Below are positions 1 to 64,000 of a DNA stretch of 64,000 bases, in pieces; within the stretch, counting starts at the first letter, position 1; each line of letters starts with the position of its first letter. The DNA is from Chamaelirium japonicum (lineage: Eukaryota > Streptophyta > Magnoliopsida > Liliales > Melanthiaceae). The position numbers were made by a program, and so were the translations under genes. The stretch covers positions 66,529,611 to 66,593,610 of the forward strand of contig OX393553.1 in the NCBI GenBank assembly GCA_947650365.1, given 5' to 3'. The notes under the pieces were generated by a model, which was given only the letters and a program-made list of their open reading frames with translations, made no database searches and was not told the origin of the DNA.

Positions 1-1691
1 GGAAAAGGGAGAGAAAAGAAAGGAAAGGAAAGAAAAAGAAAGAAAATAAAAGGAAAGGAAAGAAAAGAAAGAAAAGGAAGGAAATACCGCCATGCGTGGG
101 GGGAGGTTGCGCATGACGTCTACCCACACGTGGATCTGCGCCGATCCCTCGATCCGACGGACAAGAAGAAGAGTCGGGTCGCCATCGATTTCATGTGCAA
201 GATTCCAGATGAATCCAAAAATGATTAAGCCATAATTACCCCGCCAGAAAAGAAAGCAAATAAAGATTTATTCCCCTCATCAATGGACGAATAAATCCCG
301 GGTAATTATGAGGGAGATATTAAAGGGATTTAAAATTAAAACTTCCCATATCTCTCCCCCCTCCCCTTTTGCCTATAAATAGAGGGGGTGGGGGAAGGCT
401 CAAGGGGTCGAAGAGATCGCCAGCTGAAGACGAAGCGAGGAAGCTCTGCAAAAGAAGAGACGCCTCTTCATCGACCCAAGGCTTCACGAGGCACGGGCAA
501 GCCTATCCCTTCGGGACCGGCTTAGTCCACTGAAAAGCCCTCATCAACGTGAAGACCCTTGCACAAGAAGATCAAGCCTTCGACTCCGTGCACGAAGAAG
601 AAAGCTCGGAGAAGAAGACCCTTCGACTCCGAAGACGCCAGAAGCAAAGGCCGGAGAAGAAGCTCGGAGCGGCACTACCCCGTCGGCTCCAACAAGCCTT
701 CAACTCCGATCAAGCCCCAAAGCCCGGAGAAGAAGACCGAAGCGTCGTCATCCCGTCGCCTTCGACAAACGACCGATCCATCCACGAAGAAGAAAGCTTG
801 GAGAGGACTCCCTGAGGCATCGCTACACCCGTCGCCTTCGAAGCAAAGTCGGCGCTACAACCGTCGCACGGAGATTGGTGCTACCCCCGCCATCTTCAAA
901 AGTGCCCTTCGACTCCGATCACGCCAAAGAAGCACGGAGAAGGAGCAAAGTCCAACCGACACCTAAACCGTCGAAGAAGCCTGAAGCATTGAAGACGTTG
1001 TCATTGTCGTCCGAGAAGAAGATCGAGTTGACGCCGAAGTAAAAGGCCACACAAGAAGCCAAAGCAAGGTCCCGGTAAAGCCCGCGCTAAAGCAACACAA
1101 GTGCCAAAGCCAAGCGACTACACCGGCCACGAGCAAAAGCACCGCACATTCTAGCCGATACGACGCGAAGTCCGGAAGAACGAAAGCACCGCAAGTCTCC
1201 CCCCGTCTACGTCCAAGCACAAGCACCAAAGCAAAGCAAAAGCCAGAGCCACGCCAAAGCCACGCCAAGGTCGAAAGCCAAAGCCAAAGCCAACGCCAAA
1301 AGCACGATCAACGCCGCGAACCGATGATCAAGGACGCCGAGGTCAAGCAAGGAGCGAGGAAGATGCGAAGACCGAGGAACGAAGCTGAAGATCCCCTAGC
1401 CGAGAAAGCGCGAAGCATGGAAGGGACCAAAGAAACGACGGATATTCCTTAGCCTCTCCAAAACCCTCATCCTGTAAAGACCTCTATCCTGGGCAACCCC
1501 TTCAGAGCTCTCACACGAATACCACGTAGAGACGCGGATCAAAGGGACCCTCCAGAGGATCTCTCCCGCAAATCTCCAGATCAACACTCGCCGCACCCGG
1601 ACTCGTCACCCCCGAGCCCCCGGTCCCGGCCCCTCTTGTAATCTCGTGTGTTCGCAATAAAGATGACCCGCATCTTTTTTCCGCGACTACA
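1..1691 (+). repeat. 5' LTR of T1 (partial)
   Basis: It matches 14347-16017 along its whole length with scattered substitutions and ends ...GACTACA directly before the primer site. It starts in a purine-rich GAAAG tract (1-85). Inside are a TATA box (374-382), a long region of AAG/GAAG-rich sequence with shadow ORFs, and an AATAAA at 1656-1661 about 30 bp before the LTR end, which probably marks the R/U5 side. Confidence 0.93.
374..382 (+). promoter_or_regulatory. LTR TATA box of T1 (5' copy)
   Basis: TATAAATAG sits in a pyrimidine-then-GGGGG context and is repeated at the matching place in the right LTR (14719-14727). T2 has the same box in its LTRs, read on the minus strand at 19081-19073 and 43550-43542. 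Conservation between two sister families supports it as the sense promoter that drives gag-pol. Confidence 0.75.
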
Positions 1692-1697
1692 GATTTC

Positions 1698-1715
1698 TGG
1701 CACACCCGGTGGGAC
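1698..1715 (+). other. Primer binding site of T1
   Basis: TGGCACACCCGGTGGGAC begins six bases after the LTR end. T2 has TGGCACGCCCGGTGGGAC at the same place. The TGG start is that of a tRNA 3'-CCA complement. I cannot name the tRNA with confidence; it is not the initiator-Met type used by the Copia elements here. Confidence 0.75.
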
Positions 1716-1763
1716 CTCTTCTCCTTTCATCCGTATGACTGAAGAAGCTGTTTGAAGTTCACA

Positions 1764-4528
1764 ATGGCCGGGACAAGCAACGATGCGTTTGCTCCAAGCC
1801 TCTCACCAATCGCCGAGTCTTCTCTACTCCGACACGGTGGTCCAGTAAACCCGGAGGGTAATGCTCCCCCGATGGTATGTGTCTACACTCGGCATACTCA
1901 AACTCTTGTGGATGTCTTCGTGCCGAAAACTGCTACCGAAGATGCTCGCCGAAGCACCGACGAGGCCTTGCTGCGTGAAGAAATAGGCCTCGATCCTGGA
2001 GTCCATGTCCAGAAGTTTGGGGAGGACTAGCCCCAGCCCCGAGCCTGTTCGGATTCTCCAGCGGACGTCGCACCTCCTTTGCAGGGGACAAACATCAATC
2101 ATCAACCGGAAGCAAGTCGGCGCAACTACGTCTCCAACGATGACGGCGAGGATGCTAGCGTGCAACATCGAGACGTCCTCCATCATCATCCTCCATCCGC
2201 TCTTCATCTCCAAGTCATGCAAATGGGTGAGCAAATGGCGCAAATCGCTCGGCTAATGGAGGACAAGGATCGCCACATCAACACTTTGCTTCAGAAGCTA
2301 AGCGCAAGGGACGTTGTAGTAGTTGATCAACCTCTTACTCCCCCAGTAGCCGCTCTAGCTCCGTCTTCAACTCCCGCTCCTACCGAGGTAATTCTGATAA
2401 TTCAAGCGGTTACGCCAGCACTCTCATCGGTTCCCATCCCGACGGAAGTCGTCTTGCCAGCACCAGTCTTGGTGGCCACACAACCTCCGGCAACAGCAAC
2501 GATGATTACCCAGCAAATACAAGCATTGGTAGCTGACATGATGCGCACCCACAGCACTGGTCTTCCTCCAATCACGACGGCATACTCGAAACCTTACACC
2601 GCGAGGATCCAGCAGCTGCGTTTCCCCGTTGGGTTTCAGCCGCCAAAGTTCCAGCACTTCGACGGAAAGGGGAATCCAAAGCAGCACGTTACTCACTTCA
2701 TCGAAATTTGCAACAACGCCGGCACCTATAGCGACGAGATGGTGAAACAGTTCGTTCGCACCCTTAAAGGTAATGCTTTTGACTGGTATATTGACCTTCC
2801 TCCAGGGACCATCGACAGCTGGGAACAGATAAAGAGAGAGTTCCTCAATCGCTTCTACAGCACCAGGCGCATCGTCAGCATGACCGAACTCACCGTCGTC
2901 AAGCAAAGGAAGACGAGCCGGTAATCGACTACATCGATAGATGGAGGAACCTTGCGCTGAATTCATGAGACCGCTTGTCTGAAGACTCGGCCATTGAGAT
3001 GTGCACCCAAGGCATGCACTGGGGCCTGCTCTACATCCTCAAAGGTATCAAACCTCGGTCTTTCGAAGAACTCGCAACTCGGGCTCACGACATGGAACTC
3101 AGCCTAGCAAGCCGCGGGGACTCGAAGAACAAGGACTTCTTGAAGGTGGAGAAGAAGGACAAACCGCCGGCACCGAAACCAAAGCAAGCCAATGTTGCTG
3201 ACATTACTTCAACCTCCAAGCCGCTCAAGATTGGTGGCAAGCCGGATCAAAGAAAGGGAGCCGCCATACCGCCGCCTCCGCCGCAAAGACAAAGGATGAC
3301 TCTCGAGAAGCTCGAAGCCAAGGAGTACCCCTTCCCGGACTCGAAAGTCTCCTCCATGTTCGACCAACTGCTGCAAGAGAAGATGATAGAGCTCCCTTCT
3401 TCGAAGAGGCCCGAGCAGATGCACCGTGTCGACGACCCTCTCTTCTGCAAATACCACCGAGTGGTAAGTCATCCCATCGAAAGATGCTTCGTCTTCAAGG
3501 AAAGAATCATGGCGCTCGCAAAGCAAAGGAAGATAGAGATCGACTCCGGGGAGATCGCTACGGCCAACATTACGTCCATCACCTTCGGCTCCTTCTCACC
3601 GGTACTCATTGCTGCACGACAAAGAACGCCCAAATTGCGCATCAACCGTCAAAGACCAACCACCAAGTCAATTTCCCACCTGAAGGTCTCAAGGCGACAA
3701 CAACGTGCTCCTGCGCTCACTGAGGAAGAAATGTCGCTACCCTGGGGGCAACCATCGCTCACGCCAGCACCTCTTCCAAGTAATGCTACATCCCAATGAG
3801 CGCTCCAAAGGAGATATGAGCAAGGAGATCCAGAAGTCAGTCTGCTGAGCCAACCTTCGGGCAAGTTTGACTATTACGTCCACTACTCAAAGCCTCTATC
3901 AGTGTCGATTGAAGAAATCAAGCCCACCGGCTGGGGATCGGAAGATGAGCCAGTAGAGCTTCAGGAAGAGCAAATCCCTTCCAGTCAAGCCACGTCCCAA
4001 TGCGCTCTCCGGAAAAGATACGAGCAAGGAGACCCAGAAGTCAGTCTGCTGGGCCAACCTTCGGGCAAGTTTGACTATTACGTCCTCTACTCACAGCCTC
4101 CATCTATTTCGATCGAAGAAATCAAGCCCACCGGCTGGGGATCGGAGGACGAGCCAGTAGAGTCTCCAGAAGAACAAGTGTCTTTAAGGGAACCAGTTGC
4201 TGCTACCAATCATCATCTCAGCGGAGGAGAATCCACCGACGAAGAGGCATGGATCATGCTACCCCGGCGACGAAGGCCACGACAAGAAAGGAAGCACAAG
4301 CAAAATCGCGTGATGAGGAAGTTTCCTAAGCGAAGGACCTACAAGAAGAAAAGCAAGACTCCAGGAAGGAAGGCATTCAAAGTGCCGCCAGCAAACCAAG
4401 ACGATCTCCTCCAGCAGAGCCTTCCAAAACCAGCAACCTTGCAAGAATTCTTCCCCGATCACTTCCTCCCAGTTGATCAGTACATCAGGGTCTCTTGTTG
4501 CACGGTCGAAGTTCATAAGGCGTCATAG
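1764..4528 (+). pseudogene. gag region of T1
   Basis: The likely start is ATG 1764 (MAGTSNDAF...), matching the start of T2 gag (MAGTNDDMF...). The capsid-like gag core lies at about 2620-2890, recognisable by FQPPKFQHFDGKGNPKQH, a WY...P...W spacing and FLNRFYSTRR. Downstream (2975-3799) is a basic, proline-rich linker, then a segment (3902-4190) holding two copies of a block built on ISIEEIKPTGWGSEDEPVE at roughly 180-bp spacing. A basic RKR-rich tail follows. Gag would form the particle that packages element RNA. The region is broken into several frames, so it is a fossil. Confidence 0.85.
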
Positions 4529-4630
4529 GGAAAAGATGAAATCAAAACTTCTGAAGAAGGCGACTCCACTGACGAGGGAGACGATCCCGACAAAAGGGGC
4601 ACTGCCTCTCATGACGAAGCAATCCTGCAC

Positions 4631-5554
4631 TTGTCGCTCGTGGAAGCTCTGCATCTTCCGAAGAAGGCTCGCCTGGCAATGGCTGCGGCCTTGGCCAACC
4701 CGGACAGCTACAAGAGGAAAAGGAAGGACGACAAGAAGGGCAAAACTATGGCCTCATGCGATGCAGTGATAACCTTCTCAGACGAGGACTTGCAACTCGG
4801 AACACGATTGCACAACCGGCCTGTCTACGTTTCGGGATACATCAAGGAGAAGACAGTTAATCGAATCCTGTTGGACTGTGGCTCTGTCGTCAATATCATG
4901 CCCATCCAGACGATGCGGCAACTCGGCATCACCAATGACCAGCTCTCGCCCAGCCAATTGGTCATTCAAGGGTTCAACCAGGGCGGACAGTCCACTATCG
5001 GAATCATCCGCCTGAAGCTTTCAATTGGCCCGCTAGATATAACGGTCCTCTTCCACATCATCGATTGCTAGACGTCATATCGCCTCCTGTTGGGCAGGCC
5101 ATGGCTACACGAGAATGGCGTTGTAGTATCCACCTGGCACCAGTGCCTCAAGTACTATGAAGAAGGCATGGAGAAATGCATAGTTACTGATGACAAGCCA
5201 TTCAATGAGGCCGAGGCATATTTGGCCGATGCTAAGTTCTACCAGGCAAAAGACCTAGTCACGGAAGTCCTTCCAACTAAAGCCCCTCGAGCCCAGAAGA
5301 CTGAAGAAGGAAAACAAGGTGAGGCTCCTCCACCTACAAAACCGATGCAACCTTCCGACAAGGTGAAACTCCAGGTCCAAGAAGCACCAGGATCAAGGCA
5401 AAGGATGCGCATCAGTTCCGAGTCAAGAGCAATGCAACATACTTCGTTGCCCATCCAAGCGACGCCAGTCCTGCGTCTTGCACCTCAGTGGCTCCGTAAA
5501 TTCGAGCAATCACCTTCTACTCCGACAAGGAAGCTGGCCCCGCCATTATCATAG
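4631..5554 (+). pseudogene. Aspartic protease region of T1
   Basis: Around 4860-4910 the translation reads ILLDCGSVVNIMP, the DxGS active-site motif of a retropepsin, followed by ITNDQLSPSQLVIQGFNQGG and, after 5071, LGRPWLHENGVV, the second conserved part of Tat proteases. The same order is seen in T2 at about 39072 (minus). The enzyme would cut the gag-pol polyprotein. From about 5160 to 5554 the sequence is a lysine- and proline-rich linker before reverse transcriptase. Broken. Confidence 0.85.
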
Positions 5555-5854
5555 GTCAACGTCATCACTCTGCAAGAAATGACGTTGCCATTACCTAGTC
5601 TAACGCAAGCTCCGAGCCCGAGCAGACCTATCGAATCAGTCGACCCAAATTAACTCGGATTCAAACCGAAAGGGAGTTGGGGGCAAAACGCTGCCAAGTT
5701 GCTATTCAAAGCCGGCTACGACAAAGAAAGTGCCATGGGCACACTTCCCCCAGGAGCAACACCATATGGGATGACGAGGACTCAAGCTCGGTTGTTTCAA
5801 AATGGCGAACAAATTCTCCCGAACCGCTGAGGCATTGGCTCCAGTCGAACTCCG

Positions 5855-7150
5855 ATGGTCGTCAGGATTGCAGCGAAAAAGACCTTCACCTCCAACTACA
5901 TCGGGGCGAAGATGGTAGACGAAGCAGCTGAAGGATCGACAATCTCTGATGCACGCTCTGCCTACGCCAACTATCCCGACAGCAAAAGAAGACAGAGACG
6001 GGCTCGACGCCAAGCCTTGCTCCAAAAGCAAAACAAAAGCAGTCTAAGTCGGTCAAATCTAAAGTGCACATTCGTGTTCGAAAGGCTCGGGCCAGTCAAG
6101 CAATCAAAGAAGAAGTCGGTGTTCGACCGTTTGGGAATGCCAGTCGAGGACCTCGTTTCAACACCCACTCACCCTCCCATGGCAGCCGTCAATCATATCT
6201 CCATTACAGATCCGGACAATGGTGATACTTCTACTTCGGACGACGAGTTACCAGATGCACCGCCAGTCCTCGAAGAAGGGGGGCAGTCCACCGTTGACAA
6301 CTTGAAGGAAATCAATTTGGGCACAGAAACGGAGCCCCGGCCTACATTCGTCAGCACACTCTTCACTCCTGAAGAAGAAACTGCATACGTCAAACTACTC
6401 CAAGAGTATAGAGACGTCTTCGCATGGTCCTACAAGGAGATGCCGGGTCTCGATCCCAAAATCGCAGTGCACCAGCTCAGTGTCAAACACGGAGCTAGCG
6501 CTATCAAGCAAGGACAAAAGACGCTACCGGCCAGAACTGGTACCCCAAATAGAAGGCGAAGTGAACAAACTAATTGAAGCCGGCTTCATCCGAGAGGTCA
6601 AATACCCGACATGGATCTCTAGCGTCACCCCAATTAAAAAGAAGAATGGCCAAATCTGAGTGTGCGTGGACTTCAGAGATTTGAACAACGCATGTCTGAA
6701 GGATGACTTTCCCTTGCCAATCACGGAGCTACTGGTGGACGCGACGACAGGCCACGAGGTGCTAACTTTTATGGATGGATCCTCAAGCTACAATCAGATT
6801 CGGATGGCACCCAAGGATGAAGAGCTCACAGCATTCCGCACACTGAAAGGAATCTACTGCTATAGAGTTATGTCGTTCGGCTTGAAGAATGCAGGAGCCA
6901 CCTACCAGCGAGCTATGCAGAGAATCTTCGATGACACGCTTCATCAAAATGTGGAGTGCTACGTCGACGACCTTGTAGTGAAATCCAAGAAGAAGTGGCA
7001 CATTTACAAGATCTCGAGCTAATCTTCAAACGGCTTCGAAGGCACCAACTCCACATGAATCCACTCAAGTGCGCATTCGGAGTCTCCTAAGGCAAGTTCC
7101 TCGGCTTCGTTGTACGACATCGAGGCATTGAGATAGATCAATCCAAAATT
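5855..7150 (+). pseudogene. Reverse transcriptase region of T1 with upstream linker
   Basis: The linker (5855-6577) ends in the conserved approach to RT: FTPEEE, then DVFAWSYKEMPGLDPKIAVH. The RT palm motifs follow at 6660-7022: VDFRDLNNAC, FMDGSSSYNQIRMA, FGLKNAGATYQRAMQ and the catalytic YVDDL at about 6960. The order and spacing match the open T2 copy (37272-36607 minus). The function would be copying element RNA to DNA in the particle. The region is in several frames. Confidence 0.9.
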
Positions 7151-7165
7151 GATGCTATCGTCAAT

Positions 7166-7774
7166 ATGCCCGCGCCGAAGACAGTGCGAGACCTCAGAGG
7201 CCTCCAAGGGCACTTGGCGTACATCCGAAGATTCATCACCAACCTAGCTGGGAAATGCTGCCTATTTAATCGCCTCATGAAGAAAGGAGCGCCATTCAAA
7301 TGGGACGACGCTTGCCAAGAAGCACTCCAAAGCATCAAAGCTTATCTACTGAAGCCGCCAGTTCTATCAGTCCCAATTCAAGGTAGGCCGCTAGTCCTCT
7401 ACATTAGTGCCCAGGAGCAATCCTTGGGGGCACTCCTGGCTCAGAACAATGAGCTTGGCAAGGAGACGGCTTGCTACTACTTGAGTCGCACTCTTGTCGG
7501 CGCAGAGCTAAATTACTCCCCAATCAAGAAGGTCTGCTTAGCACTCATCTTCGCCACGAAAAAGCTGTGATACTATATGCTGGCTCATACCGTCAAACTC
7601 GTCTCGAAGGCCGACCCCCTCAAGTACATCATGTCAAGACCAGTGCTATCCGGACGTCTGGCAAAGTGGGCGCTGCTTCTCTTCGAATTTGATATCACCT
7701 TTGTACCACAAAAAGCAGTCAAAGGGCAAGCTCTCACGAACTTCCTCGCAGAATATCCCCTCCCGGTGGAATGA
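7166..7774 (+). pseudogene. First RNase H region of T1
   Basis: Motifs of the RT thumb and the Ty3/Gypsy RNase H follow RT directly: DLRGLQGHLAYIRRFI, FKWDDACQEALQSIKAYL, LVLYISAQEQSLGALLAQ, YYLSRTLVGAELNYSPIKK and FDITFVPQKAVKGQALTNFL. The domain would remove the RNA strand of the RNA:DNA hybrid. T2 carries the same segment at about 36600-36130 on the minus strand. Broken. Confidence 0.85.
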
Positions 7775-7804
7775 GAGTTATCAGAAGATCTCCCCGACGA
7801 AGAA

Positions 7805-8422
7805 GTGTTCTCCATCGACATCGCCCCCTCCTGGAAGATGTTCTTTGACGGCGCAGCAAGACAGGACGTAGCAGGAGCTGGAGTCATCTTCGTCACCCCA
7901 GACAACGAAATACTCCCCTTCTCATTCCTGCTGACGGAATCATGTTCCAACAATGTGGCAGAATATCAAGCTCTACTCATCGGTCTCGAACTTGCCAACG
8001 AGATGAAGCTTCAAGGACTCGAGATTTTCGGTGACTCTCAACTCGTTATCCAGCAAGTCTTGGGGGCATACGAAGTCAACAAAGAAGACCTGGTGCCATT
8101 GCATGCGCGAGCTTTGGAGCTCCTTGGCAAACTAGAGACCGCTTCCATTCAGCACATCTCTAGAAATCTCAACCAGCAGGCTGATGCACTCGCGAATCTG
8201 GCGGCTACACTCCCATTTCCAGAAGAACGTCAGCTCATCGTCCCCGTCTGCAGAAGAATAGTGATCGCCAAAGAAGAAGGTCCGATCGAAATTCCAGTTC
8301 AAACCAATGCGGTGCACGTCCTCAAAATTGAAGAGCAAGACTGGAGGCAGCCTTTTGTGGATTATCTCATCCATGGTAAACTCCCCGAAGATCCGAAGCG
8401 CAAAGTCGACATCTGGCGATGA
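7805..8422 (+). pseudogene. Second, archaeal-type RNase H (aRNH) of T1
   Basis: The segment reads MFFDGAARQDVAGAGVIFV, then NNVAEYQALLIGLELA, IFGDSQLVIQQVLGAY and NQQADALANLAATL. This gives the D...E...D...D series of an archaeal/plant-type RNase H placed after the usual Gypsy RNase H. A dual RNase H is the hallmark of the Tat clade. It would act in primer removal and second-strand synthesis. It is separated from integrase by a short linker. This piece reads open over about 200 codons, but the element around it is broken. Confidence 0.88.
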
Positions 8423-8452
8423 TCTCTGAAGTTCTACCACTTCAACAACGAG

Positions 8453-9585
8453 TTGTACCGACGAAGCTACAATGGCACGCTCCTAAGGTGCCTCGCGAAA
8501 GAAGAGGCAAAAGCGGCATTGGAAGAAGTACACGCTGGAATCTGCGGATCGCACCAGTCCGGTCTGAAGCTTTACTTTTGCATCAGGAGAATGGGCTATT
8601 ACTGGCCCACTATGGTCAAGGACAGTTTGGAGTTCGCAAAAAAATATCACGCTTACCAGCTACACGGGGACTACATCCGCCAACCGCCAGAGCCTCTGCA
8701 CCCAACAATCGCGTCTTGGCCCTTCGACGGATGGGGACTCGATATTGTCGGCCCCCTGCCCAAGTCATCCAAGCAACATCTTTACATTCTGGCGGCAACG
8801 GATTACTTCTCCAAATGGGCTGAAGCAACCCCTCTGCGGGAAGTTACAAGATACTCCGTCATCAGCTTCATCCAAAAAGACATCATCTTTCGATACGGAG
8901 TCCCTCAATACATCGTAACGGACAACGAAAAACAATTCAAGAATGCTGCTGTCAACCAGTTCTGCGCCAGGTATGACATTAAGCAGAAGTGCTCGACAAT
9001 GTACAATGCCCCGGCCAACGGTCTGGCGGAGGCCTTCAACAAGACTCTTTGCAAGCTGCTGGAGAAAACTATCTCAAAGACCAAGAAGGACTGACATGAA
9101 CGCATGGGCGAAGCGCTGTGGGCCTACCAAACGTCCTTTCGCACTCCGACGCAAGCAACTCCGTACTCCCTCGTCTATAGTGTAGAAGTCGTTCTTCCAC
9201 TCGAGCTCCAAATCCCATCGCTCAGGATAGCAATCCAGGAAGGCCTCACCAGCGACGATAATGCCCAGCTCCGCCTAGCAGAATTAGAAGCATTGGACGA
9301 GAGACGCCTCGAAGCTTAGTAACGTCTGGAGTGTTATCAGGCCAGACTGTCCCGCGCCTTCAACAAGAAGATCCGCCCTCGGTCATTCCAAACAGGGGAG
9401 CTGGTACTGGCAGTCAAACGCCGCATCATTCTCTCGCATCGAGAAGGGAAGAAATTTGATGCCAAGTGGGATGGCCCGCACTCCGTCAAGGAAGTCTACT
9501 CCAACGGCGCCTATCTCCTCACTACGCCAGAAGGGCTGACACTCAGCCCTATCAACGGCAAGTACCTCAAAAGGTACTATGCCTA
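8453..9585 (+). pseudogene. Integrase region of T1
   Basis: The zinc-binding region (HAGICGSHQSG...YYWPTMVKD) is followed by the catalytic core: WGLDIVGPLPKSSKQ, YFSKWAEATPL, a YIVTDN segment and NGLAEAFNKTL, giving the DDE series. The tail carries a GPY/F-type module (FDAKWDGPHSVKEVYSNGAY) and ends LKRYYA at about 9585. No chromodomain is visible, which fits Tat rather than chromovirus. It would insert the DNA copy into the host genome. Broken. Confidence 0.88.
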
Positions 9586-9660
9586 AAGCAAGGTCACACC
9601 CCTTGCGCAAAAAAATAAAAATAAATAAATAAAAATAAAAATAAAAATAATGAACTACGT
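9586..9660 (+). repeat. A-rich AAAAT/AAAT tract after T1 pol
   Basis: A run of AAAAATA and AAATA units (about 9608-9650) lies between the end of integrase and the conserved hairpin. It has no coding content. Confidence 0.6.
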
Positions 9661-9667
9661 GCGACTT

Positions 9668-9700
9668 GATCCCCCTTAGGGGGGTACGTAGGCAGCCTGA
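9668..9700 (+). other. Conserved post-pol hairpin and TACGTAGGCAGCCT box of T1
   Basis: GATCCCCC pairs with GGGGG across a four-base loop (stem 9671-9675 with 9680-9684), followed by TACGTAGGCAGCCT. T2 has the same layout (34231-34247, minus) with stem CCCT/AGGG. The shared stem position carries C-G in T1 and T-A in T2. It lies in the zone where gag-pol and the antisense ORF converge. Its role (3' end formation, packaging or other) is not shown by the sequence. Confidence 0.6.
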
Positions 9701-10008
9701 GAAGTTACTTCAGGTTCAGTCCGACCAAAAGAAAAAGCCAACAAAGAGCTATGCATAGATACGGTAAAACAAGGCGATGTTATTAGATAACCAAGAGAAA
9801 GACAGTACATAGCATAAAAGAAAGCTACAAGGCAAAATAGCAGCTAAAAGAAAGTATCGAGAGCTCGAAGGCGGCACATTAACTCCTCTCTAGTAGCCTC
9901 CACTCGCTGAAGTTTCGCGGGACGTGTGGCCAAAAGTTCGCGGCGGGCCACCAAGTCTGACTGCTGCTTCAAGTAGCTCACCTTCAAAGCACTCTCTGTG
10001 GTCTCAGC

Positions 10009-13000
10009 TCACTCCAGACGAGACTCTGCCTTCCGAAGTGAGGCGCGCACCGATTCTATCTTCTTTTGGGCCTTTGACAGGCTGGAAGCGGCCTCCGCAA
10101 GCTGGTGCTCCGACTGACACAAGCTCGCCTCGGTGGTCGCCAGCTCAGAAGGAGTGCTCCCCTCTAGTAAAGCTCGCCGGGAGCGATAAGCCTCGCTATC
10201 ATTCACAAGCAAGTTCATCTGGGCGACAAAAGAAGAACTGTCGACCTTGAACTCCTCCAGGCTCGCGCAAAACTCTGCACCGTCGGTAGACCACCAGTCT
10301 TGTAGGGCACCAAAGCCCGCATCTTGAAAGGGCGCCAGCGTTGACTTGATATACTGCCGGCAGCTCGCAAGAAGAAACTCTGAAACTCTGCTCCTCGGCC
10401 TTAAGCTCGGGCGAGGTGCCTCAGAGTAGGTGGGCAAAACCTTCCCTTCCGCTGCAGTCGCTACGGGAACCGCCTTCGCCAACGAAGTCGGCAAAACTGG
10501 AGAAACCGCCGCCACCGTCGCGACAACCGTCTCCTCCAACAGGCCTGAGAGCACAACAGCCGGGGAACACCTCTTGTCGATACTCGAAACTTCGACCTCC
10601 TCATGAAAAGACAGAGCGTCAACATCAATGCCGTCCAGGTCAATGTCGCCACTAGGGAAGTTCTCCCCGCAAACCCCAAGGAGGTCCAGATCATCCGGAG
10701 GAACATCCAGCCCGCACGCCCCAGGCACTTCCTGTGCGGCCCCAGTAGACGAATGCCCGAGAGAGGCCTTCGGAGAGTCTGCCCCGCGCTTTACCACTAT
10801 AACGGAATCTGTCCAAAAGGAATACATTGCTCAATATGATGGAACGTCCCGAGCATAGAAAGGAAGTAAAATAAGGAAAACTCCATACCTGCAAGGTCGG
10901 ACGAAGCAGCCCTAGACGGAGGAATCACCTCATCTCTTAGAAGTCCGGGCTCCTCGGTATCCTCCACCGGACAAGGGACCCTTGAAGTCATCCCGCGAGG
11001 AATGCAAACATTTCTTCTTTTGGGCGGGGCACCCTCAACAGCGACTTTCGAGAAAAAGGATGGCCCGGGGGCATTAGTAAGCTCGGCTTCTAACACAGGA
11101 GCCGAAGAAGGGACACGACGAGCACTGGAAAGACGGCTGCAACTCTTCTGGGCCCTCTGAAGCCCCAATCGGAGGAGACGATCTTCCACTCCCGCAGAAG
11201 GATCAAAGCGAAAAATTTTAAACTCGCTACTCACCAGAACGTCAACCGGGAGACTCGCAAGCAAGGGGGAAACTCGCTCTTCAATCTATTTGCAGTAGTA
11301 TGGAGTGGCGGCATCCCGAGACCCCGACTTGGTCCCAGGGAAGAAGCTGCCGCCAGTCAATCGAGCATAGAGAGAAGCCCAGAGACGGTAACCTTCCTGC
11401 GGACTAATGCGCCCCTGCAACTACTGAGACATACCGGGAACTTCCTATCGAAATCCTTACTGACGAGCGAAGCGATGAGGGGAGTACTGCTCCACCTCCA
11501 CCACATCCCCTTTGCGCCAAACCAAATAGCCAGGGCGGTAACTGACCATATTCCAATACAAGCTGTCCGAGAGCTCCTCATTGTCGACCTCTCCAAAGGT
11601 AGCACCAAATGACAGTCGACCTCTCCAAAGGTAGCACCAAATGCTCTGACAGAAACTCGAAGTCGGCGCCTCCCATCATCCATAAAAGAGTGCGAGCACA
11701 CTCCCTCGGGCGCTCCCAACTGATAAAAGCATTTAAGATCCCTCCTACCCCGGGCAGGAACGGCAGGTCGGCTGGATGCACGCGTCTAGGAAAGATCCCT
11801 TTTGGGAAGTGAAGAGCTATCCAACCGTACAGGTAGTGCAGAGGTTCAAACGCAGTAGACCGGTCAAGCTCCTCTTTAGCATTGTCCGAGCTGGACAAGC
11901 TCCATTAAGTCCCACTGAGCCCCTAGTACAAGGTGCATAAGATTGCTGGGCCTAGATTGAAAAGCTCCCCCCTCGCCATCCTGGAAGCCGCAAGAAAGGT
12001 CCCCGGACGGATGACCTCGCCAGGACAGGGGAGCACGAACCGGCAAAGAAAGATGACCAGCCTGGCGGCTTGATAAACCGCCCGCCACTCCTCGCTGTCA
12101 CGCCTCAGACCGAGGATCTCCCAGGGATACTGTTTTTCCTCCATTGAGTGCCTCTCTCGAGCCAAGGACTCAATAGGTCTCACAAAAGAACGAAGCGGAG
12201 GCCTCTTCATTTGAGCAACCTTCCACATTGGGTGAGCCGAAGGTGCCGGGGACCTATACTCGCCCCTAAACCAAAAATCAACCCATGAAGAGGGACGCAC
12301 TTGGTCTGACTGATCCCGCGCCGCAATGACGGCATATGCCTTGAATAGAAGGAGGCAGGAACTCGGAGCAAAGCTGCTATCCAACAGGTCCCTCAAGGCT
12401 GGCACCTCTTCCTGGTAATAATTCCGCACTTCAGGACATTCGAAAACGATATGAACATCGCAAAGTGAGATCCCTATCTCTCCCACTCCAGTGAGGAAAG
12501 TGTTGGTGGCCGGACACCAGAGTTCACAAAGTGCGCGATACATCCCCTCAGGACGGCTGTATTCTCGACGAGCCGGTGCCAGAAACTTGGCTAATGAATT
12601 CATCTCGGGTTCCGCTCTAAAGACCTCGTAGAGCTCGCTCATCCATTCACGAAAACCACAAAGATATTGGACGTCTTCCCGAGGCCAAGAGTCGGTACCC
12701 CATCAGGTCAATCGGGAGCAGATCTTCGAGGCGACTACCGGAGTGGGTACGAAATCTTCATCACAATGGTGGAAAGGAGTACTCAAGCTTGGGCGGAGGA
12801 GCTTCATGGAGATCCCTTCATCGGTGTAGACCTTCTCGCTTAGTTTCAGCATCCACAAGTCGCGTCGGCAACTCCATCTTCCGTGATGCGCTCGTGGATA
12901 AAAACACGGAGCAACGACAGAAGGTCTTCTCGCCTTGAGTTGCGACAATGATACACCCGAGTAAAGGGAAAGGGAAGGTACCTCCTCCCATCGAAGAGGT

Positions 13001-13047
13001 CCTCAGCTATCCACCCAGGTGAAGTCAAGCTCTCGAAGACTCGAATC
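10009..13047 (-). pseudogene. Antisense PMD-type ORF of T1
   Basis: On the minus strand, between pol and the 3' LTR, pieces align in order with the T2 antisense ORF. They are an N-terminal piece (GWIAEDLFDGRRYLPFPFTR), a PMD-like core at 12642-11923 (LCELWCPATNTFLTGVGEIG, WVDFWFRGEYR, VIRPGTFLAASRM), a YLYGWIALHFPKGIF segment, an acidic segment (LLGVCGENFPSGDIDLDGID) and a coiled-coil C-terminus (about 10240-10010). The PMD family motif is W.P.T.TF....GE..ITL.DV. Host PMD proteins such as MAIN/MAIL1 act in the nucleus; the role in a retroelement is unknown. Reading begins after a candidate splice acceptor whose intron side ends at 13048. The region is broken in several places. Confidence 0.75.
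10809..10888 (-). other. Candidate 80-bp intron in the T1 antisense ORF
   Basis: On the minus strand, CTTGCAG|GTATGG begins and TTGGACAG|ATTCC ends an 80-bp GT-AG segment. The exon before it ends VIPPSRAASSDLA, which aligns with VIPLSGVASSGVA directly before the 85-bp candidate intron of T2. Position, size and flanking protein are thus shared between sister elements. Confidence 0.6.
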
Positions 13048-13076
13048 CTGAAGAGCCATGAAAAGAAGCAAGTCAA

Positions 13077-13913
13077 GACAGGAAAAAAGGGGGGGGGACC
13101 TACAGCCCCCTTGTCAGGAGGACTGCCCGAGCAACGTCACCACTCTGCTTAGGCCTTCGCGCCACACTCCCGGGGCCTGCACACCCCCCGCGCCGGCCAA
13201 CTACCCCCTGTCGTGCGGCACCCGCACATCACCCGCGTCGGTGACGCTTGTGCCGGCCACCTACCGCCACTCGCCCGAATTAGACCGTGACATCGCCAGA
13301 ATAATACAACCGGCTGGGCCCGCGGCCCCTCCCCATTTAAAGGTCACGTATTCGATCCATATTCACCCAAAAGGGCCCCGCGTCGCCCGACCCGGCAGCC
13401 GCAGCCCCGGCCCCGGCCCCGTGCCTGTGCGCCGCAGCCCTGCACCGGTCGCCGCCGCCCGCGCGCCATCGCTTTGCGCGCCGCGCCGCAGCCCCGCCGC
13501 CGCCCGCACGCCGCTGCTGCTCCCACGGTCCGGAACCGGATAAGAGAAGGGAAGAAGAAAAAAAAAAAAAAGAAAAAAAAAAGAGAAAGAAAGAAAGAAA
13601 GAAAGAAAAAGAAAAAGAAAAGGAAAGAAGAAGAAGAAGAAGAAGAAAGAGGAAGGAAGAGGCGGCGAAGGCGGATCGCACCTCAGTCACGCTCCTCCAA
13701 CTTCCTCACCACAGTCGCCGTCGTGGCGTCGCTTCGAGCCAGTCTTCGCAACGACCTTCAAATCGCGCACCATCGTCACCGCCGCCGACGAAAGAGGCGA
13801 CACCGGAAAGACGGAGCAAGTCGCGTGTAACCCCAGGCAGCTCTCTTCCGAAGGCGGTCTTCAAAAGCTGGCGGAACCTCCATAAGAACAGAGTGTTGGA
13901 TGAAGGGGGTATG
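13077..13913. other. T1 hypervariable region: GC-rich segment and purine tract
   Basis: 13180-13540 is extremely GC-rich with imperfect CCGC/GCCG repeats. 13543-13665 is an A/G tract (GAAGAAG, AAAGAAAG). 13670-13840 is arginine-rich in shadow frames. The short ORFs here are by-products of composition. It holds the leader of the antisense ORF in T1, and the matching T2 region (29838-30890) differs in sequence but shares the GC-rich character. Confidence 0.6.
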
Positions 13914-13929
13914 GGTCCTTAAATAGACC
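13914..13929 (-). promoter_or_regulatory. Candidate antisense promoter box of T1
   Basis: The minus strand reads GGTCTATTTAAGGACC, and T2 has GGTCTTTATAAGGACC (29822-29837) in the same position and direction relative to its antisense ORF. It is a TATA-like core inside a near-palindrome GGTC...GACC, about 100 bp from the 3' LTR. It faces the antisense ORF, so it is the best candidate for that gene's promoter. Confidence 0.55.
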
Positions 13930-14019
13930 CCCAATCCCGCCCACAAAAGGCATCAAGGACAAGTGCTCTACGATTCCTACGTGTCCAAACCCTACACGTT
14001 CTCACCATCGCACTCATCC

Positions 14020-14032
14020 TTGAGGGGGCACT
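14020..14032 (+). other. Polypurine tract of T1
   Basis: TTGAGGGGGCACT abuts the right LTR, which starts TGTAGACACAC. T2 has TTGAGGGGGCGTT at the same place on its own strand. This is the primer for plus-strand DNA synthesis. Confidence 0.8.
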
Positions 14033-16017
14033 TGTAGACACACAAATTGTGTCTAACCCGGACCCGACTTGCGTCCACCTATGCGGATGCGGACCCGACA
14101 TGCGCTCGGACCCGGACCCGACTCGCGTGCCCCTACGCGGATGCAAACCCGACGCGCACCACGACTCGGACCCAACTCGCGCCCAACAAGAAGCCGAGTG
14201 AGCCCATCCTCAAGTGGGGCCCACCCGGCCCTATACTAGGACCCGAACCCCATAGGGGGTCGGCCCTATACTAGGATCCGAACCCCATGGGGGGGGGCCG
14301 GCCCCTACTAAGGGTCCGGACCCTTATGGGGTGGCCGACCATGCAAGGAAAAGGGAGAGAAAAGAAAGGAAGAAAAGAAAAAGAAAGAAAAAAAAAGGAA
14401 AGGAAAGAAAAGAAAGAAAAAGAAAGAAATACCGCCATGCGCGGGGGGAGGTTGCGCATGACGTCTACCCACGCGTGGATCTGCGCCGATCCCTCGATCC
14501 GACGGACAAGAAGAAGAGTCGGGTCGCCATCGATTTCATGTGCAAGATTCCAGATGAATCCAAAAATGATTGAGCCATAATTACCCGACCAGAAAAGAAA
14601 AACAAATAAAGATTTATTCCTCTCATCAATGGATGAATAAATTCCGGGTAATTATGAGGGAGATATTAAAGGGATTTAAAATTAAAACTTCCCATATCTC
14701 TCCCCCTCCCCTTTTGCCTATAAATAGAGGGGGTGGAGGAAGGCTCAAGGGGTCGAAGAGATTGCCAGCTGAAGACGAAGCGAGGAAGCTCTGCAGAAGA
14801 AGAGACGCCTCTTCATCGACCCAAGGCTTCACAAGGCACGGGCAAGCCTATCCCTTCGGGACCGGCTTAGTCCACTGAAAGCCCTCATCAACGTGAAGAC
14901 CCTTGCACAAGAAGATCAAGCCTTCGACTCCGTGCATGAAGAAGAAAGCTCGGAGAAGAAGACCTTCGACTCCGAAGACGCCAGAAGCAAAGGCCGGAGA
15001 AGAAGCTCGGAGCGGCACTACCCCGTCGGCTCCAACAAGCCTTCAACTCCGATCAAGCCCCAAAGCCCGGAGAAGAAGACCGAAGCGTCGTCATCCCATC
15101 GCCTTCGACAAACGCCCGATCCATCCACGAAGAAGAAAGCTTGGAGAGGACTCCCTGAGGCATCACTACACCCGTCACCTTCGAAGCAAAGTCAGTGCTA
15201 CAACCGTCGCACGAAGATTGGTGCTACCCCCGCCATCTTCAAAAGTGCCCTTCGACTCCGATCACGCCAAAGAAGCTCGGAGAAGAAGCAAAGTCCAGCC
15301 GACGCCTAAACCGTCGAAGAAGCTTGAAGCATTGAAGACGTTGTCATTGTCGTCCGAGAAGAAGATTGAGTTGACGCCGAAGTAAAAGGCCACACAAGAA
15401 GCCGAAGCAAGGTCTCGGTAAAGCCCGCGCTAAAGCAACGCAAGTGCCAAAGCCAAGCGACTACGCCGGCCACGAGCAAAAGCACCGCACGTTCTAGCCG
15501 ATACGACGCGAAGTCCGGAAGAACGAAAGCACCGCAAGTCTCCCCCCGTATACGTTCAAGCACAAGCGCCAAAGCAAAGCAAAAGCCAGAGCCACTCCAA
15601 GGTCGAAAGCCAAAGCCAACGCCAAAAGCACGATCGACGCCGCGAACCGACGATCAAGGAGGCCGAGGTAAAGCAAGGAGCGAGGAAGACGCGAAGACCG
15701 AGGAACGAAGCCGAAGACCCCCTAGCCGAGGAAGCGCAAAGCACGGAAGGGACCAAATAAACGGTGGATATTCCTTAGCCTCTCCAAAACCCTCATCCTG
15801 TAAAGACCTCTATCCTGGGCAACCCCTTCAGAGCTCTCACACGAATACCACGTGGAGACGCGGATCAAAGGGACCTTCCAGAGGATCTCTCCCACAAATC
15901 TCCTGATCAACACTCGCCGTACCTGGACTCGTCACCCCCGAGCCCCCGGTCCCGGCCACTCTTGTAATCTCGTGTGTTCGCAATAAAGACGACCCGCATC
16001 TTTTTTCCGCGACTACA
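14033..16017 (+). repeat. 3' LTR of T1
   Basis: It is 1985 bp, starting TGTAGACACAC and ending GACTACA. Its first 210 bp hold repeated CGGACCCGACTCGCG-like blocks. It then has a GAAAG tract (14347-14430), a TATA box (14719-14727), and one copy of a roughly 60-bp motif (about 15180-15245) that is amplified to six copies in the T2 LTR. AATAAA lies at 15982-15987. The target duplication cannot be checked because the left end is outside the window. Confidence 0.93.
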
Positions 16018-16139
16018 GTGTTATTTTGAAAAAAAAAACAATTGGGTGCCACATGCAACTTTCTCATCCTTCTCTAGGTGCCATGTGGCAACATCAAGTG
16101 ACGGTTCCTCTCTAGAAACGCTCGCTCTCAAACAACCGT

Positions 16140-16143
<4 letters not shown>

Positions 16144-16197
<54 letters not shown>
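16144..16197. repeat. CT microsatellite
   Basis: About 26 uninterrupted CT units. Short ORFs reading through it (LSLSLS or ERERER) are composition artefacts. Confidence 0.95.
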
Positions 16198-16199
<2 letters not shown>

Positions 16200-16280
16200 G
16201 GGTGTGATTTTTATAATAACGTGGCAACCCCTGCTGGGCAAAAAAAAAACCCTCTTCTTTATCCCATAAGGTGCCATGTG

Positions 16281-16282
<2 letters not shown>

Positions 16283-16313
<31 letters not shown>
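16283..16313. repeat. Poly-C run of about 31 bases
   Basis: A homopolymer C tract. The length may be unreliable in an assembly. Confidence 0.9.
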
Positions 16314-17572
16314 TTTCTCTCTTTGGCTCTCACAGAATTGCTTTTTGATCCCCTTCTTTTCCTCTTTTATCGAATCTTAGGTGGACACTCGAGATCAATC
16401 ACATCATATTCATTCGAGCTGTAATGGACAGGCACTGGGGCTCAATATTTTGACACGGGTGATTTGAGGTGTGATGTTCGAACCCGAGCATCGGCTAGGG
16501 GGCATGCTAGTCTATAATATAAACCGAAGGATCCTAACATGGCACCCTTCGCTGTTGAGAAAACTCCTCCCCAAAAGTCCCATGAGTTACCATATGCACT
16601 CTCTCTCTCTCTATATATATATATGAGTGTATATATATGAGTGTGTGCGCGCGCGCGAACCGTTTTTTAGCCTCCTTTGTTTTCTAATGCTACGAAGTAG
16701 TGGCAAGCACTGGGGGCTGATCATAGTCATTTGGGGTGTGTGTGGGTAGGCGTTTAGGGCAGATGGCATCAGTTTCCAGGTGTTGCTCAGGGTCATACTG
16801 CTTTGATAAATGTGTAGGGACATAAAATAGGGCACAATGCAAATGAGGGTAACAGTGACATGGGCCTAGGCAAGACTAGACCAATCCTGGTCCAGATTTT
16901 TTTTTTTTCCTTTGGTCCAAGCCCAAGCACATTTTGTATCGGGCCTTAAAGATAAGGCACAAGTCCAAGCCCGTAGCAATGATTTGGGCCAGAGCAACCA
17001 GGCCCTAGAAAGCCTTCAATAATCTATTTTCTTCGGTGGAGTTATTTTGCATAAATCGAGCTTGTTACCATTTTTTTTTCTTATTTAACAAATATACGTT
17101 ATTATTTTATAAATTGCATTGTAAAATAGCAATGCCCATAAGAAACTCCAAGATTTTCTCCAATATTGTTGTCATCTCGTCAAATAGAAAAAATCAATTT
17201 CTAGATATGTCAGGTTGATTCGATCCAAATATAAAAGTGTGACGGGTTTGGGCTGGACCTAAAATTAACTATGGAGAGGGAATAGGGAGGTTGCCATAGC
17301 ACAAAGGGGAATGTTCAACCAATAAAATTTATACATGATCGCTCGCGCGCCTTGGCAGCACAATGCAAATAAGACATTGGGTTAAGTTGTTTAACTTATT
17401 ATGTGCACTTTAACAACTCATTCTCTTAATGGGTTAACTTGGCATGCACAAAGGAGGTGCACTTCTTTCTCTCCTCTCAAGTTCAAACAAAGGTGAGAAC
17501 CTAGGAGGCTCACTACTTGCTGAAGGGTTTAAACATTCAAGACTGGCAGAACTGTAAAGCACATAGTAGTAT

Positions 17573-19806
17573 TGTGTGTGCGGAAAAAGATATGGGTCGT
17601 CTTTATTGCGAATCACACGAGATTACAGAGTGGTCGGGACCCGGGGGCTCGGGTGTGGCGAGTCCGGGTGCGGCGAATATTTGATTAGGAGATTGTGGGA
17701 GAGATCCTCTGGAAGTCACTTTGATCCGCGTCTCCACGTGGTATTCGTGCGAGAGCTGTGAAGGGGTTGCCCAGGACAGAGGTCTTTACAGGGTGAGGGT
17801 TTCTTGAGAGGCTAAGGAATATCGGCCGTTGATTTTGTCCCGTCCGTGCTTCGCGCTTTCTCGGCTAGGGAGGTTTTGGGCTTCGTTCCTCGGTCTTCGT
17901 GTCTTCCTCGACCCTTGCTAGACCTCGGCATCCTTGATCGTCGGTTCGCGGCGTCGATCGTGCTTTTGGCGTCGGCTTTGGCTTTCGGCTTTGGCGTTGC
18001 TTTGGCGTGGCTCTGGCTTTTGCTTTGCTTTGGCGCTTGCGCTTGAACGTAGACGGGTAGAGACTTGCGATGCTTTAGTTCTTCCGGACTTCGCGTCGTA
18101 TCGGCTAGAACGTGTGGTGCTTTGCTCGTGACCGGCGTAGTTGCTTGGCTTTGGCACGTGCGTTGCTTTAGAGCGGGCTTTACCGGTGCGTTTGCTTTGG
18201 CTTCTTGCGTTGGCTTTGGCTTTAGCTTTGACTCGATCTTCTTCTCGAACGGCGATGGCTACTTCTTCAGGGCTTCTTTATTCTTCTAGCTTCCTCGACG
18301 GTTGTGTCGTCGGCTGGCTTCTTCTCCGGGCTTATTTGGCTTGATCGGAGTTGAAGACTTCTTGTGGAGATGGTGGGTGTAGCACCGATCTCTATGCGAC
18401 GGTTGTAGCGTCAGCTTTTGTTGATGAAGAAGGCAGGGGTAGCACCGATCTCCGCACGACGGTTGTAGCGTCGGCTTTTTGTTGACGAAGATGGCAGGGG
18501 TAGCACCGGTCTCCGTGCGACGGTTGTAGCATCGGCTTTTGTTGATGAAGACAGCGGGGGTAGCACCGATCTCCGTGCGACAGTTGTAGCGTCGGCTTTT
18601 GTTGATGAAAACGGTGGGGGTAGCACCGGTTTCAGCACGATGGTTGTAGCGTTGGCTTTTTGTTGATGAAGACGGCAGGGGTAGCACCAGCTTCAGGCCT
18701 TCTTCTCCCGGCTTTCTTCTTCGTGCAAGGAGTTGATGCCTTTGTTGAAGACGACGGGTGTTGTCGGCTTTGATCTTCTTCTCCGGCCTTTGTTTATGGC
18801 GTCTTTGGAACTGATGAAGATCGTTGGAGCAGTAGGGGTGATGACGACTCCGGGTCTTCTTCTCCAAGCTTTCTTCATCGTGCGAGGAGTCGAAGCTTTG
18901 ATCTTCGAGTGCAAGGTCTTCACGTTGATGAGGACTTGAAGGGCCAAGGATTCCCGTAGGACGTGCTTGCCGTGCCTCGTGAAGCCTTCGGTCTTCGAGC
19001 ATTGGAGCTTCTCTTGCGGAGCTCTTTCGTCTTCGGTTTTTTTTGGACCTCTTTCGCCTTCCCGCACCCCTTCTATTTATAGGCAAAGAGGGCGGTTGGG
19101 GAAGATATGGCTGAAATCTTTTGGTTTCATCCAATATCTTTCCCCATAACCATCAAGATATTGTTCCTTTATTCGGGGAAACAAACTCGATCCCCTCCTT
19201 TTTAGTTGGGGTGGTTACGGGCTAGATGTGACTCGATCTTTAAATATTGAGTTGTTAAACAAACTCGATCCCCTCCTTTTTGGATCGGATGGCGACACAA
19301 CGTCATCTTGTCCGTTGGATCGAGGGATCGTCGCGGATCTACGGCTGCGTAGACGTCCACGCTACCTCCCCCCGCATCGAGGCGGTTTTGATTTTTTTTT
19401 CTTTTCTTTTCTTTTCTTCTCTTTTTCTTTTCTTTTTTTTTTTCTTTCTTTTCTTTTCCTTTATGGCCGGCCCCACCTCCCCATGGGGAGGGGGGCACGG
19501 TTTTCAAGAAGGGGGGGCCGGTGGGCCCTCCTCTTTGTGTTCGAGTTACGGGTCCAGTGGGACCCGTTTGCTTTGAGTTGGGCCACGGCGTGCGAATTGA
19601 GTTTGCACACGGGCCGAGTTCGCATGCGGGTCGTTTGTGTGCAGGCCCAATTTCGCATGCGGGCCGTTGAGTATGTGGGCCGTTGTGTGTGGGCCGAGTT
19701 GCACATGTGGGCCGTTGTGTGTGGGCCGAGTTGTGCATGTGGGCTGTTGTGTGCGGGCCCAAGTTTCGTGTGCGGGTCGGGTTCGACCCGAAGGTCGTTG
19801 GGTGCG
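17573..19806 (-). repeat. 3' LTR of T2, first part (left of C1)
   Basis: It starts TGTGTGTGCGG in plus orientation and aligns with 42046-44225 of the other LTR. It contains the U5/R side, with TTTATT (AATAAA on the minus strand) at 17602-17607, and the 60-bp array. It also holds the minus-strand TATA box (19081-19073), a T/C tract (19388-19460) and GGGCCGTTGTGTGTG-type repeats (19600-19760). It is cut at 19806 by C1. Confidence 0.94.
18379..18745. repeat. 60-bp tandem array in the T2 3' LTR
   Basis: GTAGCACC anchors recur at 18379, 18439, 18500, 18560, 18620 and 18681, giving a 60-61 bp period. The unit contains GTAGCACCGATCTCCG and GGTTGTAGCGTCGGCTTTTG. The other LTR has six matching copies, so the expansion predates this insertion. 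T1 carries the unit once. Confidence 0.92.
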
Positions 19807-21897
19807 TGTTAGGATTGATGTGTTATAAGCTTGTAAAACTTTATGTTTTGGTCTAATAAAGATTGAAAGTTATTATTATATGAGATGCATAATGATACAT
19901 AACATAGTTATGTGTTCTTTTAAGAACAGAGAGCTATGGTTATATGGTAGTCCACTAAGTTGAAGACTGAGTGGATTGGTCTCATATAATCTAAATCAGT
20001 TCGCAGCTATGATCAGGTTGGTTGCCTCATCATGATAAGCTGTTGGCGATGACAGTTCATGGGAAGTCTTCACCATGGTCATCACCAGGCACAATGTCTG
20101 TGGCTGAACGGAACTAACACGGTGTACAGATCAGTGAGCAGACACTGGTATGCTAAGCCGTATTTCTGCTTAGGGTAAAACGGTCCTAAACCATGGGGAA
20201 CCATGTCTGATGGACTAACCAGTTGCATGGTGCTTTGGCGCACCAATGTGTGAGGATCCGTATGCAGTGCTCCAAAACCACGGTGTACTGGGTTACCCGG
20301 CTGGTGTTGCATTAGCGTGTCACTCCTGCAGGCCATCCACACCCCTGAAAGGAGGTGCGTTCCTTGGTATGACTTACACTGTACCAAACCCAGGCCTGGT
20401 GGTCATCAGTTTTGACAGTTGACCGGGTTCGATTACTCGACGGGGTAATCAGAGGTACGATGTATAGGTCAACCTGGAAGGAACCAAGTCATATGATCAT
20501 TCGAATCTGACGGTAGTCTCTACCGCTCGAAGTGAATCATGGCATCAAGTGGAGCGACAGCGGGTTTACCACTACTAAGTGGATAGCAGGGGTATGATGG
20601 AGAACATAGTAAGTCTGGGTAAATTAGAGTGCGGCCTACGTCGCACTCTGGGTGGCTACGCAGGTTAACTCGAGCTCAGATGATCGATGGTACACTCGGG
20701 TAGTGTGTCGATCGAGCTTGAGTTGGAAGCCATAAACCCCGGTCCCTGATGGTTCCACCTTATCAACATTATCTACGGTTCTTGAACCATCTCCTCGGAA
20801 CACCATAAGCACAAGGAGGAAGAAATAAGTATACGCTCCGTGTGTGCTTGGCACTAGAGCACGATAGATGCGTAACTATATGCGAGTACTAAGGGTTATG
20901 CCTGAGACTAGTACAGAGGCCCATGTAGTAATCCCTAGCCAGAAGTGAACTTTGTTGCATAGGTACGATGCACCGGGGTATGCTGCGAGTTGACTAGTTG
21001 ACTTTGCTAGAGGCACCCTCCGGTGGCCTCAGTTAATAGTAGGTAACTAGTAGAAATCACATAGGAAATGGCCGTTAGGTATCGCATACTAGAAATGATC
21101 AAAATGAGGCATCAGGGCGTTTTGGTAAAAACCTCACTCTGCCGGACCTCACTGTTGGCCGACCCTAGTAGTGGAACACCTTGCTAGGGCCGGCCATATA
21201 GATAGGGATAGGGCTTTGAAACGGATAAAGTCAAGCCCTAAAAAGTGGGAAAACGGATAAATACAAGGAGAGATAAAAGGGTGAGATTGGAGAGATAATT
21301 GTGGGAGGTCTTTATCCCCTTGGATCCTTATCCAAGGGGGTAGGCCAGCCCTATATAAAGGGGCATATGGGGCTAGCCATATGTGTGGCAAAAACCGAAC
21401 CCCCCTCCCCTCTCATCTCTCTAGTTCTCTCCCTAATCCATCTCCTGTTTTCCGCTTGCAACTTCGTCTTCCTCGCGTGGAGTTCTGAAGAAGGAGAAGG
21501 GTCGTTCTTCGGAGGCACTCAGAGATCCGAGAGCGACGTTCCGTGCATCATGTGAGATCGGGTGAACAAGAAGGCAACGTCTCCAATCGTACCATCGGCA
21601 TCTTCACGAACGATCTTCCGTCTCCATCGACAAAAAAGACAATTCTCCACGGTTAAAAGATCCGTACGAAAGGTATGTATAATCTAACATGTAGATCTAG
21701 CGAGTATTATGATTTGCATGCATGCTAGTTAATCATCATGCTAGATTATCGTTAGGGTTTTCGATTCACGTGCATACACAAGCACATATATGTGGATTAG
21801 TTTCTATGAAAGTTTAAATCGTGTAACGTGCACTATGAACGGTCTTTCGATCGCAAAATCGTTTCCGCTGCGAGCCTCCATGGATTTATTTCCAATA
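19807..21897 (+). repeat. 5' LTR of C1
   Basis: It starts TGTTAGGATTG and pairs with 27547-29682. A promoter-like segment near its end has a TATA box TATATAAAG at 21352-21360, with a 10-bp perfect hairpin just upstream (21316-21339). A long U5/R-side segment follows, rich in GATCTTCCGTC-like sequence. Confidence 0.95.
21316..21360 (+). promoter_or_regulatory. C1 LTR promoter: hairpin plus TATA box
   Basis: CCCCTTGGAT-CCTT-ATCCAAGGGG forms a perfect 10-bp stem with a 4-base loop. TATATAAAG follows 12 bp later. The right LTR keeps both parts unchanged (hairpin 29098-29121, TATA 29134-29142). The hairpin may be a palindromic protein-binding site in U3 or a structure near the transcript start. 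Confidence 0.6.
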
Positions 21898-21899
21898 AT

Positions 21900-21911
21900 T
21901 GGTATCAGAGC
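21900..21911 (+). other. Primer binding site of C1 (initiator tRNA-Met type)
   Basis: TGGTATCAGAGC, the classic plant Copia complement to tRNA-iMet, starts two bases after the LTR end. Confidence 0.95.
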
Positions 21912-23566
21912 TGCATTAGTGGTATGCGTTTCACGATTTTTTATGAAACCAACATGTGTGCGCATGATGAATGCGTGAAATCATCGAGGTTCTTACGCTT
22001 AGATCATGCATATGTATAGATTGTGCTTGTTCTATTAATCATTCTTGTAGGGCGCCACTATAAAAATCTAGATCTATGTTTTGTGCTTGCTACCGGGGGT
22101 CGGACCCCGAGTTAGCCAATGTCTGGATTTGCTCTCTATGTGTGTGGATATGTAATTGAGCCGTAGATTGGGCGAGTGATGGGGGTTGACCATCCTCGGT
22201 TCCCATGGCCTTTTTCCTAGGTGTGTTTTCTTTTCTTTCTAGGAAATTGTGTACGAGCGAGCACTTGCTCGAAGCGTACTAGACCTTTTTGGTTACAGAT
22301 CGATAAGAGAGAAGTGCCAAAGAAATCCACCATCGGGAGCGTAAGCGGAACCCTGGAGGATGAAGACGATCCGGCAAAGTGTTCGCGAGCGCGACAGAGG
22401 AGCCGGACCGAGGAACCTTGTGAAGAAAGCTAGAGGCCTGCGCTGTGCTAATTAGGTTCAGGGGTCGGACCCTGAACTTAATTCAGTTTGAATGGTTGCT
22501 TTCTTTATTAGTTCTTTATGTTTCATATCGAACCCCGATGAGATAATGTGATTATCAGTTTTCATAGGGACGTCTTTCCCCTCCGGTCCAAGCGATCGTT
22601 TGAGGATAGGATCCCACTAGATGACGCCTATTATTTAATTAACTTTTGATGTTAGTGGGATCCCATCACATATGGTTATGCCACCATTAGGTCAGCACCC
22701 GACTAGTCGGGTGTGCCTATTTGGTCAGCATCGAAATCAAAGATGAGATGGAGATCCATTGAACATCAATTGTCAAATTTATAAGCGAGGCGCCATGACT
22801 AGTGGGAGTCCTTTCCAGTGAGTCTAACTCTAGGATTAGCTCCAAAGCATTAGCGTGATAACCATTTTTGCAGAGCATCGATATTCTCGGAATGTGTAAT
22901 GTGACCCTTGAATGAAGAAATCCACTTGAGGTAGGGACTATGATATTCCGAGAATGATTAATGCTAGGCGAAGGGCTTGAACGCTAGTGGGAGCATGGTG
23001 TGACCATGGTCTAGTATATAGGAGGTCGCTACCTTTGCATTTGCATAAATTTATACTCGCAAAATAACCCTCAAATATATAAGGGATGTAATAGAGGACT
23101 TTTAGAGATCCTCTGGCCTCCACGGCTAATCACTTCATACTCGGGTGGAAGGGCATAACTCAACAACCCCCTCAGGTGAGAGTTGTTTTTTTCTATGCCA
23201 AGCTACTTAGTGATCTCCTTCGGGATATGGCGGTTACGGTGCCTCACATCCTAAGTACATGTGAGGTATTCGTTGCGAAGACAACGGTGATCATGTGGTA
23301 CTGGCCAAAAGATAACCATGGTCCATCAAAGTCCGTAGTTGGCAGATTTGGATAGGGTCAAAGGAAAGACCCGTGTAAGCGGAAGACCTGCACACTGCCC
23401 CCTCGGACAGGTGTAGCCTACTCCGAGATCTTACATACATGGTTAATTAATCCATAGAGATGGCTTCGCTTGAGGGTAGCGTTGACATATGGATATAATT
23501 AGCTTGTTTTAAAAATCCATAAAATAAGTTTTCATGCATTCTCATTATTCAATCTTTTATTTTCAG
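21912..23566 (+). other. Long untranslated leader of C1
   Basis: About 1.65 kb separates the primer site from gag, with no sizeable conserved ORF. It contains two hairpins sharing the core GGGGTCGGACCC (22094-22109 and 22456-22477). It ends in a strong pyrimidine tract and CAG placed directly before the gag ATG (23561-23566), which has the form of a 3' splice site. It may be a spliced or structured leader; the sequence alone does not decide. Confidence 0.6.
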
Positions 23567-24400
23567 ATGACTAAGTTAGACCCCCTGTCCGCTATCCTAA
23601 ATGACCACAAACTTACCGGTCCCAACTATGAGGACTGGAAGCGCAACCTGTACCTAGTCTTAAGGAATGGTAAGCACATGACATCCCTGAATGACCCTGA
23701 GCCGGATTTGCCAGGACCCAATGCCACAGAGGCACAGTTAAAGGCTTTCACTGACTGGAAGGAATCTAATGAAATATGTAAATGCTATATTATAACATCC
23801 TTGCAAACAACTCTGCAGAAGCAGGTCGAGGAGATGCCCGACGCTTCTGACATGATGTTGTATATGAAGGAGATGTTTGAAGGTCACAATCGCGTTACGC
23901 GATACCTTACCATCAAGAAACTCGTCGGCACTAAGATGTCCAATGGAACGCTGGTTTGGGAACACATGATGAAAATGTTTGGGTTCCAGAACAAACTAGC
24001 TACCATGGACATTATGCTAGAAGGCGAGGTGATGACAGACATCTTCCTCTCGTCACTGTCTGGAGCCTTTGAAGGCTTGGTCACCAACTTTAATTTAAAC
24101 AAGTTGGCTATGACAAATGCAGAGCTTCTGGGAGCTCTCCAGGCAGCTGAGGATGGCTTCAAGCAGAAGGGCGAAGCACTTCACATGCAACACAAATCCT
24201 TCAAGAAGTCTGGTAAACCTCAGGGCAAGAAACATAAGAAGAAACCTAAGTCTGCGCCTGTGCAGAACTCTGTTGGGGCCTCTGGGTCTGGAGAATCAAA
24301 GAAACCGGATATGAAGTGTTTCCGGTGTGGCCAGAAGGGTTATTGGAAGAAGGACTGTAAAAAGCCTCAGAATGCTGGTGAAGGTAATCTACAACTCTGA
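23567..24400 (+). CDS. gag of C1
   Basis: I prefer ATG 23567 (MTKLDPLSAILNDHKLTG) over ATG 23534, because the former starts the conserved Copia gag N-terminus LTGPNYEDWKRNL and follows the CAG. The product is 277 residues. The N-terminal two thirds are the UBN2/retrotran_gag-type helical capsid region (EMFEGHNRVTRYL, GEVMTDIFLSSLSGAFE). A basic KKSGKPQGKKHKKKPKS stretch and a zinc-knuckle region starting CFRCGQKGY follow, for RNA binding. The frame looks whole. It would form the cytoplasmic particle. Confidence 0.9.
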   Translation: MTKLDPLSAILNDHKLTGPNYEDWKRNLYLVLRNGKHMTSLNDPEPDLPGPNATEAQLKAFTDWKESNEICKCYIITSLQTTLQKQVEEMPDASDMMLYMKEMFEGHNRVTRYLTIKKLVGTKMSNGTLVWEHMMKMFGFQNKLATMDIMLEGEVMTDIFLSSLSGAFEGLVTNFNLNKLAMTNAELLGALQAAEDGFKQKGEALHMQHKSFKKSGKPQGKKHKKKPKSAPVQNSVGASGSGESKKPDMKCFRCGQKGYWKKDCKKPQNAGEGNLQL

Positions 24401-24448
24401 GTTGTTGAATCATTTCTTTCAAATAATAGTTCTTTTGCTAGTTGGATT

Positions 24449-24817
24449 GTGGATTCAGGATCCACTAACCATGCCTGTAACTCTCTTCAGGGGTTTCGGG
24501 AAAGCAGAAGGTTGCTTGATGGAGAGGTGACCTTGAGCATGGGAATTGAGGCCGTGGCTGCTGCTGAAGCTATTGGAGACGTTAATCTTAGTTTTTCGAA
24601 TAATATGACTTTGACTCTTAGAGATGTCTTTTATGTACCGTCCTTGAGACGTAACTTAATTTCTATTTCTTCTTTAGTTAATGAAGGTTATTTAGTTTAT
24701 TTTGATGCTTCTGGTGTGTCGTTTAAGCTGAATGAAACTTTTATAATAAGAGGAATGGTTCAGAATCATCTCTATATTGTCAGTCCTAAATTTGAAAAAG
24801 ATAACATAATAACTTAA
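24449..24817 (+). pseudogene. Aspartic protease region of C1 pol
   Basis: WIVDSGSTNHACNS gives the D-S-G active site, followed by LRDVFYVPSLRRNLISISSL, the typical Copia protease C-terminal motif. It lies just after gag. In Copia elements it cuts the polyprotein. Confidence 0.88.
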
Positions 24818-24871
24818 GCATTTAATGTTAATTCATCTAAGCGTAAGAAACCTTCAGAGAATTTAACCCAA

Positions 24872-25780
24872 TTGTGGCACTTACGGCTTGGGCATATTGC
24901 CTTAGACAGGATCCATAGGTTGGTGAAGGCCGGGCTTCTGGAAACAGATCCTACGGAGATCCTTCCCACCTGTGAATCTTGTCTGGAAGGCAAGATGACC
25001 AAGAGGGCCTTCAAAGGCAAAGGAGTGAGAGCTACTGAGGTATTGGAGCTAATCCATTCAGATGTATGTGGACCCATGAGCGTCAAGGCGATAGGAGGCC
25101 ATGAGTACTTCATCACTTTTACTGATGATTACTCAAGATATGGTTACATTTACCTTATGCATCGGAAGTCGGAATCCTTTGACATGTTCAAAGAGTTCAG
25201 GGCTGAAGTAGAAAAGCAGACAGGTAAATGTATAAAAACCCTTCGATCTGATCGAGGAGGTGAATACCTATCTGACGAGTTCCTTGGGTATTTGGTGGAG
25301 CATGGGATAACATCCCAGTTAACTGCTCCAGGTACCCCACAACAGAATGGAGTCTCTGAGAGAAGGAATCGAACCTTGTTGGACATGGTTCGAAGCATGA
25401 TGAGTCATGTCTGTTTACCAACGACCTTTAGAGGATATGCCCTTCAGACAGCAGTATATGTTCTGAACCACGTTCCATCTAAATCAGTGCCTCAGACCCC
25501 TAGAGAACAGTGGTCAAGGCAAAAGCCAACACTACAGCATTTCAGAATATGGGGATGTCCTGCACTTGTGCGGGTAGACAAGAGGGAAAAGATGGAGCCA
25601 AAGTCCAAAGCATGTTTGTTTGTAGGATATGCCAAAGAGACTAAAGGTGGACTATTTTATGATCCTGAGGAAAAGAAGGTAATCGTTTCAACGAATGCCA
25701 TTTTCCTAGAACATGATTATATTATGGACTACAAACCTGCTAGTAAGGTAGTTCTGGATAAGCTACTGGGTACTAGATCA
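24872..25780 (+). pseudogene. Integrase region of C1 pol
   Basis: The GAG-pre-integrase zinc region ([13 protein letters not shown], then CESCLEGKM) leads to the core: [32 protein letters not shown] and [19 protein letters not shown], i.e. the DDE series. [16 protein letters not shown] tail follows. Integrase lying before RT is diagnostic for Ty1/Copia. This piece is continuous with the start of RT in one open stretch to about 26401. Confidence 0.92.
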
Positions 25781-25969
25781 GAGAGCGCATCCGAAAGCAT
25801 AGTGGGAGCTGACATCACAGACACTAATATACCAGATACTATAGAACCTATTAATCCTGTAACACAACCATCACCTCGTCACAATGGGAGAAGCATCAGA
25901 GCTCCTGACAGATACTATGGAGAAGCCTTATTGGTTGATCCAGAAGGTCAGGAGGATGACCCACTGAGC

Positions 25970-27535
25970 TACGATGAGGCAGTGGGAGCTTCTGACGGCT
26001 CTGACTGGCAAAAGGCTATGGAGGCAGAAATTGCATCAATGTCCCATAACGCAGTCTGGACTCTTGTTACACCATCATCCAATATTAAACCTATTGGGTG
26101 TAAGTGGGTGTATAAGAAGAAGAGAGAACCCGATGGAACAATTGATACTTATAAAGCTAGATTAGTTGCCAAGGGTTATACCCAGAGAGAAGGAATCGAC
26201 TTTGACAAAACCTTCTCGCCGGTAGCTATGATAAAGTCTATTCGGATCCTCCTATCTATTGCAGCCCATTACAACTGGGAGATCTGGCAAATGGATGTCA
26301 AGACAGCATTCCTTAACGGGAATTTGGAAGAAGACATTTATATGATGCAGCCACCAGGTTTTGAGTCAGAAGGTCAGGAACATCTAGTTTGCAAGTTGTA
26401 AAAGTCTATTTATGGACTAAAGCAAGCATCTAGAAGTTGGAACATCCGTTTTGATCAGGCAATCCAGTCATATGGATTTACTCAAAACGAGGATGAACCA
26501 TGTGTATACAAGAGGAGTGATAAGACTACAGTGGTATATTTGATACTTTACGTAGACGATATTCTACTCATTGAAAATGATGTTGGAACATTGTCAACGG
26601 TAAAGGTCTAGTTGTCAACACAGTTCGATATGCAAGACCTAAGTGAAGCGAGTTATGTTTTGGGGATCAAGGTAACACGTGATCACCAGAACAGGATTTT
26701 CTCGCTGTCACAGGCCACGTATATAGATAAGGTTATGGCTAGGTTTGACATGCAAAACTCCAAGAAGGGTTTTGTGCCATTTAAACATGGCATAAAACTG
26801 TCTAAGGATCAATGTCCTAAGACACCTGAGGAGAGAGCAGAAATGCAGAAGATACCTTATGCTTCGGCATTAGGTAGTCTAATATATGCTATGCATTGTA
26901 CAAGGCCAGATATCTGTTTCGCAGTAGGCATGATGGGTCGGTTTCAGTCGAATCCGGGTCCATATCACTGGACAGCAGTGAAGTGTATACTCAAGTACCT
27001 ACGTAGAACAAGGGACTATAAGTTGGTTTACACTGCACAAGAACTGACGCCGATTGGATACATAGATTCTGACTTTATGTTAGATTTAGAATCCAGAAAA
27101 TCGACATCAGGTTTTGTGTTTATGTTAGGAGGAGCAGCGGTTAGTTGGCAGAGTGTGAAGCAGAAATGCATCGCAGACTCTACCACAGAGGCTGAGTACA
27201 TTGCAGCGTGCGAGGCCGCCAAAGAGGCGGTATGACTCATGAAATTCCTTACGGATTTGGGATACGTACCAGAGGCCCAGTTACCTATTGTGCTTTACTG
27301 CGACAATAGTGGGGCGGTAGCACAAGCTAAGGAGCCAAGACATCACCAAAAGGGGAAGCACATCGAGCGCAAGTTCCACTTGATTCGGCAGTTTCAAAAG
27401 CAAGGGCGAGTAGCGGTGACATAGATTGCATCTACAGATAATGTTGTTGATCCTTTCACAAAGGCAATACCTATCAAGGCATTCGAGCGACATGTGGACG
27501 CGATGGGAGTCAAAATCGTTTTGCTACGCTAGACC
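25970..27535 (+). pseudogene. Reverse transcriptase and RNase H region of C1 pol
   Basis: RT starts near [12 protein letters not shown] and shows [58 protein letters not shown] and the catalytic YVDDI near 26550. RNase H is marked by YKLVYTAQELTPIGYIDSDF, SRKSTSGFVFMLGGAAVSWQ, ADSTTEAEYIAACEAAKEAV and YCDNSGAVAQAKEPRHHQKG. The end lies just before the polypurine tract. It is broken in a few places. Confidence 0.9.
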
Positions 27536-27546
27536 AAGTGGGAGAT
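27536..27546 (+). other. Polypurine tract of C1
   Basis: AAGTGGGAGAT sits directly before the right LTR, as is usual for plant Copia elements. Confidence 0.9.
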
Positions 27547-29682
27547 TGTTAGGATTGATATGTTCTAAGCTTGTAAAACTTTATGTTTTGGTCTAATAAA
27601 GATTGATAGTTATTATTATATAAGATGCATAATGGTATATAACATAGTTATGTGTTCTTTTAAGAACAGAGAGCCATGGTTATATGGTAGTCCACTGAGT
27701 TGAAGACTGAGTGGATTGGTCTCATATAATCTAAATCAGTTCGCAGCTATGATCAGGTTGGTCGCCTCATCATGATAAGATGTTGGCGATGACAGTTCAT
27801 GGGAAGTCTTCACCATGGTCATCACCAGGCACAGTGTCTGTGGCTGAACGGAACTAACACGGTGTACAGATCAGTGAGCAGACACTGGTACGCTAAGCCG
27901 TGTTTCTGCTTAGGGTAAAACGGTCCTAAACCCTGAGAAACCACGTCTGATGGACTAACCAGTTACGTGGTGCTTTGGCGCACCAATGTGTGAGGATCCG
28001 TATGCAGTGATCCAAAACCACGGTGTACTGGGTTACTCGGCTGGCGTTGCATTAGTGTGTCACTCCTGCAGGCCATCCATACCCCTGAAGGGAGGTGCGT
28101 TCCTTGGTATGACTTACACTGTACCAAACCCAGGCCTGGTGGTCATCAGTTTTGACTGTTGATCGGGTTTGATTACTCGACGGGGTAATCAGAGGTACGA
28201 TGTATAGGTCAACCTGGAAGGAACCAAGTCATATGATCATTCGAGTCTGACGGTAGTCTCCACCGCTCGAAGTGAATCATGGCATCAAGTGGAGGGACAG
28301 CGGGTTTACCACTACTAAGCGAAGAGCAGGGGTATGATGGAGAACATAGTAAGTCTGGGTGAATTGGAGTGCAGCCTGCGTCGCACTCTGGGTGGCTACG
28401 CAGGTTAACTCGAGCTCAGAGGATCGATGGTACACTCGGGTAGTGTGTCGATCGAGCTTGAGTTGGAAGCCATGAACCTCGGTCCCTGATGGTTCCACCT
28501 TATCAACATTCTGTACGGTTCTTGAACCATCTCCTCGGAACACCATAAGCACAAGGAGGAAGAAAGAAGTATACGCTCCGTGTGTGCTTGGCACTAGAGC
28601 ACGGTAGATGTGTAACTATATACGAGTACTAAGGGTTATGCCCGAGACTAGTACAGAGGCGCATGTAGTAATCCTTAGCCAGAAGTGAACTTCGCTGCAT
28701 AGGTGCGATGCACCGGGGTATGCTACGAGTTGACTAGTTGACTTTGCTAGAGGCACCCTCCGGTGGCCTCAGTTAATAGTAGGTAACTAGTAGAAATCAC
28801 TTAGGAAATGGCTGTTAGGTATCGCACGCTAGAAATGGTCAAAATGAGGCGTCAGGGCGTTTTGGTAAAAACCTCACTCTGTCGGACCTCACTGTTGGCC
28901 GACCCTAGTAGTGGGACACCTTGCTAGGGTCGGCCCTATGATGTAGGGATGAGAATGCCTCATCTATAGGGCCGGCCATATAGATAGGGATAGGGCTTTG
29001 AAACGGATAAAGTCGAGCCCTAAAAAGTGGGAAAACGGATAAATACAAGGAGAGATAAAAGGGTGAGATTGTAGAGATAATTGTGGGAGGTCTTTATCCC
29101 CTTGGATCCTTATCCAAGGGGGTAGGCCAGCCCTATATAAAGGGGCATATGGGGCTGGTCATATGTGTGGAAAAAACCGAACCCCCCTCCCCTCTTATCT
29201 CTTTAGTTCTCTCCCTAATCCATCTCCCGTTTCCCGCTTGCAACTTCGTCTTCCTCGCGTGGAGTTCTGAAGAAGGAGAATGGTCATTTTTCGGAGGCAC
29301 TCAGAGATCCGAGGGCGACGTTCCGTGCATCGTGTGAGATCGGGTGAACAAGAAGGCAACGTCTCCAATCGTACCATCGGCATCTTCACGAACGATCTTC
29401 CGTCTCCATCGACAAAGAAGACAATTCTCCGCGTTTAAAAGATCCGTACGAAAAGTATGTGTAATCTAATATGTAGATCTAGCGAGTATTATGATTTGCA
29501 TACATGCTAGTTAATCATCACTCTAGATTGCCGTTAGGGTTTTCGATTCACGTGCATACACATGCACATATATGTAGATTAGTTTCTATGAAAGTTTAAA
29601 TCGTGTAACGTGCACCATGAACGGTCTTTCGACCGCAAAATCGTTTCCGCTGCGAGCCTCTACCATGGATTTATTTCCAACA
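27547..29682 (+). repeat. 3' LTR of C1
   Basis: It pairs with 19807-21897. It includes a block of about 40 bp near 28935-28975, where a GGGCCGGCC-like segment is repeated, that the left LTR does not have. It ends TTTCCAACA before the target repeat gtgcg. Confidence 0.95.
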
Positions 29683-29744
29683 GTGCGGGCCTATTTTACG
29701 TGTGTGAATTAGGTTCGACCCGTGGGCTAATTTCAATACCCATA
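29683..29744 (-). repeat. 3' LTR of T2, second part (right of C1)
   Basis: The first five bases are the C1 target duplication. The rest aligns with 44224-44283 of the other T2 LTR (CGGGCCTATTTTACGTGTG..., TTCAATACCC). Together with 17573-19806 it makes an LTR of about 2.29 kb. The T2 polypurine tract follows at about 29745-29757 (minus: TTGAGGGGGCGTT). Confidence 0.92.
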
Positions 29745-29821
29745 AACGCCCCCTCAAGTTTGAGTGCGCCCGCTGGAAACGCGTAGCGCTTGGACTTGAC
29801 CTGCGTACTCGTGTGGGATTA

Positions 29822-29837
29822 GGTCTTTATAAGGACC
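29822..29837 (+). promoter_or_regulatory. Candidate antisense promoter box of T2
   Basis: GGTCTTTATAAGGACC lies 78 bp inside the 3' LTR and matches the T1 box (GGTCTATTTAAGGACC on the minus strand at 13929-13914) in length, ends and direction. An ATG (29865) follows about 30 bp downstream, with basic codons GLKKKALARV. It is oriented to drive the + strand antisense ORF. Confidence 0.55.
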
Positions 29838-30890
29838 CCCGTTTCCTTGTTTCTCTTCATTGTTGATGGTTCCCGGCGGCTTGAAGAAGAAAGCTCTTGC
29901 TAGGGTTCCTTGCTTCGCGACGATGACGCGGAGGATGAAGATGGTTACGTCATGGAGCTCGAGAAGGAGGGGAGATCGCCGGATCGCGGAGGGCGGAAGG
30001 TCGCAGGCGAGGTGGTCCCCTTTCTTCTCCTCCTCCTCCTTCTTCTTCTTCTTCTTCCCGGTTCTGGTCCGTGCGTGCGGGAACGGCAGTAGCATAGCGG
30101 CAGCGGCAGCGCGACAGCAGCAGCGGGCGCGGGGGCTGGCGCAACAGCGGTGCACACACGGCAGGGGGCATGGCAAGCGGGCCGGTAGCCGGCGGGGCGC
30201 AGTAACAGCGGCAGCGTCGGTGCGGCGCGGGGGCCGGTGCTGCGATGCGCGCGTGGCGGGCCCGGAGGCACAACGCGGTGGTCGGCGCGGCAGGGTGGTT
30301 GGCGACCGCGGTGGGGTGTGCGCGCGTGCGGGGCACGGTGGCCGGCGCGGCGGGCGCGGCGCGCGACGGGCTGGTGCACGCGGTGGCCGGAGCTGCGGCG
30401 CACGCGCGCGCGTGCGGGGCATGGTGGCCGGCACGACGCGCGGCGGGCTGGTGGCCGGTGCGGTGGGTGGCTGGCTGCCGGTGCGGCTGGCGGGCGCGGT
30501 GGCCGGCGTGGGTCGTGGCAAGGCGGCTGGCGACCGGTATGGCTGGCGGGCGCGGTGGCCGGTGGGGGCCACGGCAGGGTGGCTGACGATCGGTGCGGCT
30601 GTCGGGCGTGGTGGCCGGCGTGGGCAGAGGCCGATAGCACCCCCCCTCCCTGCGGGTTTAAACAGGAGAGAGGGGGTCGCAGTTTTTTGTCGTGGGCCCC
30701 CTCTTGCTTCTTTATTTTTGCAGATGGGGCCGGCGGCTTTTTAGCCGAGGCCCCCTCTCGTTTCTTCATTTTGGCATTCAGGGTCTGCGGCCTTTTAGCC
30801 GAGGCTTCGTTTTTTTTTGTGCTTTTCTCTGTATTCGACTTGTACTTTTCTTGCTATCTGACTTGGGCTTTGTCTCCCTCCTTTTTTTCA
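29838..30890 (+). other. T2 antisense leader: GC-rich low-complexity region, probable 5' exon and intron
   Basis: 30020-30620 is made of GGCGCGG/GGTGGCCGGC imperfect repeats, which explains the long shadow ORFs on both strands. 30620-30890 is T-rich and ends in a strong acceptor (TTTTTTTTCAG, AG at 30890-30891). The T1 region has an aligned acceptor at 13048 (minus). I think most of this is leader and intron of the antisense transcript and not coding. Confidence 0.5.
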
Positions 30891-30891
30891 G

Positions 30892-33800
30892 GTCTCGTCG
30901 TTACGAGAGTTTTCCAAGTTCCGGCTGGATCGTCGATGCGGTCTCCCACGGGAGAACGCATCTTCGTTTCCCTTTTGCGCAAGTCCTCGACCCCCGTGCT
31001 TCGAGACAGGAGGCCAAACTGTCAGTACTTCAGCTTTCGACGCATGAGCGAGTTTGTGAGGATGGTGTGGCCGACGGCTCTTGTAGTGTGTTGAAACTTG
31101 GCGAGTGTATCCTCACTGACGAAGGATCTTCACGGCAGGTTGTTCGGCCAAGTTTGGGGTTGTTGCTTTGAAGATATGCTCCTATCATACACGGTGGGGT
31201 GTGGAGATTCAACCGCGTGGAGATGTCACATATCTGGGAGGTTTCCGGGACTGGATGCGAGAGCTGTCTAGCGCGTTGGAGGTAGAGCCAGGGATGGAGT
31301 GTTTGGCAAGGTTCATGGAGCCAGCTTGTTGGGAGTACAGCCGACCAGACGGTATGTACCGGGCTCTTTGCAAGCAGTGGTGCCCTGAAACCAACACCTT
31401 TTTGACCAGAGCAGGTGAAATCGGAATCACCCTTCGTGACATGCACATTGTCTCCGGATGCCTAGAAGTTCGGAGCTATTATCAAGAGGAGGTTCCTTCT
31501 TTGGAGGTCTTGACGGACCCAGATGAGTCTCCTAGCTCCTGCCTCTTGCTTTTTAAGGCATATGCTATTATAGCGGTGCGCAAGCGGTCAGACCGAGTAC
31601 TTCACTCGGATTGGGTGGACTTCTGGTTTCGAGGAGAGTATCGTCAAGTTCCTCCTTTGAATCACCCGATGTGGAAGTATGCATCGTCGAAGAGACTGGC
31701 ACCTGGCACTTTTCGACGGCCTATTGAATCTTTAAGAAAAGAATGGTGCTCCATGGCTATGGCGCAGCGCCCCTGGGAGGTATTAGGACTGGAGGAATGT
31801 AGTGACGTTTGGCGTGCTGCTTACTGGTCAGCGGGGTTGGTACTTTTTCTTTGCCGCTTTGCTCTGCCCTGGAATGGGGATGTGATACGTCCTGGGACCT
31901 TCCTTGCAGCTGCTCAGATGGTGAACGGAGAATTTCTTAACCTGGCGCCGGCGATCCTTTGCTCGTTGTACCAAGGGCTTAGTGGAACATACTGGAGTCT
32001 ATCGAGTGTGGATAATGCAAGAGGGGAAGTAGGCTGGGCCAGTTCCTTTTGCCCCCTGTATTACCTTTATGGTTGGATTGGGCTCCACTTCCCGAAGGGG
32101 ATCTTTGCAGCGCGTGGACCTTCGACCTCGGTGCCCTTCCTTCCTTGTGTAGGAGGTGTGATGAATGCTTATCATGCGTGGGAGCGTCCGAGGCCCAGTG
32201 CTCGGGAGTGGTTGAGACGTATGGGCCCTTCTGACTTTGACTTTGTATCAGAGAATGCATTTGCACCTTCTACAAGATCCTTGGTATGTGATGGGCCAGA
32301 GATGACCGAGCACTTGTACTGGAGTATAGTGAGTTGCAGGCCCGGGTATCTCGTCTGGCATCGTGGGGATGCAGTGGAGGTGGCACGGTACTCTCCCCAC
32401 CGGTTTGCTCGACAGCAGGGTTTCCGCCAAGAGTTGCCGGGGACTCCTTTGCGCATGCAGTCACGTTACACTCCGCAGGAAGCGTACCGCCTCTGGGGAG
32501 CCCTTTATGACCGATTTACTGGGTGTATTTTCTCACCGAGGATTAAGCCAGGCGGAAAGGATGCTGCAACTCCTGAGTATCGCTGCTGGGTCAATGAGTC
32601 AGTGCTTCCCTTCTTGGCTAGCTTTCCACTGGACGTCCTTGCTAGCAGTGAGCGGGCTGACTTTTCTTTTGACCTTTTGGCGGGGTCAGAGGATCGCCGT
32701 CTTTGATCCAAGGAGCGACGATCGGAGAGGCCTCACGACGATCGAGAAAGTACTTCCCGAGCTTCTCCTTCTGTGCAAGAGGTCGAGATGGCTTCGTCTA
32801 CCAAGGTTCAGAGTCTTCTTGAGACTCTGACTTCTTGGAGTGGACGTGCTTTTCCCAAGAAAAGGAAGTTGGATTTCTTGTGTGAGGCAGCTTTGGATGA
32901 CGCTAATGAGGCAGCGCCAGCTCAAGAGGGAGAGCCAGGGCTTTTTACCGATGGGGTAATCCCTCTTTCTGGGGTAGCTTCATCGGGCGTCGCAGGTATC
33001 TCTCGCTTCTAGTTGCTCATGGATTTCTTTGCTTGTATTCTTATTTCGTTGGCTGAGTTGTTTAACTCTCATTTTGGTAGGTTCTGCTGGATTGGACTGC
33101 GAGTCTGCCCCCAACGGGGTTAGGCAAGAATGCTCTCCCATCAGAGCGACGTTGATCGAGAGTGGCGGGCTGGATGTACCCTGAGATAACTTGGAGCTTT
33201 TGGGAGCGTGTGGAGCAGATTTTGCCGGCAGTGCTGTCAACCTGGACGATATTGACATGTGGCAGTTGGGCTTTGGGGAGGAGGATGAAGTATCCAGTGT
33301 AGGGAGAGAACAGACTCCTCTGGTCAAACCCGGTATTCTGGCAGAGATTACCCCCACGGTCGTTTCGTCGGAAGGTTTGCCTGTAGCTTCTCCTTCAGCT
33401 CCGGTAGTACCGCTGACTATTATCACGACGATGGTTCAAGAGGCGGTTCCTGTGCTTGAGCCTTCACGACCGGAGCCTACCCCGTCGGTGCACTCAGGGG
33501 CTGATAAGCAAAAGTGTAGCTCACGAGGCCTTCTTTCTGCGCTTCTTTTAGAGAGCTGTCGGAAGTATATTCAGGCAACGCTCGCACCTTTTCAGGGTCT
33601 TGATGCTTTGAATGACTGGTGGGTCCTTGAGGGACCTGAGTTTTGCAAGAGTTTGGCGGCTTTCCAGGTAGATGGCTCTTTGTTTGAGGCATGGATGCAT
33701 GCTTTCTTGGCGGACAGTGAAGCTCATCGCTTGAAATGGGCTTTGATGTAAGATGACCTTCCCCTGATACTAGCAAAAGCCGAGGACGAGGAGCGTCGTC

Positions 33801-34060
33801 TGGGAGAGCAGCATGCACTTGCTACTGCGAGCCTTGTTCGGGCGCGGAAGAAGCTAGAGGCTGCTCACGCATCTTTCGAGAAAGCTGAGACGATCGAGAA
33901 ATCTTTTGGAGTAGATCTCGCAAAGCAACGTATTGAGCTGGCGACGCATCGGGAGCGGATAGCTTCTCGATCTTCGGAGCTGCAGCGCATGGAGGTTATT
34001 GGCGGCGAGCTGCTCCAACGTCTTAAAGAGTTTAACTCGCTTTACTTGCAGTGTTACATT
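30892..34060 (+). CDS. Antisense PMD-type gene of T2
   Basis: It is transcribed opposite to gag-pol, between the polypurine tract and pol. The longest open part is 31168-32706 (512 residues). Its PMD-like core begins with LCKQWCPETNTFLTRAGEIG and TLRDMHIVSGCLEVRSYYQE, continues with SDWVDFWFRGEYR and VIRPGTFLAAAQM, and reaches LYYLYGWIGLHFPKGIF. Downstream blocks hold KKRKLDF (a possible nuclear signal), an acidic segment (LLGACGADFAGSAVNLDDID), SCRKYIQATLAPFQ and a heptad-rich coiled coil to about 34060. An 85-bp candidate intron lies at 32996-33080. The core looks whole; flanking blocks have a few breaks. Both T1 and T2 keep the same blocks in the same order. Function in the element is unknown. 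Confidence 0.75.
32996..33080 (+). other. Candidate 85-bp intron in the T2 antisense gene
   Basis: CGCAG|GTATCT opens and TTTTGGTAG|GTTC closes it, with a T-rich interior. The preceding exon ends VIPLSGVASSGVA, which matches the exon end before the T1 intron. Intron sizes are 80 (T1), 85 (T2) and 86 bp (T3). Confidence 0.6.
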
Positions 34061-34199
34061 TTCTTTTCTTTCTTGTCATTTCTGCTGGATAGACTCGTAG
34101 TTTTGCTTTCTTTCGTTTGATGATAACTTAATATCATGCATCTATTTTCTGGACTTATCTTCTGGAATGGTAGTGTCTGGATGTTCTCTTTTTTTTTGT

Positions 34200-34258
34200 T
34201 TGGACTGAACCTTTACAGGCTGCCTACGTACCCTACTGAAAGGGATCAAGTCACACGT
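34200..34258 (-). other. Conserved post-pol hairpin and TACGTAGGCAGCCT box of T2
   Basis: On the minus strand, GATCCCT pairs with AGGG (34244-34241 with 34234-34231) and TACGTAGGCAGCCT follows. Both this box and a downstream GGTTCAGTCC motif are shared with T1 (9663-9722). Compared with T1 the stem has a compensated pair. It lies between the integrase stop and the 3' end of the antisense gene. Confidence 0.6.
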
Positions 34259-34299
34259 AGTTCCCTCTTTTTTTTTTTGCAAGGAGTGTAGCCCTGCTT

Positions 34300-35410
34300 T
34301 TAGGCGTAGTACCTTTTGAGATACTTGCCATTGATGGGGCCGAGTGTAAGCCCTTCTGGCGTGGTGAGAAGATATGCACCGTTGGAGTAGACCTCTTTGA
34401 CAGTGTGCGGTCCATCCCATTTGGCGTCGAACTTCTTTCCTCCTCGATGCGAAAGAATGATGGGGCGTTTGACTGCCAGCACCAGTTCTCCTATTTGGAA
34501 GGATCAAGGGCGAATTCTTTTGTTGAAGGCTCGCATTAGCCTAGCTTGATAGCATTCCAATCGCTGCTGAGCTTCGAGGCGCTTTTCATCCAGTGCTTCC
34601 AATTCTGCTAGGCGAAGTTGGGTGTTGTCGCCGTTGACAAGGCCTTCTTGAATGGCTATCCTGAGTGACGGGATCTGGAGCTCGAGCGGGAGGACAGCTT
34701 CTACTCCGTATACCAGTGAGTACAGAATTGCCTGTGTTGGTGTGCGAAAAGAGGTGCGATATGCCCATAGCGCTTCGCCCATGCATTCATGCCAGTCTTT
34801 CTTTGATTTTGAGACGACTTTCTCCAAAAGTTTGCAGAGTGTTTTGTTGAAAGCTTCAGCTAGACCGTTTTCTGAGGCATTGTACATGGTTGAACACCTT
34901 TGCTTGATATCGAACTTGGCACAGAATTGGCTGACAGCGGCGTTCTTGAACTGCTTCCCGTTGTCCGTGACGATATATCGAGGGACACCGTACCGGAAGA
35001 TGATGTCGTTCTGGATGAAGCTGATGACAGAGTGTCTGGTAACTTCTCGTAATGGTACTGCCTCAGCCCACTTAGAAAAGTAGTCTGTTGCCGCCAGAAT
35101 GTAAAGATACTGCTTGGATGACTTGGGTAGCGGACCGACAATGTCGAGTCCCCATCCATCGAAGGGCCATGGCGCGATGGTTGGATGCAAAGGTTCCGGA
35201 GACTGACGGATGTAGTCGCCATGCAACTGGCAAGCGTGACATTTTTTTGCAAACTCGAGGGAGTCCTTGATCATAGTGGGCTAGTAATACTCCATCCGCC
35301 TGATGCGAAAGTAAAGCTTTGGACCAGACTGATGTGAACCACAGATCCCGGCATGGACTTCTTCTAGTGCTGTTTTCGCTTCTTGTTTTGCAAGACACCT
35401 CAGGAGCGTG
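34300..35410 (-). pseudogene. Integrase region of T2
   Basis: The catalytic core is open over 35274-34504: FAKKCHACQLHGDYI, WGLDIVGPLPKSSKQ, YFSKWAEAVPL, YIVTDNGKQFKN and NGLAEAFNKTLCKLLEK give the DDE series. The GPY/F-like tail (FDAKWDGPHTVKEVYSNGAY) ends LKRYYA at about 34303. No chromodomain is visible. The core is nearly identical in length and motifs to T1 integrase. The region has about two or three breaks. Confidence 0.9.
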
Positions 35411-35775
35411 CCATCGTAGCTTCAACGGTACAACTCGTTATTGAAGTGGAAGAATTTCAGAGACCGCCGGTGAATGTCGACCTTATGCTTTGGATCTTCA
35501 GGGAGCTTCTCGTGGACAAGAAAGTCTATGAATGGTTATCTCCAATCTAGCTCGTCGGTCACGAGAACGTGTACTGCATTGACTTGGTCCGGGATTCCCA
35601 TAGGGGGGTCCTCCTCGGTGATCACCATCCTCTTGCAAATAGGGATGATGAGCTGGCTTTTTTCTGGGAATGAAAGTGTAGCCGCTAAATTTGCGAGTGC
35701 ATCAGCCTACTGATTGAGGTTTCTGGGGACATGCTGGATTGAAGCAGTTTTGAGCGTACCAAGGAGTTTCAGAGC

Positions 35776-36600
35776 TCACAGATATAACGGCACGAGGTCT
35801 TCTTTGTTAACTTCGTATGCTCCCAATATTTGCTGAATGACGAGTTGAGAGTTGCCGAAAATTTTGAGTCCTTGAAGTTTCATATCATTGGCGAGTTCGA
35901 GGCCAATAATCAAGGCTTGATATTCTGCCCTTTTGTTGGAGCATGGTTCTGATAGTAGAAATGAGAAAGGGAGTATTTCGTCGTTTGACATGACGAAGAT
36001 AACTCCTGCTCCTGCCACGTCTTGCCTTGCCGCGCCGTCGAAGAACATTTTCCAAAAAGGGGCGATGTCGATGCAGAATACTTCTTCGTTTGGGAGATCT
36101 TCCGATAGTTCCCATTCTGCTGGAAGGGAGTATTCTGCCAGGAAGGCCGCGAGAGCTTGACCTTTGACCGCTTTACGAGGGACGAAGGTGATATCGAACT
36201 CGAGGAGGAGTAAAGCCCACTTGGCCAAACGTCCGGAGAGCACTGGCCTTGACATAATATATTTGAGCGGGTCAGCTTTTGAGATAAGCCTGATGGCGTG
36301 AGCTAACATGTAGTGTCGCAGCTTCTTTGTAGCGAAGATGAGTGCAAGACAGACCTTCTCAATCGGGGAGTAGTTTAGCTCCACGCCGATGAGAGTGCGA
36401 CTTAAATAGTAACATGTTGTTTCCTTGCCTAGCTCGTTGTCTTGAGCCAGGAGTGCCCCCAAGGACTGTTCAGTCTGTTCCTGGGCACTGATGTAAAGGA
36501 CCAATGGTTTTCCTTGAACTGGTGCTGTCAGAACTGGAGGCTTGAGTAAGTAATTCCTGATGTTCTGGAGGGCTTCCTGACAAGCTTCATCCCACTTGAA
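35776..36600 (-). pseudogene. RNase H and archaeal-type RNase H of T2
   Basis: The first RNase H is seen as LVLYISAQEQ...LGALLAQ, YYLSRTLIGVELNYSPIEK and FDITFVPRKAVKGQALAAFL. The second follows with MFFDGAARQDVAGAGVIFV, RAEYQALIIGLELANDM and GNSQLVIQQILGAYEVN. An open stretch covers 36504-35776. The tandem pair defines the Tat clade. A linker toward integrase continues to about 35410. Confidence 0.88.
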
Positions 36601-36606
36601 TGGTGC

Positions 36607-37272
36607 TCATTTCTTCATGAGGCGACTGAAGGGCCTACATTTTCCAGCTAAGTTGGCGATAAATCTCCTGATATATGCCAGATGGCCCTGGAGACCTCTG
36701 AGGTCTCTTACTGTTTTTGGGATTGGCATATTGAGAATAGCATCTATTTTGGATTGATTTATCTCGATGCCTCGATGCCGTACGACAAAGCCGAGAAACT
36801 TACCCGAGGAGACTCCAAATGTGCATTTAAGCGGGTTCATGCGGAGCTGATATCTCCGAAGCCGTTTGAAGATCAGCTCGAGGTCTTGAAGATGTGCTGC
36901 CTTTTGTCTTGATTTTAGCATGAGGTCATCGACGTAGCATTCCACATTCTGATGAAGAATATCGTCGAAATTTTTTTGCATGGCTCGTTGGTAGGTAGCT
37001 CCTGTATTTTTCAAGCCGAAAGGCATGACTTTGTAGCAGTAGATCCCTTTTGGCGTGTGGAATGCCGCAAGCTCTTCATCTTTGGGCGCCATCCGGATCT
37101 GGTTGTAGCCTGAGGATCCATCCATGAAGGTTAGTGCTGCATGGCCTGTTGTCGCATCCACCATCAGTTCTGTGATTGGCAGTGGGAAGTCATCTTTGGG
37201 GCATGCATTGTTTAAGTCCCTGAAGTCCACGCATACTCTGATATGACCGTTCTTCTTCTTAACTGGGACCAC
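36607..37272 (-). pseudogene. Reverse transcriptase of T2
   Basis: Open over 221 residues: HIRVCVDFRDLNNACPKDDF, LTFMDGSSGYNQIRMAPKDE, FGLKNTGATYQRAMQ, the catalytic CYVDDLML, and the thumb region LRMNPLKCTFGVSSGKFLGF then DLRGLQGHLAYIRRFIANLA. This is the best preserved RT in the window and the best segment for placing T1/T2 in a Tat tree. Confidence 0.93.
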
Positions 37273-37302
37273 GCTGGAGATCCATGTTGGATATTTAACT
37301 TC

Positions 37303-39639
37303 TCAGATAAAGCCGACTTCAATGAGCTTGTTGACTTCGCCTTCTATTTGCGGTACTAGTTCTGGCCGGTAGCGTCTTTGTCCTTGCTTGATGGCGCTAG
37401 CTCCATGTCTGACAGCAAGCTGGTATACTGCAATCTTGGGGTCAAGTCCGGGCATTTCCTTGTAGGACCATGCGAAGACATCTCTGTATTCTTGGAGTAA
37501 CTTGATGTATGCGGCCTCCTCTTCGGGAGTCAGGAGTGCACTTACGAATGTAGGCCGAGGATCCTCCTGTGTTCCCAAGTTGATTTCCTTCAAATCGTCG
37601 ATGGTAGATTGCCCCCCTTCTTCGAGGACTGGCAGGGCATCTGGCAATTCGTCGTCCGAAGTAGAAGTTGCGTCGATTGGAGTGTCAGAAATTATGATAT
37701 GATTAACAGAGACCAGAATGATATTGGTGACGTCGTCAGTTTGGAAGAATGATATGGGTGGGAGGGTGGGAACGTTATTTCTCACCTTAGTAGGTGACTT
37801 TCCCAAACGGTCGAATACTGACCTTCGCTTTACTTGTCTGACTGGCCTAAGTCTTTTGAATACTGATACGGGATTTTGACTTGCCTGGTTTTTGATGCTC
37901 TTCTTTTGCTTCTGAGGTATGGTCCAATGTCGAGCTCGATATCGCCTTCTTTTGGCGCCCTTTATAGCAGGATGAACGACATTGGTGGAGCGTGCATCGG
38001 AGGCTAACGATCCCTCTTCCACTTCATCCACCAACTTTACCTCAATGTAGTTAGAGGTGAATGTCTTCTCTCCTATTATCTTGATGACCATCGGGGTTTG
38101 ACGGGAGCCGATGCCTTGCCGATTTGGTAGGATCTGCTCGCCGCCTTGGAGTAAGTAGGCTTGAGTCTTAGTCATCCCGTGTGGTATTGGAGCTGGCAGG
38201 AGCGTACTCATATGTGTGGCACTGTCTTTGTCATAGCCAGCTTTGAACAGCAGCTTGGCGGCATTTTGCCTCCAGCTTTCTTTTGGCTTGAATATGAGTT
38301 GGCTGGATTTGAAGAAATCGATAGGTTTTGGCGGACTTGAAGCCTGCCCCAGGCTAGGTAGTGGCAGTGTCATCTCTTGCAGAGTGATGACATTAGCCTC
38401 CGATAGCGGCTGAACCATTTCTTTTGGCGGGGCAAAAGATGGTCCTTTATGTTTGCGCAGCCACTGAGGCATGTGGCGCAGAACTGGCATAGTTTGGACA
38501 GGCAACGGAGTATGCTGCATGGATCTTGGCTTGGAGCTGATGCGCATCCTTCGTCTTGGCACTAGCACTTCTTTGACTTCGTGTATCGCCTTAGATGGTG
38601 GCACTGGATTTGGAGTTAGTAGAGTTTCATCCTGCTCCATCCTTTTAGCTTTCTGAGTTCGAGGAGCTTTAGCTGGAAGGACTTCTGCAACGAGGTCCTT
38701 TGCTTGGTAAAATTTGGCATCAGCGAGGTGTGCTTCGGCCTCATTGAATGGTTTGTCATATGCAATGATGCATTTCTCCAGGCCCTCCTCATAGTACTTG
38801 AGGCATTGGTGCCAGGTGAAAACTACGACACCGTTTTCATATAGCCACGGTCTTCCTAGCAAGAGGTGATATGATGTCTGACAGTCAATGACATGGAAGA
38901 GAACTGTCGTGTCAAGCTGGCTGATGGAGAGTTTTAGACGAATGATTCCTAAGGTGGACTGTCCGCCTTGGTTGAACCCTTGAATGACCAACTGGCTTTG
39001 TGAAAGTTGGTCGGTGGTAATACCGAGCTGCCACATTGTTTGGATGGGCATGATATTGACAGCGGAGCCGCAATCCAACAGGATTCGATTTACCGGCTTC
39101 TCGTTGATGTATCCCGAGACATAGACAGGTCGATTGTGCAGTCGTGCTCCGAGCTGCAGGTCTTTGTCTGAGAAAGTTATTGCCGCGTTGCAGGAGACAA
39201 TAGTTTCATCTTCCTTGGCGTCTTTCTTCTTTCTTTTGTAGCTGTCTGGATTTGTCAAGGCCTCGGCCATTGCTAGGCGAGCCTTCTTTGGGAGGTGTAG
39301 TGCTTCTATGTGTGGCAAGTGTAAGATTGTCTCATCGTAAGCAGCAGCACTATCTTTGTCGGAATTATCCTCCTCGTCGTCGGTGTTGCTTTCTTTAGAA
39401 TACTTGATCCTATCTTCTTCTTCCGGCACGATGTGGATCTCGACCATGCAACAGGAGGCTTCGTGTTGCTGATCAGCTGGGAGGAAGTAATCGGGGAAGA
39501 ATTCTTGTAACGTTGCCGGTTCTGGAGGGTTTTGCAGGAGAAGATCATCTGGATCTGCTGGCGGTACTTTGAATGTCTTCCTTTCTGGAGCCTTACTTTT
39601 CTTGTTGTAAGTTCTTCGTTCAGGAAACTTTCTCGTCAC
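37303..39639 (-). pseudogene. Protease and linker region of T2 pol
   Basis: A 778-residue open stretch. The retropepsin motif ILLDCGSAVNIMP is at about residues 187-199, with GFNQGGQSTLGIIRLKL and LLGRPWLYENGVVVF after it. A long linker of about 350 residues (lysine-, proline- and serine-rich, with SVFKRLRPVRQVKRRSVFDR) leads to the RT approach DVFAWSYKEMPGLDPKIAVY and VPQIEGEVNKLIEVGFI. It matches T1 4320-6600 block by block. Confidence 0.9.
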
Positions 39640-40131
39640 CCGATCTAGCTTGCGACTCCTAGCCGTCCATGGTCTTCGCCTGCGAGGCAGTATGACCCAT
39701 GCGTCTTCATCAGTGGATTCTCCCTCACCAAGGTGAAGGTCTGGAGTGGCAGCTGTAGGTTCTTCATAGGTCGGGGAGACCTGCTCCTCTGGGAACCTTG
39801 GTGGCTCGCCTTCTGACTCCCAGCCGGTGGGTTTGATTTCTTCTATTGAGACAGGCGAAGGTTTGGAGTAAAGGACATAGTAGTCGAATTTACTTGAGGG
39901 CTGGCCTAACAGACCGACCTCCGGGTCTTCTTGCTTGTACCTTGTTTAGAGAATTTATTAGGATATGGCTTTGTTCGGGCGAGATGCCGATATAGACGAT
40001 GGTTGCCCCCAGGGTTGTGATGTTTCTTCCTCAGCGAGCATAGGAGCGTGCCGTTGTCGCCTTGAGACTTTCCGTTGTGGAGCTAACTTCATAATTGGTC
40101 TCTGGCGATTGATGCGCAACTTGAGCCTTTT

Positions 40132-41973
40132 CTAGTGTGCAGCAACGAGTACTGGTTGAAACGAACCGAAGGTGATGGACGTCATGTTTGCTGTTGCAAC
40201 GTCGCCGGAGTCGATCTCAATTTTTCCCTGCTTTGCGAGTGTCATGATCTTTTCTTTGAAGACGAAGCATTTCTCGATAGGATGGCTAACCACTCGATGG
40301 TATTTGCAGAAGAGTGGATCGTTGACACGATGCATCTGTTCGGGCCTTTTTGAAGGAGGAAGCTCGATCATCTTTTCTTGTAGCAGTTGATCGAACATGG
40401 AGGAGCCTTCCGAGTCTGGAAAGGGATATTCTTTGGCCTCAAGCTCTTCAAGAGTCATCCTCGACTGTCTTTGGGGTGGAGGCGGTGGTATGGCAACTCC
40501 TTTTTCCTGATCTGACTTACCACTGATTTTGAGTGGCTTGGAAGCCGAGGCGATGTCGGCGACGTTAACTTGCTTTGATTTGGGCGTCGGCGATTTGTCT
40601 TTCTTCTCCACCTTCAGGAAGTCTTTGGCCTTTGAGTCCCCGCGATTTGCTAAGCTGAGCTCCATGTCGTGGGCTCGAGTTGCGAGTTCTTCGAAGGACC
40701 GAGGCTTGATCCCCTTGAGGATGTAAAGTAAGCCCCAGTGCATGCCTTGGGTACACATCTCGATAGCCGAGTCTTCAGACAAGCGGTCTCGTGAATTCAG
40801 GGCAAGATTCGTCCATCAATCGATGTAGTCGATTACTGATTCGTCCTTCCTTTGCTTGACGGCAGTAAGCTCGGTCATGCTAACGATGCGCCGAGTGCTG
40901 TAGAAGTGGTTAAGGAATTTCTTTTCCATCTGATCCCAGCTGTCAATGGATCCTGGAGGAATATCAATATATTAGTCAAAAGCATTACCTTTGAGGATGC
41001 GAACGAACTGCTTCACCATCTCATCGCCGTATGTGCCGGCGTTGTTGCAAGTTTCGACGAAGTGGGCAATGTGTTGCCTTGGGTTCCCCTTCTCGTCGAA
41101 GTGCTGGAACTTTGGCGGCTGGAAACCGGTTGGGAAGCGCAACTGTTGGATCCTTGTAGTGTAAGGCTTTGAGTATGCCGCCGCGATCGGAGGTAGACTA
41201 CCGCCGTGGGAACACATCATGTCGGCCACTAATGCTTGTATTTGCTGGGCACTCATCGTTGCTACCATCGAAGGTTGCACGGCCGTCAAGATTGGCACGG
41301 GAGCCGAGGAAAGTGCAGGAGTAGTTGCGAGTATTGCCGGGCCAACTTCTGCAAGAGCGAGAGTTGGAGACGGGGCTGGAGCAGCTACTGAAGAAGCAGG
41401 AGGTTGACTGAATATTGTGGCATCCCTGGCACTCAGCCTTTGAAGCAAGGTGTTGATGTGACGATCTTTCTCTTCCATTAGTCAGGTGAGTTGAGCCATG
41501 TGTTCACCCATTTGCATGACTTGGAGTTGGAGAGCGGACGGAGGATGATGTCGTAGGACGTCTCAATGTTGCATGCCTGTACCCTCGCCATCATCGTCGG
41601 AGACGTAGTTGCGCTGACTTGCTTCTGCTTGATGACGGACGTTTGTCTCCTGTAAAGGAGGTGCAAGGTCCACTAGAGAACCCGAATGGGCCCCGGGTTG
41701 GGGCTGGACCTCCCCAAATTTCTGGACTTGAATTCCAGGATCGAGGCTTGTTTCTTCATGCACCAAGGCCTCATTGACGATTTGGCGAGCATCTTCGGTA
41801 GCAGTTTCTGGCATGAAGAAGTCCGCAAGAGTTTGAGTACGCCGAGTGTATACGCGTACTACCGGGGGATTGATATCCTCCGGGTTTTCTGGATCGCCAC
41901 GTTGGAGTAGTGGAGACTCGGCGATAGGTGAAAGGCTTATTGGAGCAAACATATCATCGTTCGTCCCAGCCAT
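40132..41973 (-). pseudogene. gag of T2
   Basis: It starts MAGTNDDMFAPISLSPIAES at 41973, aligned with T1 gag. The core (41478-40972) reads LRFPTGFQPPKFQHFDEKGN, RQHIAHFVETCNNAGTYGDE and LKGNAFD. The downstream block 40782-40132 (MSEDSAIEMCTQGMHWGLLY) ends in a histidine/cysteine region CKYHRVVSHPIEKCFVFKEK that resembles the zinc-binding segment found in Tat gag. It is broken into about three or four pieces. Confidence 0.87.
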
Positions 41974-42021
41974 GGCGAACTTGAAGCAACTCCTTCAAAC
42001 ATACGGATGAAAGGAGAGGAG

Positions 42022-42039
42022 GTCCCACCGGGCGTGCCA
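42022..42039 (-). other. Primer binding site of T2
   Basis: The minus strand reads TGGCACGCCCGGTGGGAC six bases after the LTR, differing from T1 by one base. Confidence 0.78.
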
Positions 42040-42045
42040 GAAATC

Positions 42046-44283
42046 TGTGTGCGCGGAAAAAGATACGGGTCATCTTTATTGCGAATCACACGAGATTACA
42101 GAGTGGCCGGGACCCGGGGGCTCGGGTGTGGGGAGTCCGGGTGCGGTGAATATTTGATCAGGAGATTGTGGGAGAGATCCTCTGGAGGGTCCCTTTGATC
42201 CGTGTCTCCACGTGGTATGCGTGCGAGAGCTCTGAAGGGGTTGCCCAGGACAGAGGTCTTTATAGGGTGAGGGTTTCTTGAGAGGCTAAGGAATATCGGC
42301 CGTTGATTTTGTCCCGTCCGTGCTTCGCGCTTTCTCGGCTAAGGAGGTTTTGGGCTTCGTTCCTCGGTCTTCGTGTCTTCCTCGACCCTTGCTAGACCTC
42401 GGCGTCCTTGATCGTCGGTTCGCGGCGTCGATCGTGGGCGTCGGCTTTGGCTTTGGCTTTCGGCTTTGGTGTTGCTTTGGCGTGGCTCTGGCTTTTGCTT
42501 TGCTTTGGCTGTTGTGCTTGAACGTAGACGGGTAGAGACTTGCGATGCTTTAGTTCTTCTGGACTTCACGTCGTATCGGCTAGAATGTGCGGTGCTTTGC
42601 TCGTGCGTAGTTGCTTGGCTTTGGCACGTGCGTTGCTTTAGCGCGGGCTTTACCGATGCGTTTGCTTTGGCTTCTTGCGTTGGCTTTGGCTTTAGCTTTG
42701 ACTCGATCTTCTTCTCGAATGGCGATGCCTACTTCTTCAGGGCTTCTTTATTCTTCTGGCTTCCTCGACGGTTGTGTCGTCGCCTGGCTTCTTCTCCGGG
42801 CGTATTTGGCTTGATCGGAGTTGAAGACTTCTTGTGGAGATGGTGGGTGTAGCACCGATCTCTATGCGACGGTTGTAGCGTCGGCTTTTGTTGATGAAGA
42901 AGGCAGGGGTAGCACCGATCTCCGCACGACGGTTGTAGCGTCGGCTTTTTGTTGACGAAGATGGCAGGGGTAGCACCGGTCTCCGTGCGACGGTTGTAGC
43001 GTCGGCTTTTGTTGATGAAGACGGCGGGGGTAGCACCGATCTCCGTGCGACTGTTGTAGCGTCGGCTTTTGTTGATGAAAACGGTGGGGGTAGCACTGGT
43101 TTCAGCACGACGGTTGTAGCGTCGGCTTTTTATTGATGAAGACGGCAGAGGTAGCACCGGCTTCAGGCCTTCTTCTCCCGGCTTTCTTCTTCGTGCAAGG
43201 AGTTGATGCCTTTGTTGAAGACGACGGGTGTTGTCGGCTTCGATCTTCTTCTCCGGCCTTTGCTTATGGCGTCTTTGGAGCTGATGAAGATTGTTGGAGC
43301 AGTCGGGGTGATGACGACTTCGGGTCTTCTTCTCCAAGCTTTCTTCTTTGTGTGAGGAGTCGAAGCTTTGATCTTCGAGTGCAAGGTCTTCACGTTGATG
43401 AGGACTTAAAGGGCCAAGGATTCCCGTAGGATGTGCTTGCCGTGCCTCGTGAATCCTTCGGTCTTCGAGCGTTGGAGCTTCTCTTGCGGAGCTCTTTCAT
43501 CTTCGGCTTTTTTGGACCTCTTTCGCCTTCCCGCACCCCTTCTATTTATAGGTAAAGAGGGCGGTTGGGGGAGATATGGCTGAAATCTTTTGGTTTCATC
43601 CAATATCTCCCCCCATAACCATCAAGATATTGTTCCTTTATTCGGGGAAACAAACTCGATCCCCTCCTTTTTAGTTGGGGTAGTTACGGGCTAGATGTGA
43701 CTCGATCTTTAAAGATTGAGTTGTTATTTTTTGCACTTTTGGATCGGATGGCGACACAACGTCATCTTGTCCGTTGGATCGAGGGATCGTCGCGGATCTA
43801 CGGCTGCGTAGACGTCCACGCCACCTCCCCCCGCATCGAGGCGGTTTTGATTTTTTTTTTCTTTTCTTTTTCTTTTTTCTTTCTTTTCTTTTCCTTTATG
43901 GCCGGCCCCACCTCCCCATGGGGAGGGGGGCACGGTTTTCAAGAAGGGGGGGCCGGTGGGCCCCCCTCTTTGTGTTCGAGTTGCGGGTCCAGTGAGACCC
44001 GTTTGCTTTGAGTTGGGCCACAGCGCGCGAATTGAGTTTGCACGCGGGCCGAGTTCGCATACGGGCCCAATTTCGCATGCGGGCCGTTGTGTATGTGGGT
44101 CGTTGTGTGTGGGCCGAGTTGTGCATGTGGGCCGTTGTGTGTGGGCCGAGTTGCGCATGTGGGCCGTTGTGTGCGGGCCCAAGTTTCGTGTGCGGGTCGG
44201 GTTCGACCCGAAGGCCGTTGGGTGCGGGCCTATTTTACGTGTGCGAATTGGGTTCGACCCGTGGGCTAATTTCAATGCCCACA
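42046..44283 (-). repeat. 5' LTR of T2
   Basis: 2238 bp, uninterrupted. Plus orientation starts TGTGTGCGCGG and ends TTCAATGCCCACA. It carries the 60-bp array (42849-43215), the minus-strand TATA box (43550-43542), a T/C tract (43852-43895) and GGGCCGTTGTGTGTG-type repeats (44030-44180). The segment GGGTGCGGGCC at 44221 is the empty site of the C1 insertion. Confidence 0.95.
42849..43215. repeat. 60-bp tandem array in the T2 5' LTR
   Basis: Anchors at 42849, 42909, 42970, 43030, 43090 and 43151 give the same period and copy number as in the other T2 LTR. Confidence 0.92.
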
Positions 44284-45186
44284 AGTATTTTTATGTGGAA
44301 ACCCCGAAGAGAAAAAAACGATGCCTAGACGAACCCAAAGGTGTAAGCGATCCATTAGTAAGGTTAGGATACAAGAGTCCAGAAAGTTCCTCGCAAGATC
44401 GACATGCAATTCACAATCCAATGCTCGAACAAATCCATGAACCGGCGTTGCTCGACTCAATGCTCCATAGCCGTTAATGTAATTCCCACAACTACGTACA
44501 CTGGCCTCCTAAGCATTGCTTGCTTCAATGCCCGAAGTACTTGATATCCACGAGGTGCCTATCACCCTAACACGAAGGGTGGACCCTAGGATTCCACACC
44601 ACACAAGAAACACAATGGCAAGAACACTATAGGGATTTCTCACTACCTTCAAGAGCAACCCATATTCAATGGGGATTTGAATAATGAATTGTATAAGAAG
44701 AATAAAAACAGTAGGGAAACAGGTTTGGGGTCAAACACCAAGAACATCCATCACAATATGGACGGGGAATGATACCCAAATCAAGATTTGAATGGGTCAA
44801 ATCGAACATATCGAGCACAAATGTCCTCAAAGGATTGAGGAGTGATTCACACTTGCACGAGATGAATCCCTTTATTCAAAAGAAGGGAAGAAAAAGCTTC
44901 CAAAATAGAGATTTTTGCATGGAGGCACAAATCTTTCTCCCAAAGTATCCCATCAACCTTACCCCAATGGTCAAAGGTAAGGATTATATAGGTGGTGTGC
45001 TCAGGCATTTTCGGCCATCAGATTTGGCTATCCGATGGATGAGAATCAGCCAAAATAGCTAAAAAAAACCCTCATTATCCTGAAGGAGTCCAGACTCTCA
45101 ACTGTAGCCAAGGTCCCAACCCCAGTCGGGACCTCAGACTCGGGTTGGCACCCCTTGAACAGTGAACGATCGGGACTCGCACGATA
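44284..45186. other. Unassigned non-coding DNA right of T2
   Basis: It continues the sequence interrupted at 17572 after the agtat target. ATGTGGAAACCCCGAAG near 44292 resembles the TATGGAAACCCTTGCGG-type segment of the C2 LTR (52136), so this may be a worn LTR piece, but I cannot show its ends. No ORF is supported. Confidence 0.4.
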
Positions 45187-46034
45187 TATTCTAATTCATT
45201 CGCACATTCTATTCTAATTCATTCGTATGAGCTATTCTAATTCATTCGCACGGTCTATTCTAATTCATTCGTATGAGCTATTCTCATTCATTCGTATGAA
45301 TGTATCCATTCTAATTCATTTGTACGATCCATTCTAATTCATTCGCACGATCCATTCTAATTCATTCGTACGATCCATTCTAATTCATTTGCACGATCTA
45401 TTCTAATTCATTCGTACGATCTATTCTAATTCATTCGTACGAATGTATCTATTCTAATTTATTCATACGAGCCATTCTAATTCATTCGCACGATCCATTT
45501 TAATTCATTCGTACGATCCATTCTAATTCATTCGCACGATCTATTCGAATTCATCCGTACGAGCTATTCTAATTCATTCGTACGAATGTATCCATTCTAA
45601 TTCATTCGTACGATCCATTTTAATTCATTCGTACGATCCATTCTAATTCATTCGCACGATCTATTCTAATTCATTCGTACGAGCTATTCTAATTCATTCA
45701 TGACCCATTCTAATTCATTCGTACGATCCATTCTAATTCATTCGTACGATCCATTCTAATTCATTCGCAGGAATGTATCCATTCTAATTTATTCGCATGA
45801 TCCATTCTAATTCATTTGCATGATCTATTCTAATTCATTCGTACGAGCTATTCTAATTCAGTCATACGAATGTATCCATTCTAATTCATTCGTATGATCC
45901 ATTCTAATTCATTCGTATGATCCATTCTAATTCATTCATTCGTACGATCCATTCTAATTCATTCGTATGAATGTATCCATTCTAATTCATTCATATGATC
46001 CATTCTAATTCATTCATACAATCCATTCGCACGG
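45187..46034. repeat. 23-bp minisatellite, about 35 copies
   Basis: The core unit is ATTCTAATTCATTCGTACG plus ATCC, with variants GCACGATCT, GTACGAGCT and GTATGATCC. A longer 28-bp form ends GAATGTATCC. The long form recurs every few units (about 45300, 45430, 45590, 45775, 45870, 45970), giving a loose higher-order pattern. Confidence 0.95.
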
Positions 46035-46349
46035 ACCACAGTGCCATTAGGCATCTGACACTTGCAAACGCCTTTTAATAATATCACACAATTAAAGCCT
46101 TTTAACACATTGTCAACATGAACATGGTACTTCGCGTGGATGTGCAAGCTAGGTAGTCATATCTCATATTGATATTGAGCAGCATCTGAAGTCTTCAATG
46201 GATTGTGAATGTGCATGATGTCCTAACTCACAGATACAAACAAAAACCTTATTGAGACGGTTTTCGCTCACAAATTTCGCCAACTAAAAAGATGTTTAGC
46301 ACTAAGCTGTAACAATCTCCTCTTTTGATGTAATTTTAAGTCAAAACTT
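46035..46349 (-). other. Unassigned DNA with a Copia-like polypurine tract/LTR junction
   Basis: Read on the minus strand, AAAAGAGGAGAT is followed by TGTTACAGCTTAG with the junction at 46314, which has the form of a Copia polypurine tract next to an LTR start. If so, the DNA from 46314 leftwards, including the minisatellite, would be a minus-strand LTR into which T2 inserted. I could not find the other end or a target duplication. Confidence 0.3.
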
Positions 46350-48462
46350 TATTGGGTTTGATATGGTCTACAGCTTGTAAAACTCTGGTTTATTAATAAA
46401 TGGTTGATAGTTTGAATGGAATTGTTTATTGATACATATATGTATATATGTGTTTTGACTTCAGAACAAGGAGCCGTGGTAGCATAGTAGTCTACCTGAG
46501 TGGGAGGCTCAAGGGACTATATCTATGTGAGCCTAAATAAGTTCGTTGTTCTGATTAGGTTGGTCGTCTAATAAGGATAAGTTATTGGGATAACATAGTG
46601 TATGTGTCTCCACCATGGTTATTACCAAGCATAATGTATATAGCTGAACGGAACCAACATGGTATACAGATCAGTGATCAAACACCGATATATTAAGCTG
46701 TATCACTTAGGGTAGTCAGTCATCAATCCCGAGGAACCATGTCCGATAGACTAACTAGTTGAGTGTTAATTTGGTGCACCAATATGTGAGAGATCCAATT
46801 TGTGAGCGAATACCACGGTGCGATAGGTTACCCGGCTGACATTGCATCGGATTATCACTCCTACAGGTCATCCATATCCCATTTGGAGGTGCGTTCATTG
46901 GTTTGACATACGTCGCATTAAACACAGGCCTGGTGGTCAATAGTTGAGTTGTTAACTGAATTAGGTTGCTTAGCTAAAATAATTGGAGATGTGATACAAT
47001 GAGTCAACTTGGAGGGAACCTAGTCATCTAATCACTTGAGCCTGACAGTATTTTTCACGCTCGAATTGATTCATGGCACCGTATGGAAGGACAATGTCTT
47101 ACCACTACTAAGCGAAGAGAAGGGGTATACGAGAGAGTATAGTAAGTTTGGGTGAATTGGAGTGTAGCTTGCGTCGCACTCCGGATGGCCACACAGATTA
47201 ATCAGGCTTAGAGGACTACTAGCTAGTCGAGTTCAATTAAGAGCCACGAACCCTAGTTCCTAAAGTTTTCACTTTATCCACACCTAGTACGGATTTGTTA
47301 CTTTTTCCTATATCACTAGAAAGGAAGTTGATTCCCATAAACCCTACATCCACTTACGCTCCATGAGTGATTGGCACTAGAGTATGGTAGATGTGTATGT
47401 TAGTATATCTACTAAGGCACCCCAGAGTAATAGGAGATACTAAATGCACCCTTATCCCATGTGGACCTCACTATATGTGTGTGAAACACTAGACCATGGT
47501 AGAAGTGAGATAGTACGATTTTACTATGGACACCCCATATATTTATTTAGGGCACCCTATTGAATAGTTAAATTACTAGAGGTAGCCTATGGGTGTGAGT
47601 AAAGTCCCTAGTCAAACTAGGGTTTCCTACACACCCTAAGGGGTTGACCATACATGGCTTGTGCATGCAAGGTTATAGGCCTTTACAAGCTAAAGTATGA
47701 GCCGCAACTTGTATACGCAAGATACAAGTGGCTAATCGCATACCCTATTACTAAGGGGGTTCAAGGGGCTGGCCACATAAATGCATAAGGAAAGAGGGGG
47801 GGGGGGGGGGGGGGGGGGGCACAACTTGCTTGTGTATGGGTGTGGTGACCGACCACACCCCGTACAAGCTAGAGTGCATGGCTAGGTTTTAGGAAGAGGG
47901 GTGGCCACAACTTACTTGCGCAAAGGTTGTGGTCTCTCCTATTTAAATTGGGAGGGGGGTACAAAGGGTTAGCTCTATAACTGATCCCCCCCCCCCCCTT
48001 TTTTTATCTTCTTTCTTAGGATTTTGTTAGACAGAGGAGATAGCTTGCACGCTCGAGGCACTCAGAGATCGAGTTGTGAGAGTCCGTACTACGTGCGAGA
48101 TCAGGTGAACAAAAAGGGCAGCATCTCTTTCATGGAGGTTCTTCATCCATCTCAAGGGTCTTCATCATCCCTATGATCTTCATCCATGAGCCATTTTCAT
48201 CGACAAAGAAGAAATTCTACGTGGTTAAAAGATCCGCACGGAGGTCTGAATTTCTAACACGTAGATCTAGTGTAAATAAGAATTTGTATGAGCATGCTAG
48301 ATAATTCATTTTTCTAGATAGATCATAGGATCTTTCATGCTTAATCTACATGCACATAATATTGGTTAATACAAAATTTTAATTCAGAACACGCACTATC
48401 TACGATCTTTGGATTGGTTTTTCACTTTCGCTATGAACCTGAACCATATATTATTTCCACCA
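46350..48462 (+). mobile_element. Solo LTR related to Copia C1 (old)
   Basis: It aligns over its whole length with the C1 LTR at much lower identity. Matching parts include TTGATATGGTCTACAGCTTG, GAACGGAACCAACATGGTAT, the CACTCCGGATGGC region, AGATCAGGTGAACAAAAAGG and the end TTATTTCCACCA. Length is about 2.1 kb as in C1. Flanking 5-mers aactt (46345-46349) and aacct (48463-48467) are a near-perfect target duplication, and no internal region is attached. It contains a 24-base poly-G (47796-47819) and a poly-C run (about 47985). Much older than C1. Confidence 0.8.
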
Positions 48463-49500
48463 AACCTTATATCATTTAATTCTCAATAATAAAAATAAAA
48501 AGTTACATAACACCCTTTTTCCAAAGTGAATACATCTTTTTTAAAAATGTTATAAAGTGAATACATCCTTCTCTCATGATAGTGGAACTTACAGAAATAA
48601 TAAATGAAAAATATACACTAAACTAATATGAAGTTGTGTTTGGTTGTATATTATATCCTGCACACTAGACATAAATCATCAAATATCAAGTATTTCTCTT
48701 GTACGCAAGTGCTAGTCATGAACCAAATTGATATAGGAAGTAACAACACTTAAATATGTGTGCATGATCAGATGCAAATATATCTCAATGCCAGAAGTGG
48801 TGTCTCCAATGAGGGTAGATTTACTACTCTCACAATAACCCAACACCCCTAGTGATTTGATATGGTGGCGATGATGAGATGTCACTAGTATGCAAGAAGG
48901 AGCTGGTGGCAACTTATGCTAATTCAGAGAAGAAGCCATTGATTAGCGAGTTAGAGTCTCCAACCGACAATTAAGTGAAGGTTGGCACAGGTACACACGG
49001 CATTGTCTTCGACCTGAAATACCTAGCTAGGATTCCCAAAAAGAACATACGAGTATCCAAATGCCTATTATGAATGTCAGGAAGGCTTTTGGGAAGATAA
49101 TACCCAGCGATGACATCTACGAGTTAGACCCATAACAAGAGGATGCGGTGGTGCGCCTTCGTACGATGGCAATCAAGTATTGGAACTGGCCCCCGGACCC
49201 AAATACATTTCTTCCTGTTGTATTATAATCTTATAAACATTCTCGTAGAATCGGAAGCTCGGCAGCGCAAGTTATCAATGGAGAGCAACCGAATAACCAG
49301 AAGCGGGACACAAAGATGATTATCCCCAAGCTTTGTGACTATTTAGGGGAAGCTCGTTTGTTTGAGTGTATTTTTTCTGGTGTGATCTTAGAAGGGTTGT
49401 GGAGTTACATGTCTTGCTCTCTAGGAGCTCCTTCGCTTGCCGTTTTTCTGGTGTAACCATTTTTTCTCCTTTCTAATACAATCCTTTCTTACCGTTCAAA
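48463..49500. other. Non-coding AT-rich spacer
   Basis: I see no gene. The stretch 49440-49500 (TTTTTCTCCTTTCTAATACA and onward) looks like a 3' tail of a worn non-LTR element, but no coding part is recognisable upstream. Confidence 0.4.
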
Positions 49501-49704
49501 AAGAGAGATAGAGAGACGGCGAGTGGGACTGGCTGTAGATAGAGGGGGCGGGTGGGACCGTTTGGAGAGAGAGAAAGAGGGACTAGTTGCTCTAACTGGA
49601 GAGAGAGAGAGAGAGGACGGGTGAGGTACGTAGAAGAAAAAGAGAGGTGTTGAGGGGAGCGGTGAGGTAGAAGAGAGAGGGAGAGTGAGGAGAGGGGACC
49701 GGTG

Positions 49705-49773
<69 letters not shown>

Positions 49774-49850
49774 GAGAGTGAGGGGACGAGTGAGGTGGAA
49801 GAGAGAAATAGAGAGAGAGAGTGTGTGCCCCCCGGTACACACACAAACAC
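49501..49850. repeat. GA microsatellite and GA-rich surroundings
   Basis: Pure GA units at about 49711-49770, embedded in imperfect GAGAGAGGGACGGGTGAGG-like repeats. ORFs on both strands here are composition artefacts. Confidence 0.9.
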
Positions 49851-50771
49851 AATGTATTTGTTCTCCCTTGTAACCAAAAAAAACTTTTTTAAATTTGTTT
49901 TTTCAAAAATTCCCTTCATTTCTTATAAAAACCATATTCCTAGGATTTGTTACTTCTCCCCTTCTCCAGATGTATTTGCACTCATACTAACCCAGTCATT
50001 AGATCATGGCTATCCTTATCCCCCCATGATAAAACTGTACCGCCACATATCTCTCCAAATTATCCCCTATTCTTCCCATGTTATAGTAGATAATTACTTC
50101 CTATATAATCGTCATATATATTGGCGGTGGAATGTAATTTGTGATGGTAAATGCAGGTTTGATGGTATGCATTATAAGGAATGGATGACAACATCCAATG
50201 ACCTAATAACAACTTGTTGCCACCAAGCCTTGATATATAATAAGAAAGGCATACTGAGCCTTGGTGATGATGATTATATCTGAGCCCGCCAATATCTTGC
50301 ACCACAAAGACAAGGATCTACAACCATACCTGATATTTGTTATCTAGACCTAATGTTTTTATTTAACTGCAGTATGACTAAAGCTTTCCCTCGATATGGA
50401 TGAGATGATGTGATGATACTAGTATCGAGGACAAATACTAATCCGGGACACATGTTTTACAAGTGTCCAATAAAAACTAGTGTATGTATATGTATAAATA
50501 ATGTGAGTTAAATCAATTGGTTTAGACATATTGAATTATGTGTAAACAATATAGTTTTCCTTCTTGCAGGGATGTTGTTTCTTCTAATGGTATGATGACT
50601 CACATGGTACTTCATTTTCAATTGTTTCCACCACCAAGAACAACATCAAATGCTCTACACAAACAGAGCTGACAGATATTAAAGTCTATTTAAAAAAACA
50701 TTTCAAGTATTACTTTATATTTTGTTGTTTTAGTTTTAAATTTAATATTTGTACTGTTTTGAGGAGGAGCA
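49851..50771. other. Non-coding spacer
   Basis: I see nothing I can name. A 193-codon open frame crossing 49702-50283 starts in the GA microsatellite and shows no recognisable domain. Confidence 0.4.
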
Positions 50772-51345
50772 TGTGGGTGCAAAATTTGTCCGAGACTGCA
50801 ACCAGTCCATTTGGGCCCGTGCAACGGTCCAAATGATGAGTCCAGGCCCAAGAAGTATCGCCACAAGGCCCACAGATTGAGTGGGCCTTATTTGGAACCT
50901 GACAAAGGTCCAAATAAGGGCCCAACGAAGAGGCCCAGAACTAGCACGCCCCCAGCATTGTCATGTCATACTGTCATATCAGCACATACTTCAGCTATTA
51001 AATGACTCCTATGGCCTACAGAAAGAGGTTGGTTGGTTAGGTGGATTGATCAAGAGATGAGAGGATTCCAAAGCCAGAGCTCTTTCTAGTTTTCTTGTAG
51101 TTGCTCTGTGCAACCTCATTGTAAGAAGTTTCTCTCGGCTTGTCGAGAGAATGCTCAACCCCCCTTTTCACATGCATTATAGTACAAACCAGGCGACACC
51201 TTTCACCCGGAGACGTAGGTCGTAAGACCGAACTTTGACAACAACTCCCTTGTCATCTCTCTCTACTCTCTATCTCTATAACATACAAACCATCCACATT
51301 CAATCAAGAATTGTAAGATAAAATTTTCGATCAAGACAACACAAA
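50772..51345 (+). repeat. LTR-like fragment related to the T3 LTR
   Basis: It starts TGTGGGTGCAAAATTTG, close to the T3 LTR start TGTGGGTGCAAATTTTG (read on its minus strand), after a purine-rich GAGGAGGAGCA. It also has CCCGGAGACGTAGGTCG...GACCGAACTTTG, which aligns with the T3 segment ACGGAGACGTAGGCTTCGGC. The right end is not certain. It is probably an old solo LTR or LTR piece of a related family. Confidence 0.5.
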
Positions 51346-51927
51346 AAATTCTCTATAAAACCCTGGATGTTTTTAGTGAGTAATGGTTGTAATTATGGGA
51401 CAATGAATGAATAGATTAATGAAATATTTCATTTAGTTGGAGGACACATTAATTGTTTCTTTGTGTGCATTGTCACCATGGTTGGCCAATTTTAGTGGCA
51501 ATACTGTTTTAATACAAAGACATGCAATGTTGGTTTTTAGAGATGACGTTTTTTTAAGTGCATTATAAAGAGAATACAATATTGTAGTGAGAGAGAGCTT
51601 GTTGCTTATTGTTTAATAGGAAATTACTATTTATATATTGAATTAGAAAATATTATCTTTAGAAATATTTTGAGTATGTTAGAGAGCATGATGGACTCGG
51701 AGAGGAAAAAAAGTCTAATCACTTGAACAACTTTGACTAAAGCAAACTAGGACTTACAATTACCATATCAACTACATCCAACCAAACAACAAAGTTGCAA
51801 CTTCAGCATCAGAACTTCTTATAACCTAATAGCGTAGTTCCAGTTGCAACATTCAGAACTACATCCAACCAAATAACAATGTTTCAATTCAGCACCAAAA
51901 CTCCTTGCAAACAAACATTACATCAAG
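51346..51927. other. AT-rich spacer with a short duplicated block
   Basis: A block of about 50 bp built on ACTACATCCAACCAAA recurs about 87 bp apart (near 51767 and 51854). No gene is supported. Confidence 0.4.
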
Positions 51928-52682
51928 TGTGAGGATCCTCCTCCAACGGTATCGGATGAACAATCCGATACCGAATCGCTCCGACTGCGTGAGTCAACCA
52001 AGATCAATCGCACAAAACGATTCACTGACAAATCGATGTGGAACAAGCAATCCAACTACAAATAGAGAAATAACAAAGTAAGAGAGAAACAACCACAAAG
52101 TAATCACAGAGAGAGAGAGAGAGTCGAGAGATTTATATGGAAACCCTTGCGGGAAAAACCATAGGCGAAGACAATTAATCGATCCACTAGAACGAAGAAC
52201 GAGGCAGAGTTATAAATACCATCTAACTCCAACGAGATGAACTTCTATCGTCGAAAGCACCTCCTTCTTCTCCAAAGCCTTTCCAAACCTCTCCCAAGTT
52301 TCCTCTTCAATGCAATAACAATGCATACTCATACCCAAAACCCTAGACCACTTTATATAGTAGAGGAATAAGTTACACAAGCTTAATCCCGAGATCCCCT
52401 CAAAATAGCCAAATCTGGAAAGTCTAATCGTGCAAGACCAGGTCAAACCCGTGTCTACCAGTCACAGTCGTGCGCACGACCTGGCAAAGTCGTGCGCACG
52501 ACTGCTTGGAGCCAGACTCATCTTTTCGCTGAATGACGCATCGACAATTTCGGAAAGCTAGGTCATGCACACGACCTCTTAGGAATAGAGACTTTCAAGG
52601 ATGCATCGACTTTTTCAGAGGGTCGTGGCACGACTTTCCCAGATTGTGTGCACGACCCCTTCAGTCGAGTCATATCTCAATA
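51928..52682 (-). repeat. 3' LTR of C2
   Basis: 755 bp. The left 245 bp align with 56775-57171. The minus-strand polypurine tract AAGGTGGGGAT lies just outside its right end (52693-52683). It contains a TATA-like TATATAGTAG region (52354) and the palindromic series at 52465-52660. Confidence 0.82.
52465..52660. repeat. Palindromic GTCGTGCGCACGAC series in the C2 LTR
   Basis: The perfect 14-bp palindrome GTCGTGCGCACGAC occurs at about 52468 and 52489. Weaker forms follow (GGTCATGCACACGACC near 52561, GGTCGTGGCACGAC near 52620, TTGTGTGCACGACC near 52644). Confidence 0.8.
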
Positions 52683-52859
52683 ATCCCCACCTTAACGAGA
52701 GGTTCGAATCCTAATCCAATCGTCGTCTCCACCTGCACCCTGATGGTGCACAACAAATGCCTCTTCGGTGTCTCAAAAACACGTCAAAGCACCTTGAAGG
52801 TGCATAATTCCTCAAATCATCTTGACCAAGCTCAGGCAATGCCTAAACTTAGTCAATGG

Positions 52860-54433
52860 AACCGACTTCGTCAACATGCCGACAAAATTATCATGCGTGA
52901 AAATCTTTTTCAAAGAAATCGTCTTCTTCTTGATATGCTGCTAAACAAAGTGATAATGGATATAAATGTGCTTTCATCCATGAGTGATGGACCCGATCAT
53001 CGTTCGCCAAGTAGATAGCGCTCTGGCTATCGAAAAACATCTCCATACTAACCTGCGAAAGACCAAACTCACCCACAATGCCTCAGAGCCAAATTGCCTC
53101 CTTGGTGCCTTTCGTAATGGCCATGTATTTAGCCTCTGTCGTCAATAGTACAACTGTGTCTTGTAGGAAGGCCTTTCAACTCATCGGACTATATGCCAGC
53201 ATGAACAAATAACCTGTTATAGATCAATGCCCATCCAGGTCACTGTTGTATCGCTGATTGACTTGCCATTTGACTGAAAGAGTAACTCCAAGTCCAGTGT
53301 ACCTTGAAGGTACTATAATATCCACTTCACATCCTGTTAATGCTCCTTCCCCGGATCAGTCATATAACAACTGATCACACTGACCGCTTGTGTAATATCT
53401 GGATGAGTACATACTATGGCGTACATCAAACTGCCGACTACGCTCGCATACGGCAAACGAACCATGTAAATATGTCTGTTATCGGTGCTCAGAGATTGTA
53501 TTGCCGATAGTCGGAAGTGTGTAGTAAGAGGGATGTTAATTGGCTTAGCATCACCCATCCCATAACAAGAAACCACCTTCTGAAGATAGCTCATCTATGT
53601 CAAATGAATTGTACCATATCTTCGATCCCTGTGAATCTCCATCCTAAGAATTTTCTTCAATTCGCCCAAGTCCTTCTTCTCAAATTCATCGTTGAACTAA
53701 GATTTCAGGATGTTGATATCTGACATGCTCTTTGTAGCAATGGGCATGTCATCTACATATAAAAGAAGAAATATCAAAAAATTATCACGAAGCTTCCTGA
53801 AGTAGACGCAATGATCATACTCGCTTCTGATGTACCCAAGATCTCCCATAAATGTGTCGAATATCTTGTACCACTGTATCGATGACTGCTTGAGGCCGTA
53901 CAAAGACTTCTTCAATCGACACACATGGTCCTCCTTACCTTCCATCACGAATCCCCTAGGCTGCTGTATGTAGATAAGCTCCTCCAACTCGCCATGTAAG
54001 AACGTCGTCTTCATATCTAGCTGTTCTAGCTCGAGATCAAATAGCGTCACCATAGCTAACAAAAGACGAGCAGAGGTGTGCTTCACTACAGGTAAAAATA
54101 CCTCGTTGTTGTCAATACCTTTCTTTTCTAAGTAGCCCTTAGCTAACAATCGTGCCTTGTACCGAATACTGCCTGGAGCATCCCTTTCTTCTTGTAAATT
54201 CACTTACAGTTAATCACTTTCTGCCCTTTGGGTCTCGCAACAAGCTCCCAAGTCTGATTCTTATAAAGAGACTCAATCTCCTCACCTATGGCCGTGCCCC
54301 AGTCAACACAATCCTTGTCCTGGACTGCCTCTCGAAAAGTGATCGGCTCGTCACCATCAATAAGGGTTAGTGCATAGGCAACTAACTCCTCGTTCCTGTA
54401 TCTGATTGGAGCTCTGATAGTTTGCTTTTGCAT
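52860..54433 (-). pseudogene. Reverse transcriptase and RNase H region of C2
   Basis: RT motifs: ALTLIDGDEPITFREAVQDK, YKARLLAKGYLEKKGIDNNE, LLAMVTLFDLELEQLDMKTT, SLYGLKQSSIQWYKIFDTFM and the catalytic YVDDM. Further down, PYASVVGSLMYAIVCTHPDI and the RNase H part FFDSQSAIYLANDDRVHH. These are Copia-type. The region is heavily broken. Confidence 0.85.
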
Positions 54434-54644
54434 GCCGATTACAACGAATTGCTACATTGGAACCTAAACTGCCTTCTCTAGAGTAGTCACCTTTGTTGGA
54501 GTAGTTTGCTCTACCTTTGTAGAAACTGTAGGAGCCTGTAACTCCACCTGCAACTGATCACTGTGACTTTCATCCTCAAGATCGATCTCAAACCTCGGCC
54601 TGCTGAAAGTCTGCAGCTGAGTCTTATCGAAAGTCACATCTCTG

Positions 54645-56035
54645 CTAGTAATGAAAAGCTATGCTATTCTGGGCACCAAACCCTCTATACCCCTTAACTT
54701 TTGAAGCATAGACCAAGAATATACCCTTCTTCGCACGCGGATCCAACTTACTATCTTTAACGTGATAGTAAGCTGAATATTCAAATACTCGCAAGATCGA
54801 GTAATCCGTCGGTTTGCCTGACCAAACCTCTTTCGGAGTCTTCAAAGCAATCACAATAGTTGGTGGTCAGTTCACTAAATAGCAAGACGTGTTCATGGCA
54901 TCTACCCAAAACTCTTTACCCCATGTAGCGTGCTCGCTCGAGTAAATTATGGTTCATCCTCTCTATGGCGCCATTCTACTGAGGTGTCTTCCTGACCGTG
55001 AAGTGTTTGGCAATGCCTTCTTCTTCACAGTAGTGCTGGAACTCCTTTGATGTAAATTCTCCCCCATTGTTGCTGTGAAGACGCTTCAACTTCTTGCCAG
55101 TTTATTTCTCCATCAAAGTATTTCATTTTTGAAACATCTCGAACACCTAATCTTTGGTCTTCAAGATATAGACCCAGACCTTTCTGGAATAGTTATCCAT
55201 AAAAGAAATGAAGAACCTCGATCCTCCCATAGAAGCAACTCTGGAAGGATCCCAAATATCTACATAGATATAATATAACGTTCCTTTCATACGGTGAATC
55301 GCCGTACCAAACTTGACCCGGTATTGCTTTCCTAAACATACAGTGCTCGCAGAAGTCAAGCTTAACGTTCTTTACACATGAGAGCAAATCATGTTTGCTT
55401 AACTCGGAAAGGCCTCTCTTGCTTATATGGCCCAGACGCTTATGCCACAACTGCGACGAGATTACCTCCTGATCTTCCGTCGAAGTAGATACCGATGCAC
55501 AACCGGTAACAGTGCTCCCAGAAAGAATATAGAGGCTCCCGATATTGTCACCCTTCAAAATGGTCATAATCTCCCGAGATACCTTGAGAGCTCCACCTTA
55601 AGCCGGGAACTTACATCCTAAAGAATCAAGAGTACCAAGAGAGATAAGATTATTCTTCAAATCTGGAATGTGCCGAACATTAGTCAGAGTCCTAACAATG
55701 CCAACATACATACGAATTTTGATTTCTCACTTCCCGATGATCTTGTATGCAAAATCATTCCCCATCAAAACCGAACCACCATTCACCTCGTAATAGGAGG
55801 AGAACCAATCCCGATTGGGACACATGTGGTAGTAGCAACCATAATCTAAAATCCACTTATTATTCAGATCCCCTAGAATTGTGACCGATATAACTGCATC
55901 ATTTGATAGTTCCACCGCTACAAGAGCCTCGTCAGACGTCACCTCAGGACGTGTACTCTTCCCAGACATACTCCCCTTCGCATTTAGCTTATGGCATTTA
56001 TACTTATATGACCCCTTTTGTGACAGTAATAGCAC
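54645..56035 (-). pseudogene. Protease and integrase region of C2
   Basis: Protease: [20 protein letters not shown] and [17 protein letters not shown]. Pre-integrase: LWHKRLGHISKRGLSELSKH and DFCEHCMFRK. Integrase core: YVDIWDPSRVASMGGSRFFI, SFMDNYSRKVWVYILKTKD; then ALKTPKEVWSGKPTDYSILR at the C-terminal side. Integrase lies before RT, as in Copia. Broken. Confidence 0.85.
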
Positions 56036-56757
56036 TCCACCTCTTTTATTGATCTTGACTTAGATCTAGACTTTTCCTTGGAAGAGCCTTTATTTTCTGA
56101 CCTTCCTTTTTCCACAAACAAGCCAGAACCCTCTACCTGTGACTCTGTAATTGAGAGTTTCTTCCTGACATCATTGGATAGGAGGGTCGATGTGACTTCC
56201 TCTAGTTCAATGGTGTCCTTATAGAGCATCGTCGTAATGAGGTGCTCGTAGTGCTCTGGTAGAGAAGAGAAGGATAAGGACTTTGTTTTCTTCTTTGATG
56301 TCTACTTCGTGATTCAATAATTCAGACGTGATTCGACTGAATTCATTATGGTGCTGGTGGATGAATGTACCTTTATACGAAACTTGTAAAGTTGCTGCTT
56401 CAAGAACAATCAACTTGTAAGAGATTTTGTTATGTATCGGCTTTCTATATTCGTCCAGATCGTCACTGCAGAACTCTCATACATAACGAGGAACTTGATC
56501 TCCTTCCCCAGACAAGATGGGATCAATCTACATGCATAAAGATCAAAACTCTTCCTAATCCTCTGCCAACATATCTGCAGGCTTTGCCTTCAGACCATAA
56601 AGATATTTGTGAAGACCCTGTTGAATCAACAGATATCTGACGCTAACTTGTCATAAGGCAAAGTTAGTCTTCCTATCAAATTTCTATACGTCGATCTTGA
56701 GTTTCGATACCTTTGAATGGTTGGTTGCCATGGCAATCGATTAGGAATGATGAAGAC
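55984..56757 (-). pseudogene. gag region of C2
   Basis: The pieces HNEFSRITSELLNHEVDIKE and VLILLFSTRALRAPHYDDAL match the middle of Copia gag. [12 protein letters not shown] near 56030 marks the zinc knuckle before protease. The N-terminal third is poorly kept. Confidence 0.75.
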
Positions 56758-56759
56758 CT

Positions 56760-56772
56760 GCTCTAATGCCAG
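56760..56772 (-). other. Primer binding site of C2 (initiator tRNA-Met type)
   Basis: The minus strand reads TGGCATTAGAGC, close to the plant Copia TGGTATCAGAGC, next to the 5' LTR end. Confidence 0.75.
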
Positions 56773-56774
56773 TT

Positions 56775-57171
56775 TGTTGCGGATCCTCCTCCAATGATAT
56801 CGGATGAACAATCCGATACCGAATCGCTTCGACAGCGTGGGTCAATAAAGATCAATTGCACAAAATAATTCTCCGAAAATCGATGTGGAACAAGCAATCC
56901 AACCACAAACAGAGAAATAGCAAAGTAAGAGAGAAACAACCACAAAGCATTCACATAGAGAGAAAAGTCGAGAGATTTACGTGAAAACCCTTGCAGGAAA
57001 AACCACGAGTGAAGACGATAGATCAATCCACCAGAACGAAGAACGAGATGGAGTTTCAAGCAACGTCCAACTCCAACGAGATGAACTCCCTTCGCCGAGA
57101 GCACCTTCTTCTTCTCCAAAGCCTCTCCCAAGTTTCCTCTTCAATGCAATAACAATACACACTCATCCCCG
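56775..57171 (-). repeat. 5' LTR of C2 (visible part)
   Basis: It aligns with 51928-52332 of the other LTR (GGATCCTCCTCCAA, GATGAACAATCCGATACCGA, AAACCCTTGC). The match ends at 57171, exactly where the T3 LTR starts, which marks the insertion point. Confidence 0.85.
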
Positions 57172-57872
57172 TGGGGGAAAATCTTCGTGCCGACCCGAAT
57201 ATTTTGCCTCACCAGTCAATTGAAGTTCGAGTCGAAGATCGTTGTTAGATCTGTTGAGTTGATTGGAGTTATCGTTTTCAATGTAAACAGAGAGAATTTG
57301 ACACGGGAGATGTGATCTCGGAGTTCAGCCGAAGCCTACGTCTCCGTGTTATAGGGAGCAACCCGAATTCACTAACACTTGTATCGAAGTGATCTCGACA
57401 GGCCGAGTATCACCAAAACCACTCTGATCTCTTTGAAGGCAAGAAGAAGATCGAAGAGAGGAGGAGGGATGGAAAGATAGAAAATCCAGAGCTCTAGTTT
57501 CTGAAAATCAGATTTCAGAACTGGAAATCAGATTTTGGATCCCTTTTACATTTTAAGGGTCTGCTATTTATAGAATTTTCTGGTGGCAAATGGTGGTTTC
57601 TGCTGTCGTATCTGAGAATCTTTCAGATAAAGTTGGTGGGCCCCGCTACTGTCTCCTGGGGGATTCTACAGACACTTGGGCCCACCAGGCAGGGCCGGTG
57701 GGTCCCGCGGTAGTCTTCATGGGACCACCAGGCAGGGCCGGTGGGTCCCGCTGTAGTCTTCGTGGGACCACCAGGTAGGGCCGGTGGGTCCTGCTGTAGT
57801 CTTCGGGGGCCCACCAGGCAGGGCCGGTGGGTCCCGCTGTTTGCAGACTTCTTACCAAAATTTGCACCCACA
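57172..57872 (-). repeat. 3' LTR of T3
   Basis: The minus strand starts TGTGGGTGCAAATTTTG and ends GATTTTCCCCCA. It is bounded on the right by the polypurine tract and on the left by C2. It contains a 43-bp array and the CGGAGACGTAGGCTTCGGC segment shared with 50772-51345. Confidence 0.8.
57682..57840. repeat. 43-bp tandem array in the T3 LTR
   Basis: CCACCAGG anchors at 57682, 57725, 57768 and 57811 give an exact 43-bp period, about 3.7 copies. The unit includes GGGCCGGTGGGTCCCGCTGT and AGTCTTCGTGGG. It lies in U3. Confidence 0.93.
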
Positions 57873-57890
57873 GTTACCCCCTCCAAGTTA
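57873..57890 (-). other. Polypurine tract of T3
   Basis: The minus strand reads AACTTGGAGGGGGTAAC next to the LTR start TGTGGG, comparable to the AACTTGAGGGGGCG tract of T2. Confidence 0.8.
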
Positions 57891-57994
57891 GCTAAGAGGA
57901 CACCTTGGCTGGCTTGGATTCGTGGTGCAAAGCTAACGACCCCCTGTCACACACGCAAGGAACTTTGTCGAGTGTTAGCGTCGAAATAAGATTT

Positions 57995-59030
57995 TAATCG
58001 GTCACGTTCTAACTGATCGGTCAAACATGACCGATCGGTCAAATCTGACCGATCGGTCAAATCTGACCGATCGGTCAAATTCGACCGGTCGAGGTTGGAG
58101 TGATCGGTCAGAAAACACAGTTTTCTGACCGATCCAGTAAAAATTCGATCGATCGGTTGAATTTGACCGATCGGTCAAGTCTAACCGATCGGTTAAATTC
58201 AACCGGTCGAGGTTGGAGTGATCGGTCAAAAAACACAATTTTCTGACCGATCTAGTAGAAATTCGACCGATCGGTTTGAATTTGACCGATCGGTCAAATT
58301 TGACCGATCGGTTAAATTCAACCGGTCGAGGTTGGAGTAATCGGTCAGAAAACACAGTTTTCTGACCGATCCAGTAGAAATTCGATCGATCGGTTGAATT
58401 TGACCGATCGGTCAAGTCTGACTGATCAGTTAAATTCAACCGGTCGAGGTTGGCGGGATCGGGAAAAAAGCCAAGTTTTTTGCCTGATCCAGTAGAAAAT
58501 TGATCGATCGGTTAAATTCAACCGATCGAGGTTGGCGGGATCGGGCAAAAAGCTAAGTTTTTTGCCTGATCCAGTAGAAAATCGACCGATCGGATGAATT
58601 TGACCGATCGGTCATGTCTGATCGATCGGTTAAATTCAACCGGTCGAGGTTGGCGAGATCGGGCAAAAAGCCAAGTTTTTTGCCTGATCCAGTAGAAAAT
58701 CGACCGATCGGATGAATTTGACCGATCGGTTATGTCTGATCGATCGGTTAAATTCAACCGGTCGAAGTTGGCGGGATCGGGCAAAAAGCCAAGTTTTTTG
58801 CCTGATTGAGTAGAAAATCGACCGATCGGATGAATTTTGACCGATCGGTCAAGTCTGACCGATCGGTTAAATTAAACCGATCGAGGTTGACGGGATCGGG
58901 CAAAAAACCAAGTTTTTTGCCTGATCCAGTAGAAAATCGACCGATCGGATGAATGTGACCGATCGGTGAAGTCTGACCGATCGGTGAAGTCTGACCGATC
59001 GGTTAAATTCAACCGGTCGAGGTTAAGTTC
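57995..59030. repeat. 118-bp minisatellite with GACCGATCGGTC palindromes
   Basis: TG(A/C)CxGATCC-type anchors at 58126, 58244, 58363, 58481, 58563, 58681, 58799 and 58918 give a period of 118-119 bp, with one shorter unit of 82 bp. Each unit holds several 16-17 bp sub-units CCGATCGGTCAAATCTGA. The first three units share TTTTCTGACCGATC and the later ones TTTTTTGCCTGATC, so two subfamilies lie in blocks. The place, between the 3' LTR and coding sequence, is where Tat elements are known to breed satellite-like repeats. Confidence 0.94.
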
Positions 59031-59350
59031 TGAACCTGCCGAGTCGAGGTGGTAGAAGAGCCTGTTTCTCTGTGAGATCTTTTGGTAACTTGCCCGATCG
59101 TCTACCTGTCAATCGGATAAAGTCTTCGAGCTGCGATGGAGTTTGATTTTTTCTGTTTAAATCTTCGGGTCATCTGGATCGGGGAGTCTCTTGAACCGGC
59201 GGTCCGGTTGGATAGGCGGTTCAGCGACTGGCGGTTCGCTTGGACCGGTGGTTCGACGCTTTGTCTGGTCCAACGGTTCGCCTGGTTTTGCGCTTGCTAC
59301 GGATAGACGCCACTTGTCCTTGCAAAAAACACAGGATTTGATATAGTGAT

Positions 59351-59398
59351 GACACGTGTCCCCTCGATCTTCGTGCCAATTCCCTCAGGGTATATAAG
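59351..59398 (+). promoter_or_regulatory. Candidate promoter of the T3 antisense gene: G-box and TATA box
   Basis: GACACGTGTC (59351-59360) is a palindrome with a central CACGTG G-box, bound by plant bZIP and bHLH factors. TATATAAG follows at 59391-59398, and the first good ATG at 59499 is about 100 bp further. Spacing suits a plant RNA polymerase II promoter on the + strand, opposite to gag-pol. Confidence 0.65.
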
Positions 59399-59498
59399 CT
59401 TCTTTGGCTGTCATTTTCGCCTCACGCTTTCAGAATTTTCCAAAGTCCAGAACCTTTGCTCTCGATTTCTTGTTCTCTGTTTTCTCTCGATCGGTCAA

Positions 59499-62366
59499 AT
59501 GGCATCTTTCGGCAGCTCGAAGAAGAATGCGGTCCCCTCGAAGAGGAAGGGGAAGGAGATTGTTGAAGTTTCATCCCCTTCAAAAGGTCGCGGCAAGGGC
59601 AAGGCAGTGCTCGTGGAGCTGGGTGAATTAGGCAAAAGGCATATGGGAGTCGGATTTGTCTCTGCTCCATCAAGGCCAGAGCACATTCCTAAGGTGAAGT
59701 TTGTTTTGGGCCCTCTGATGTCACTGACGGAGGAACCTGCTTATATGTATAACACCGGTGGCAAGTTTACTGACGTGAAGAGGGCTAAGTGGCAGAAGCT
59801 ACTCGCTTGTTTCACAGAGGGGAAGACTCGACCATCGCTCCCGGGAGTTCAGTCTGCTTTTGGAATCGACAAGCGGACAATCTTCACGAATTTTGCCAGC
59901 AAGGAGCAAGTGATGGGGACAGTAGTCACCGTAGGTCAGTTGAACTGCGGGTTGCGTCTCCCACTGCCACCCTTCGCCGCGAGGTTGCTGAACACCTCAG
60001 GCCTCTGTCCCGGGCAGATCACTAGGAACGCTTGGAGGATTATCTACGCCTTCTGCTGCGTAGAGACTGACTTCCAGGATGAGCTCAGGGAATGCTACTC
60101 TAGCATCCCTGATGGTGAAGAGGCCCGGATCGAGCTGGGGTACTTCTTCTACCATTACAAATGGGCATCAAGGAAAGACAGCCCGTTCTTCAATTTGACC
60201 GGCGTGTCTGCCCTACGCCCGATCGTCGATACCGTCCCCTCCGACAAGCTATACACCGACTGGCCGATTTCGGTCTCCAAAGCGTGGACGCCTCTGTCAG
60301 TGCCCGAGACCCCCCGGAATGATATTCACAAGGAGATAAAGATATACTGTGTGGGGGGTATTTATGCCTGGCCTTCGGAGCGAGTTGGTGCTATTGACAA
60401 TCTGTTCTTGGAATTGACGTGCGACACTCGATCGTGGAGGCAGTTTTCGAACTGCTCGGTCAGGTATGGCAATGCCAATCTCCTTCACCGTTTGCAGGTC
60501 CGGTACGAGGACAATGAAGTCTTGTACTCCGATTATGAGGAGGATCCTCAATCGGACAAGATTGTCAGAAAAATCCGGACTGAGAAGAAGGTGTACGGTG
60601 CGAGGCATCGATTGCCCACCACAGAAGAGAAGCTGGTGATATGCCGCCAGGGCCATGCGAAGAAGAGGAAAGTCCTTATCGAGGAGGAGAAGAAGGAGGA
60701 AGAGGAAGAAGAAGAAGAAGAAGAGGGTGGAGATGAAGATAATGAAAATGGGGAGGATGGTGATGGCGATGAAGATGATGATGACGAGGATGATGAAGAT
60801 GGGGGTGGTGAGGAAGACATTCCTCCCACCCCCACTGATGGGGATGGTGGAAATGGGGGTGGTGAGGAAGAAATTCCTCCCACCCCCACTGGTGGTGACA
60901 AAGGACATGGGGGTGGTGAGGAAGAAATTCCTCCCACCCCTACTGGTGGTGAAGAAGGAGGGGAAGACTCGCAGCCTATCCCCATCGACGAGACTAAGGC
61001 CCGTCGTATGGAGGAGGTGATGGATGCAGAGGGTGATGTCCACAGGGTGGTTCCCGCCTACCACTTTGAGGAGTTGAAGAAGCGCCCAGTGCGTTTGAAG
61101 ATCAAGTTTTCGGGGAGTGGTGGGGTTGGTAGCAACCCCATGCCCCTCGACCAAATGCCTCCAGATGTTCTCCGTCTTGAGGGTGCGACTACGAGTGGGG
61201 GTCTGGAGGTTGAGCAACCTCCACCCCCATCGCGTTCTTTGGCTGATGAAATGGCAGCCATTATGGCTGGGCTCGAGCAGTCGAGTGGGCAACAAGATAA
61301 AGGGGGGGTCTCACTTCCCCGGGGTGTTCCTTCTCCCGTACATATGGAGAGAGAGAGCCGCGTGGGCGATGGGACTCCCCAACCTCAGCCGGAGCCAACC
61401 CCTACCAAGGAGAAGTCGACCCCTAAGGGTTAGAGCTCTGACTGTGGGAAGGGGAAAGTATCTCGAGTCGATGCCTCAGGTATCCATACTAACTCACCTT
61501 CTTGAATGTCTTGTCTTTGAAGTTTGAAAATAGTCTAACTCTTTGAATCTTTATGTTGATTGTAGGTACTCCTGCTGGCACGGCTCAGAAATTGAAAAAC
61601 TTGGGCGAGGTTGATATCAACCACCCAACGAGTGTGATCCGGAAGCTCTGCAACCTTCCGGATGCTACTCTGGATGAAGCCTTTGATAGGCTTGAAGTAG
61701 TGGTAGGTGCATCTGCTTGACTTGATCTTTGAGTTGTATCTTCAGAATAATTCTAACTCTTCTGTTTACTTGCAGAACTCAGCAGTTTTGAAGTTCGCTA
61801 GCAAGCTCTTCAGGAAGGCAGGAGAGCGGAAAGCTTCATCTGAGGTATCCCGTCTGACAGCTGAACTGGAGGCTGGGAACGAAGAGAAGGATAAGCTGAG
61901 AGAAATTCTTTCTTCCAAGAAGGAGGCCTTGAAAGCCAAGATCGAGGCCCTTCGCAAGGAGAAGCTGGAGAGCAAGGGGTGGCAAAACGGTTATGAGGCT
62001 CGGGGTCACGAGCTTGAAGAGTTGAAGAATCGATTCTTCAAGATGGAGACCCTGGCCCATGACCGAGGAGTAGAACTCAAGGAGTTGAAGGGCCGATTTG
62101 ACAGCAGGGAAGCTGCTCTCGCTACCAGAGAGGCTGCTCTTGCTGCTAAGGAGGCCGCTTCTACTGCCAAGGAGGAGGCTCTCAAAAAGGAGTTGGAGTA
62201 TACTCGTGCTGAATGTCAGAGCTTCAGGGAGACGGCAGAGAAGGCGGTGGAAGCACTCAGGGTTCATGCCAGCAGTGTCCGATCTTCTAAGGCTTCTGCG
62301 ATGAGCAAAACTCGTGGTGGATCTGAAGAAGAGAGGTCACGTGCCCCAAGCGTAGCCAAACCCTGA
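59499..62366 (+). CDS. Antisense gene of T3 (three coding blocks)
   Basis: I prefer ATG 59499 (MASFGSSKKNAVPSKRKGKE), because ATG 59346 lies upstream of the TATA box. Block 1, to 61479, has a basic N-terminus with possible nuclear signals and then a core with CGLRLPLPPFAARLLNTSGL and PGQITRNAWRIIYAFCC. This resembles Pfam 'putative gypsy type transposon' (Transposase_28). An acidic stretch of about 40 D/E-rich residues and three 18-residue GGGEEEIPPTPTGG repeats follow. Block 2 (61566-61702) and block 3 (61776-62366) give a heptad-rich coiled coil (SRLTAELEAGNEEKDKLREI) ending VAKP. Candidate introns are 86 and 73 bp. AATAAA follows the stop. Nearly whole, with about one break. Function unknown. 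Confidence 0.72.
60801..60962 (+). repeat. 54-bp in-frame triple repeat
   Basis: GGGGGTGGTGAGGAAG recurs at 60801, 60855 and 60909, an exact 54-bp period (18 residues), directly after an acidic low-complexity stretch (60680-60800). Confidence 0.93.
61480..61565 (+). other. Candidate intron 1 of the T3 antisense gene (86 bp)
   Basis: CTCAG|GTATCC opens and GATTGTAG|GTACT closes it; the inside is T-rich. It follows the core block just as the 80- and 85-bp candidate introns do in T1 and T2. Confidence 0.6.
61703..61775 (+). other. Candidate intron 2 of the T3 antisense gene (73 bp)
   Basis: GTG|GTAGGT opens and TTTACTTGCAG|AAC closes it, separating a short block (LCNLPDATLDEAFDRLEVV) from the coiled-coil block. 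Confidence 0.6.
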
Positions 62367-62448
62367 TGTACTCTATCTTCTTTTTTGTTGTTGTACTTGT
62401 AAACTCTTGACATGTAAAAGCTCACTCTTGTACTTGAAATTTTTTGAT

Positions 62449-62454
62449 AATAAA
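62449..62454 (+). terminator. Poly(A) signal of the T3 antisense gene
   Basis: AATAAA lies about 80 bp after the stop codon at 62366, with TGTA-rich sequence upstream (TTGTACTTGTAAA), as in plant 3' ends. Confidence 0.55.
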
Positions 62455-62553
62455 GATCTTTTTAGTATTAGAAACTGGATGTCTCATATTGAATATCTTT
62501 GAGTGTTGAGTTCTGGATGGTATTGGAATGTTTGAATATACATACACTTGAAT

Positions 62554-62885
62554 GTAAGGGGTCGAGTCGCAACTCGATCATCCAAACTTGTTAAGTAACT
62601 TGTTAACTAACTCGAAAGTTGAAGGTTGTTGTAGCACAACTTAAAATCGTTAACATTTGTATGTGAGGGGTTGAGTCGCAACTCAAGCACCCAAACCTGT
62701 TAGATAATATTGAATTGAAAGTTGAAGGTCATTTAACAGTTGTAAGTAAGGGGTAGTGTCGCAACACAAGACTCCCAAACTTGTTAAATAGACGTAGTAA
62801 TTTGAAGGTTGTGTTGTAGCATAACCCGAAACTGTTTAACATTTGCCTGTAAGGGGTCGAGTCGCAACTCAAACACCCAAACCCG
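62554..62885. repeat. Hairpin repeats between the T3 antisense gene and pol
   Basis: GTRAGGGGTNGNGTCGCAAC recurs at about 62554, 62663, 62745 and 62849. Each copy centres on a CGCA loop flanked by inverted arms: TCGAGT/ACTCGA (62562-62577), TTGAGT/ACTCAA (62671-62686), GTGT/ACAC (62756-62767) and GAGT/ACTC (62859-62870). Arms change together between copies. Confidence 0.75.
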
Positions 62886-63006
62886 CTAAACGACCTGGTA
62901 ATTTGAATGTAGATGATCTGAAACTGCTTCAGAACTTGAATTGAAAAGCTGGACATTTGCACACTTGAACATTTGAAAGAAATCTTTATTCATCATGGAA
63001 TTTACA

Positions 63007-63972
63007 TCATGGATAGAACAATTTGAGATGTCTAGCATTCCAAGCTCGTGGTAGTCTATCTCCTTCTGGCGAAATCAGTCGATAAGACCCTTTGCCTCCT
63101 ACTGATTCCATAATATAGGGTCCTTCCCAGTTGGGAGCTAGTTTCCCGCTGCTGTGCTCCTTTGTGTTGTAAAAAACTGCTCTGAGGACCAGACTGTCAA
63201 TTGGGAACTGTCTCTTGTAAACCTTTTGATCGTAGGCTCGTTTGATCTTCTGTTGATATTTGGCCACACGAAGGGTTGCTCGATCTCGTAGTTCTATGGA
63301 GAAATCCAGATCATTAACTCGGAGTTCTTCGTTTATTCCTTCTTCGACTGCCCTGGTCTTCAAAGTAATTAATATGTTCTCTGTTGGGAGTACCGCTTCT
63401 GATCCATATGTCAGACGAAAAGGTAAGAACCCTGTTGATCTTCTCGGAGTTGTGCGATATCCCCAAAGAACTTCAGGTAGGACTTGTTCCCACAATCCTT
63501 TCTTGTCGTTGAGTTTCTTCTTGAGTATACCAAGAATAGCTTTATTGGAGGCTTCAGCTTGACCATTGCATTGAGGGTATCTTGGAGTTGAATAAAAAAG
63601 TTTGATTCCGTTGTTGAGACAGAATTCACAAAACTTGTCGGAGTCGAACTGGGCCCCGTTGTCAGTAACTAAGACTTGTGGTGTACCAAACCTTGAGAAG
63701 ATGTTATGGCGGATGAACTTGATCACTTCATCGTCGGTCTCTCGGAAGAGTGGCACAGCTTCGACCCATTTGGTGAAGTAATCTGTGGCCAGTAGCAGAT
63801 ACTTCTTTTTGCTCGGAGTTGGAGGAAAGGGACCCAAGAAGTCCAACCCCCATTGATGGAATAGCCATGGACTCGATAGTTGGTGAAGCTCATCTGCAGG
63901 GAAATGGATAGCCCGAGCGTGCCGTTGGCATGGCTCGCACCTTTGAACTACTTGGTGAGCATCCCTTGCCAT
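63007..63972 (-). CDS. Integrase region of T3
   Basis: An open stretch of 321 residues that continues past its first methionine toward the window edge. It contains the zinc-side CEPCQRH, the core WGLDFLGPFPPTPSKKKYLL, YFTKWVEAVPL, LVTDNGAQFDSDKFCEFC and NGQAEASNKAILGILKK (DDE series). It then has LWGYRTTPRRSTGFLPFRLT and a GPY/F-type tail NWEGPYIMESVGGKGSYRLI, ending LKLFYP at about 63010. No chromodomain follows. It looks whole in the part shown. The sequence is clearly distinct from T1/T2 integrase (about half of aligned motif residues shared by eye), so T3 is a separate Tat-type family. Confidence 0.92.
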   Translation of the reverse strand: MARDAHQVVQRCEPCQRHARAIHFPADELHQLSSPWLFHQWGLDFLGPFPPTPSKKKYLLLATDYFTKWVEAVPLFRETDDEVIKFIRHNIFSRFGTPQVLVTDNGAQFDSDKFCEFCLNNGIKLFYSTPRYPQCNGQAEASNKAILGILKKKLNDKKGLWEQVLPEVLWGYRTTPRRSTGFLPFRLTYGSEAVLPTENILITLKTRAVEEGINEELRVNDLDFSIELRDRATLRVAKYQQKIKRAYDQKVYKRQFPIDSLVLRAVFYNTKEHSSGKLAPNWEGPYIMESVGGKGSYRLISPEGDRLPRAWNARHLKLFYP

Positions 63973-64000
63973 TGTTGGCCAGTAGTAACCTTGTAGCTTC

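Follow-up and report, generated by a model that had tools for sequence, protein, structure and literature searches.

In the stretch of DNA analysed here, 64,000 nucleotides of the Chamaelirium japonicum genome (the window), the PMD-encoding region lying opposite to gag-pol in two sister LTR elements, T1 and T2, looks from its letters like a gene with a promoter-like region and three exons, more than an open reading frame, and its antisense PMD frame is under purifying selection. We consider it likely that the element bears a spliced antisense accessory PMD gene, with its own promoter and three exons, the protein of which may act on transcription or silencing. The first-pass annotation had described an antisense gene; its PMD type was recognised rightly, and the multi-exon layout and the promoter region were missed.

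The gag-pol genes are read on the plus strand in T1 and on the minus strand in T2. Element T2 (17573–44283, minus) is complete in outline, with LTRs, a target duplication and pol. Its left, 3' LTR (17573–19806 plus 29683–29744) and its right, 5' LTR (42046–44283) form a pair with 93.5% identity by self-BLAST, and direct reading of the ends showed the 5-bp repeat AGTAT on both sides. The 3' LTR is interrupted by a nested LTR element (19807–29682, listed without strand) flanked by GTGCG, whose own LTR pair (19799–21895 and 27539–29680) is also 93.5% identical by self-BLAST, with the junctions read. The pol region of T2 (34504–36504, minus), which is convergent with the antisense gene, showed Pfam matches to RT_RNaseH and then RVT_3 in one ORF (RNase H, 35776–36504) and to rve in the next (integrase, 34504–35274); we read the RVT_3 domain as the archaeal-type RNase H (aRH). 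T2 has the features expected of Tat Ty3/gypsy elements, namely a second RNase H placed after the first and ahead of integrase, as well as LTRs with a 5-bp target duplication; the 5' end of T1 lies beyond the window. This order of domains agrees with the one given for angiosperm Tat lineages in the accessible text of PMC6317226. The integrase of T1 (8612–9379, plus) is 86% identical to that of T2, and the earlier assignment of both to sister Tat-type elements was borne out by these features. In a search of the 1.52 Gb genome, an integrase on the opposite strand behind the antisense gene was also found in all three copies for which longer flanks were taken (L039 to L041, corresponding to L013, L016, and L018).

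The presence of PMD was analysed with hmmscan. The profile search of the T2 segment against PF10536 that had been proposed beforehand was positive, the open frame at 31168–32706 (plus) giving E 1.9e-17 and 63.9 bits, and a piece of T1 (11923–12642, minus) gave E 7.6e-10 and 38.9 bits, both above the curated Pfam cut-off of 34.9 bits; the identification of the gene as PMD-type was thus correct. The relatives L042 (72.1 bits) and L013 (59.0 bits) also exceeded this value. The matches do not extend over the whole profile, good similarity being confined to about its first half (best stretch at positions 17–162 for T2 and 19–158 for the T1 piece, of 347), with a second, weaker stretch in T2, L042, and L013. 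Between T2 and T1, identity was 61% and 58% in two pieces of the PMD part and 43% in the third-exon part. The exon 3 tail of the T1-family copy matched coiled-coil-type profiles, all of them under their cut-offs, and the exon lengths, added across separate copies, sum to a protein of about 1,070 residues. A sequence search for PMD among solved structures found none, with six weak unrelated matches (best E 0.037). The strongest PMD locus of the genome, L001, matches the full profile with 334.7 bits and is taken for a host PMD gene.

Comparison of family copies revealed how the putative gene is organised. The annotation had placed the starts at 30892 in T2 and 13047 in T1. Both positions fall exactly on conserved splice-acceptor-like sites, conservation among copies beginning abruptly at 30892, at a pyrimidine tract and AG; the gene itself would start further upstream. 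A second conserved stretch lies about 900–1,100 nt upstream of 30892, next to the border of the 3' LTR, and bears the TATA-like sequence TCTTTATAAGG (29824–29834, plus), located by alignment of family copies some 80 nt inside that border and kept in most T2-family copies aligned and also in T1. Some 90 nt past it, an ATG starts a basic reading frame, 29 codons plus 2 nt long, that ends in AG|GT in phase 2, the predicted exon 1 (29923–30011, plus). Exon 1 was located in 25 of 30 copies and has equal length in 23; three of the 25 carry a stop at one common place (one of them with a second stop), and another has one near the end.

Predicted intron 1 (30012–30891, plus) is hypervariable, GC-rich and repetitive, and conservation collapses within it. 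Its donor reads GT in 24 of the 26 copies in which it was found (the other two lack GT) and its acceptor AG in all 29 copies having the site, the stretch being absent from L030; the phase at the acceptor fits that of the exon 1 donor. Exon 2 (30892–32995, plus) would hold the N-terminal block and PMD. It is followed by predicted intron 2 (32996–33080, plus), of 85 nt, in phase 1 within a Gly codon. Among the T2-family copies, GT and AG bound this intron in 30 of 30, none of the 30 lacks it, and its length ranges from 83 to 93 nt (85 nt in 22 of 30) and is no multiple of three in 28 of 30. Inspection by eye showed an in-frame stop inside it in most copies. As intron 2 thus combines a stop with a length that breaks the frame, and yet exon 3 is constrained in its own frame, these data favour the splicing model. 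Exon 3 (33081–34048, plus) would encode an acidic block, the SCR.YI..TLAPFQ block and a coiled coil, and its stop maps to T2 position 34046 in nine of the 23 copies read. The copy in T2 is itself broken: its frame is interrupted after the N-terminal block, before the PMD core is reached, and exon 3 soon runs into an in-frame stop, at 33182.

The homologous antisense gene of T1 (9850–13773, minus), also a broken copy, has the corresponding TATA (GGTCTATTTAAGGACC, 13929–13914, minus, placed by homology to the T2 box), ATG, donor and acceptor, and both introns with their phases are common to T1 and T2. Its predicted parts are exon 1 at 13773–13682, intron 1 at 13681–13048, exon 2 at 13047–10889, intron 2 at 10888–10809 and exon 3 from 10808, with an approximate end, all on the minus strand. 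The PMD part of T1 is split over several frames, and its exon 1 has a stop absent from L042. The same ordered blocks had been noticed opposite pol in both elements, and their places and order proved correct. An intron at the place of intron 2 was seen by eye in T1, L042, L044, and L045, the acceptor of L044 being broken (AA). In L042 (reverse strand, 86–3649), the exon 2 frame is open through all of intron 1, giving 1,188 codons. This open frame differs from that of exon 1; it would allow an unspliced start in L042, which counts against the model.

The analysis of selection in the T2 family was based on the best 30 copies by protein score, T2 included, among 84 places listed of 3,642 candidates, a choice that favours intact copies. 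Among the 29 copies other than T2, pN/pS in the PMD frame was 0.209 (bootstrap 0.172–0.250) versus 1.21 (0.99–1.51) in both shifted frames, at a pS of 0.18. Exon 3 gave 0.371 versus 0.85 and 0.84 in the shifted frames (29 copies), and exon 1 gave 0.38 versus 0.75 and 0.91 (n = 23); both lie outside the search query and are therefore largely free of the bias of picking by protein score. The short end of exon 2 (32707–32994) likewise gave 0.38 versus 0.87 and 1.00 (29 copies). Against this, the comparison of T2 itself with the 29 copies over 32707–32994 gave 0.77 in frame, the two shifted frames giving 0.74 and 0.52. One reverse-strand frame also showed low ratios (0.29 in the PMD part, 0.43 in exon 3) because third positions coincide, but it contains 452 and 96 stops, respectively, in the 30 copies. 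Over all 30 copies, N/S per site in the PMD part fell from 0.50 for singletons to 0.27 for changes found in two or three copies and 0.09 for those in four or more, with a Fisher p of 4.8e-15 for the drop from 0.50 to 0.09, and in exon 3 it fell from 0.57 to 0.33 and 0.26. This decrease with sharing points to a gene selected in the active lineage and drifting after insertion. Low nonsynonymous change in the antisense frame across family copies, the outcome that the annotation had named beforehand as support for its proposal, was found in the T2 family, which bears out past selection on the antisense protein.

It was found in the T1 family too, where four copies besides T1 were compared (L042 to L045). 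In exon 2, three pairs among L042–L044 gave pN/pS of 0.17–0.19, their longest pieces including end codons of the intron, and L042 against L045 gave 0.14 and 0.37 in two pieces, the latter of 146 codons; four of the five pieces thus lie at 0.14–0.19. Exon 3 gave 0.20–0.27 in the L042–L044 pairs and 0.45 for L042 against L045, and nine pieces involving the intron 1 stretch gave 0.53–0.86. Between families (L042 and L043 against L011, L013, L016, and L018), where pS was 0.67–0.81 overall, exon 2 gave 0.32–0.35, with pS near saturation at 0.75–0.80, exon 3 gave 0.47–0.60, and a further 117-codon piece, lying outside the gene, gave 0.51. The T1 family also presented a sign of recent activity. Of the 150 T1-family places scored, among 2,956 candidates, 82 had one and the same score for the PMD piece, 485.4 bits, with no stop, and these 82 places are spread over contigs C1 to C10. 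Such uniform scores suggest that the peptides are identical or nearly so, and hence that a very young T1 subfamily arose in a recent burst while its antisense frame was open.

As a separate observation, synonymous divergence between T1 and T2 differed along the elements. In the antisense gene (9700–13200 against 30800–34200), three main-frame pieces of more than 90 codons showed a pS of 0.74–0.81, and in pol (4100–9700 against 34200–39800), eight such pieces showed 0.55–0.70. Either exchange of modules or extra constraint on pol would fit the higher value in the antisense gene.

Taking the frame, the intron phases, the splice-site letters and the purifying selection as observed, we infer the following working of the system. 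An accessory protein gene lying antisense to gag-pol, in the region from pol to the 3' LTR, would have a TATA promoter of its own next to the border of that LTR and be transcribed by RNA polymerase II, and its transcript would be spliced in the nucleus. The three exons would encode a basic N-terminus, PMD and a coiled-coil tail. Within the nucleus the protein would act in trans, its most probable target being transcription or silencing of the element, perhaps through the pathway of host PMD proteins. A tie to host silencing by way of MAIN/MAIL1 had been suggested in the annotation as well, where it was put forward tentatively. Since reverse transcription uses genomic RNA of the other sense, the orientation implies that the introns would not be spliced out of it and would persist.

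The basic N-terminus and the coiled-coil-like tail could also belong to a structural or integration cofactor, serving nuclear import or guiding the pre-integration complex to chromatin, and unrelated to host PMD proteins, and roles of this kind are suggested for antisense ORFs in the available text of the review PMC7264820. We regard this as possible, though we lean against it, as PMD points instead to a domain of host type, that of silencing and transcription factors. An RNA role, also proposed for antisense aORFs generally in that review as far as its accessible text goes, would have the antisense RNA and not the protein matter, pairing with the genomic RNA and tuning dsRNA/siRNA silencing of the element. 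This role predicts no frame, whereas the constraint observed tracks codon position in one frame, and by itself we hold it to be improbable; RNA and protein roles could coexist. That the frame is a relic, captured once and conserved only through young, closely related copies, would agree with the broken state of both window copies and seems very unlikely, because the low ratio among copies was obtained at a pS of 0.18, that of exon 2 between families stays low near saturation, shared changes are far more synonymous than singletons, and N/S is unequal across frames. Finally, recent capture of a host PMD gene by one family, which the gene-like structure with introns might suggest, deserves hardly any credence, given that L001 is only 26% identical to T2 over 96 residues, that the gene is common to both families and that, according to the accessible text of PMC5418596, PMD-A clades across angiosperms are confined to Gypsy elements.

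Our preferred reading of a spliced accessory gene has several consequences. ORF-based surveys of antisense genes in plant retrotransposons would see two or three separate ORFs and miss the start of such a gene. A spliced and selected antisense gene would explain the several kilobases kept beyond pol in large elements of this kind, and intron 1 offers a reason for the hypervariable stretch by the 3' LTR. The exact junctions given above can be used for checking antisense RNA data. Should the PMD protein act on PMD factors of the host, we would have a direct example of an element that co-opts a host silencing domain.

PMD-bearing plant Gypsy elements are reportedly the subject of work by Steinbauerova et al. 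in 2011. Both accessory genes in antisense orientation and Gypsy elements with PMD have been published before; what seems to be added here is detail on the predicted splicing layout and the measurement of selection. As far as the available text of these sources goes, PMD-A clades are encoded by Gypsy elements only (Ikeda et al. 2017, PMC5418596) and PMD is present in 57% of Ogre elements (Neumann et al. 2019, PMC6317226). There, as in T1 and T2, PF10536 is encoded by a Tat-type Ty3/gypsy element; the accessible parts of both accounts give no introns, promoter or measure of selection for that gene. A review (Vicient and Casacuberta 2020, PMC7264820) deals with antisense ORFs located from pol to the 3' LTR, and the portions available describe gene 23 of Grande as having its own promoter and a nuclear protein. 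According to the accessible text of Vicient (2025, PMC11963269), all Retand clusters have antisense coding regions, 97% of them with Transposase_28. Grande gene 23, RIRE2 and Retand resemble T1 and T2 in place, antisense orientation, repeats between pol and LTR and a suspected nuclear role (PMC7264820 and PMC11963269, available text), and the TATA-like sequence and coiled-coil-like tail of the T1/T2 gene would correspond to the promoter reported for Grande and the Smc (coiled-coil-like) matches reported for some of these genes. In contrast to Retand, with Transposase_28 as its usual domain in the text available, the gene of T1 and T2 has PMD, its relatives gave no Transposase_28 match, and it is predicted to have three exons. 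The Grande, RIRE2 and Retand genes are described as ORFs, and the word "intron" occurs zero times in the accessible text of PMC7264820 and PMC11963269. Likewise, no report of introns in such antisense genes was found in the literature searched on introns and splicing, which covered few subscription papers and is weak evidence of novelty.

Among host proteins, MAIN and MAIL1 are PMD-C proteins that go together with PP7L, and they have the PMD family in common with the T1/T2 gene (PMC7156037, available text). The PMD of T1 and T2 differs from the host one in being element-borne, in having a coiled coil attached and in its low identity to L001. HTLV-type retroviruses also have a protein gene opposite to gag-pol with a promoter on the 3' LTR side, according to the accessible text of PMC7264820 and PMC11963269; unlike T1 and T2, they belong to an unrelated host kingdom.

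A third element in the window, T3, has an antisense gene (59307–62366, plus) with a weak match to Transposase_28 (PF04195, E 1.1e-4, 22.8 bits, under the cut-off of 26.2), and its integrase lies at 63972–63220 (minus). Transposase_28 matches are frequent in the genome (at least 137), and five such loci (L046 to L050) were compared together with T3. In L046 and L047, the integrase is opposite to the ORF and 38–39% identical to that of T2, and the T3 integrase shows the same identity to it; this distance from Transposase_28-bearing elements speaks against Retand for T1 and T2. In T3, L046, and L049, GT and AG bound an intron-like gap ahead of the C-terminal part, the donor being lost in L047 and the acceptor in L050; L048 yielded no ORF. 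We read the gap of L046 as a phase-1 intron in a Gly codon, as in the PMD-type gene, a short likeness that may be due to chance. It would be rather unlikely, as a broader scheme, that Tat-type elements ancestrally carry an intron-bearing antisense gene, with an N-terminal domain specific to the lineage (PMD, or Transposase_28 in the T3 type), a common layout with the phase-1 Gly-codon intron before the C-terminal part, an orientation guarding the introns from loss by retrotransposition, a hypervariable region by the 3' LTR equal to intron 1, and a PMD version interfering with PMD-based silencing of the host. Five proteins from exons 2 and 3 of the PMD-type relatives gave no match to Transposase_28 at E values up to 10. 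Homology of exon 2 with Transposase_28-type genes was also rejected on profile comparison, in which ten PMD-type sequences, five of them kept by the program, were set against ORFs from five of the six Transposase_28-type sources; no relation appeared (probability 0.13%, with shallow alignments).

In the interval separating the ends of the antisense gene and pol, a block of some 60 nt reading GGACTGAACC ... GGCTGCCTACGTACCC ... GGGATCAAGTC ... CGTAGTTC or CGCAGTTC was noticed at 34198–34260 (plus) and about 9735–9665 (minus). No match to it was found in the literature searched. It is kept in T1, T2, L040, and L041 and was not found in that form in L039. An RNA structure was discarded for this block, as a covariation test found no pair with changes on both sides, and no Rfam family reached the gathering threshold in the window. 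The core of the block occurs twice in the window versus 0.03 occurrences expected with up to two mismatches. Elsewhere in the window, tandemly repeated units of about 23 and 118 nt form arrays at 45135–46006 and 58029–59001.
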